From positions 1 through 30,705 of the IMG/VR virus record IMGVR_UViG_3300025601_000077: a stretch of 30,705 nucleotides of DNA; one strand, given 5' to 3'. Within the stretch, counting starts at the first letter, position 1. Each line of letters starts with the position of its first letter. The position numbers and the translations under genes were made by a program. This DNA is from a virus. The notes under the pieces were generated by a model, which worked only from the letters and a program-made list of their open reading frames with translations, had not been told where the DNA came from and searched no databases. Of the stretch, positions 1-30,705 are shown one piece after another.

Positions 1-1
1 T

Positions 2-178
2 AACATACGTTTTGTCTTCCCACCCCAGGGTTCCCGCTGCCGCGTCGCCTAGCGGGAGAAAGGGGATGGTTGACCCATAGTTTGATGGACTGGAAAGAGA
101 TGGCTCCACCAACTTCATTACGCTCCAGAGGTAATTATTCACAACAGTTGGGGCAAACCCGAAGTTAGAAAGACTCAT
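2..178 (-). CDS. Neck or tail-completion protein, 5' part only
   Basis: This is the first 59 codons of a gene that runs off the left edge. It starts at an ATG at 178, 14 nt inside the end of the preceding gene, so the two are translationally linked. The visible protein begins MSLSNFGFAP and continues with NNYLW and a Pro/Ser-rich stretch. I see no recognisable domain. Its place as the fourth small gene after the major capsid protein suggests a neck, tail-terminator or tail-tube protein, by the usual order of siphophage and myophage morphogenesis genes. The reading frame stays open to the edge. Function is inferred from position only. Confidence 0.6.
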   Translation of the reverse strand, partial: MSLSNFGFAPTVVNNYLWSVMKLVEPSLSSPSNYGSTIPFLPLGDAAAGTLGWEDKTYV

Positions 179-851
179 TTAACCCTGCCCCTCTTACCTT
201 AAAATATTTTCTTCCAGCAGCAACCCCCACAGACCTTCCACCAGATTCTACCCCTTGAGGAAAAAGTCTAGAAAACTCTTGTGGAGTTCTTAAATCTGCC
301 AAGAGTTGTCTGAGGATTGAGGACGTAAAGTATTGTTGAAAAAATTCGTCTACTACAGAGCCAAAACTTCCTGCAACCATGTCCCCACCAGGATTAGCTA
401 TGTACACATCGCTTGATGTAAACACCATCTCTCCCTCACTCTCAAAAGCAAGAACCTCTGAGTTTTTCGGTGTTATTGTTATAGCTATCTTGTTTTCCAT
501 AACATCTGCTTTGTTTACAAACGGCTCTGAGGATGTTTCTGAAATAGACTTTGATGGCAAAAAACTTCCAGATATAGAGATAAAGGTTTTTCCAGATTTT
601 ACACTAAAGTTAAACAACCTGGCTGAGCTATTTCCAACCTGACCCCACTCATAGACATGATGCAGGGTATCAGAATTCATTCTTGCCTTTTGGTCTATGT
701 ACTCTCCCAAAGCTTCTACGGTTACTCCAGCCAGCACTCTATTAAAGTTTAATCTTTCCAAGGCCACGCCCTCTAAAAATCCATTACCGTAAGATACGGC
801 ATTTCTTAAGAATCTCTCAAGCATTTTGTTGTCGATTCTTACGCTAATCAC
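165..851 (-). CDS. Head-tail connector or tail-completion protein (228 aa)
   Basis: The start is a GTG at 851, read as Met, with an AGGAG ribosome site 7 nt upstream. It overlaps the stop of the preceding gene by 8 nt. The protein has no membrane segment or signal peptide. The C-terminal part (about residues 160-225) contains GSFGSVVDEFF followed by QLLADLRTPQEF and a basic, glycine-rich end. This kind of small alpha/beta neck protein follows the connector genes in HK97-like phages. I do not recognise a named family with certainty. Gene order supports a role at the head-tail joint, perhaps as the HK97 gp10-type or tail-terminator protein. Confidence 0.6.
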   Translation of the reverse strand: MISVRIDNKMLERFLRNAVSYGNGFLEGVALERLNFNRVLAGVTVEALGEYIDQKARMNSDTLHHVYEWGQVGNSSARLFNFSVKSGKTFISISGSFLPSKSISETSSEPFVNKADVMENKIAITITPKNSEVLAFESEGEMVFTSSDVYIANPGGDMVAGSFGSVVDEFFQQYFTSSILRQLLADLRTPQEFSRLFPQGVESGGRSVGVAAGRKYFKVRGAGLNESF

Positions 852-1293
852 GATTTATCTCCTGCAAATCAGAACGAACAAAGTAAACCTTGTAATACTC
901 TATTTCATTCCAGGGGTTTATGTGTGGATCTACAGACATTACGTCGTATATCGTTGGCTTTCCAGACCTCTTTCCAGCACTTTCTGTGTAGAATGTGGTT
1001 CCAGTTTTAGAGTCTTGTATGTTTGTTATCAACATGCTAGTTATTGGATAGCCTGTTCCCTCCATAGAGATTCTTGGATCAACATATGTTCTTCCCACCA
1101 ACCTGTTGCTGTACTCAAAAAATGTTTCTGCCTTTAAGGAATTTTTTTCCATTGAACCTTCCTGCTGAACATAGCCAATGAGTGTTTGATTTAGGTTCCA
1201 GGTTTTGATTGCTGCGCCAAATGCATCTTGAGATTGATAAGAATAATAAACATCCAAGTTCATTGAATAGAATGCTTCTGGATCACAAAACAA
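844..1293 (-). CDS. Head-tail connector / stopper-like protein (149 aa), TTG start
   Basis: Translation probably starts at a TTG at 1293, directly after the TAA of the upstream gene, with an AGGGGTG ribosome site about 7 nt before it. The first ATG in frame is at codon 11 (1263) and is an alternative start. The protein is mostly beta-strand in character, with segments such as TLIGYVQQEGSM and GYPITSMLITNI. Length and position after a gp6-like connector fit a head-closure (stopper) protein, but this is an inference from order and size. It overlaps the next gene by 8 nt. Confidence 0.6.
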   Translation of the reverse strand: MFCDPEAFYSMNLDVYYSYQSQDAFGAAIKTWNLNQTLIGYVQQEGSMEKNSLKAETFFEYSNRLVGRTYVDPRISMEGTGYPITSMLITNIQDSKTGTTFYTESAGKRSGKPTIYDVMSVDPHINPWNEIEYYKVYFVRSDLQEINRD

Positions 1294-2253
1294 TTAAAGC
1301 ACCCCTAATCTGTAGATAGGTATAGAGTATTTTTGTATAATCTTGTCCACAATTAGATTCCCCGATCCACTTGATGCAAGATCTCCATACTTTACTCTAA
1401 ACTGGTCTGTTTCATATTCTGTTACATATCTACTAACATAGGCAAGCCTTCCACACTTAATGTCATCAATAAGAATTCTAGTCGCTTCTTTTATTTCTTG
1501 TGGAACTACTGGCCACCCCCACTCGCCATAAATAGTAAAGTCAGCCCCCTTGGGAAAGAATGAGCTGCCTCCGCCATTGGTTAGAGAGATAACCTGGTCA
1601 TAATTTTCTGAAGAAAGCATTAAGGAATCAGATGCGGCCATTGGCAACTGCACACTCCTAGATTCTTTTTTGTTGTATTCTCCAACAAGGTCTATTGTTA
1701 GTGATGTTTTATCTGGGCTAATAAGATAAGTATATTGACCAGATAACGGAACCAATCTATTGTATACCGCCACGTTGTTTTGATAAACATAGTTTATTCT
1801 ACTTGCTTTTTTGGGTAGTGGCAGGTAATCCAATCCAAGGCCAGTCAACTCAATAGCTTTTGACTCGTAGTAAAATCCTCCAACGAGGGTGTCAAGGATA
1901 AATCTTGCTGTTTTTTCTAGCTGAGTGTATTCAGCTGCATCACAATCTGTACCAGTTGAAAGCGTTATGGGGTTGATGTAGGGTCTATATATGTAAAGTG
2001 TATCTATGACCACTGTTTCATCTGCTAAGTCATCTACATCTATTGTGTATATGTATACTGGGTAAGATCCATCATACTTTTGAAATCCCATAGGAAGTTC
2101 ATATGTAATCACTCCAGATGCATTAGAGGTTAGAACTTCAGAAACAATTGCGTCTCCACGGCTTCCATATATTTCTAAGATGTGGTCTGTTGATATAGAC
2201 GGTACTGAAAAGCTTATTGAAAAGTTAAAGGGTGTTTGTCTTAATAGGTCCAT
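1294..2253 (-). CDS. Head-tail adaptor (gp6-like connector) with N-terminal beta domain (319 aa)
   Basis: The last 90 residues read like a head-completion adaptor: DFTIYGEWGWPVVPQEIKEA, then a helix ATRILIDDIKCG, then a long C-terminal segment ending KYSIPIYRLGVL. The pattern of a beta hairpin with GxxGW, then VPxxIKxA and a helical run is typical of HK97 gp6 / SPP1 gp15 type connectors, which sit under the portal. The first 100 residues form a separate Ig-like beta region not needed for that job, so the protein is longer than usual for the family. The start ATG lies 2 nt after the preceding stop, consistent with coupled translation. Confidence 0.7.
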   Translation of the reverse strand: MDLLRQTPFNFSISFSVPSISTDHILEIYGSRGDAIVSEVLTSNASGVITYELPMGFQKYDGSYPVYIYTIDVDDLADETVVIDTLYIYRPYINPITLSTGTDCDAAEYTQLEKTARFILDTLVGGFYYESKAIELTGLGLDYLPLPKKASRINYVYQNNVAVYNRLVPLSGQYTYLISPDKTSLTIDLVGEYNKKESRSVQLPMAASDSLMLSSENYDQVISLTNGGGSSFFPKGADFTIYGEWGWPVVPQEIKEATRILIDDIKCGRLAYVSRYVTEYETDQFRVKYGDLASSGSGNLIVDKIIQKYSIPIYRLGVL

Positions 2254-2255
2254 GT

Positions 2256-2714
2256 CTATAGGCCGTAATGTGTTGCTACTTCTTCGGGTTCTGCTTCACG
2301 AATTCCCTTTCGGGTAAGCCACATATCGGCTGCCTCCTTTGTAACAATATTATATCCCTTGGATATTCTTCCTATACTGTTCCAATTCATGTTTTTTTCT
2401 GAATAAATTGCAACCTTTTTTACTTCTTCTATCTTTGGCTTTGAGCTAAATATCTTGTCCTTGAAGTTATCCGCTGTGGCCGTTGTGATTATCCCCATGT
2501 CATCTACCTTTATCGGAGATTTTACAGCCTTAGCTTTGGGAGAAGTAATTTCCGAGCTGATGACGCTTTTGTTTTCTGACTCTCCAGCAGTTGATCCTAT
2601 ACCCACCAAAATAGAAAGAATACTTGTTTTTGTTTTTGCTCCGTCAAGATCTACGCCATTATCCTTGGCATATTCTTTAAGCTGAACAACGGTCATTTTT
2701 TCAAAGTTTGACAT
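2256..2714 (-). CDS. Small head-associated protein with SAP/Rho-N-like N-terminus (152 aa)
   Basis: The N-terminus, MTVVQLKEYAKDNGVDL followed by KTKTSILSIL, resembles the helix-extension-helix of SAP or Rho N-terminal domains, which often bind nucleic acid. A Ser/Lys-rich linker (about residues 45-80) leads to a compact C-terminal part with NWNSIGRISKGYNIV, DMWLTRKGI and EVATHYGL. Small proteins of this layout lie between capsid and connector genes in many actinophages and cyanophages. The gene has its own promoter and an AGAGAGGT ribosome site. Whether it is a virion protein is unknown. Confidence 0.6.
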   Translation of the reverse strand: MSNFEKMTVVQLKEYAKDNGVDLDGAKTKTSILSILVGIGSTAGESENKSVISSEITSPKAKAVKSPIKVDDMGIITTATADNFKDKIFSSKPKIEEVKKVAIYSEKNMNWNSIGRISKGYNIVTKEAADMWLTRKGIREAEPEEVATHYGL

Positions 2715-2736
2715 TTTTACACCTCTCTTAGGTTTA

Positions 2737-2745
2737 ATTATATCA
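2737..2745 (-). promoter_or_regulatory. Extended -10 promoter before the connector genes
   Basis: On the minus strand this reads TGATATAAT, a perfect extended -10 box, 22 nt before the ATG at 2714. The expected start site lies next to the AGAGAGGT ribosome site (2721-2728), so the leader would be very short. It follows immediately after a GC-rich hairpin. Confidence 0.65.
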
Positions 2746-2755
2746 GAATATACTT

Positions 2756-2784
2756 AGGAGGGCGAGTGTTATACCCGCCCCCCT
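2756..2784 (-). terminator. GC-rich hairpin after the major capsid gene
   Basis: An 11-bp stem with two G-U wobbles and a 7-nt loop lies 16 nt after the capsid stop codon. The flank lacks a clear U-run, so it may act as an attenuator or mRNA-stabilising 3' structure rather than a full intrinsic terminator. A strong extended -10 box follows within 11 nt, which would restart transcription for the connector genes at a separate level. Confidence 0.5.
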
Positions 2785-2799
2785 TAGATATTTTTACTA

Positions 2800-3930
2800 T
2801 CAGGATACGTCGGCTGCCGCGTCTGCGTAAGCTACTGCATCTAGTTCTTCCCATGTGATGCCAAGACGAACGAACACTGTGTATTCGATTGTATCTTTCT
2901 TGGCCTTGTACTCACGGTTAACTGTGATGTCTCTTTGGAATCCCCAAACACGGTTCTGTGGGAATGTCAGATCGACATAATCCGCAGGGTAGTAAGGAAC
3001 TTCCATAACATCGATACCAAGTACGCGAGTGACGTTAGCTCCACCAAGGGTCTGTCCTGCACCACTAAGGTAGTTCTCTCTGCGTTCTGAAGTACCAGCA
3101 ACTCTAGGATCAAATGCTGCTGCAATTGCATCGGCAAGTGTTCCGTTGCTTGCAACGATACCTGCGAAGGTATCCGTGCCAGCGTAGAACTTAAGGTTGC
3201 TTTTTACTGCACGGTACTTGCGTGGCAATGCGTAAATGATTTGCTGCATTGTTTCTGGGGTCCATGCATTTGCTGAAACAGTAACGACTGCCTCATGAGC
3301 GTCTCCACCTGTAGTGACTTGATTAACAAAACCATTCATAATACCGAGGAATGGATCTGCACCGCCGTCACCATTAATTGCTAGATCTTCGATGTCATTT
3401 GCAAAAGCACTTGTCATCATGCGAACAAGATGATCCTCAAGTGCTCCACCTTCGATATTATCTTCTAGTGACTCTGTTGAAACTTCCCAGTCAAGACGAA
3501 TCTTTTTTGTGGTTAGTTCAACTTTTGTGAAAGTTGCTCCGGCGTTTGTATACTCTCCAAGTGCTTGAGAAGCAGCGCGAATAACACGCTCACCAACGTT
3601 GACTTTTTCAATCTCCATCGTGTTTGCTCTCATCGTGACCTTGCGGCCATCCTTGGCAAGAACGCTACCATCCCAAACATAGTCGATAAAACGACGAGCC
3701 TGTTCTGGATTCAGGATTCCGCCAGCAACACCAGTTGGGTTGACAGCGTTTGGTCCTGTTGTTACTCCATAGTTAGCGTTAGGAATATTTCCTACTACGC
3801 CAGCGGCTGGATCAGTTACTCCGCCAATTCCACCTGCTGCAACAGCTCCTTGACCCTGGAATAAACCTGGGTTTGGATCTCCGTATTCACTGGCTTCACT
3901 TGGCTGATTCTTTAAGATTTCTTCTGACAT
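2800..3930 (-). CDS. Major capsid protein, HK97 fold (376 aa)
   Basis: This is the shell-forming protein. The region from about residue 75 has the usual HK97-fold sequence: an N-terminal arm, then KKIRLDWEVSTESLEDN (E-loop and spine-helix area), DIEDLAINGDGGADPFLGI, LPRKYRAVKSNLKFYAGTD and a C-terminal VFVRLGITWEELDAVAY. The first 70 residues are Gly/Asn/Pro-rich, as expected for a region that is cleaved or flexible. A strong GGAGGTG ribosome site precedes the ATG at 3930. It follows the protease and scaffold gene directly, the standard order. The length fits the family. Confidence 0.9.
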   Translation of the reverse strand: MSEEILKNQPSEASEYGDPNPGLFQGQGAVAAGGIGGVTDPAAGVVGNIPNANYGVTTGPNAVNPTGVAGGILNPEQARRFIDYVWDGSVLAKDGRKVTMRANTMEIEKVNVGERVIRAASQALGEYTNAGATFTKVELTTKKIRLDWEVSTESLEDNIEGGALEDHLVRMMTSAFANDIEDLAINGDGGADPFLGIMNGFVNQVTTGGDAHEAVVTVSANAWTPETMQQIIYALPRKYRAVKSNLKFYAGTDTFAGIVASNGTLADAIAAAFDPRVAGTSERRENYLSGAGQTLGGANVTRVLGIDVMEVPYYPADYVDLTFPQNRVWGFQRDITVNREYKAKKDTIEYTVFVRLGITWEELDAVAYADAAADVS

Positions 3931-3960
3931 TGTACTTCACCTCCATTTTTTCTTTTATTT

Positions 3961-4506
3961 TTAGTTAAATAGGTCGGACTTCGTGAGGAAACGTCCATCC
4001 CATAGCGATCTTTTAGCCTTTTCGAAAATTGGCTCCTGCACAACCTCTCCAAGGTCGCCAGACTTACGGAAAGCAGTATCTTTTTCCACTGCATCTACAC
4101 GCTTTCCAAACTCATTTTTTACTGTATTGACATCTTCCTTGACTCCCACAACGGTCTTATTGAGCTCTTCTACCTTCTCATTAAGAACTTTCATTGTGTC
4201 AGCAATGTTGCTGAGTGTCGTGTGTATTTGATCAGACAGTGCTTTTGTTTGCTCTAACATATCGTCTTTGCTTTTTTCATCAGCACTCATGGACTTTTCT
4301 TCTTCCATGGGGTCTTTTTCATCCATGTCTTTTTCTTCGTGCATAGACTTTTCTTCGACCACTTCATCTTCTGCTTCGTCTTTTTCGACGGAAGCTTTTT
4401 CAACTTCGGAGTCTTCAGTTTTTTCTACTTCCGAGTCAACAGACTTTTCTACAACAGCCTCCGCTGGATCTTCTGTAGGCTCTGTTTCAACTGTATCGTT
4501 ATTCAT
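3961..4506 (-). CDS. Nested scaffolding protein from an internal start (181 aa)
   Basis: Within the protease gene and in the same frame, an ATG at 4506 (codon 251) is preceded at an 8-nt spacing by AAGGAGGT (4514-4521 read on the minus strand), one of the best ribosome sites in the window. The product, MNNDTVETEPTEDP onward, would be the acidic repeat region plus coiled coil without the protease. This matches the known arrangement of lambda C/Nu3 and other phages in which scaffold is translated from inside the protease gene. That the site is used is an inference. Confidence 0.7.
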   Translation of the reverse strand: MNNDTVETEPTEDPAEAVVEKSVDSEVEKTEDSEVEKASVEKDEAEDEVVEEKSMHEEKDMDEKDPMEEEKSMSADEKSKDDMLEQTKALSDQIHTTLSNIADTMKVLNEKVEELNKTVVGVKEDVNTVKNEFGKRVDAVEKDTAFRKSGDLGEVVQEPIFEKAKRSLWDGRFLTKSDLFN

Positions 4507-5256
4507 TTTGCTTACCTCCTTTGCATCATTTTTGACAGTAGAAAGAATAGACTTTACTACTTCTGTCTTTTGTGCATCATTAGTCTCAACGAAACCAATG
4601 TTGCTCATACCCTTGTCGCATCTAGGGCAACTTGATAAACTGTCAGAACTTAATTGAACTACGTTATCATCATTACACCAAAATACGTTTTCGATGAGGG
4701 CCTTAGAAAGATACCCCCCTGTATGACCTTTTTCAATACTAATCACGTTTGCGTATTGATTGGCAGGATTGTCCACTAGTGAAAGCTCAAAAAGATCATA
4801 CTCTTTGATTATCCTTATCGACTTACCCAGATCGTCGTCGTAGGTGTCTTCATAGTCTTTTACGCTTCCTCCGATTGAAAATCCTGTAAGGGTTCCGTCC
4901 AGGACCTTTTCCCATGTGTCCTGAGCCCCCTTGCTGACATATGTAGAGACAAAGATACCGCTATAAGACTTGTTTGTGTCTGGGTCATAAAAGGTATCCT
5001 GCTTAAATGAAATAAGCTTTCCCACAGCTTTTTTCTCATCATGCATTTCCCTGATGTTGTTTCTAAAATTAGTAAATGCTGAGATAGACGCTTCTGCCGT
5101 TACTATATCGTCTTGATGGTCTACAGAGTCTGTCGTGGCCCAACCGGATACCGTTCTTTTTTCTATGTCTATCTTTGAAAATGGCATTGACATCTTTAGC
5201 TCTTTATTATCAAGATTAAAACTTGCCTTGTTTATTCTAGACATAAGACAGCACAT
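3961..5256 (-). CDS. Prohead protease fused to a scaffold domain (431 aa)
   Basis: The N-terminal 180 residues are a caudoviral (U35/S78-type) prohead serine protease. Visible marks are the start of the fold at GWATTDSVDHQDDIV, the likely catalytic His in REMHDEKKAVGK (H72), the nucleophile in TGFSIGGSV (S127) and the third-strand segment LFELSLVDNPAN. Residues 192-224 carry a small cysteine cluster (C194, C210, C213) that looks like part of a zinc ribbon. The rest is an acidic Glu/Lys/Met repeat region followed by a heptad-rich coiled coil (about 330-395), typical of a scaffold (delta) domain. The start at 5256 has an AGGA site 5 nt upstream. Inner Met codons at 5244 or 5190 are possible starts. 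An in-frame internal start probably also makes the scaffold alone. Confidence 0.85.
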   Translation of the reverse strand: MCCLMSRINKASFNLDNKELKMSMPFSKIDIEKRTVSGWATTDSVDHQDDIVTAEASISAFTNFRNNIREMHDEKKAVGKLISFKQDTFYDPDTNKSYSGIFVSTYVSKGAQDTWEKVLDGTLTGFSIGGSVKDYEDTYDDDLGKSIRIIKEYDLFELSLVDNPANQYANVISIEKGHTGGYLSKALIENVFWCNDDNVVQLSSDSLSSCPRCDKGMSNIGFVETNDAQKTEVVKSILSTVKNDAKEVSKMNNDTVETEPTEDPAEAVVEKSVDSEVEKTEDSEVEKASVEKDEAEDEVVEEKSMHEEKDMDEKDPMEEEKSMSADEKSKDDMLEQTKALSDQIHTTLSNIADTMKVLNEKVEELNKTVVGVKEDVNTVKNEFGKRVDAVEKDTAFRKSGDLGEVVQEPIFEKAKRSLWDGRFLTKSDLFN

Positions 5257-5350
5257 CTTTTCCTGAACATATATGTGAACTTAGCGAGAGTGTTTGACCG
5301 TAAACACCTTTTGGGGTGGCAGAACAAACATTCACATAACTTTTATTCAT
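5237..5350 (-). CDS. Possible 37-residue leader peptide before the protease gene
   Basis: A short open frame, MNKSYVNVCSATPKGVYGQT and 17 more residues, starts 9 nt after a TGTTATAAT promoter box and runs 20 nt into the protease gene in another frame. There is no ribosome site, so it would have to be read from a near-leaderless transcript. It has no recognisable domain. It may only be the 5' leader of the capsid operon. Confidence 0.25.
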   Translation of the reverse strand: MNKSYVNVCSATPKGVYGQTLSLSSHICSGKDVLSYV

Positions 5351-5359
5351 ATTGTTTAT

Positions 5360-5368
5360 ATTATAACA
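5360..5368 (-). promoter_or_regulatory. Extended -10 promoter for the protease-scaffold-capsid operon
   Basis: Read on the minus strand this is TGTTATAAT, in the 134-nt gap between the portal stop and the protease start. It is the only strong promoter box there, giving a leader of about 95 nt to the protease ATG. An inverted repeat overlaps its upstream side, so the promoter may be regulated. Confidence 0.6.
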
Positions 5369-5386
5369 GCATTTTATAAAACTGTT
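5365..5386. repeat. Inverted repeat overlapping the capsid-operon promoter
   Basis: The arms AACAG and CTGTT enclose the palindrome TTTTATAAAA plus two bases. The repeat covers the end of the -10 box and the spacer region. It could be an operator for a repressor or activator, or a weak hairpin ending the portal transcript. It is AT-rich, so some symmetry may be by chance. Confidence 0.4.
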
Positions 5387-5390
5387 ACAA

Positions 5391-7028
5391 TTATACCTTT
5401 CTGCCTTCACCCTGAGCATTTCTTCCCGTAGTCGTTGCTACGCTGTCAGAATTGTTGTTTGTTCTTTCAGAGTCTCTCTGCCTATTCTGAGAAGCGTTTG
5501 CTCTTGCGTCTATTCCCTGCCTTGCAGAAAGCTCTAGTGGTGTTCCGCCCTTGCCATCTGATCTTGTTGGCATGTCAATTTTCTCTCTTGCCTCGTCTGG
5601 AAGAAGTATTTGAGACTTAACAAACCTTTCGAGTATTTGAGATTGAGCCACTTCGTCGGTAAGAGTCAGCTCGTTAAACTTAAGGTCAATGAGATCTGTC
5701 TTAGTCTTAATGATTTTGGAGACTATCTTTTCAATATATCTCTGTGCTGGTCTCGTCACCTGTTCCTTAAATGTACGATCCTGGGACATTGCTGCTGCTA
5801 ATCCTCCAGAATCAACCCCTCCAAGCTTAGAGAGTGGTACTTGGTGAGCCATAAGGATGTCGTTCCGGTTCTTTTCGCGGTATGCGTCAAACGATGCTTC
5901 TTGAACATTTGCCTCTACGGGAATCATTGTGAAGTCTATCTTGTTTCCCTCCTGATCTGCTGGAAGAGGAACATACAAGGTTCTATGATTTTGCCCCTTT
6001 AGCCCAGTCTGCAAGAATCTAAACAATCTGTCTTCTGATTCTGAATCTAACCTTGCCCCCTTTACGACGACAATATATCTTGGAACAGCTTTGTTTTCAA
6101 AGTAATCAATATTGTACTGTGAGGCCAACTGGTCTCCCTTAAGTGACAAGTAAGCAGATATAATATCAGGAACCCCGTAAAATGTATTTAGGGGTGAGTA
6201 TGATTTAAAGTGAATAACCTCGTTTGGTCTTGGATCATCAGTGATTGGATTTTGATTTGTTGCGTTAAAGTTGCGGAAATAAACAACCTTACCGCTGATT
6301 ATTTGAGTAAACCCATCCCTTAGCCTTCTGACTCTCATAGTTGTTGCAGGAATGTGTCCAACATATCCAATCTCACCCGTTACAGACCTTCCTATTTCTA
6401 GATAGGCATTTCCAGTTGACTCTAAGTCTAAATCAACTTTCTCCATGGTAGTGATAAAGCTGTCGTCGTCATTTAGGCTTTCTAACCACTCGATAGCGTC
6501 ACCCTTGCTACGCTCTATTCTTTTTTTAGCCTTTAGTCTAGCACTCTCAACGTCCATGTCTTCCATTCGAAGGATAACGTCTTTTGCCGTTTCAAACCTG
6601 TACCCAAGACCTACTGTGTTTGAAACTTTTGCGTCAATTGCGGCATGGTTTGCAAAGTTGCTATCGTAAAAATTGGCAAGTTCGTAAAGATTGTACGGTG
6701 GAGTAATCACATCGAAAAGACCATATCCATTTCTAAAAACTTCTCCTGGATTTAGCTGCTTTGACTCTGTACCTCCTGATCCCCTTGACCTGACCCCAGC
6801 ATCCTCTGCGTACTTTCCAGACACTCGACCTTCCTGATCTTTTGGAATGTCATAATATCTTTTATCTATCTTATTTTCTGATCGGGTTGTCCTTCTTTTA
6901 AAGTTAAGGTTTATTCCATTAAGATCTTTTAGTTCCTCCCAGGACTTGCTGAATATGTCCTTTTCTTGGAAAGTTCTATCCTCTTCCACTTCATCCGAAT
7001 AGGAGATATTTATTCTTTGATCTTCCAT
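5391..7028 (-). CDS. Portal protein, PBSX/SPP1-like family (545 aa)
   Basis: The portal forms the dodecameric ring through which DNA enters the head and onto which the neck is built. Family marks are visible in order: NLYELANFYDSNFANHAAID near residue 115, the stem-leading STGNAYLEIGRS near 210, FKSYSPLNTFYGVPDIISA (about 275-295), the long helix segment with DYFENKAVPRYIVVV, and FDAYREKNRNDILMAHQVP followed by KLGGVDSGG near 405. The C-terminal 60 residues are polar and low-complexity. Its ATG overlaps the TAA of the previous gene by one base (TAATG). Length is usual for the family. Confidence 0.9.
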   Translation of the reverse strand: MEDQRINISYSDEVEEDRTFQEKDIFSKSWEELKDLNGINLNFKRRTTRSENKIDKRYYDIPKDQEGRVSGKYAEDAGVRSRGSGGTESKQLNPGEVFRNGYGLFDVITPPYNLYELANFYDSNFANHAAIDAKVSNTVGLGYRFETAKDVILRMEDMDVESARLKAKKRIERSKGDAIEWLESLNDDDSFITTMEKVDLDLESTGNAYLEIGRSVTGEIGYVGHIPATTMRVRRLRDGFTQIISGKVVYFRNFNATNQNPITDDPRPNEVIHFKSYSPLNTFYGVPDIISAYLSLKGDQLASQYNIDYFENKAVPRYIVVVKGARLDSESEDRLFRFLQTGLKGQNHRTLYVPLPADQEGNKIDFTMIPVEANVQEASFDAYREKNRNDILMAHQVPLSKLGGVDSGGLAAAMSQDRTFKEQVTRPAQRYIEKIVSKIIKTKTDLIDLKFNELTLTDEVAQSQILERFVKSQILLPDEAREKIDMPTRSDGKGGTPLELSARQGIDARANASQNRQRDSERTNNNSDSVATTTGRNAQGEGRKV

Positions 7029-7396
7029 TAACCTTCATCTCCGTGCTTCTTTAGGGTTTGTTGTGCATCATACACTGCACCCATATCGTTTATGTTTGGA
7101 ATTAGTCCGTTTTTCATTCTATCCAGCTGCTCTGCATACTGATCATCTGTGGTTCTCTTGATACCTGGGTAGAACCAGGGGGTTCCTTCTGGTTGACCAT
7201 AACCAGCTGCTGCTTTTCTAAGCTCTGCCATCTTTGAGATATCGTTTCTCATTGATGGAATGTTTAGCATGTTTCCTTGACCATCATTAAATAGATGTCC
7301 CGTGGGTAATTTCCAGAAGTATAAACCCCAATCATAGGCTTTGTTTATTACTGTGGCCTTTGACTTACCAAGTTTTGATTTTTTTGTATTACTCAT
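7028..7396 (-). CDS. Conserved small protein upstream of portal (122 aa)
   Basis: I place the start at the ATG at 7396 (MSNTKKSKLGKS). It follows a TGCTATAAT box by exactly 6 nt and avoids a 31-nt overlap with the preceding gene. An ATG at 7444 would add 16 unlikely residues. The protein is soluble and contains YDWGLYFWKLPTGHLFND, LNIPSMRNDISKM, YGQPEGTPWFYPG and GLIPNINDMGAVYDA. It is translationally coupled to the portal gene (TAATG). I do not recognise a named family. A small terminase subunit is possible by position, but I see no helix-turn-helix. Confidence 0.65.
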   Translation of the reverse strand: MSNTKKSKLGKSKATVINKAYDWGLYFWKLPTGHLFNDGQGNMLNIPSMRNDISKMAELRKAAAGYGQPEGTPWFYPGIKRTTDDQYAEQLDRMKNGLIPNINDMGAVYDAQQTLKKHGDEG

Positions 7397-7402
7397 GGTT
7401 AG

Positions 7403-7411
7403 ATTATAGCA
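7403..7411 (-). promoter_or_regulatory. Extended -10 box, probable leaderless start for the pre-portal gene
   Basis: Read on the minus strand this is TGCTATAAT followed by six bases and then ATG at 7396. At the usual -10 to +1 distance, transcription would start at the first base of the start codon. No Shine-Dalgarno site is present. It lies just after the stop of the 1218-residue protein gene. Confidence 0.65.
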
Positions 7412-7413
7412 GA

Positions 7414-10400
7414 CTATACTGGTTTGTTGACTATGCTTAGCCATGTTTGGTCTGCGTAGACTGAAAAGTCGTCATTGGTGACAGACATTCCAGTGTCGTC
7501 ATCCACAACAACGATATTTGTCCCTATGTAGGTAGAATATATTTCTTTTGGAGTAGTAGAGAATCGGACACCCAAGACATAGACACTTTTCCAGTCATTT
7601 GGATCAGGTAGCAGGCCGCCTTCATCGTATACCTGTGCCCAGTCAACAATGTTTCCAGGTATCTGATCCTGATCCCCATAAAGAACACTCTGCCACAGTC
7701 TAGGAACTATTACACCAAATTGATTAAGACCTGTCAATTTGAAGAAGGAGATGTTGTTGTAGGTACATCCAGAAAGAAGGTTTATAGATCCAGACTGGCT
7801 ACTAAGGTCTATTGGATCGTCAAAAAGTACGGAAATAACGTTCCATTCATTCTTGGACAAGTATGGGTTTGTTATCTTTATTCCATTTTGATAAAAAGAT
7901 ATTCCTGGGTATTCTGATCTTGTTAGCTGATCCCTCGCTGTAATTTTAAATCTTTTTAGTGTTTGGTCTGTGTTTATTAAAAACTCAACAACTCCATTTC
8001 CATGCAATAAACTAAACATCACTTGAGGAACCATGGATTCCTTAAACTGATCATACTTTAAGAATAGTTGTAATGCTCCCAGCAGGTAGTTATCTGACTT
8101 AGATTTGTTTATTGGTACCGATACTCCGTACTCCTTGTTTTGTCCTTTTTCAAGAACTCTAATCCCACTAGTTTCTGTCGTGTATAGGTACGGAAGGCTA
8201 TCTTTGTTGATCATAACTGGGTTTTTTGACTTACCGCTATAATATATCCCACTCTTTACATATGGGTAAATTGAATTTCCGGTTTTTGTTCCTATTGGTG
8301 TTAAGCCGTTTTCATTAAGAGATCTAGACGTAATTTCAAGATTTTTTATTTTTAAAGGGTTGCTTATTATTCCATCTTGTTCAATTTTTAGATGTATGAC
8401 AACAGCCACATCCTTAAAATTAATATTTTTTGGAGGATAGATAATCGTTCCATCAATAACCCCAAATTTTGTCTTGTATGCTTTGTAGGGGTCCAGGTTG
8501 GTGTTTTGTTCATTGGCATAGACAGTGTAGGAGTCTGTCAGAGTTTTTGAGTAAATGAAGCTAGACAGTGGCTCGTCTGCGCCCTCCGCAAGCAACTGAA
8601 AGGTAGCGTATGCATCTAGTGATGACTGAGTTGTATCGATCTTGTATTCTGTAACAATGTTGGAGGATAAATCTGAATACGTTACATAGCTGCTTATAAC
8701 CTCATTGTCTAACATCTCATAGCTTTTTTGTATTGGATCGTTGTATGCCTCAAAGAGTTGTTGATATATCCAGTCTGGATTGTCCACCATCTCCTGTATT
8801 ATTTCTATAAGGGATGGATATCCAAAATTAAACTGCAAGTAGTCTAAGTCGTACCCCCTAGAACCATCTCTTTTTGTTATGTATGAGGAAAAATACGATA
8901 GGGGGAAGTACTCTTCCCACTCAGAAGAAACAGATATGTCCAAGAAGTATGTACCATATCTAAAAAATGGTGATAGGGTATATGATGAGTAGTGAAGCTC
9001 AATCAGGGACTGAGCAGAGTTATCTGAAATTCCACTTTCCTGAAAGTATTCTGATATTTCAGAGAAGTTTTTTTGATCTGCAAAACCAATTCTATAAATT
9101 TTCCCCTCAAAGGTGTTTACTCCGTCGCCTCCAATATACAGGCTAAGCACTTCTGGGGAACTGAAGAATGATGAAAGCTCGTAGTTAAAATTTTCTGAAA
9201 GTTGGGGGATGTTAAATCCTACGACAAAGTGTTCGTTTAATACGGAGAATGCGGTTCCAGATAGCTCCTGTCCATCAAATTCATAAGTTATGTCATATCC
9301 CGTTATATTAATTTCAAATCTCTTGTTGTTTAGAGTGTTTACTATATGAATGAGTGGTCTTTTTGATAAAACCTCAGACTCTACCTCAAATATTCCATAA
9401 ATTGCGCTCACCGGGTTTGCAAGAAAGGTTAAGTCTTGAAAATTAAGATAGCATGGCTCTGTCCAACTTGTTCCAGAAACTGGTTCCCAGATGCTGCTCT
9501 CAATGTTTGGTCTAAAGGTAAAAAACAGGGGATGGTTTCCTAATGGGTATAAAAGACTGTTTAATGCCTTGTTGTCTAAATACCATTCTGGAGTTCCTCT
9601 CCCCCCTAAATATATATCTGGCAAAGCATATTCCGGAACAGAGATGGAATTTGTTGTTGCAACTAGATTGTTATAGTGTCCTGCATCCCATCTTTCCACA
9701 TCTGGATATATCTTGTTAGCCGTATAATTTGAGTTTGAGAAGTTTACGATTGACTCTTCTCCATCAAACGAGTCGTTTATTAGCTCTAGAGGATCTACCC
9801 CCTGTCCCCAAACAAATCTTTTTTTAGAAAGCTGAAGTGGGATTGCGTAGGGAGAGATAGATATACAGTCAATTTCCAAAATATCTATGTCTTCATAGCT
9901 GTATACCCCCATCCAGCTGCTCTGTGAAAGAGCCATTGTTTTTTTGTTAACGCTTATCTGACCCACCTGTTCGCCATTAATGATCATGGAAACTGTATCA
10001 TTTTTTATTGAAAGGTGGATGATCATGGGTCTGTACCAGCTAGAAACATTGTGAGATACAAACTTGCTGTCTACAACCAGGGTTATAAATCCAGCAGATA
10101 CATACACTCCATCATTTGTGTCTAGGGGTCCAACAATCCTTCTTGATTCTTTTGTTAGTGGTCTTATCTTTAGCCAAAACTCAAGGGTTTGGCTTTTATA
10201 CCTTCCGCTTTCCGAAAACATTGTTTTATTTGGAAAAATAAGGGATGGGGTTCCGTCTGTAGATGGGTAAATCTTAGTTACATTCTCAGACCCAAAGATC
10301 ATTGGGATTCCCTCATTTTTTGCCAAAAGCTTTCCGCTCTCAACAACATAGTATGCACTTTCTGAAAGAACTCCATACTGATCTGCCGGGACGACGTTGT

Positions 10401-11070
10401 TGGATATACCAGAAGATAGTGGTGGGCTTTCTACCGTTGCCCCCAGACTTTCTGAAGAAGTTGTTTCCGACCACTGGCCGACAGTTATCCCATTAAAAAT
10501 AAAGTTGTAGTCTCCTGTGGTGCCCCCCGTGTTTACCGTTGACCTAAAAATTAATCGGCAGTAGTCTAAATCAAATTCTTGGATTGTAAAGGTATCTTGA
10601 AGATGTATCCACCCCTTGCTGGGAGTAGAATCTACAACGCTTAAGACCTCAACCCAAGAAGATGTTCCTTCGTCATAATACTCATACCCAAACTCATGCT
10701 GAGTGGAATATATAGTGTCCTGATATAGATACATCCCTATAGAAAATGTTTCTAGTTCCTGGCTACAATCACTAAACAGAAATAGATCTGGGCTTTTTGC
10801 TTCTATAACTGTTCCATTTACCGATGGGACGCTGCCCTGAATTCCTGAATAAATGCTGCTGATAAATGGAGATCCCTCATTTGGCAAGGATAGGGAGTCG
10901 TTTGCCGATCCACTTAGGACTGTCCACCCTGAGTAAGGTGAGGCTGCCTCAAAAGATCTCTGCTCGTTTGTAATCAATGAAACATACGAAACATCGTCGT
11001 CCAGAGGCCATATTGCAAGGGGGTGTTCTGAGTAAACCTTTGCTGCATAAAGATTAGAAACGCTACTCAT
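7414..11070 (-). CDS. Large concanavalin/LamG-like structural protein (1218 aa)
   Basis: This is the longest gene in the window and almost certainly encodes a virion surface or minor tail protein. The start SEHPLAIWPLDDDVSYVS is the opening of the LamG/concanavalin-type jelly rolls seen in phage adhesins. Further segments of that type are LEFWLKIRPLTKESRRIVG with VSMIINGEQVGQISV (about 290-380), a stretch ending FEGKIYRIGF (about 540-670), and LQLFLKYDQFKESMVPQVMF with ISFYQNGIKI (about 960-1100). I see no signal peptide or enzymatic motif. An AGGAGGT site precedes the ATG, and the gene has its own promoter after the RNR terminator. Its place before the portal is unusual for a tail adhesin. 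It could decorate the head or be a host-binding fibre. Confidence 0.7.
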   Translation of the reverse strand: MSSVSNLYAAKVYSEHPLAIWPLDDDVSYVSLITNEQRSFEAASPYSGWTVLSGSANDSLSLPNEGSPFISSIYSGIQGSVPSVNGTVIEAKSPDLFLFSDCSQELETFSIGMYLYQDTIYSTQHEFGYEYYDEGTSSWVEVLSVVDSTPSKGWIHLQDTFTIQEFDLDYCRLIFRSTVNTGGTTGDYNFIFNGITVGQWSETTSSESLGATVESPPLSSGISNNVVPADQYGVLSESAYYVVESGKLLAKNEGIPMIFGSENVTKIYPSTDGTPSLIFPNKTMFSESGRYKSQTLEFWLKIRPLTKESRRIVGPLDTNDGVYVSAGFITLVVDSKFVSHNVSSWYRPMIIHLSIKNDTVSMIINGEQVGQISVNKKTMALSQSSWMGVYSYEDIDILEIDCISISPYAIPLQLSKKRFVWGQGVDPLELINDSFDGEESIVNFSNSNYTANKIYPDVERWDAGHYNNLVATTNSISVPEYALPDIYLGGRGTPEWYLDNKALNSLLYPLGNHPLFFTFRPNIESSIWEPVSGTSWTEPCYLNFQDLTFLANPVSAIYGIFEVESEVLSKRPLIHIVNTLNNKRFEINITGYDITYEFDGQELSGTAFSVLNEHFVVGFNIPQLSENFNYELSSFFSSPEVLSLYIGGDGVNTFEGKIYRIGFADQKNFSEISEYFQESGISDNSAQSLIELHYSSYTLSPFFRYGTYFLDISVSSEWEEYFPLSYFSSYITKRDGSRGYDLDYLQFNFGYPSLIEIIQEMVDNPDWIYQQLFEAYNDPIQKSYEMLDNEVISSYVTYSDLSSNIVTEYKIDTTQSSLDAYATFQLLAEGADEPLSSFIYSKTLTDSYTVYANEQNTNLDPYKAYKTKFGVIDGTIIYPPKNINFKDVAVVIHLKIEQDGIISNPLKIKNLEITSRSLNENGLTPIGTKTGNSIYPYVKSGIYYSGKSKNPVMINKDSLPYLYTTETSGIRVLEKGQNKEYGVSVPINKSKSDNYLLGALQLFLKYDQFKESMVPQVMFSLLHGNGVVEFLINTDQTLKRFKITARDQLTRSEYPGISFYQNGIKITNPYLSKNEWNVISVLFDDPIDLSSQSGSINLLSGCTYNNISFFKLTGLNQFGVIVPRLWQSVLYGDQDQIPGNIVDWAQVYDEGGLLPDPNDWKSVYVLGVRFSTTPKEIYSTYIGTNIVVVDDDTGMSVTNDDFSVYADQTWLSIVNKPV

Positions 11071-11085
11071 TTGACCTCCTACCCA

Positions 11086-11094
11086 ATTATAGCA
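11086..11094 (-). promoter_or_regulatory. Extended -10 promoter for the 1218-aa protein gene
   Basis: TGCTATAAT on the minus strand, 15 nt before the ATG at 11070, with AGGAGGT (11074-11080) between. The predicted start site falls at the ribosome site, so the leader is minimal. It abuts the RNR terminator hairpin. Confidence 0.65.
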
Positions 11095-11096
11095 AA

Positions 11097-11123
11097 GCGG
11101 GACAGCCTCATGCGCCGTCCCGC
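11097..11123 (-). terminator. Intrinsic terminator after the ribonucleotide reductase gene
   Basis: On the minus strand a 10-bp stem (GCGGGACGGC pairing with GCTGTCCCGC, one G-U wobble) has a 7-nt loop and is followed by TTT. It begins 17 nt after the RNR stop codon. The U-run is short, so termination may be partial, but the stem is very GC-rich against its surroundings. Confidence 0.7.
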
Positions 11124-11140
11124 CTTACCGACCAACCTAT

Positions 11141-14047
11141 TTAAGCAGAAACTAAATCAACAACATCACATGAGTCAGCTCCAGCAGCACAGGCAAGCTC
11201 TTGAGAACCAATGGTGTTGTCCTCTAGTTCATATAGTGGGAGTGATTGCCAAGGTATGTTTTTTGGCATTTTAGACAACAACTCTTCGTATCTATCTTTC
11301 GTAATCTCCTGATACGGTGCTTGCTTATAAGAATGCTCTGAGGCTGGCAAGAACGATACTCCACCGATAGAGTTAAAGTTTCTAAATACCCAGGCTCCAA
11401 CATCTAGCCACTCATCTTCTTTTACACTGATAGTTACAGAAGGATTGTGTTCTGTCCAGTGGGTTCTGTACACCTTCCAGATCTCAAGATGCTCTATTGC
11501 TGAAACATTTTTTGTTACTACCGCATTCTTTGGGGACTTTATAGGAAAAGAAAAGACAGTTGTCATTTCTGGCTTCATCACATCTGGCTCATTAGGAACA
11601 TTGAAGTCTTTAAGAAAGGCTGTCAATGGATCTTTGTTGTCTGCCCTAACGGTACGGATGTAATATTCTGAATACCATGGATGAATTCCACTAGAAACTC
11701 CTGTAAGCTGAGATACAGTTCCCGATGGCTTTACGGTCGTAATGGCAACCGATGCATTTATTCCAAGGATCTCTGCTTCTTTTTTGTTTTCCTCAACAGC
11801 TGATTCACGGAGCCTGTCGAGCATATCTCCCAGACCCTTGTGTACTGTTCCTGTAATGGGGTTTCCAAAGATTCCAGTTAAAGATACCCCCAGTAACCTT
11901 TCCTCTTCACAGTTATCCTTCCAGGATTTGCGAATATATTTAAAGTTTGTTAAGCTAGACTGCCAGGTACCTAGGATTGTGGCAAGTCGAATCTTATCCT
12001 TTAAGGTTTCTTCTGTATCCTTTTCGTCGATCACCACCTCCGTCAAGTTGCACTGATATGTCAGAATGTTTCCAAAAACAGCCATATGTCTTTTGGGTTC
12101 ATTAAAACAATACACATCTTCGGTCGTATCAAGGATATCGACAGACCTTACATTTTGATACTTACCTTTGAATCTTGCAGAATGACCCTTTGACACATTT
12201 AGTCTAAAGCATGGGATGTCTCTTGGATCTGTAATTTGCAGATACCAGAGATCTCTCTTTCTTGTTCCGAGATTGGTCCTTTTCCCGGCTTTAGCTAGCA
12301 AGTTTACAGATGACCTTATTCCAAACCTAGTAAGGATTAGCTGTAAGTCCTTGGCTCTATCTTCCGCAGATATGTATATTCTTATTCCGCCCGTTCCCGT
12401 TTCAGATCCATCTGCATCTGCCAAACCTGCAATGAAGTTTAGGGCACTATTTTTATTCCAAGTGGATACTTCTCTAAAATTATCCCTTATAGAACCAAAG
12501 AATTCAGGATCTATATTTGTTCTAACTCTTTGACGGCTCAGGTTGTATTTTTTGGGAAGATATTTCTTATATCTTGTTCCTGTCACCGGACAGCTCTGGT
12601 CCTTGTCTCCATATAAATCAACAAAAACTACTCCTCCGTAACTGCATCCATCTCCTACCGCAAACCCCAGAGTGTATGATTCATCAACATTAACTCCATC
12701 ATCATCTTGCACAATTGTTGTCGGCTCTATCTGAACGGAATATCTGGACAATGACATTAAGTTTCTTGCCTCTACCTGACTCCACTTATCTGAAAATCTG
12801 TCCTTGACGGAGAACTTGTGGTCTGGGGTGCAATCTAAGGTTGATCCGTCTGAGATAGTTACCCTAACAAGACTAGCATTCTCTCTTGTTTTTACTACCG
12901 TAACTTCCGACCACTCTTCCCCATTCCAAACATCAACAGTCTTATCTTCAAGATCTTTTATGTCGATAATTCCTGATTTTGTTATAATTGGAGTACTTCC
13001 AGTTACACAAAATTCATTGGCACGAAGTAAAATTTCACCACAAGGATTTGTCCCTACAACCTTTGAAGAGTCTCTTCTTCCAAACTTGTCGGTATGCTTG
13101 CGAACAGAGTCCATGTTGTAAATACCGCGTTCTCCTGATTTTGACTCATAGAGATTTCTCCATTCCCGAAGAAACTGGGCAGTATTTGGCTTTGAGTTAT
13201 AGACCGCTGAGTTGTTTGCAAGTGCTCTCTGACCCTCTGTTTCCCACCATTGACCGGATTTTGCTTTTGCCATTTCAAAGTCATCTAGATTGGAAAGGGA
13301 AATTAAGGCACTTCTGCGTACCCCACCGACAACAACCACCTCTCCTACCTTACACATGATATCGTGAGCCTCAATAGGCTTTAATCTTCTTCCTTTGGCA
13401 ATCTTAAATTGCTCCACGGTAAACTTGAAAAGATCATTAAGAGGTTCTGGACCAGATGCTCTTCCTCCAAAAGTTTTTAATCTTGCCCCTGCTGGTCTAA
13501 CCTTTGACATATCCCAGTTTGGAATTTGTCCGGTAACCAGAAGACCGATCAATTCTTTGTAGGCTTTTGCCCAACCAAGCTTTGAATCTTCAACGACAAT
13601 CGTAGTGTTTGTTGGAAAAAGCTCTTCTGCAATTGCTGGAAGATTGTCTACATACTTTTGCTCAACGGAGAATCCAACACCAGTTCCATTCATGAGAATG
13701 TACATAGCTTCATCAAATGATCTTAGGCTGTCTACTGCAATGAACGAGCAGTTGTATGCAGCGATATGATCTCTTTCTAGAGCTGATCCAGCAGTCATTA
13801 GGGATCTCATAGATGGCATAACTTTATGGTTTAGGATGGCTTCTCTTACCTGAGAAAACTTAATATCATTTTCTTTGTAGTTGTGGTTTTTTACAAGATG
13901 TTCTTTCATAAAATCAATATATCTATCTACCGTTTCGACCCACGTTTCTCTTCTACCTTTTTCTTCTATCCATCTGCTGTATCTTGAAACGTGAATAAAG
14001 TTTCGGTAAGGATCTACAATTGATCCATTTTCGTTAATAAGTGACAT
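11141..14047 (-). CDS. nrdJ: Class II (B12-dependent) monomeric ribonucleotide reductase with intein
   Basis: It reduces ribonucleoside triphosphates to deoxynucleotides using adenosylcobalamin, feeding phage DNA synthesis. The exteins total 649 residues and follow the Lactobacillus leichmannii RTPR type: N-terminal HVSRYSRW, the first redox cysteine in AAYNCSFIAV (C100), the catalytic loop NPCGEI (thiyl C336, E338), and FCNLTEVVI with the partner redox cysteine (C666 in the precursor). VKPSGTVSQLTGVSSGIHP is near 790, and a C-terminal shuttle pair lies in ACAAGADSC (C953, C960). I see no ATP-cone. The intein sits exactly before the second redox cysteine. The gene stands alone with its own promoter and terminator. 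An AGAAGGGTG ribosome site supports this start. Confidence 0.93.
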   Translation of the reverse strand: MSLINENGSIVDPYRNFIHVSRYSRWIEEKGRRETWVETVDRYIDFMKEHLVKNHNYKENDIKFSQVREAILNHKVMPSMRSLMTAGSALERDHIAAYNCSFIAVDSLRSFDEAMYILMNGTGVGFSVEQKYVDNLPAIAEELFPTNTTIVVEDSKLGWAKAYKELIGLLVTGQIPNWDMSKVRPAGARLKTFGGRASGPEPLNDLFKFTVEQFKIAKGRRLKPIEAHDIMCKVGEVVVVGGVRRSALISLSNLDDFEMAKAKSGQWWETEGQRALANNSAVYNSKPNTAQFLREWRNLYESKSGERGIYNMDSVRKHTDKFGRRDSSKVVGTNPCGEILLRANEFCVTGSTPIITKSGIIDIKDLEDKTVDVWNGEEWSEVTVVKTRENASLVRVTISDGSTLDCTPDHKFSVKDRFSDKWSQVEARNLMSLSRYSVQIEPTTIVQDDDGVNVDESYTLGFAVGDGCSYGGVVFVDLYGDKDQSCPVTGTRYKKYLPKKYNLSRQRVRTNIDPEFFGSIRDNFREVSTWNKNSALNFIAGLADADGSETGTGGIRIYISAEDRAKDLQLILTRFGIRSSVNLLAKAGKRTNLGTRKRDLWYLQITDPRDIPCFRLNVSKGHSARFKGKYQNVRSVDILDTTEDVYCFNEPKRHMAVFGNILTYQCNLTEVVIDEKDTEETLKDKIRLATILGTWQSSLTNFKYIRKSWKDNCEEERLLGVSLTGIFGNPITGTVHKGLGDMLDRLRESAVEENKKEAEILGINASVAITTVKPSGTVSQLTGVSSGIHPWYSEYYIRTVRADNKDPLTAFLKDFNVPNEPDVMKPEMTTVFSFPIKSPKNAVVTKNVSAIEHLEIWKVYRTHWTEHNPSVTISVKEDEWLDVGAWVFRNFNSIGGVSFLPASEHSYKQAPYQEITKDRYEELLSKMPKNIPWQSLPLYELEDNTIGSQELACAAGADSCDVVDLVSA
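12053..13009 (-). mobile_element. LAGLIDADG intein in the RNR active site (319 aa)
   Basis: The intein covers precursor residues 347-665. It opens with CVTGSTPIITKSG (block A, Cys1) and has TLDCTPDHKFSV (block B). Two LAGLIDADG motifs, TLGFAVGDG and FIAGLADADG (blocks C and E), mark a homing endonuclease. It closes with DVYCFNEPKRHMAVFGNI and LTYQ before Cys+1 (blocks G and F). The last two residues are Tyr-Gln rather than the common His-Asn. C-terminal Gln is known in some functional inteins. Splicing would join NEF to CNL and restore the reductase active site. The intact endonuclease motifs suggest it is still mobile. Confidence 0.92.
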
Positions 14048-14066
14048 ATAAAAAACACCCTTCTAT

Positions 14067-14086
14067 GTGAGTTTTTGTGAGTTTTT
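14067..14086 (-). repeat. Tandem 10-bp direct repeat in the RNR leader
   Basis: On the minus strand AAAAACTCAC occurs twice back to back, directly after the TATACT box and before the ribosome site. It does not match the NrdR-box consensus I know. It may be a protein- or RNA-level control site, or chance duplication. Confidence 0.5.
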
Positions 14087-14095
14087 AGTATAGCA
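14087..14095 (-). promoter_or_regulatory. Promoter of the RNR gene
   Basis: TGCTATACT on the minus strand is an extended -10 box. A TTGCGA hexamer lies 18 nt upstream as a possible -35. The start site would be about 33 nt before the RNR ATG, leaving room for the direct repeats and the AGAAGGGTG ribosome site. Confidence 0.6.
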
Positions 14096-14143
14096 CTTCT
14101 GATTGTTCTTTCGCAACCCCACCAGGGGCTATTAATTTACTTA

Positions 14144-14308
14144 CTACTCATGACCCCATTTTCCTAGGGGGCAGGTGGACGACTCCAACCTTGCCTTGAT
14201 CTTCATAAAGCATCCACACTCTTTGCATGTCCAGGTTGGTCTAAATAATGATGGGCAATCATTGCATATATCTAATCTCTCAAAAGCAACTTCTTTTTCA
14301 ACGAGCAT
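14144..14308 (-). CDS. Small cysteine-rich zinc-type protein with CPLGKW end (54 aa)
   Basis: I choose the ATG at 14308 because a GGAGG site lies about 7 nt upstream inside the end of the previous gene. An ATG at 14332 would add 8 residues without one. The protein is essentially one metal-binding module: ICNDCPSLFRPTWTCKECGC and then TCPLGKW, with cysteines at 15, 18, 28, 31, 33 and 46. Small proteins of this kind are common in T4-like and cyanophage genomes, function unknown. It shares the CPxGKW ending with the upstream gene and overlaps it by 11 nt. Confidence 0.75.
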   Translation of the reverse strand: MLVEKEVAFERLDICNDCPSLFRPTWTCKECGCFMKIKARLESSTCPLGKWGHE

Positions 14309-14927
14309 TTCTTTCCTCCCATTCTTTTTCAAATAAATCTTGTTCTTCGTTGGTAGGTATTTTTGGGGTTAAGGATATTCTTTTTTCATAATCCTCTTTT
14401 GTGAAATTTGATGACTCCGACCACTTTCCCACGGGACAAACCTCTTGAGAATATTTTGTTTTTGATGGCATAAAGTTTAAATCCATAGTACACTGTCCTG
14501 TAATTTGATCATATAGGTCACAAGACCTACATATTTTCATTCGTTCTTCACGTTCATCATATGGAGCAAAAAGAAAAGGGGCAGAGGGATAATCCCAAGG
14601 GATCTCTTGGCTATACTTTTGAAGCAACCTATCTTTTGAATACCACTCACCGTCGCTGGTTCCTTCTAAATGAATAAATACACCAGACACTGGGGCATTT
14701 ACACCACCTACCTGATAAGATCCATCAAACACCCACCTTCCTGCTGGAAACACCCTGTCATCCGGAGTTATAAAATGCTTGCCGTCCTCTTCGTGATACA
14801 AAAAAGACAAGCCAGTTGATCCATCAAAGTCGGCAACTTCCACATCGCCATCGTAGCAACGTACAATTGTTCTGTCTCTTAACCAAAACACCTCTTGTGG
14901 GACTTCTATCCATTCTAAATCAATCAT
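14298..14927 (-). CDS. Protein with C-terminal C-x2-C ... CPVGKW zinc-type module (209 aa)
   Basis: Residues 1-120 form a beta-rich domain (VEVADFDGSTGLSFLYHEED, VGGVNAPVSGVFIHLEG) that I cannot assign. Residues 130-170 hold a four-cysteine module: ICRSCDLYDQITGQC and then EVCPVGKW (C133, C136, C146, C164), the same type as the neighbouring 54-residue protein. The charged, helical C-terminus (EQDLFEKEWEERNAR) is unremarkable. It lies between tail genes and the RNR gene, so it could be a tail accessory protein or a metabolic helper. Confidence 0.6.
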   Translation of the reverse strand: MIDLEWIEVPQEVFWLRDRTIVRCYDGDVEVADFDGSTGLSFLYHEEDGKHFITPDDRVFPAGRWVFDGSYQVGGVNAPVSGVFIHLEGTSDGEWYSKDRLLQKYSQEIPWDYPSAPFLFAPYDEREERMKICRSCDLYDQITGQCTMDLNFMPSKTKYSQEVCPVGKWSESSNFTKEDYEKRISLTPKIPTNEEQDLFEKEWEERNAR

Positions 14928-14943
14928 TTATCTTCCTCCAACA

Positions 14944-15594
14944 TTACGACACCTTCCACCACTCGCTGTATGAATCTGAATATCCAGAAGGTGTGCCATT
15001 CTTAACACTTACCCAGTTATTACAATAAGATGTGCAAGTTCCACAGACAGTTGTTGGATTGTACCAACACATAACTCCTGGGCAGCCACACTGTCCAAAA
15101 GATTGTCCATTTGGTGATGGGAATCCAGGAGCGCATGTTCCACAACCGCAACTACCCCAGCCGGGAGCGCAGTTGCATTGATGAGATCCGCAAGCATATG
15201 GATAGTTGACAGATGAGTATGTGTAAGCCAACCTTTCCATAAAGTCAGGGTTTGATAGGTTTGCTCCGATGGCATAAGCAGCGGTAATTGACCACCTAGA
15301 GTTTGCAGAAGAAACAGTATACACTCCACTACCAGTATTTAGCGTAGCCGAGCCTCCTCCGGAAATGTTTGTTGCAGAATAAGAAAGGGCGGGGTCATAG
15401 TTTGTGATAATAAACTGCCCTGTGGATGTGTGGTGATTCATTACTGGGTCTGATGGAGCTCCCGCAAACGTAGATACTCTCCACACACCATTAACTTTTA
15501 CGCTTACAGTAGCAGCTGTTCGCCAGGTTCCGGCAACTTTTACACTGGTGATTGCTGGTGTTCGCCATGCTCCAGAAACTTTTACGCCAGACAT
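14944..15594 (-). CDS. Tail protein with VKV-W repeats and a cysteine-rich C-terminal domain (216 aa)
   Basis: The N-terminus has three copies of a short module: VKVSGAWRT, VKVAGTWRT and VKVNGVWRV, seen in many phage tail and fibre proteins and also at the start of the Hint-domain tail protein at 25635-26600. A beta-rich middle (FIITNYDPALSYSATNISGG) follows. Residues 135-191 then contain 12 cysteines in 57 residues, with Gly and Pro between, ending in an aromatic SYSEWWKVS. Its ATG overlaps the stop of the preceding fibre gene (TAATG). It is probably a virion receptor-binding or fibre-associated protein. The cysteines suggest a metal-bound or disulfide-bonded tip. Confidence 0.7.
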   Translation of the reverse strand: MSGVKVSGAWRTPAITSVKVAGTWRTAATVSVKVNGVWRVSTFAGAPSDPVMNHHTSTGQFIITNYDPALSYSATNISGGGSATLNTGSGVYTVSSANSRWSITAAYAIGANLSNPDFMERLAYTYSSVNYPYACGSHQCNCAPGWGSCGCGTCAPGFPSPNGQSFGQCGCPGVMCWYNPTTVCGTCTSYCNNWVSVKNGTPSGYSDSYSEWWKVS

Positions 15595-16625
15595 TAGACG
15601 TACTTAATCCAAACATCTCCATCTGACCCACCACTGGGATCGATGGTAGAAAGAGTTGCATTCCTTACTCTTGAAGTAAGTTCCTGATTTCCCGACAGTG
15701 TTATCGTTGTTGCCAAATTCACGGTTCCACCATTAATTTCTGGTGATGTAATGGTCTTATTTGTCATTGTTTGAACGCTTACAAGATTTACAGATTCAGA
15801 CTGATTAGAAAAGACCCTTCCATCAGAACTGACATAAGATAGGGCAGTTCCTGCATTATTTTGCCATTCTTGAATGTTTGCGGTTTGTGATACCTGGGAC
15901 TTAACTACAACTCCTATGTGAGATGCGTTTCCAACAATAACATTTACCCCTGTGGTTGTTGATTGAGTCGTGCTTCCCACTGTTATATATCCTGCTAGGT
16001 TTGCAGTTGTTCCCTCTAGATTTCCTGTAAAATTTGCAGTTGTTCCCTCTAGATTTCCTGTAAAATTTGCAGTTGTTCCCTCTATGTTCCCCGTAAAAAC
16101 TCCTCCACTCTTCAATATAAAGTCATTTGAAGAAAAAGAAGAAAACACCTCATCACTGTCTACCCAAACAGAGCCAACTTCTGGTGACAGTGGCGCATCG
16201 TCTTGGTAGTATACAGCAGAAGATTCTATTGCATCAATTGCTGAAGTGACAAAGCTTGTTGTTGCTAGAGACGAGTCATTATCTCCTAGGCTTGGTGTGG
16301 GTGCTGTGGGATTACCCGTAAAAACGGGGGAGTCTATGTTTGACTTTAAATCTAAAGATGCTTGTAGGTCATCTATATTTCCAGCTATATGGCTATGACC
16401 ATCATCTATAACCCCTATGCTTAATATTCCAGTGGTATCGTTATATGATGTACTTATTCCATAATTTGTACCCCCAGTAATCATGGAAGACGATAAGTCC
16501 TGGATTATTTCCGGTAGATCTGTGTCTAGGGATGTGGCCAAGTCCTGAATGTCACTTGCAACGTTTACCGGATCTGTTGATTTTGGATAAGGTAAAGAAT
16601 AGTTTGGTGTTGTTCCAGTGGCCAT
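15594..16625 (-). CDS. Tail fibre / short-fibre protein (343 aa)
   Basis: The opening TPNYSLPYPKSTDPVNVASD is typical of phage fibre or baseplate-linked proteins. It is followed by SPVFTGNPTAPTPSLGDND, the common fibre repeat module. Three tandem NFTGN(L/I)EGTTA units (about residues 175-207) lead to a segment of about 100 residues that is nearly identical to one in the fibre gene at 26619-27413. The C-terminal 31 residues (ending DGDVWIKYV) differ between the two. It is translationally coupled to the cysteine-rich gene downstream. A perfect extended -10 box lies 6 nt before its ATG. It probably forms part of the adsorption apparatus. Confidence 0.8.
   Translation of the reverse strand: MATGTTPNYSLPYPKSTDPVNVASDIQDLATSLDTDLPEIIQDLSSSMITGGTNYGISTSYNDTTGILSIGVIDDGHSHIAGNIDDLQASLDLKSNIDSPVFTGNPTAPTPSLGDNDSSLATTSFVTSAIDAIESSAVYYQDDAPLSPEVGSVWVDSDEVFSSFSSNDFILKSGGVFTGNIEGTTANFTGNLEGTTANFTGNLEGTTANLAGYITVGSTTQSTTTGVNVIVGNASHIGVVVKSQVSQTANIQEWQNNAGTALSYVSSDGRVFSNQSESVNLVSVQTMTNKTITSPEINGGTVNLATTITLSGNQELTSRVRNATLSTIDPSGGSDGDVWIKYV
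15700..16004. repeat. Direct repeat copy A (305 bp, shared with 26734-27038)
   Basis: Bases 15700-15980 are identical to 26734-27014 (281 bp). Identity continues to 16004/27038 with two mismatches. Both copies are in the same orientation and the same reading frame of two fibre genes. They flank 10.7 kb that includes the whole oxygenase cassette. Confidence 0.97.
16003..16100. repeat. 33-bp tandem repeat in the fibre gene (three units)
   Basis: Two units (16003-16035 and 16036-16068) are identical and a third is slightly diverged. They encode NFTGNLEGTTA-type 11-residue repeats in the fibre protein. Such in-frame tandem units change fibre length by slippage or recombination. Confidence 0.9.
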
Positions 16626-16631
16626 GATTTA

Positions 16632-16640
16632 ATTATATCA
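16632..16640 (-). promoter_or_regulatory. Extended -10 box, probable leaderless start for the 343-aa fibre
   Basis: TGATATAAT on the minus strand, then exactly six bases, then the ATG at 16625. No Shine-Dalgarno site is present. It lies in the 28-nt gap after the kinase-like gene. Confidence 0.65.
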
Positions 16641-16653
16641 CTATCACACCCCC

Positions 16654-17433
16654 TTATTCGTTTATTAGAAATCTGCACTGATTGAGGGTGTTGTTTATTA
16701 TTTCCTTAGTATTTTCATACTTCTTGTCACAAATCTTATTGTTTAAAAAGCTCTCTCTGCCCATTTCTATTAAAACGGACAGTCTAAAAAAACCAAAAAC
16801 ATAAAAAAACTTTGGTATGTCATATCCATAAAATTCAATTATCTCTTCCTTTTTTATACTGTTAACCTTCCCTATAATTAAATTATTCCAATATGCCATT
16901 GAAACCCCTATGTCCATCCTGGGGTCCCCCACTCCAGACAGCTCCCAGTCCAGGATTCCTACTATTTTTTTGTTTTTAAATATTAGATTGTCTACCTTCC
17001 AGTCTCCGTGCAGCATAGACCTGGACGCATCTTCTGGGCACATCTTTTCTAACCACAAAATTATATCATCAGAGTTTTCTTTGTTATTTAAAGATATGTG
17101 CTTTTTTTTCCAAAAATCTACAAATTTTTTATTATTCATCCCCTTGTCTTTAATGATTATCTTGTTGTCATGAATTTTTTTTAACATATCAAACATTTCT
17201 AGTGTGGAAAAGGTGCTATCTCCGTGAATTATCTTCATCTTATAAGAATTATCCCTATAGTCATAAACTTCTGGTACCAAGAAAAATCCGTGTAATTTTT
17301 TTTGAACTGAGTACTCCCAGTGCAGTGATGCTGATGATCCAAAATTACTTTTATCTAATGGCTCCCTTAAGATAAAATCATCAAAAAAGGTATTTTTTTT
17401 TGTAACCCCCCCAATTACCCTGTTCGGTAGCAT
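16654..17433 (-). CDS. APH/choline-kinase-like phosphotransferase (259 aa)
   Basis: The catalytic loop of the aminoglycoside phosphotransferase / choline kinase superfamily is clear: MLHGDWKVDNLIF (H142, D144, N149) followed by the metal-binding DWELSGVGDPRMDIG (D162). The N-terminal lobe is short and lacks an obvious glycine-rich loop, though LREPLDKSNFGSS could serve. The substrate is unknown. In surface-glycan and lipid pathways such enzymes phosphorylate sugars, choline or ethanolamine. It overlaps the methyltransferase gene by 19 nt and is the last gene of the AT-rich cassette. An antibiotic-resistance role is unlikely given the context. Confidence 0.75.
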   Translation of the reverse strand: MLPNRVIGGVTKKNTFFDDFILREPLDKSNFGSSASLHWEYSVQKKLHGFFLVPEVYDYRDNSYKMKIIHGDSTFSTLEMFDMLKKIHDNKIIIKDKGMNNKKFVDFWKKKHISLNNKENSDDIILWLEKMCPEDASRSMLHGDWKVDNLIFKNKKIVGILDWELSGVGDPRMDIGVSMAYWNNLIIGKVNSIKKEEIIEFYGYDIPKFFYVFGFFRLSVLIEMGRESFLNNKICDKKYENTKEIINNTLNQCRFLINE

Positions 17434-18083
17434 ACAAATAGATCTCTTCCAAAATTTCCTTCAAACTCCCCAGTGGAGTCGCTATCTTTTCCTAAATACT
17501 CACAAAAATTAAAACTAGTATTTTCTAGGATCAACTCTTGAATTTTTTCTTTATTCCATCCAGACAGGCTATTCTTATACCAGTCTTCATGTTCTTGTCC
17601 CATCTCAAAAAATAAAAAATCTTTTGTGTTTTTTTCTACAGTTTTTATTATTTCTACATAGTCTTTTTTCTTTAAAATATATCTATGAAGCAAGCTCATA
17701 AACAAAACTATATCAAAAGGTCCTTCTCTATCCATCATTTGTAGAAAATCTTCATTATGTATATTTCCTTCAAGATTTGGATACATATTAATGCAAAGAT
17801 CTGTTGCTCTTTTGCTTATTTCCACCCCGTATGAGTTGCTTGAGTGATTGTAAAACTTATTAACAAAGTATCCTGAGTTGCTTCCAATATCTAATATACT
17901 TTTTTCTTTTATGTCTACACCATTTTTTATTAAAAAGTTAAATATTAAACTAAACCTGTCTTCGCAATTTCTAGCTGAAATAACTTCTTCATTATATTCT
18001 AACTCTATTCCTGGATGGTATCTTGTTTCTTTTCCAGGGAATTTTTTAATACTTTCCCCTGTTTTATTTTTTTCTTTTTCCAT
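17415..18083 (-). CDS. SAM-dependent methyltransferase (222 aa)
   Basis: A class I Rossmann methyltransferase. Motif I is SILDIGSNSGYF (residues 63-73), and the acidic residue ending strand 2 is in SYGVEIS (E88). Strand 4 is FDIVLFMSLLHRY (about 122-135), where the LLHR segment resembles the LHH/LEH of small-molecule and glycan methyltransferases rather than the NPPY/DPPY of DNA N-methyltransferases. The target is therefore more likely a small molecule, sugar or protein. The gene has its own promoter box 7 nt before the ATG. It overlaps the kinase gene, suggesting the two act together. Confidence 0.75.
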   Translation of the reverse strand: MEKEKNKTGESIKKFPGKETRYHPGIELEYNEEVISARNCEDRFSLIFNFLIKNGVDIKEKSILDIGSNSGYFVNKFYNHSSNSYGVEISKRATDLCINMYPNLEGNIHNEDFLQMMDREGPFDIVLFMSLLHRYILKKKDYVEIIKTVEKNTKDFLFFEMGQEHEDWYKNSLSGWNKEKIQELILENTSFNFCEYLGKDSDSTGEFEGNFGRDLFVCYRTG

Positions 18084-18090
18084 AATTATT

Positions 18091-18099
18091 ATTGTATCA
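18091..18099 (-). promoter_or_regulatory. Extended -10-like box before the methyltransferase gene
   Basis: TGATACAAT on the minus strand, one base off the consensus, followed by seven bases and the ATG at 18083, with no Shine-Dalgarno site. It lies in the 36-nt gap after the dehydrogenase gene. The region is very AT-rich, so a chance match is more likely than for the other boxes. Confidence 0.45.
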
Positions 18100-18119
18100 T
18101 CAAAACATTTTTAACATCT

Positions 18120-18788
18120 TTAATGTTTTCTACTTAAAATATGGTTTATTTCAATATAATTTATATTAACATGATTGGGTCTTTGAGATATCCAATAAAT
18201 TGTTTCAGCCATATCCTTTGCAGTTATAGCTATATCTCTTTGCCCTCCCTCTACAGTATCAATTGATCCTGGACACAACTCCACAACCTTTATTCCGTAT
18301 TGTGGAAACTCTAACCTCATGGTATCAACAAGACCGCCAATCCCCCTTTTGGCATTTGTGTAGTTTCCTCCAGATGGATAAGCAAATTTTCCACCCAGGG
18401 ATGAAACAAAAACTATTGTTGGATTGTCAGTTTTTTCCATATTTTTAATAAATAGTTTAGAAATGTACATTGGTCCACTTACATTTAGACTATATGCATA
18501 ATTAAAGTTATTTGGATTTTCATCTATTATAAATGTTGGAGACGCACCTCCTCCAGCATTATTTATAAGTAATTCTAAACTTATGTCTTTATATTTAAGA
18601 TAAAAGTTTTTTATTGCATTAAAATCTGTTATATCTAATTGATAGGTTTCTATGTTATTTGATTTAAGAGATTTCATTTTTTCCATGTTTCTAGAAACTG
18701 CTATTACATGATATCCCATTTTTTCTAATAGCTTGCAAGTTTCATATCCAACTCCCTTGCTTGCTCCAGTTACTATTGCTGTTTTCAT
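18120..18788 (-). CDS. Short-chain dehydrogenase/reductase (222 aa)
   Basis: A classical SDR with NAD(P)-binding TGASKGVG (residues 7-14), D52 in LDITD, NNAG (76-79) and a full catalytic tetrad: N102, S130 in VFVSS, Y143 and K147 (NYTNAKRG). VVELCPGSIDT (about 168-178) is the usual segment after the active site. The ending NYIEINHIL recalls YdfG-type 3-hydroxy-acid/serine dehydrogenases. It likely oxidises or reduces a hydroxyl/keto group, which would fit acting on a product of the neighbouring oxygenases, though this is inference. The start is 3 nt after the previous stop. Confidence 0.85.
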   Translation of the reverse strand: MKTAIVTGASKGVGYETCKLLEKMGYHVIAVSRNMEKMKSLKSNNIETYQLDITDFNAIKNFYLKYKDISLELLINNAGGGASPTFIIDENPNNFNYAYSLNVSGPMYISKLFIKNMEKTDNPTIVFVSSLGGKFAYPSGGNYTNAKRGIGGLVDTMRLEFPQYGIKVVELCPGSIDTVEGGQRDIAITAKDMAETIYWISQRPNHVNINYIEINHILSRKH

Positions 18789-18791
18789 AGA

Positions 18792-19421
18792 TTAATAAAT
18801 CCAGTGTTGTGGAACCATATATTTATACCCTGACTTGACTAAATGCGCTGTGTGGTGATATGGTGGAGATGGCGGGAAGACTATTACGCTACCTGCTTTA
18901 GGTTTCACAGCAAAGGTAAATTTTTTATTTTTTTCTGCTTCTGCAAAATCTGCTTCTGGACCTGTACTTTTCAAAACTCCGTCTGGAGATGTAATGGTAA
19001 ATGATATCTCCCCCCCTTCATAATCATCGTTTAAATACATAACAAAAGAAACTTTAAGCCTTTTGTCACCCTCTTGTTGGTCAAAATGTGCCCCCATAAA
19101 AGTTCCAGGCTGATATTTTTTTATGGGATACATCGGGAATAGTTTTGGTTCTTCCAAAATACCTTGAGCTTTTGCATAGTTTCTTGCTACCTCATCAAAA
19201 GCTTTTTGAAGTGTTGAATAAATATAACTACTCTGTTCATCGCTGGCGCTTGACTCAGAAATACTTTTATCTGTTCCGTAAACATAGTGTTTCCCACTGC
19301 AAGCCGCCCACTCCCCCCAAGGAGCTTCGTTGTCACCTTCAATTGCTTTAACGAGTTTTTCAGGTTCTTTAATTACATTTGTGTAGTAGTAGACTTTTTT
19401 TTCTAAAATTTCTAAATTCAT
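18792..19421 (-). CDS. 2OG-Fe(II) oxygenase, P4H-like, paralogue 6 (209 aa)
   Basis: A double-stranded beta-helix dioxygenase of the prolyl-4-hydroxylase type. The Fe ligands are H112 and D114 (MGAHFDQQ), with a distal His in YHHTAHLVKSGYKYM (H190 or H193). K200 stands where the 2-oxoglutarate-binding Arg/Lys usually is. It carries the family phrase VMYLNDDYEGGEISF. Residues 143-172 hold a longer, charged insert before the KPKAGSVIVFP strand, not seen in its neighbours. Its ATG overlaps the previous stop (TAATG). The substrate is unknown. Confidence 0.87.
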   Translation of the reverse strand: MNLEILEKKVYYYTNVIKEPEKLVKAIEGDNEAPWGEWAACSGKHYVYGTDKSISESSASDEQSSYIYSTLQKAFDEVARNYAKAQGILEEPKLFPMYPIKKYQPGTFMGAHFDQQEGDKRLKVSFVMYLNDDYEGGEISFTITSPDGVLKSTGPEADFAEAEKNKKFTFAVKPKAGSVIVFPPSPPYHHTAHLVKSGYKYMVPQHWIY

Positions 19422-20128
19422 TATTCTTCTCCTTCTTTTATCTTGTATATTTTTTCTTTTTTGGATACCCTGTCTTCATTTTTTTTATAAAAATTCTTTT
19501 CTTTAATAAACCCAACAACTACATACCTTATTGGTCCTGATTTAACGGTGTTTACTCCATGGGCGAACTCTTCAGTTCCTGGAAAAATAAGCAATGATCC
19601 TTTTTCTGGCCTTACTTCTAAATCAAAATTTTCAAAAAATAACTCTCCACCGTTATAGTTGTCGTTTAGGTAAAGTATTGCTGCATAACGAATTGATGGA
19701 TCTGTGTGTTGATCAGTGTGGCACTTTAATTCAACCCCCTCCTTCATTCTTTGAAGCGTTGAAAATCCTGACAACTCTAAATCATTATTCTCTTCGTAAA
19801 CCATGTATAGAATTCTTTTATGAATTGTTCTTGATAAGGGATATTCGTGAATAGTTAAATTTTTATCTTCCCACCCTTTAGTTATCTCAAATTTACCTTC
19901 AGCAACTAAATTATCAACATCATCTCTTCCAAATTTTTCCATACAAAATCTTGATAGATTTTTTGTATATTCTATACTCCATTCCTCTTCTGGGGTATTG
20001 TTTATAATTTTTAACAATTGTTCATTTTCCTCTTCAGAGATAAAATTATTTACTAAAAGAATGTCTTTTAAAATTTCTTTAGTCTTAAATCCTTTTTTAG
20101 TTAATGATTCTTTAAGAAAAGCTTCCAT
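19421..20128 (-). CDS. 2OG-Fe(II) oxygenase, P4H-like, paralogue 5 (235 aa)
   Basis: The Fe ligands are H137 and D139 (KCHTDQHTD) with distal H190 (EEFAHGVNTV) and the 2-oxoglutarate Arg R201 (GPIRYVVVGF). The core phrase is ILYLNDNYNGGELFFENFDL, then RPEKGSLLIFPG. A second His two residues after the first motif (H141) is a family variation. The C-terminal 25 residues are Lys/Glu-rich. It is closest in core and tail length to the next two genes upstream, suggesting tandem duplication. The start is one base after the preceding stop. Confidence 0.88.
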   Translation of the reverse strand: MEAFLKESLTKKGFKTKEILKDILLVNNFISEEENEQLLKIINNTPEEEWSIEYTKNLSRFCMEKFGRDDVDNLVAEGKFEITKGWEDKNLTIHEYPLSRTIHKRILYMVYEENNDLELSGFSTLQRMKEGVELKCHTDQHTDPSIRYAAILYLNDNYNGGELFFENFDLEVRPEKGSLLIFPGTEEFAHGVNTVKSGPIRYVVVGFIKEKNFYKKNEDRVSKKEKIYKIKEGEE

Positions 20129-20129
20129 A

Positions 20130-20879
20130 TTATTCTGACCCCACTATTTTGTACTTTTTCCCGCTCTTGTCTATTTTATAACCTTGCTTTAGAATCTTTT
20201 GCCACTCTGCTCTTTCAATTTCTTGTTTTTCTCTTGTTTCTTTCATTTCTTCTTTCCATGAGTCTGTTAGCTCTTGTGAGTAGTCAGACTCTTCTCTGTC
20301 ATCCCAAAATGATCCTATCGTATACCTTAGCCCACTCTCTATTAACGATACCTCATGCATATTCTTAAACCCACCGTCAAAAACTGCAAGCAGCCCCACC
20401 TCTGGCTTAATATCTATGTTTTGTTTTGGAAATTTAAGAATTCCACCCTCAAAGTCATCATTTAAATAAATAAATCCCGCATACCTGCTTCTTGTAAATG
20501 CCCCATAATTTCCTTTAGCATCTGTATTATCTGAATGTATTGTTGCATACGCTCCCTGCTCCCACTTCTGTGCGTGATATCCAATCTTAGACACTACCTT
20601 TGGGTCTAAGTCATGAACTGATGCTATTGCTTCTGTAATTAAATTTTCTATGTCAGAAAAAATTGTTGGGGGTAGGTCAGCATCAATAATTTCTTGATCA
20701 CCTTCTCTTGGAAGAACAGAAGCGTATGACTCATAGAAAGATATAGGAACCCAGGAAATCTTTTCATTTTCTGCTTGTGCATCCAGCACTTGGATAACTT
20801 TAGCACAGTCATCAGGGCTAATAAAATTTTTGTAAACAACAATATCTTTTGTAATTCTTTGCTTATTTTTTAAATTCAT
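20130..20879 (-). CDS. 2OG-Fe(II) oxygenase, P4H-like, paralogue 4 (249 aa)
   Basis: I place the start at 20879, where ATGA overlaps the stop of the preceding gene by 4 nt and an AGGAG site lies 10 nt upstream. A start at 20927 would run 16 codons into that gene. The Fe ligands are H115 and D117 (ATIHSDNTD) and H175 (FKNMHEVS), and the 2-oxoglutarate Arg is R185 (ESGLRYTIGSFW). The core phrase is FIYLNDDFEGGILKFPKQN. A charged helical tail of about 50 residues follows the catalytic domain. The GSFWDDREE segment is typical of phage 2OG oxygenases that act on unknown substrates. Confidence 0.88.
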   Translation of the reverse strand: MNLKNKQRITKDIVVYKNFISPDDCAKVIQVLDAQAENEKISWVPISFYESYASVLPREGDQEIIDADLPPTIFSDIENLITEAIASVHDLDPKVVSKIGYHAQKWEQGAYATIHSDNTDAKGNYGAFTRSRYAGFIYLNDDFEGGILKFPKQNIDIKPEVGLLAVFDGGFKNMHEVSLIESGLRYTIGSFWDDREESDYSQELTDSWKEEMKETREKQEIERAEWQKILKQGYKIDKSGKKYKIVGSE

Positions 20880-21550
20880 GGTTTTTTTTCTCCTGTGTGT
20901 TTTGTGATCCGCCAGAAGAATGGACAAGTGAACCTCAAACCACTTTCAATTTCGGTTACCCCATGAATGTAGTTTTTATCTCCTGGAAAAAAATAGGCAG
21001 CTCCCTTTTTAGGTTTAAATTGAACTCCCTGTAGTGGAAAGTACAACTCTCCTCCTTGATAGTCGTCGTTTAAATAAAATAAACTAGAAAGATCGTAGTT
21101 CGGAAAATCATTCGGCAATCCTGCATCTTTTCCCTCATGTAACTCTTTATCTGCGTGAGGGTTTTGAAATTGTCCGGGAAGCCACTTGACAATTGCTGGT
21201 CCAGTTGGAAGAACTTCAACCTGGTAAAACTCTTCAACTATGGGCCTTAGTCTTTTAAATAATCCGATTATTACTGGTGCAATCTCTTTATTATTTTTTC
21301 TTAGGGTTTCTTTGGTGGCAACCCTATCTTTCCAATAATCTGAGTCATAAACTACCGTTCCATTTTCGTTAACATGGCTTTTTGTAATGTCCCAAATTGT
21401 TAATGACTTTGCAGCTTTTTCTAAAAACTCTATCTCTTCTTGGGTCATAAAATTTTCTAGCTCAACAATCATATCTCTACCATTGCCAAACCAGCCAGAT
21501 GGGGTGAGAGAGGGTCTTCTGACAACCACGGAAGCGTCTATTTTATTCAT
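20876..21550 (-). CDS. 2OG-Fe(II) oxygenase, P4H-like, paralogue 3 (224 aa)
   Basis: A complete catalytic set is visible: H132 and D134 (QNPHADKE), H196 (NYIHGVTEI) and R206 (ESGLRFTCPFFW). The core phrase LFYLNDDYQGGELYFPLQG and KPKKGAAYFFPGDKN complete the fold. About 30 N-terminal residues before the helical domain (starting MNKIDASVVVRRPSLTPSG) look disordered. It is translationally coupled to the next oxygenase by an ATGA overlap and starts 2 nt after the DUF6065-like gene. Confidence 0.88.
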   Translation of the reverse strand: MNKIDASVVVRRPSLTPSGWFGNGRDMIVELENFMTQEEIEFLEKAAKSLTIWDITKSHVNENGTVVYDSDYWKDRVATKETLRKNNKEIAPVIIGLFKRLRPIVEEFYQVEVLPTGPAIVKWLPGQFQNPHADKELHEGKDAGLPNDFPNYDLSSLFYLNDDYQGGELYFPLQGVQFKPKKGAAYFFPGDKNYIHGVTEIESGLRFTCPFFWRITKHTGEKKP

Positions 21551-21552
21551 GA

Positions 21553-22272
21553 TTAAACCATACCACCTTTTCTATGATCTGTAACATAAAGTTTTAAAGT
21601 TTTAACTTCATGGGAACCTAAAGACTCTTGTTTTTCATTTACGGCATCTCTATACCAATCTGTCCACTGTCCAGAAGAATTAATCACTTGTGCTGCTTCT
21701 CCATATTTAATGTTTGACCTTATTCTTGATCTATCTTTATCTTGATACTCAACAATGTTAATTGTACTGTTGTTTAATTTTGTCAAAGAAATTGGGATGA
21801 TTGTTGCAAGAGGAGTGCCTGCTTTTATGGTTACCTCTTTATTTTCTTTTTTTGCTTTAATTGCTAATGGTAGTGGATTATCATAAAAAGAAGTACTTAT
21901 TAAGTTAGATATTGTTTCAAAATTTTGATTAAAGTAATTAACAGGATTTATAGTAAAAATACTTACAGCTTCTTCTGTTCTAAAAACTAAACCAGTATTT
22001 AAACTAACAGATGATTGACCTCTTGAAGAATATGATCCCTCTGGTGCATTTATAATTTTAACATGTTTGTCTGTTTGATCATTTATTCCATCCCAAACAA
22101 AAACAATGTCTTTTGTGCAAGAGATGTCCCACCCTATGATATTTGCCTGTGTTACCGGAAAACATCTATAAGCATGACCCTCTGAGGTTTCATCCATCCA
22201 ATCCCTTTTAATTGACATTGGAGAAACATTCATTAAGCTTCCCCGATTTTTTTCAACTACAATATCAATCAC
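21553..22272 (-). CDS. DUF6065-like protein (239 aa), GTG start
   Basis: Translation starts at a GTG at 22272, overlapping the TAG of the previous gene (TAGTG). The phrases CFPVTQANIIGWDISC, LNTGLVFRTEEAVSIFTINP and TIKAGTPLATIIPI match my memory of the DUF6065 family, a protein of unknown function found in phages and bacteria. The C-terminus ends SHEVKTLKLYVTDHRKGGMV. I see no classical catalytic triad or metal-binding pattern. It is distantly similar to the 22964-23731 protein in the middle segment (fT.P.N then AGTP...Pf/i). The alternation with oxygenase genes suggests joint action. Confidence 0.65.
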   Translation of the reverse strand: MIDIVVEKNRGSLMNVSPMSIKRDWMDETSEGHAYRCFPVTQANIIGWDISCTKDIVFVWDGINDQTDKHVKIINAPEGSYSSRGQSSVSLNTGLVFRTEEAVSIFTINPVNYFNQNFETISNLISTSFYDNPLPLAIKAKKENKEVTIKAGTPLATIIPISLTKLNNSTINIVEYQDKDRSRIRSNIKYGEAAQVINSSGQWTDWYRDAVNEKQESLGSHEVKTLKLYVTDHRKGGMV

Positions 22273-22955
22273 TATTCTTTATCCCATTTTGGATTATACA
22301 TATCTGGCGTATGGTATTTTTTACTATAGTCTAACATTGTCACAATAGAGTATTTTGTTCCAGCATGTACTGGCATAGCCTGATGAGGATACATAAAGTT
22401 AGACGGAAAGATATAAAGATCTTCAGCTTTTGGCTTTATGTTTAAATTTTGCAATCTAAAATACAGCTCTCCGCCTTCATAATCATCATTTATGTACGAC
22501 ACAATGGAAACCGTGCAATTGTAAGAGTATCCATGATCATGATGTTCCATAAAGTGCTGTCCTGGACCATACTTGACAAAGTTAAACGCTTCCCAGTATT
22601 TTAACGTCATGATGTTGTAGTCTCGGCAGTAATCCTCTACGACTGCTGCTTGAGCATCATATACGTCTTGCCATAATTCTTGAAGCTTTATTGAATCTTC
22701 ACTTTTATCTTTCTCAATATCAGTTTTTTTGAATTTAAAGTCTACGCAATCTCTATATTCTGGCATTAATTGTTGGTATCCAACATACGCGGGCTGCCAG
22801 TGGTATCTTTTTCCTTCAGGGGATAGCTCTCTATATCCAGCCACAGATCCCAAGGTATTCTCTAACTTATTAATCAAATCAAATTCTTTTTTGATAACCC
22901 CTCTGTAGCAAATTATTCCATTTCCTAATTCTTCTTTTTCTGTCCATGTAGACAT
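22272..22955 (-). CDS. 2OG-Fe(II) oxygenase, P4H-like, paralogue 2 (227 aa)
   Basis: The ATG at 22955 (MSTWTEKEEL) is the better start because AGGAG lies 6 nt upstream. An ATG at 22988 would overlap the preceding gene. The Fe ligands are H138 and D140 (FMEHHDHG) and H191 (FMYPHQAMP). K201 replaces the usual 2-oxoglutarate Arg. The stretch EAFNFVKYGPGQHF, then NCTVSIVSYINDDYEGGEL, is shared with the 23731-24444 protein, so these two form a separate subfamily from the other four. It overlaps the DUF6065-like gene by one base. Confidence 0.88.
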   Translation of the reverse strand: MSTWTEKEELGNGIICYRGVIKKEFDLINKLENTLGSVAGYRELSPEGKRYHWQPAYVGYQQLMPEYRDCVDFKFKKTDIEKDKSEDSIKLQELWQDVYDAQAAVVEDYCRDYNIMTLKYWEAFNFVKYGPGQHFMEHHDHGYSYNCTVSIVSYINDDYEGGELYFRLQNLNIKPKAEDLYIFPSNFMYPHQAMPVHAGTKYSIVTMLDYSKKYHTPDMYNPKWDKE

Positions 22956-22963
22956 AGCTTCTC

Positions 22964-23731
22964 CTATTTGTATTCTCTTTTTGACCATACTTTACTTTTA
23001 TATACCCCGCCATCGGGCTGTCTATAAAAATTTGCGTTGTTTATCATTTTATCATACATATCCGATTGTTTTAATATTTCTATCTTATGATCCCAATCTT
23101 CTCTTTTAAATGGAAGAACTTGAAGGTATGGGGTTCCTGCTGGTAGTGTTCCTTCCCATCCCTCTGCAATAAAAAATGGAAAACTTCCAAGTAGGTGAAC
23201 TTTGTCAGAATCAACTATTCCTGTTGTATTTAGAAACGGTAGGTCAAACCTATTCATTGGTGTCATGAAAAGCGCACTATATCCTTCTGGCAGCTCAAGA
23301 CCCCAGTCTAAACTCCAAGAAAAGTGATCTCTATAAAATCCTTTAGGATGTTCAAATTGTGGCATTGGTGGTCGCTGTGTGCAAAAATCTCTATACTTTA
23401 ATTCTGTAATACTTACATCTATAGAACCATGGCTATTCTTAAAAAATTTTAAATCACATGGTGTTTTAAAAACATAGCCAGTAGAGAAAGCATCCAGAAT
23501 TGATGGGCAGGCTTTCCATGTGGGTATTTTTCCATAGTCATCTGTTGTTCCTTCTTTTGGAAATGGACAGACTTCTTTTGGAGCATCATAATATTCTCCG
23601 TTTGGCATTTTTGCAAATCTATCTGCTTCCTTATACCAATCTGGAATTTGTCTTTGTGTTGGAACTGGAACAGAAATGCTTTCTTTGTTCAGCCATGGGC
23701 GGAATGATTTAAATGTGGCAACTAGAGACAT
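22964..23731 (-). CDS. Unknown protein, distantly DUF6065-like (255 aa)
   Basis: No enzymatic motif is recognised. Features seen are an N-terminal RQIPDWYKEADRF, CPSILDAFSTGYVFKTPCDL, SLDWGLELPEGYSALFMTPMNRFDLPF and GTLPAGTPYLQVLPFKREDW. Proteins with the PxWYK opening and the AGTPxxQxxPFKR strand occur next to 2OG oxygenases in environmental phage genomes, as far as I recall. The resemblance to the 21553-22272 gene in order of strands suggests an old duplication. It lies between two paralogous oxygenases, with a TAATG overlap to the upstream one and an 8-nt gap to the downstream one. Confidence 0.6.
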   Translation of the reverse strand: MSLVATFKSFRPWLNKESISVPVPTQRQIPDWYKEADRFAKMPNGEYYDAPKEVCPFPKEGTTDDYGKIPTWKACPSILDAFSTGYVFKTPCDLKFFKNSHGSIDVSITELKYRDFCTQRPPMPQFEHPKGFYRDHFSWSLDWGLELPEGYSALFMTPMNRFDLPFLNTTGIVDSDKVHLLGSFPFFIAEGWEGTLPAGTPYLQVLPFKREDWDHKIEILKQSDMYDKMINNANFYRQPDGGVYKSKVWSKREYK

Positions 23732-24444
23732 TATCTGTGTCCTAACTCGTTAATATCTGTCATTACGACAACGCAGTATTTAACTCCTTCTTTCATTGGC
23801 AAAGATGCATGTTCATAAATATAGTTGGATGGACACAAAAGAATATCTCCAGCTTTTGGAGTATGAATATGGTTATCTAATCTTGGAAATTTTATTTCTC
23901 CACCCTCGTAGTCATCATTAATGTATATTACTGCAGATACGGTACAATTATACATTGGTCCGTGGTCGGCATGAATGTTAAAGTGCTTCCCCTCTCCCTC
24001 ATATTTAACAAAATTAAAGGCTTCATAATATGTTACACTAATTCCCCAATATCTTGCATAGTCATCCACACACATCTTTAGCTTTTGATAAATTTCTTCA
24101 TGTAGGTCAATGAGCTCACTATTGTTTTTATCTCTTGTCCCCAGGTTTTCTTTTTTATATTTAAAATCTACGCAGTCTCTAGCTTTTTTAATGGGGGTGG
24201 TTGAATTTGTTACTTGAGCTTCACTCCATCTATATTTACCGTTGTTGGATAGGTTTTTTTCAAGTATTCCGATATACCTTTCTGAATCTTTTTTTGAGAA
24301 TGTGTTCCGATAAACATTTAACCCTAAGGCTAAATTTTCAACTAAAATATCACCTTCTATTGTTTTTGAAACACTTCTATTTGATGCCGTCTCTGACCTA
24401 TCTTTTGTAAACCATTCATTTAAATTCTCGTCATTGTTATGCAT
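23731..24444 (-). CDS. 2OG-Fe(II) oxygenase, P4H-like, paralogue 1 (237 aa)
   Basis: The Fe ligands are H158 and D160 (FNIHADHG) and H212 (YIYEHASLP). K222 (GVKYCVVVM) takes the 2-oxoglutarate-binding place. The shared subfamily phrase is EAFNFVKYEGEGKHF, then NCTVSAVIYINDDYEGGEI. The N-terminal 30 residues are polar and probably flexible. An AAGGAAATA ribosome site precedes the ATG. The closest relative in the window is the gene at 22272-22955, one gene downstream, as expected from duplication with an unrelated gene between. Confidence 0.88.
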   Translation of the reverse strand: MHNNDENLNEWFTKDRSETASNRSVSKTIEGDILVENLALGLNVYRNTFSKKDSERYIGILEKNLSNNGKYRWSEAQVTNSTTPIKKARDCVDFKYKKENLGTRDKNNSELIDLHEEIYQKLKMCVDDYARYWGISVTYYEAFNFVKYEGEGKHFNIHADHGPMYNCTVSAVIYINDDYEGGEIKFPRLDNHIHTPKAGDILLCPSNYIYEHASLPMKEGVKYCVVVMTDINELGHR

Positions 24445-24454
24445 TATTTCCTTT

Positions 24455-25060
24455 TTATACTAAGATTAATGGCATCCACTTTTGTGGATACTGCCCTTCA
24501 ATTTTACTTAATGTACTCACGTTAAATGATATTCCACGTTCTATTCCAGAAAACAAAGTTTTGCTAGCGGCTTCAAAAACAGCAAGAGATCCTTCACCTA
24601 CATCATATTTTACTTCATTTACGGTGATTGAAGCCTTGTTATTTGTTTTTAGAAACCAGTATCCGGAGTAGGAGGGCGAACTGATTCCTCCAGTATCATA
24701 CCAAAAGTCTTCAAGAAACTCTTCTTCATACTCAGAGGATATGTAGTAGTGAGTTTTTTCTGTATTTGTGTCACTCTGTTTAGAAAATTGTTTTATTTCT
24801 TTAGATATTTCATTTAAACAAAGAGCTATTTTTTTGTTGTATATTTGAAAATAGTTAAATGATAGATCATTTACGCAGGACCTTTTATATAAAAAATCTG
24901 CCTTGTTCCCTGATTCAAAAAAATAAATATTTTCTTTATTTTCTTTTATTTTTTCTATGTCCTCTATTACATTAAGTGGATCTATGATAGAAAAACTTAT
25001 TAAGTTATTTTTTCTATTCTTTTCAAAAATAATATTTTCTTTATGAGCATTTTTTCTCAT
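24455..25060 (-). CDS. Degenerate 2OG-oxygenase-like protein without metal ligands (201 aa)
   Basis: The C-terminal half keeps the strand order of the neighbouring oxygenases: SGYWFLKTNNKASITVNEVK, then VGEGSLAVFEAA, then SGIERGISFNVSTL, which matches GGxLxF, PxxGSLLxFP and HGVxxSGxRYxV. However, the HxD pair is not visible and the distal His position reads Phe-Ser. It therefore looks like a catalytically dead paralogue, perhaps a regulatory or substrate-binding partner. The sequence is Lys/Asn-rich and very AT-rich, and much diverged, so the assignment is tentative. It sits directly before the first active oxygenase. Confidence 0.6.
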   Translation of the reverse strand: MRKNAHKENIIFEKNRKNNLISFSIIDPLNVIEDIEKIKENKENIYFFESGNKADFLYKRSCVNDLSFNYFQIYNKKIALCLNEISKEIKQFSKQSDTNTEKTHYYISSEYEEEFLEDFWYDTGGISSPSYSGYWFLKTNNKASITVNEVKYDVGEGSLAVFEAASKTLFSGIERGISFNVSTLSKIEGQYPQKWMPLILV

Positions 25061-25068
25061 TAAGCTTA

Positions 25069-25617
25069 TTACCCTTCTTTTATTTTACCACCAATACGAT
25101 GATTGTACCAGATGTATGGGTATCCAGAGTCTCTAGGCATTTCTTTTTCAGGAAAAAGCATCCTTCCATCATTAAAATATTTATTGTAAACTTGATTTCC
25201 CATATTTAAAGCTTTTTTGTAAATATTTTCAAGAACTTTATTTCTGTCAGCACTCACCTCTGTCATCATTTCAAAGTTATTATATAAAACATCTCTTAAT
25301 ATAAACATTAGCCATTTCCACCAACCCCTTCTTCTATATCTTGGACTTGTGTAGGCTCTAACTCCAAAGTATATACCCAGTTCAGTTTTTAAACCATACA
25401 TAGCATAAGCATCTGGATACCTATGATATGTATACGAAGATTCTATTACGGTCCCTGGTAAAAAATCATCATTTTTATAAAAAGAAACTATACAAGAAAT
25501 TGTTAAGCTATTTTTTATTTTTTGAACATGTACCCACATGTTTTCAAGTTCTTTTGGAAAACAAGAAAGATCTACAAAGTTGTAGTCATTTATTTTTATT
25601 GGAACTACTTTTGTCAT
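25069..25617 (-). CDS. GNAT-like N-acetyltransferase (182 aa)
   Basis: The motif A region, GVRAYTSPRYRRRGWWKWLM, has the (R/Q)xxGxx acetyl-CoA pyrophosphate loop of GNAT enzymes at RRRGWW and is preceded by a beta strand (ELGIYFGVRAY). A C-terminal NKVLENIYKKALNMG could be the motif B helix. Residue identity is weak and the last Gly of the loop is Trp, so activity is uncertain. It is the first gene of the oxygenase cassette, 17 nt after the Hint-domain tail gene. The substrate is unknown. A sugar or protein amine is possible. Confidence 0.6.
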   Translation of the reverse strand: MTKVVPIKINDYNFVDLSCFPKELENMWVHVQKIKNSLTISCIVSFYKNDDFLPGTVIESSYTYHRYPDAYAMYGLKTELGIYFGVRAYTSPRYRRRGWWKWLMFILRDVLYNNFEMMTEVSADRNKVLENIYKKALNMGNQVYNKYFNDGRMLFPEKEMPRDSGYPYIWYNHRIGGKIKEG

Positions 25618-25634
25618 GACTTATCATCATCCTA

Positions 25635-26600
25635 TTATTCAATGCTGGCTGAGTCATGGACTAAAACATTTTCTGTAAAGAACATGTCATATGGCTCTGT
25701 ATTTATTGATACAACTGTGTGCTGTGCTTCTATTGATTCAAGCAAGAATATTTCTACCCAACCTTCTTGATCGTATGACCAGATTAGATCTGTTTCTAAA
25801 ATTTCTTTTGAAATAATAAAAGTTGCTTCACTGTCTCGGCTAACAAGTATCCAGTGAGAATCTGAAAAAACATCATCATTTATGATAACTGCCCAATCAG
25901 ACAATCTTTCAAATATAGAGACTACTGTTGTTTCTGTAAGTTCTATAGTTGGATTTGAATCGTGCCAATTTATTGCTTCCTGATTGGCAAATTGATTTGG
26001 CATGTAAGGGAACCCCTCTATATTTACAGAAATTAAAGTGTCTCCAACTTCAAGATCTTTTGCCGCTACAAGACCCCCTGGAGTCCTAATTAATGTTTCA
26101 AGTCCTACACTCTTTCCAGGCCAGAAGAACGGTGGGAAAAATGGTGGGAAGAATGGGAAGAACGGGAAGAACGGGAAAAATGGAGGAAAGAATGGGAAGA
26201 ATGGTGGGAAGAACGGGAAAAATGGAGGAAAGAATGGGAAGAATGGTGGGAAGAACGGGAAGAACGGTGGGGCAACATATTGGTAGTAATTATAGTTAAC
26301 AAGGCTTCCTGCGTCTAAAGATATTCCTGCAACTGGATTTGTATTAATTATCTGTTGATTTATTGCTGAGTCTCCTGTACTTGTTGCAGTTTGTGTACCA
26401 ACAATTAATCCAAGATTAGTAATTGCTAAATTTGCATTTGTTCGTGTTTGACCAATAACATTTGGAACTAGCGACATTACCCTTTTCCAAACACCTTCAA
26501 CTTTAACAAAAGATTCAGAAACTTCTTTCCAGGAACTAGAAACTTTAACCCAAATGTTATTAGGTCCTTTCCAAGTGCCTCCAACCTTAATACGAGACAT
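25635..26600 (-). CDS. Tail protein: VKV-W repeats, PASTA, Pro/Phe repeat, Hint domain (321 aa)
   Basis: Four regions follow each other. Residues 1-41 have three VKV..W modules (IKVGGTWKG, VKVSSSWKE, VKVEGVWKR) as in the cysteine-rich tail protein. Residues 44-106 are a PASTA domain (VPNVIGQTRTNANLAITNLG, a module that binds peptidoglycan or beta-lactams in kinases and PBPs). Residues 111-159 are almost only Pro and Phe. Residues 164-316 are a Hint (hedgehog/intein) domain: LIRTPGGLVAAKDLEVGDTL, FSDSHWILVS (block B His) and FTENVLVHD before a Ser. The first residue is Ser rather than Cys and the last is Asp rather than Asn, as in some bacterial intein-like domains. It is likely a virion protein. 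Autoprocessing is a hypothesis. Confidence 0.8.
   Translation of the reverse strand: MSRIKVGGTWKGPNNIWVKVSSSWKEVSESFVKVEGVWKRVMSLVPNVIGQTRTNANLAITNLGLIVGTQTATSTGDSAINQQIINTNPVAGISLDAGSLVNYNYYQYVAPPFFPFFPPFFPFFPPFFPFFPPFFPFFPPFFPFFPFFPFFPPFFPPFFWPGKSVGLETLIRTPGGLVAAKDLEVGDTLISVNIEGFPYMPNQFANQEAINWHDSNPTIELTETTVVSIFERLSDWAVIINDDVFSDSHWILVSRDSEATFIISKEILETDLIWSYDQEGWVEIFLLESIEAQHTVVSINTEPYDMFFTENVLVHDSASIE
26109..26280. repeat. Low-complexity tandem repeat encoding the Pro/Phe stretch
   Basis: GGGAAGAA-type units on the plus strand. A 42-bp unit (26182-26223) is repeated almost exactly at 26224-26265, and shorter 9-15 bp units surround it. The minus-strand protein reads as PPFFPFF blocks. The region is prone to slippage, so repeat number may vary between relatives. 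Confidence 0.95.
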
Positions 26601-26618
26601 AATTAAATCCTTTCAAGC

Positions 26619-27413
26619 TTATGTATATTTTACCCATGTGTCTCCGTTTTCCCCATCACCAGGTGTTGGGGAAGAAGTTGAAGCAAAAACATTCCTAACC
26701 CTAAAAGAACCAATGGGCTGTTCTCCCGAAAGGGTTATCGTTGTTGCCAAATTCACGGTTCCACCATTAATTTCTGGTGATGTAATGGTCTTATTTGTCA
26801 TTGTTTGAACGCTTACAAGATTTACAGATTCAGACTGATTAGAAAAGACCCTTCCATCAGAACTGACATAAGATAGGGCAGTTCCTGCATTATTTTGCCA
26901 TTCTTGAATGTTTGCGGTTTGTGATACCTGGGACTTAACTACAACTCCTATGTGAGATGCGTTTCCAACAATAACATTTACCCCTGTGGTTGTTGATTGA
27001 GTCGTGCTTCCCACCGTTATGTATCCTGCTAGGTTTGCGTTTCCGCCAACCCCGACTGACCCTACGCTAACCGAAGAGGAGTTTTGCCATTGCTGCAAGG
27101 GTGCAGTTTGTGATACTATTGCCCTGATGGTTATAGGTGTTGTTGCTATAGACTGACTGGTAACTACGTTGGGTGATTCTGTTAACGAAACTTGTTCCAA
27201 GTATGTTGCAGTTAGGCCAATAACAGATGACTCTACTATGGCTACACGATCATTAATACTTCTAAAATTACCCTCGATGCTATCGTTTGGTATTGGCTCT
27301 GTAGTATAATCATCTACCCCGTAATGATATACCCTAAGAGCTTCTTGAATGGAAGCGTCGTCGGAAAACTGAGGTATGCGGCTTTTGTACTGAAATCCTA
27401 CTACTTGAGACAT
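26619..27413 (-). CDS. Tail fibre protein sharing a domain with the 343-aa fibre (264 aa)
   Basis: Residues 1-125 are unique: MSQVVGFQYKSRIPQFSDDA, then a coil-like middle ending in SIATTPITIRAIVSQTAPLQ. From about residue 125 the sequence NLAGYITVGSTTQSTTTG onward is the copy of the fibre domain also found at 15700-16004. The last 30 residues (EQPIGSFRVRNVFAS, ending DTWVKYT) differ. A GGTATAAT-type box formed around the upstream stop codon and an AGGTGA site precede its ATG. It is probably part of the adsorption structure. Confidence 0.8.
   Translation of the reverse strand: MSQVVGFQYKSRIPQFSDDASIQEALRVYHYGVDDYTTEPIPNDSIEGNFRSINDRVAIVESSVIGLTATYLEQVSLTESPNVVTSQSIATTPITIRAIVSQTAPLQQWQNSSSVSVGSVGVGGNANLAGYITVGSTTQSTTTGVNVIVGNASHIGVVVKSQVSQTANIQEWQNNAGTALSYVSSDGRVFSNQSESVNLVSVQTMTNKTITSPEINGGTVNLATTITLSGEQPIGSFRVRNVFASTSSPTPGDGENGDTWVKYT
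26734..27038. repeat. Direct repeat copy B (305 bp, shared with 15700-16004)
   Basis: This is the partner of copy A: 281 bp exactly identical, then two differences (27015 and 27021) up to 27038. Identity breaks sharply at both ends. That indicates a recent duplication or gene conversion rather than slow divergence. Confidence 0.97.
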
Positions 27414-27428
27414 GTAATCACCTAATAA

Positions 27429-27437
27429 ATTATACCA
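27429..27437 (-). promoter_or_regulatory. Possible extended -10 box before the 264-aa fibre gene
   Basis: TGGTATAAT on the minus strand, overlapping the stop codon of the preceding gene. It is 15 nt before the ATG at 27413, with an AGGTGA site (27418-27423) between. Because the bases also encode the last codons, a chance match is possible. Confidence 0.45.
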
Positions 27438-28017
27438 CTGTAATGGTAGTTGCGACCTTTATTGTTTCTGCGTCTAAGCTTGACCAAGTTCCTCCGGATA
27501 GCTTTACTCCCTCAACAACAACTTCAATATTGGAGCCAGAAATCACTTTGGACCTTACTGTTAATAAGGTTGGTTCTGAGTTTATTGCTGTTAGATTAAC
27601 TATATAGTTGTCAACACTAGATATAATTGTTCCTGGTGGAACAATGTCTGCTACAGGAATAGCTATAGTGGTTAGACCAGTCGTAAATAGTTTTTCAACA
27701 TTTCTTGAGTATATTGGTGGATTAAGTCTTAGAACTTGGTCCCAATTGTCCCCTACTACCTTTGGATTGTAGATAAAAAGCCATCCATAGTTTGCTCCAG
27801 CAGCGGTATTTATATAAACATCCCCCTCTACCGGAATAATAACATCTCCAAAAACGTTCTCTGATACTGTTATGTCATTTGGATTACCCGATCCTGCATA
27901 AAATGTTGCCCCTCTTTGCCCTTGTGGTCCAAAGTCAACTCCAACACTTATTGTTGTCGGGGGTGCTAAAACAACAAGGTCGTCTGTATTGATAACAACA
28001 TCAAATATAGATGTCAT
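27430..28017 (-). CDS. Probable tail protein with short collagen-like segment (195 aa)
   Basis: The segment VGVDFGPQGQRGATFYAGSG is a short collagen-like GPQGxRG motif of the kind that starts many phage fibre domains. It is followed by the common INTAAGANYGWLFIYNPKVVGDNWDQV region (a tail/fibre beta domain). The C-terminal part is a beta-rich, Val/Ile-heavy domain ending DAETIKVATTITVV. Its ATG overlaps the stop of the preceding gene (ATGA). It probably joins the two fibre-type genes around it in one structure. Confidence 0.7.
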   Translation of the reverse strand: MTSIFDVVINTDDLVVLAPPTTISVGVDFGPQGQRGATFYAGSGNPNDITVSENVFGDVIIPVEGDVYINTAAGANYGWLFIYNPKVVGDNWDQVLRLNPPIYSRNVEKLFTTGLTTIAIPVADIVPPGTIISSVDNYIVNLTAINSEPTLLTVRSKVISGSNIEVVVEGVKLSGGTWSSLDAETIKVATTITVV

Positions 28018-28367
28018 GGCGTTGTAATGTCTCCAGTTACCAGAATTGTTCCAGTGAGCAGGGTATAAACAATATTAGAATCTGATTGATCTTCAATGGA
28101 AACATCGTAAAAGTATGTAGTTCCAGGTACTAAGGAGTTTCCCACAGATGGTCTTAGTTCACAAGTAACAGCATTATCTGATATAGATGTGTTTGCTGAT
28201 ATGGTGTTTATAGATGCCCCGCCCTTTGAGGTAGATATCCTGAAGTAGGCATAATAGGTTACATTATCTATTGGATAAATAGCTCCAGCAGATGTTTTGG
28301 GGCGGATAACAAATTGATAAAGGTCACCCTTGTAGTACCTTATGTTGTATGTTGCAGGAAAACTCAT
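28014..28367 (-). CDS. Small beta-sandwich tail protein (117 aa)
   Basis: The layout YYKGDLYQFVIRPKTSAGAI then DNVTYYAYFRISTS matches the beta-sandwich proteins (LtfC/BppU-like) at fibre bases in many phages, with a conserved xxGDxxxFxIxxxxxxG opening. No enzymatic motif is visible. A perfect extended -10 box lies exactly 6 nt upstream of the ATG and there is no Shine-Dalgarno site. The gene is coupled to the next by an ATGA overlap and is the first of the fibre and cassette operon. Confidence 0.7.
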   Translation of the reverse strand: MSFPATYNIRYYKGDLYQFVIRPKTSAGAIYPIDNVTYYAYFRISTSKGGASINTISANTSISDNAVTCELRPSVGNSLVPGTTYFYDVSIEDQSDSNIVYTLLTGTILVTGDITTP

Positions 28368-28373
28368 ATCTTT

Positions 28374-28382
28374 ATTATATCA
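28374..28382 (-). promoter_or_regulatory. Extended -10 box, probable leaderless start of the fibre/cassette operon
   Basis: TGATATAAT on the minus strand, then exactly six bases, then the ATG at 28367. It lies in the short gap after ssb. From here genes are tightly packed for about 10 kb down to the dehydrogenase, so it may drive the whole cassette. Confidence 0.7.
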
Positions 28383-28405
28383 GGTTTGGGTGTGTCCCCT
28401 ACCTG

Positions 28406-28786
28406 TTACCAAACATCTACCTCTTTAATAGGTAGAGATTGTTGATCTTTGTTAAGATAGTTAATGTTGACGGAGATGTCCAAAGCTTTTGTTTCTGTTG
28501 ATCTCTTCTTATTCCCCGTTTGATCCATCCAGGATACCTCTTTGATATACCCCTGTACTGTGATAGGCATACCAATCTTTAAGTTGTCAATGGCTTTGAT
28601 TGCCATTCTGTCCCAGGCAACTACCGTCCATCCGGAGGTATTCGAGTCTTCCCAATCACCATTTTGATTCTGTTTTCTATCTGATGTAATTAGACGAAAC
28701 TTTGCCTTCTGCGTTCCATCTGGCATCGTTCTGGCTTCAATCTCTGTTCCAATTCTTCCTGAAAGAACAATATTTGGATTACTCAT
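28406..28786 (-). CDS. ssb: Single-stranded DNA-binding protein (126 aa)
   Basis: It binds ssDNA during replication and recombination. The OB fold is clear: LSGRIGTEIEARTMPDGTQ, AKFRLITSDRKQNQNGDWED, GWTVVAWDRMAIKAIDNLKI and ITVQGYIKEVSWMDQTG. The WxVVAWxxxA segment resembles actinobacterial SSB types. The C-terminus ends IKEVDVW and lacks the acidic DDDIPF-type tail of cellular SSB. I chose the ATG at 28786 because a GAGGAG site lies just upstream. An in-frame start at 28825 would add 13 residues without one. It stands as a single gene with a strong promoter. Confidence 0.88.
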   Translation of the reverse strand: MSNPNIVLSGRIGTEIEARTMPDGTQKAKFRLITSDRKQNQNGDWEDSNTSGWTVVAWDRMAIKAIDNLKIGMPITVQGYIKEVSWMDQTGNKKRSTETKALDISVNINYLNKDQQSLPIKEVDVW

Positions 28787-28825
28787 TTTAACTCCTCTTT
28801 GTGTGTTTTTTTTGTTAACGTTCAC

Positions 28826-28854
28826 ATCTTACCATTAGGCTAGGCGCTTGTCAA
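28826..28854 (-). promoter_or_regulatory. Strong sigma-70-like promoter of ssb
   Basis: On the minus strand TTGACA (28849-28854) and TAAGAT (28826-28831, with TGG before it) are separated by 17 nt. It is the only complete -35/-10 pair I find in the window. An AACTG-tgga-CAGTT inverted repeat (28853-28866) touches the -35 box and could be an operator. Confidence 0.75.
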
Positions 28855-28958
28855 CTGTCCACAGTTTGCTGTAAAATCATACCGTAAGGATACCCCGCCA
28901 GCACCGCTGGCTCCACCACTGGGCTAACGAACTCATCAAGTGTCTTATCGTTGTTCAT
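28851..28958 (-). CDS. Tiny coupled gene after the glycine-rich fibre gene (35 aa)
   Basis: The ATG at 28958 shares its first base with the TAA of the preceding gene (TAATG). The product is MNNDKTLDEFVSPVVEPAVL and 15 more residues, ending with its TGA inside the -35 box of the ssb promoter. There is no recognisable domain. It shares the higher GC content of the adjacent fibre gene, so it probably came with it. Small tail-fibre assembly or chaperone proteins occur in this position in other phages, but I cannot assign one. Confidence 0.5.
   Translation of the reverse strand: MNNDKTLDEFVSPVVEPAVLAGYPYGMILQQTVDS
28853..28866. repeat. Inverted repeat at the ssb -35 box
   Basis: AACTG and CAGTT arms with a 4-nt centre overlap the last bases of TTGACA. 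It is a candidate repressor site. It is short and could be chance. Confidence 0.35.
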
Positions 28959-29638
28959 TAGATGATCCTGTAAGTAACAACTATGGCTCCCGATGAGCCC
29001 GGAGCACCTCCACCGGGACCGGATTGACCACCACCGCCTCCACCGTTACCAGCACTACCGAGCGAATATGCGTTTCTCAAAGTTGCTCCAAGCATTGCTG
29101 TCGGCCCAAAACTTCCACCCCCTGTTTGCGTAGAGTACCCTCCAGTTGCACCGTTTCCTGTCGCCCCGTCTCCTGCGCCGCCGCCCTGCGCATAGCCCCC
29201 ATACTCAGTACCACCCCTGCCACCATACCCACCTGTTCTCCCAGCGAAAGTTGTTGAAGTTCCATTAACTCCTGCCCCTGCCCCGTAAGACCCACCTGCA
29301 CCTCCGGTGCCGACCGTCCCGACGTTCGCGCCAATAGGGAGAATAAGCAATCCCTCAAATGCACCGGAGCCACCACCGGTTGCCCCTCCCACACCAATGC
29401 CTGCAATGTATCCCGCGGAGCCCCCGCCTCCGCCACCGAGAACCATCACTGTGAAAAGCAACTGGTTTGAAAGAACCGTTAAAGTCTGGCTCCCGGTAGC
29501 AGTGAAAACGTGACGTTTGTACGTGAAGCCTCCGGAAGCAAATGTGGATACTGTCCCACCCGTAGCCGAGTTGAAATTGATCCTACCTAGCCCAGACATC
29601 GGTGAGAACTGTCCCGTAACGCTACCCCTGCGTGGCAT
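28958..29638 (-). CDS. Glycine-rich fibre-tip protein (226 aa)
   Basis: I place the start at 29638 (MPRRGSVTGQFSP), where TGATG couples it to the previous stop. An ATG at 29674 is also in frame. The sequence FTYKRHVFTATGSQTLTVLS followed by VMVLGGGGGGSAGY, then long GGxGG-rich runs and a final AIVVTYRII, is the layout of glycine-rich fibre domains (Gly_rich_2 type), related to poly-glycine adhesin tips such as T4-like gp38. It would make the receptor-contacting surface. GC content is well above the rest of the window, partly because of Gly codons. Confidence 0.8.
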   Translation of the reverse strand: MPRRGSVTGQFSPMSGLGRINFNSATGGTVSTFASGGFTYKRHVFTATGSQTLTVLSNQLLFTVMVLGGGGGGSAGYIAGIGVGGATGGGSGAFEGLLILPIGANVGTVGTGGAGGSYGAGAGVNGTSTTFAGRTGGYGGRGGTEYGGYAQGGGAGDGATGNGATGGYSTQTGGGSFGPTAMLGATLRNAYSLGSAGNGGGGGGQSGPGGGAPGSSGAIVVTYRII

Positions 29639-30636
29639 CAGAACGCCAACAATGCCGAGCCAAGAACCGTCCACGCGGCAGAACGACGAATCAGTGTAAA
29701 GGAGAAAGCGTCAATCTTCCCCGCTGTACTCGTTGGTGTTGGTGCAGTACCACCCTGCCACTTGATCGTTTGACCGACAGCAGCGATCTGTAACACGCTA
29801 GGAATGTAACCCGTCGCACCCTGCACTACGAAGAGAACAACAGTGATCGCTTTACCATCCGTCGTGGGGGCATTGGTTATGTTGAGTGTGAAGTTCGCTG
29901 ACGGTGCTGTGGGAACGTATGCCACGTTCCCCGTTACCGTGTTCACGGTTAATACATTTGCTGAAACTGTATAGTCAGTAATGGTTTCCGATGTAACGTC
30001 TGCCTTTAAGTTATCCGCTGTAGTTACAAAATCAGTTGTTGCCAACTGTGTAGTACTTGTGTTTGCAGCAGCGGTTGGAGCTGCTGGAACACCTGTAAAA
30101 GTTGGAGATATAATTGGTGCTTTTAGTATAGTGACGTTATCAACTTGTGATCTAGTATATGTATTTGCATCAACTTGAGCCTGAGTATAAACATTTGCAA
30201 TACTAAAAACAGCATAAGACACAGCAGAAAGAATATCACCAGCACTTGCTTCAGATACCAAAACAATGCTTGTTCCATCTGTGGCTGTATAATCAGTTGA
30301 ATTAACTAGAAGTACTCCATTAAGGAATACCTGCAAAAAATTGGGGGTATAAGCTAAAGTAAGTGAATTATCATCTAATCCTGAAAAAGTTGTTTGAGCG
30401 GCTGAAGCAGTATATTCATAAGTTAAAAAATTAACTTCTGATCCTGATAAAGCTATCCAATCAGATCCGGAATATACATAAGAAGAGACACTATCAGAAT
30501 CTGTCCACATTTGACCAGAAACAGGAGAAGATGGAGGGGAAGATTGAAAGCTTGTTATAGCATTAGGAACATAGATTAAAGAAGATATGCTTTCCCATTC
30601 TGTTCCACTCCATACCCTGGCATTTCTACTTGTCAT
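29638..30636 (-). CDS. Tail fibre protein (332 aa), mosaic in base composition
   Basis: It starts MTSRNARVWSGTEWESISSL, with SSPPSSPVSGQMWTDSDS (a common fibre-base segment). LTYEYTASAAQTTFSGLDDN resembles the usual fibre domain, and SPTFTGVPAAPTAAANTSTT, then QLATTDFVTT, is the phage fibre repeat module. The C-terminal 100 residues (SANFTLNITNAPTTDGKAIT to TVLGSALLAF) form a beta domain common in short tail fibres. The 5' two-thirds is AT-rich like the phage, while the last 300 bp is markedly more GC-rich, suggesting a recombination joint near 29950. Its ATG overlaps the stop of the upstream gene (ATGA) and an extended -10 box lies 6 nt before it. Confidence 0.8.
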   Translation of the reverse strand: MTSRNARVWSGTEWESISSLIYVPNAITSFQSSPPSSPVSGQMWTDSDSVSSYVYSGSDWIALSGSEVNFLTYEYTASAAQTTFSGLDDNSLTLAYTPNFLQVFLNGVLLVNSTDYTATDGTSIVLVSEASAGDILSAVSYAVFSIANVYTQAQVDANTYTRSQVDNVTILKAPIISPTFTGVPAAPTAAANTSTTQLATTDFVTTADNLKADVTSETITDYTVSANVLTVNTVTGNVAYVPTAPSANFTLNITNAPTTDGKAITVVLFVVQGATGYIPSVLQIAAVGQTIKWQGGTAPTPTSTAGKIDAFSFTLIRRSAAWTVLGSALLAF

Positions 30637-30705
30637 ATTGTCATTATATCAGGCTCATATGTGTTTACAGTCATACCGCTCATGGAAGCAACCTTGCTAT
30701 TCGTG
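30633..30705 (-). CDS. 3' end of an upstream gene (partial, last 23 codons)
   Basis: A frame open from the right edge ends TNSKVASMSGMTVNTYEPDI and MTI, with its TGA overlapping the ATG of the fibre gene (ATGA). The coupling and the lack of any other gene at the edge support it as the C-terminus of a structural protein. Too little is visible to name it. Confidence 0.55.
   Translation of the reverse strand, partial: TNSKVASMSGMTVNTYEPDIMTI
30643..30651 (-). promoter_or_regulatory. Extended -10 box, probable leaderless start for the 332-aa fibre
   Basis: TGATATAAT on the minus strand, then exactly six bases, then ATG at 30636. It lies within the last codons of the upstream gene, so the fibre could be transcribed separately. 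Confidence 0.6.

Follow-up and report, generated by a model that had tools for sequence, protein, structure and literature searches.

The oxygenase genes of this phage probably belong to a mobile cassette whose products hydroxylate the (P)PxF array in a small, putatively virion-associated protein, the gene for which lies immediately upstream of them. The window analysed here is a stretch of 30,705 nucleotides (positions 1-30,705 of IMG/VR record IMGVR_UViG_3300025601_000077), for which the original prediction, covering positions 16654-25617, described a group of 2-oxoglutarate and Fe(II)-dependent (2OG-Fe(II)) oxygenases and suggested a multi-step modification, possibly of a virion protein, a host surface glycan or a small molecule. 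Among these three targets, prolyl hydroxylation of a virion protein is now clearly favoured, because a Pro/Phe repeat protein is encoded beside the enzymes in every lineage examined and because the oxygenases are similar to prolyl 3- and 4-hydroxylases (P3H and P4H). A prolyl-hydroxylase-like set located beside a repeat-protein gene is borne by hundreds of uncultured water phages.

Organization of the locus

The cassette lies, as first described, between two fibre genes (Table 1). The gene at 15594-16625 matches tail-fibre PHROGs, and that at 26619-27413 has a direct repeat in common with it, the two copies of which bracket the array gene and the cassette. The genes of the oxygenase-DUF6065 core are tightly coupled, with gaps of -25 to about +3 bp, and the region is AT-rich, with a GC content of 30-37% inside and 38-44% across most of the flanks. 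The predicted SDR, methyltransferase and kinase genes are all confirmed by Pfam-type matches; the kinase and the methyltransferase are peripheral to the cassette. The extent first given to the unit ends one gene early, and the repeat protein belongs to it too. ORF201 and the gene of the 182-aa protein are likewise outside the conserved core when compared over the fetched relatives. The 182-aa protein has no match in Pfam or PHROG and none among cultured phages; its weak match in a related locus (L048) sits between the array gene and OG6. ORF201 had been proposed as a seventh, ligand-less oxygenase relative, a candidate that was dropped: hhalign of the single sequence against the profiles of the OG5 and OG6 families, the two used in this comparison, gave a probability below 1%, and searches of Pfam and PHROG returned no meaningful match.

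Table 1. Features of the locus (positions in the window).
Feature	Position	Strand	Evidence and remarks
Direct-repeat copy 1	15684-15983		300 nt, 98%; inside fibre gene 15594-16625
APH-type kinase, accessory	16654-17433	-	PF01636 3.5e-15; outside conserved core
Methyltransferase, accessory	17415-18083	-	outside conserved core
SDR oxidoreductase	18120-18788	-	adh_short 1.1e-37; same place in many relatives
OG1, 2OG-Fe(II) oxygenase	18792-19421	-	PF13640 1e-10; H112, D114, H190 or H193, K200
OG2, P3H-like 2OG-Fe(II) oxygenase	19421-20128	-	PF13640; H137, D139, H190, R201
OG3, P3H/P4H-like 2OG-Fe(II) oxygenase	20130-20879	-	PF13640; H116, D118, H176, R186
OG4, P3H/P4H-like 2OG-Fe(II) oxygenase	20876-21550	-	PF13640; H132, D134, H196, R206
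D6065A, DUF6065 protein	21553-22272	-	PF19541 9e-28
OG5, P4H-like 2OG-Fe(II) oxygenase	22272-22988	-	PF13640; H149, D151, H202, K212
D6065B, DUF6065-type, predicted dUTPase-like fold	22964-23731	-	phrog_7084 1e-32
OG6, P4H-like 2OG-Fe(II) oxygenase	23731-24444	-	PF13640; H158, D160, H212, K222
ORF201	24455-25060	-	putative oxygenase kinship unsupported by profile comparison
182-aa protein, GNAT-like by motif only	25069-25617	-	weak match in L048
Array protein, proposed substrate	25635-26600	-	directly upstream of oxygenase cassette
PPFF/PFF array-encoding DNA, 49 residues	26124-26270	-	synonymous codon variation inside array
Direct-repeat copy 2	26718-27017		inside fibre gene 26619-27413

The oxygenases and their DUF6065 partners

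All six predicted oxygenases match PF13640 above the curated cut-off, and the HxD...H motif and the 2OG-binding Arg/Lys attributed to them are essentially invariant over 69-123 distinct orthologues per family, so that collapsed active sites are not a feature of these copies. In profile comparisons, P4H or P3H1 is the best or near-best match for five of the six enzymes, OG2-OG6, which by this measure are prolyl-hydroxylase-like. OG2 matches P3H1 (5.8e-4); OG3 and OG4 match both P3H1 (2.1e-6 and 2.8e-6, respectively) and P4H (1.5e-5 and 9e-5, respectively); OG5 and OG6 match P4H (2.8e-4 and 2.3e-6, respectively), with weaker matches of OG5 to lysyl hydroxylases; and the P4H match of OG1 is weak (E 0.09). 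The predicted model of OG6 (pLDDT 86.8) has a fold closest to prolyl hydroxylases, its top structural matches being PHD2, CrP4H, vCPH and P4H-EF-Tu, and substrate-bound prolyl hydroxylases are included among them.

The two DUF6065-like genes reported originally are confirmed by matches to PF19541 and phrog_7084. The predicted model of D6065B (pLDDT 91.7) gives Z scores of up to 10.4 against dUTPases and a best Foldseek E-value of 2.9e-3, and the modelled DUF6065 fold is dUTPase-like. Motif 3 of dUTPases occurs in 46 of 52 D6065B/C sequences and in none of 49 D6065A sequences, and the catalytic motifs are incomplete, with motif 2 (RS[SG]) in two and motif 5 in one of the 52 D6065B/C sequences. 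Protein hydroxylation leaves this dUTPase-like fold unexplained. DUF6065 was also considered as the defining partner of the system and rejected for lack of specificity, because it is found elsewhere without arrays and without oxygenases, occurring alone in HF2-type haloviruses and in array-less capsid relatives.

The array protein

The array protein consists of KVxGxW repeats, a PASTA domain (1.5e-4), the (P)PxF array and a C-terminus that is Hint-like by motif only. In this phage the array reads as (PFF/PPFF)n. Gly at each third residue, as in collagen, is absent from the repeat, of which the unit is PxF or PPxF; one cassette lineage carries variant PPGFF[AS] arrays, and PPG was seen only there. 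Array genes come after fibre genes, and FN3, PASTA or Gly-rich domains accompany the array across relatives. We infer from this setting that the array protein is a component of the virion tail tip or fibre.

Linkage of the array and the oxygenases across phages

About 446 relatives were found, and 80 loci were fetched for comparison of gene order. The order OG6-D6065B-OG5-D6065A-OG4-(OG7)-OG3-OG2-OG1 occurs in all 80, the oxygenases and both DUF6065 genes thus being found together rather than singly and at random, and dN/dS values of 0.03-0.08 show that the cassette is under purifying selection. In a 99% identical phage (G001) a whole segment of 14.4 kb is absent, comprising oxygenases and array together: the cassette is gained or lost as a block. 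The fixed order, the intact active sites and this block presence or absence strongly support the views of one inherited unit and of multi-step modification.

The array accompanies the oxygenases across phages. Although loci inside each sample are kin and the fractions do not count independent events, the array adjoins the oxygenases in 50/50 operon loci, and oxygenases lie by 65 of 68 array loci picked blindly via a DNA pattern; the operon is absent near the array loci L089, L103 and L130, and no array was found in the DNA examined of locus L383. Among records sharing the capsid gene, the array occurs in six of six that bear the cassette and in one of 29 others (p = 4e-6). It accompanies oxygenases in 51/51 loci of a second lineage (three of whose five variant-array loci were assigned because they are related to the other two, which were read directly) and in 37/39 loci of a marine lineage whose tail genes are T4-like. 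The link outlasts altered gene order and different tail modules. Control capsid loci (80 loci, 478 kb) contain no array, nor do eight cultured or single-cell phages, seven of which have 1-13 PF13640 matches. A relaxed repeat pattern gave 35 matches in genome_contigs, most of them without oxygenase or DUF6065 homologues, and most of these matches look like chance or unrelated; long phage-like (P)PxF arrays with such homologues nearby are found in L304, L312/L323 and L325.

Proposed mechanism and alternative explanations

The proposed model builds on a gene order in which genes for a tail fibre and for the array protein precede those for a fixed set of prolyl-hydroxylase-like oxygenases, six in this phage and about six to eleven in other cassettes, and for two DUF6065 proteins. 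The array would be the enzyme substrate and Pro, rather than Phe, Tyr or His, the target. The oxygenases have split into distinct orthologous groups, P4H-like (OG5 and OG6) and P3H/P4H-like (OG2, OG3 and OG4), which most likely modify different positions of a single repeat, in the way that collagen is modified by P4H and P3H. The resulting hydroxyls could be modified further, in some phages, by a glycosyltransferase or by other oxidoreductases. The modified protein would be located on the tail tip or fibre, the outcome may be adhesion or stiffening of a rod, and DUF6065 may act as a scaffold or substrate-presenting partner.

Fibre genes are always near the cassette and vary along with it, and some cassettes contain a GT8 glycosyltransferase, as would suit a shared receptor-binding module whose oxygenases act elsewhere, whether on the large fibre protein, on a glycan or lipid of the host surface, or on some small molecule. 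This is unlikely, since the array stays constant while the fibres and the flanking domains of the array protein change between relatives, and since, by profile comparison, the oxygenases are closer to protein prolyl hydroxylases than to glycan enzymes. The array could also be the substrate of a chemistry directed mainly at Phe, Tyr, His or Ser (at X or F), or of crosslinking or desaturation. Since the array contains as much Phe as Pro, some aromatic chemistry may take place; moreover, six to eleven enzymes exceed the apparent need of proline hydroxylation alone, and position X of the unit varies (F, Y, H, S, R) while F is invariant by the unit's definition. However, the nearest solved relatives use proline, and lysine more weakly for OG5 and OG6, making a mainly non-proline chemistry improbable.

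It is very improbable that the dUTPase-like DUF6065 proteins and TET/JBP-like oxygenases modify a pyrimidine in nucleotide or DNA hypermodification. Cassette genes do adjoin ribonucleotide reductase and SSB, the predicted D6065B fold fits, and weak TET matches (OG2 and OG4 profiles, 0.25-0.47) and weak Tet_JBP matches in Pfam occur among the oxygenases, but the TET matches are far weaker than those to prolyl hydroxylases, the dUTPase motifs are depleted as described above, DUF6065 is found without oxygenases too, and the array linkage would be left unexplained. The same linkage, the distinct conserved orthologous groups and the DUF6065 partners leave hardly any room for an auxiliary metabolism in which the oxygenases mainly consume 2-oxoglutarate and reprogram the host, although 2-oxoglutarate drawdown has been proposed for cyanophage 2OG oxygenases (PMC3037559).

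Hydroxylation of the array by the cassette enzymes is thus the preferred reading. Possible, if short of probable, is the wider view of an undescribed and widespread phage system in which a mobile gene set carries out the hydroxylation, and for some phages the glycosylation too, of a dedicated non-collagen (P)PxF repeat of the virion, a phage counterpart of collagen or plant extensin, with a catalytically altered dUTPase-like fold as the partner that presents the substrate. Literature searches on DUF6065, on hydroxyproline in phage tails and on phage proline-rich repeats found nothing, and one on collagen-like proteins and prolyl 4-hydroxylase gave no relevant phage report; the sole lake-virus item in the latter concerned an algal-virus gene. 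For one conserved oxygenase family, a neighbouring gene now offers a specific candidate substrate that can be tested. If the reading is right, phages perform a collagen-like multi-hydroxylase modification on their own attachment protein. Virion proteomes and host recognition would then be read differently, as would so-called auxiliary metabolic genes, and a compact prolyl hydroxylase set with a matching repeat polymer would become available.

Comparison with known systems

The likeness of this phage to BE-type Streptomyces phages resides in the major capsid protein (~42% identity). T4-like cyanophages share the oxygenase superfamily and Pfam family in many copies, with 24 2OG-Fe(II) oxygenase genes reported in S-SCSM1 (PMC9602691). 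In contrast to the cassette, their oxygenases are scattered, and no (P)PxF array was present in the eight phage records checked. The hydroxylases of large eukaryotic viruses, such as chlorella virus vCPH, one of the structures matched by the OG6 model, and a giant-virus lysyl hydroxylase, are virus-encoded enzymes for a collagen-like protein; unlike those of the cassette, they are single enzymes, come from eukaryotic viruses and have collagen as their substrate. The hydroxyproline-rich glycoproteins of plants and algae combine a proline repeat with hydroxylation and possible glycosylation, to which the GT8 enzyme in the cassettes of two related phages may correspond, and Chlamydomonas P4H with (Ser-Pro)5 (PDB 3GZE) is also among the OG6 matches, whereas repeat sequence, organism and gene organisation differ.

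The collagen hydroxylases C-P4H, P3H1 and LH3 are likewise 2OG-Fe(II) enzymes that act with differing position specificity on one proline-rich repeat protein, and they are linked to the cassette by their profile similarity to OG2-OG6 and by the PPG-containing PPGFF[AS] arrays of one cassette lineage. In contrast to collagen, the repeat of the cassette is normally (P)PxF, without Gly at each third residue, and the enzymes, encoded in a bacteriophage operon, are more numerous, smaller and stand-alone, with DUF6065 partners. The analogy suggests that phages alter the chemistry of the protein with which they attach, in a manner resembling the modification of collagen in animals.

Anatomy, conservation and mobility of the cassette

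The IMG/VR record is a linear fragment of a tailed phage (30.7 kb), and the ~42% identity of its major capsid protein to that of BE-type Streptomyces phages suggests an actinobacterial host. The cassette contains six oxygenase genes (OG1-OG6), as originally predicted, all matching PF13640 above the cut-off, together with two genes for DUF6065/phrog_7084 proteins (D6065A and D6065B), after which come SDR, methyltransferase and APH-type kinase genes. The tight coupling and AT-rich composition claimed for this unit also held: gaps in the oxygenase-DUF6065 core are about -25 to +3 bp, and cassette GC is 30-37% vs 38-44% in most flanks. The proposed seventh, ligand-less oxygenase relative, however, has no detectable kinship with OG5 or OG6.

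Searching viral contigs with D6065B as query yielded 446 relatives. In all of the best 80 of these 446 loci, contig-end breaks and isolated gene losses excepted, the gene order is OG6-D6065B-OG5-D6065A-OG4-[OG7]-OG3-OG2-OG1-[SDR or third DUF6065], with a class II ribonucleotide reductase (RNR) gene after it in most cases. Many relatives also carry OG7 (~295 aa), likewise a true oxygenase, which the window lacks. The HxD...H motif and distal Arg/Lys are essentially invariant in the seven families (62-123 distinct orthologues per family), with a median dN/dS of 0.03-0.08 across all families. Oxygenase paralogues within the window share only 24-45% identity, vs 44-79% with deliberately divergent orthologues. 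Judged by their sequences, the cassette oxygenases are old enzymes, each maintained separately.

The array gene and cassette are gained or lost as a block. G001, which shares the capsid gene with the window, matches it at 99.0% identity along 12.06 kb and at 94% through the kilobase that follows; ~160 bp separate RNR from SSB in G001, vs 14.4 kb in the window, where fibres, array gene and cassette intervene. G012, another such record, has neither array nor oxygenases in the interval from SSB to RNR, which holds fibre genes. A 300-nt direct repeat (98%) inside the window's two fibre genes flanks array gene and cassette and is plausibly a recombination site.

Features of the window and of related loci
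Locus	Position	Strand	Feature
Window	25617-16654	minus	Cassette
Window	25635-26600	minus	Array gene; Hint/intein-like end, by motif only
Window	26124-26270		Array (49 aa)
Window	24455-25060		Claimed seventh relative
Window	14944-15594		KVxGxW repeats, then Cys-rich C-terminus; Cys-rich tails also in several relatives' array proteins
Window	28958-29674		Gly-rich protein gene upstream of SSB; local GC up to ~56%
Window	11141-14047		RNR
Window	12053-13007		Insertion in RNR with intein-like sequence, absent from G001; splits RNR alignment with that phage
L289	16114-17763		Array protein with Hint/intein-like end, by motif only
L480	3349-4707		PPGFF[AS] array in place of PPFF, same cassette position
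L483	3762-5120		As L480
L285	16588-18815		Second (PPHF)n protein with Gly-rich domain, adjoining GT8 glycosyltransferase
L286	5658-7949		As L285
HF2 (AF222060.2)	48119-49003		Lone DUF6065-like gene near RNR and tail module, as in haloarchaeal HF1/HF2-type viruses

A proline-rich array linked to the oxygenases

Directly upstream of the cassette lies the array gene. Its product has KVxGxW repeats and a PASTA domain on the N-terminal side of an array that begins PPFFPFFPPFFPFF, and ends in a Hint-like tail (by motif only). Among relatives, FN3 or Gly-rich domains often stand at the N-terminus and the tail may be short, Cys-rich or Hint-like; the (P)PxF array persists through both changes. In 258 distinct arrays the repeating unit takes the form PxF or PPxF, F being the commonest residue at X, followed by Y, H, S and R. 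Synonymous variation among array codons indicates that conservation is at the level of the amino-acid pattern. The Hint/intein-like ends suggest a putative self-cleavage or covalent attachment step after the repeat. The PPGFF[AS] variant contains the collagen-type PPG motif.

Loci within each sample are often related, and the linkage fractions are thus non-independent events; the linkage draws its weight from their agreement across separate lineages, gene orders and routes of sampling. The array precedes OG6 in 50/50 loci picked by D6065B with enough upstream DNA. When loci were picked blindly, solely by DNA coding for PFFPPFFPFF, and counted if at least 4 kb lay downstream, oxygenase/DUF6065 genes were found within 5 kb in 65 of 68. 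Among 35 records >20 kb picked by capsid protein, independently of array and oxygenases, repeated PxFPPxF matches occur in seven and at least two oxygenases in six, all six of which have the array (Fisher p=4e-6); in the seventh array-bearing record, G021, the array lies ~0.5 kb from the contig end. Of 51 loci picked by a divergent OG4, 46 have PxF arrays, and the other five look like one lineage, of which both members read (L480, L483) bear PPGFF[AS]. With OG4 as query, taken from a marine contig whose tail genes are T4-like, the array is upstream in 27 of 39 loci and nearby on the opposite strand in 10 more. No array was present in seven aquatic phages (one to thirteen PF13640 matches each), halophage HF2 or 80 capsid loci (478 kb in total).

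Phage-type fibre genes occur on three marine contigs from Verrucomicrobiales and Gammaproteobacteria MAGs (L337, L338, L339), which probably represent phage DNA that was binned with hosts. On each, the gene for a protein with PASTA and a P[FYH]F array is succeeded by one of redoxin-like type; L337 and L339 continue with OG4, OG5, DUF6065 and additional oxygenases. By-eye assignments place NAD-binding as well as redoxin-like proteins in the marine cassettes.

Proposed function and alternatives

Prolyl 4-hydroxylases and prolyl 3-hydroxylase 1 rank first or near first when OG2-OG6 profiles are compared with the PDB; OG5 and OG6 also match procollagen lysyl hydroxylases, more weakly, and OG1 matches prolyl hydroxylases weakly. 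The OG6 model (pLDDT 86.8) matches PHD2 with HIF peptide, algal P4H with (Ser-Pro)5, chlorella-virus vCPH and EF-Tu-bound P4H, all proline-acting enzymes with protein substrates. Most likely, the diverged enzymes would hydroxylate array chains at several proline positions, before or during tail assembly; the array, perhaps decorated further, would become a stiff or adhesive repeat. Two capsid relatives have a GT8 glycosyltransferase beside a second array protein, one of them with a TauD-type oxygenase inside the cassette.

Alternatively, array and oxygenases might share a receptor module, the enzymes acting on another target, or the chemistry might concern aromatic residues. Nucleotide modification is a further rival. 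The D6065B model resembles dUTPases in fold (pLDDT 91.7; Z up to 10.4), and dUTPase motif 3 is kept in 46 of 52 sequences; motifs 2 and 5 are not generally retained in these 52, and D6065A lacks motif 3. DUF6065 also occurs elsewhere without arrays or oxygenases, and HF1/HF2-type viruses have neither PF13640 oxygenase nor array alongside their DUF6065-like gene. We infer that DUF6065 may be a repurposed binding partner, perhaps trimeric. The enzymes might also draw down 2OG; DNA repair and 2OG signalling have been proposed for other phage 2OG oxygenases (PMC3037559, PMC9146016).

A literature search covering open-access journal papers returned nothing on DUF6065, hydroxyproline with phage tails, or proline-rich repeats with phage. 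Large eukaryotic viruses are already known to encode collagen hydroxylases.
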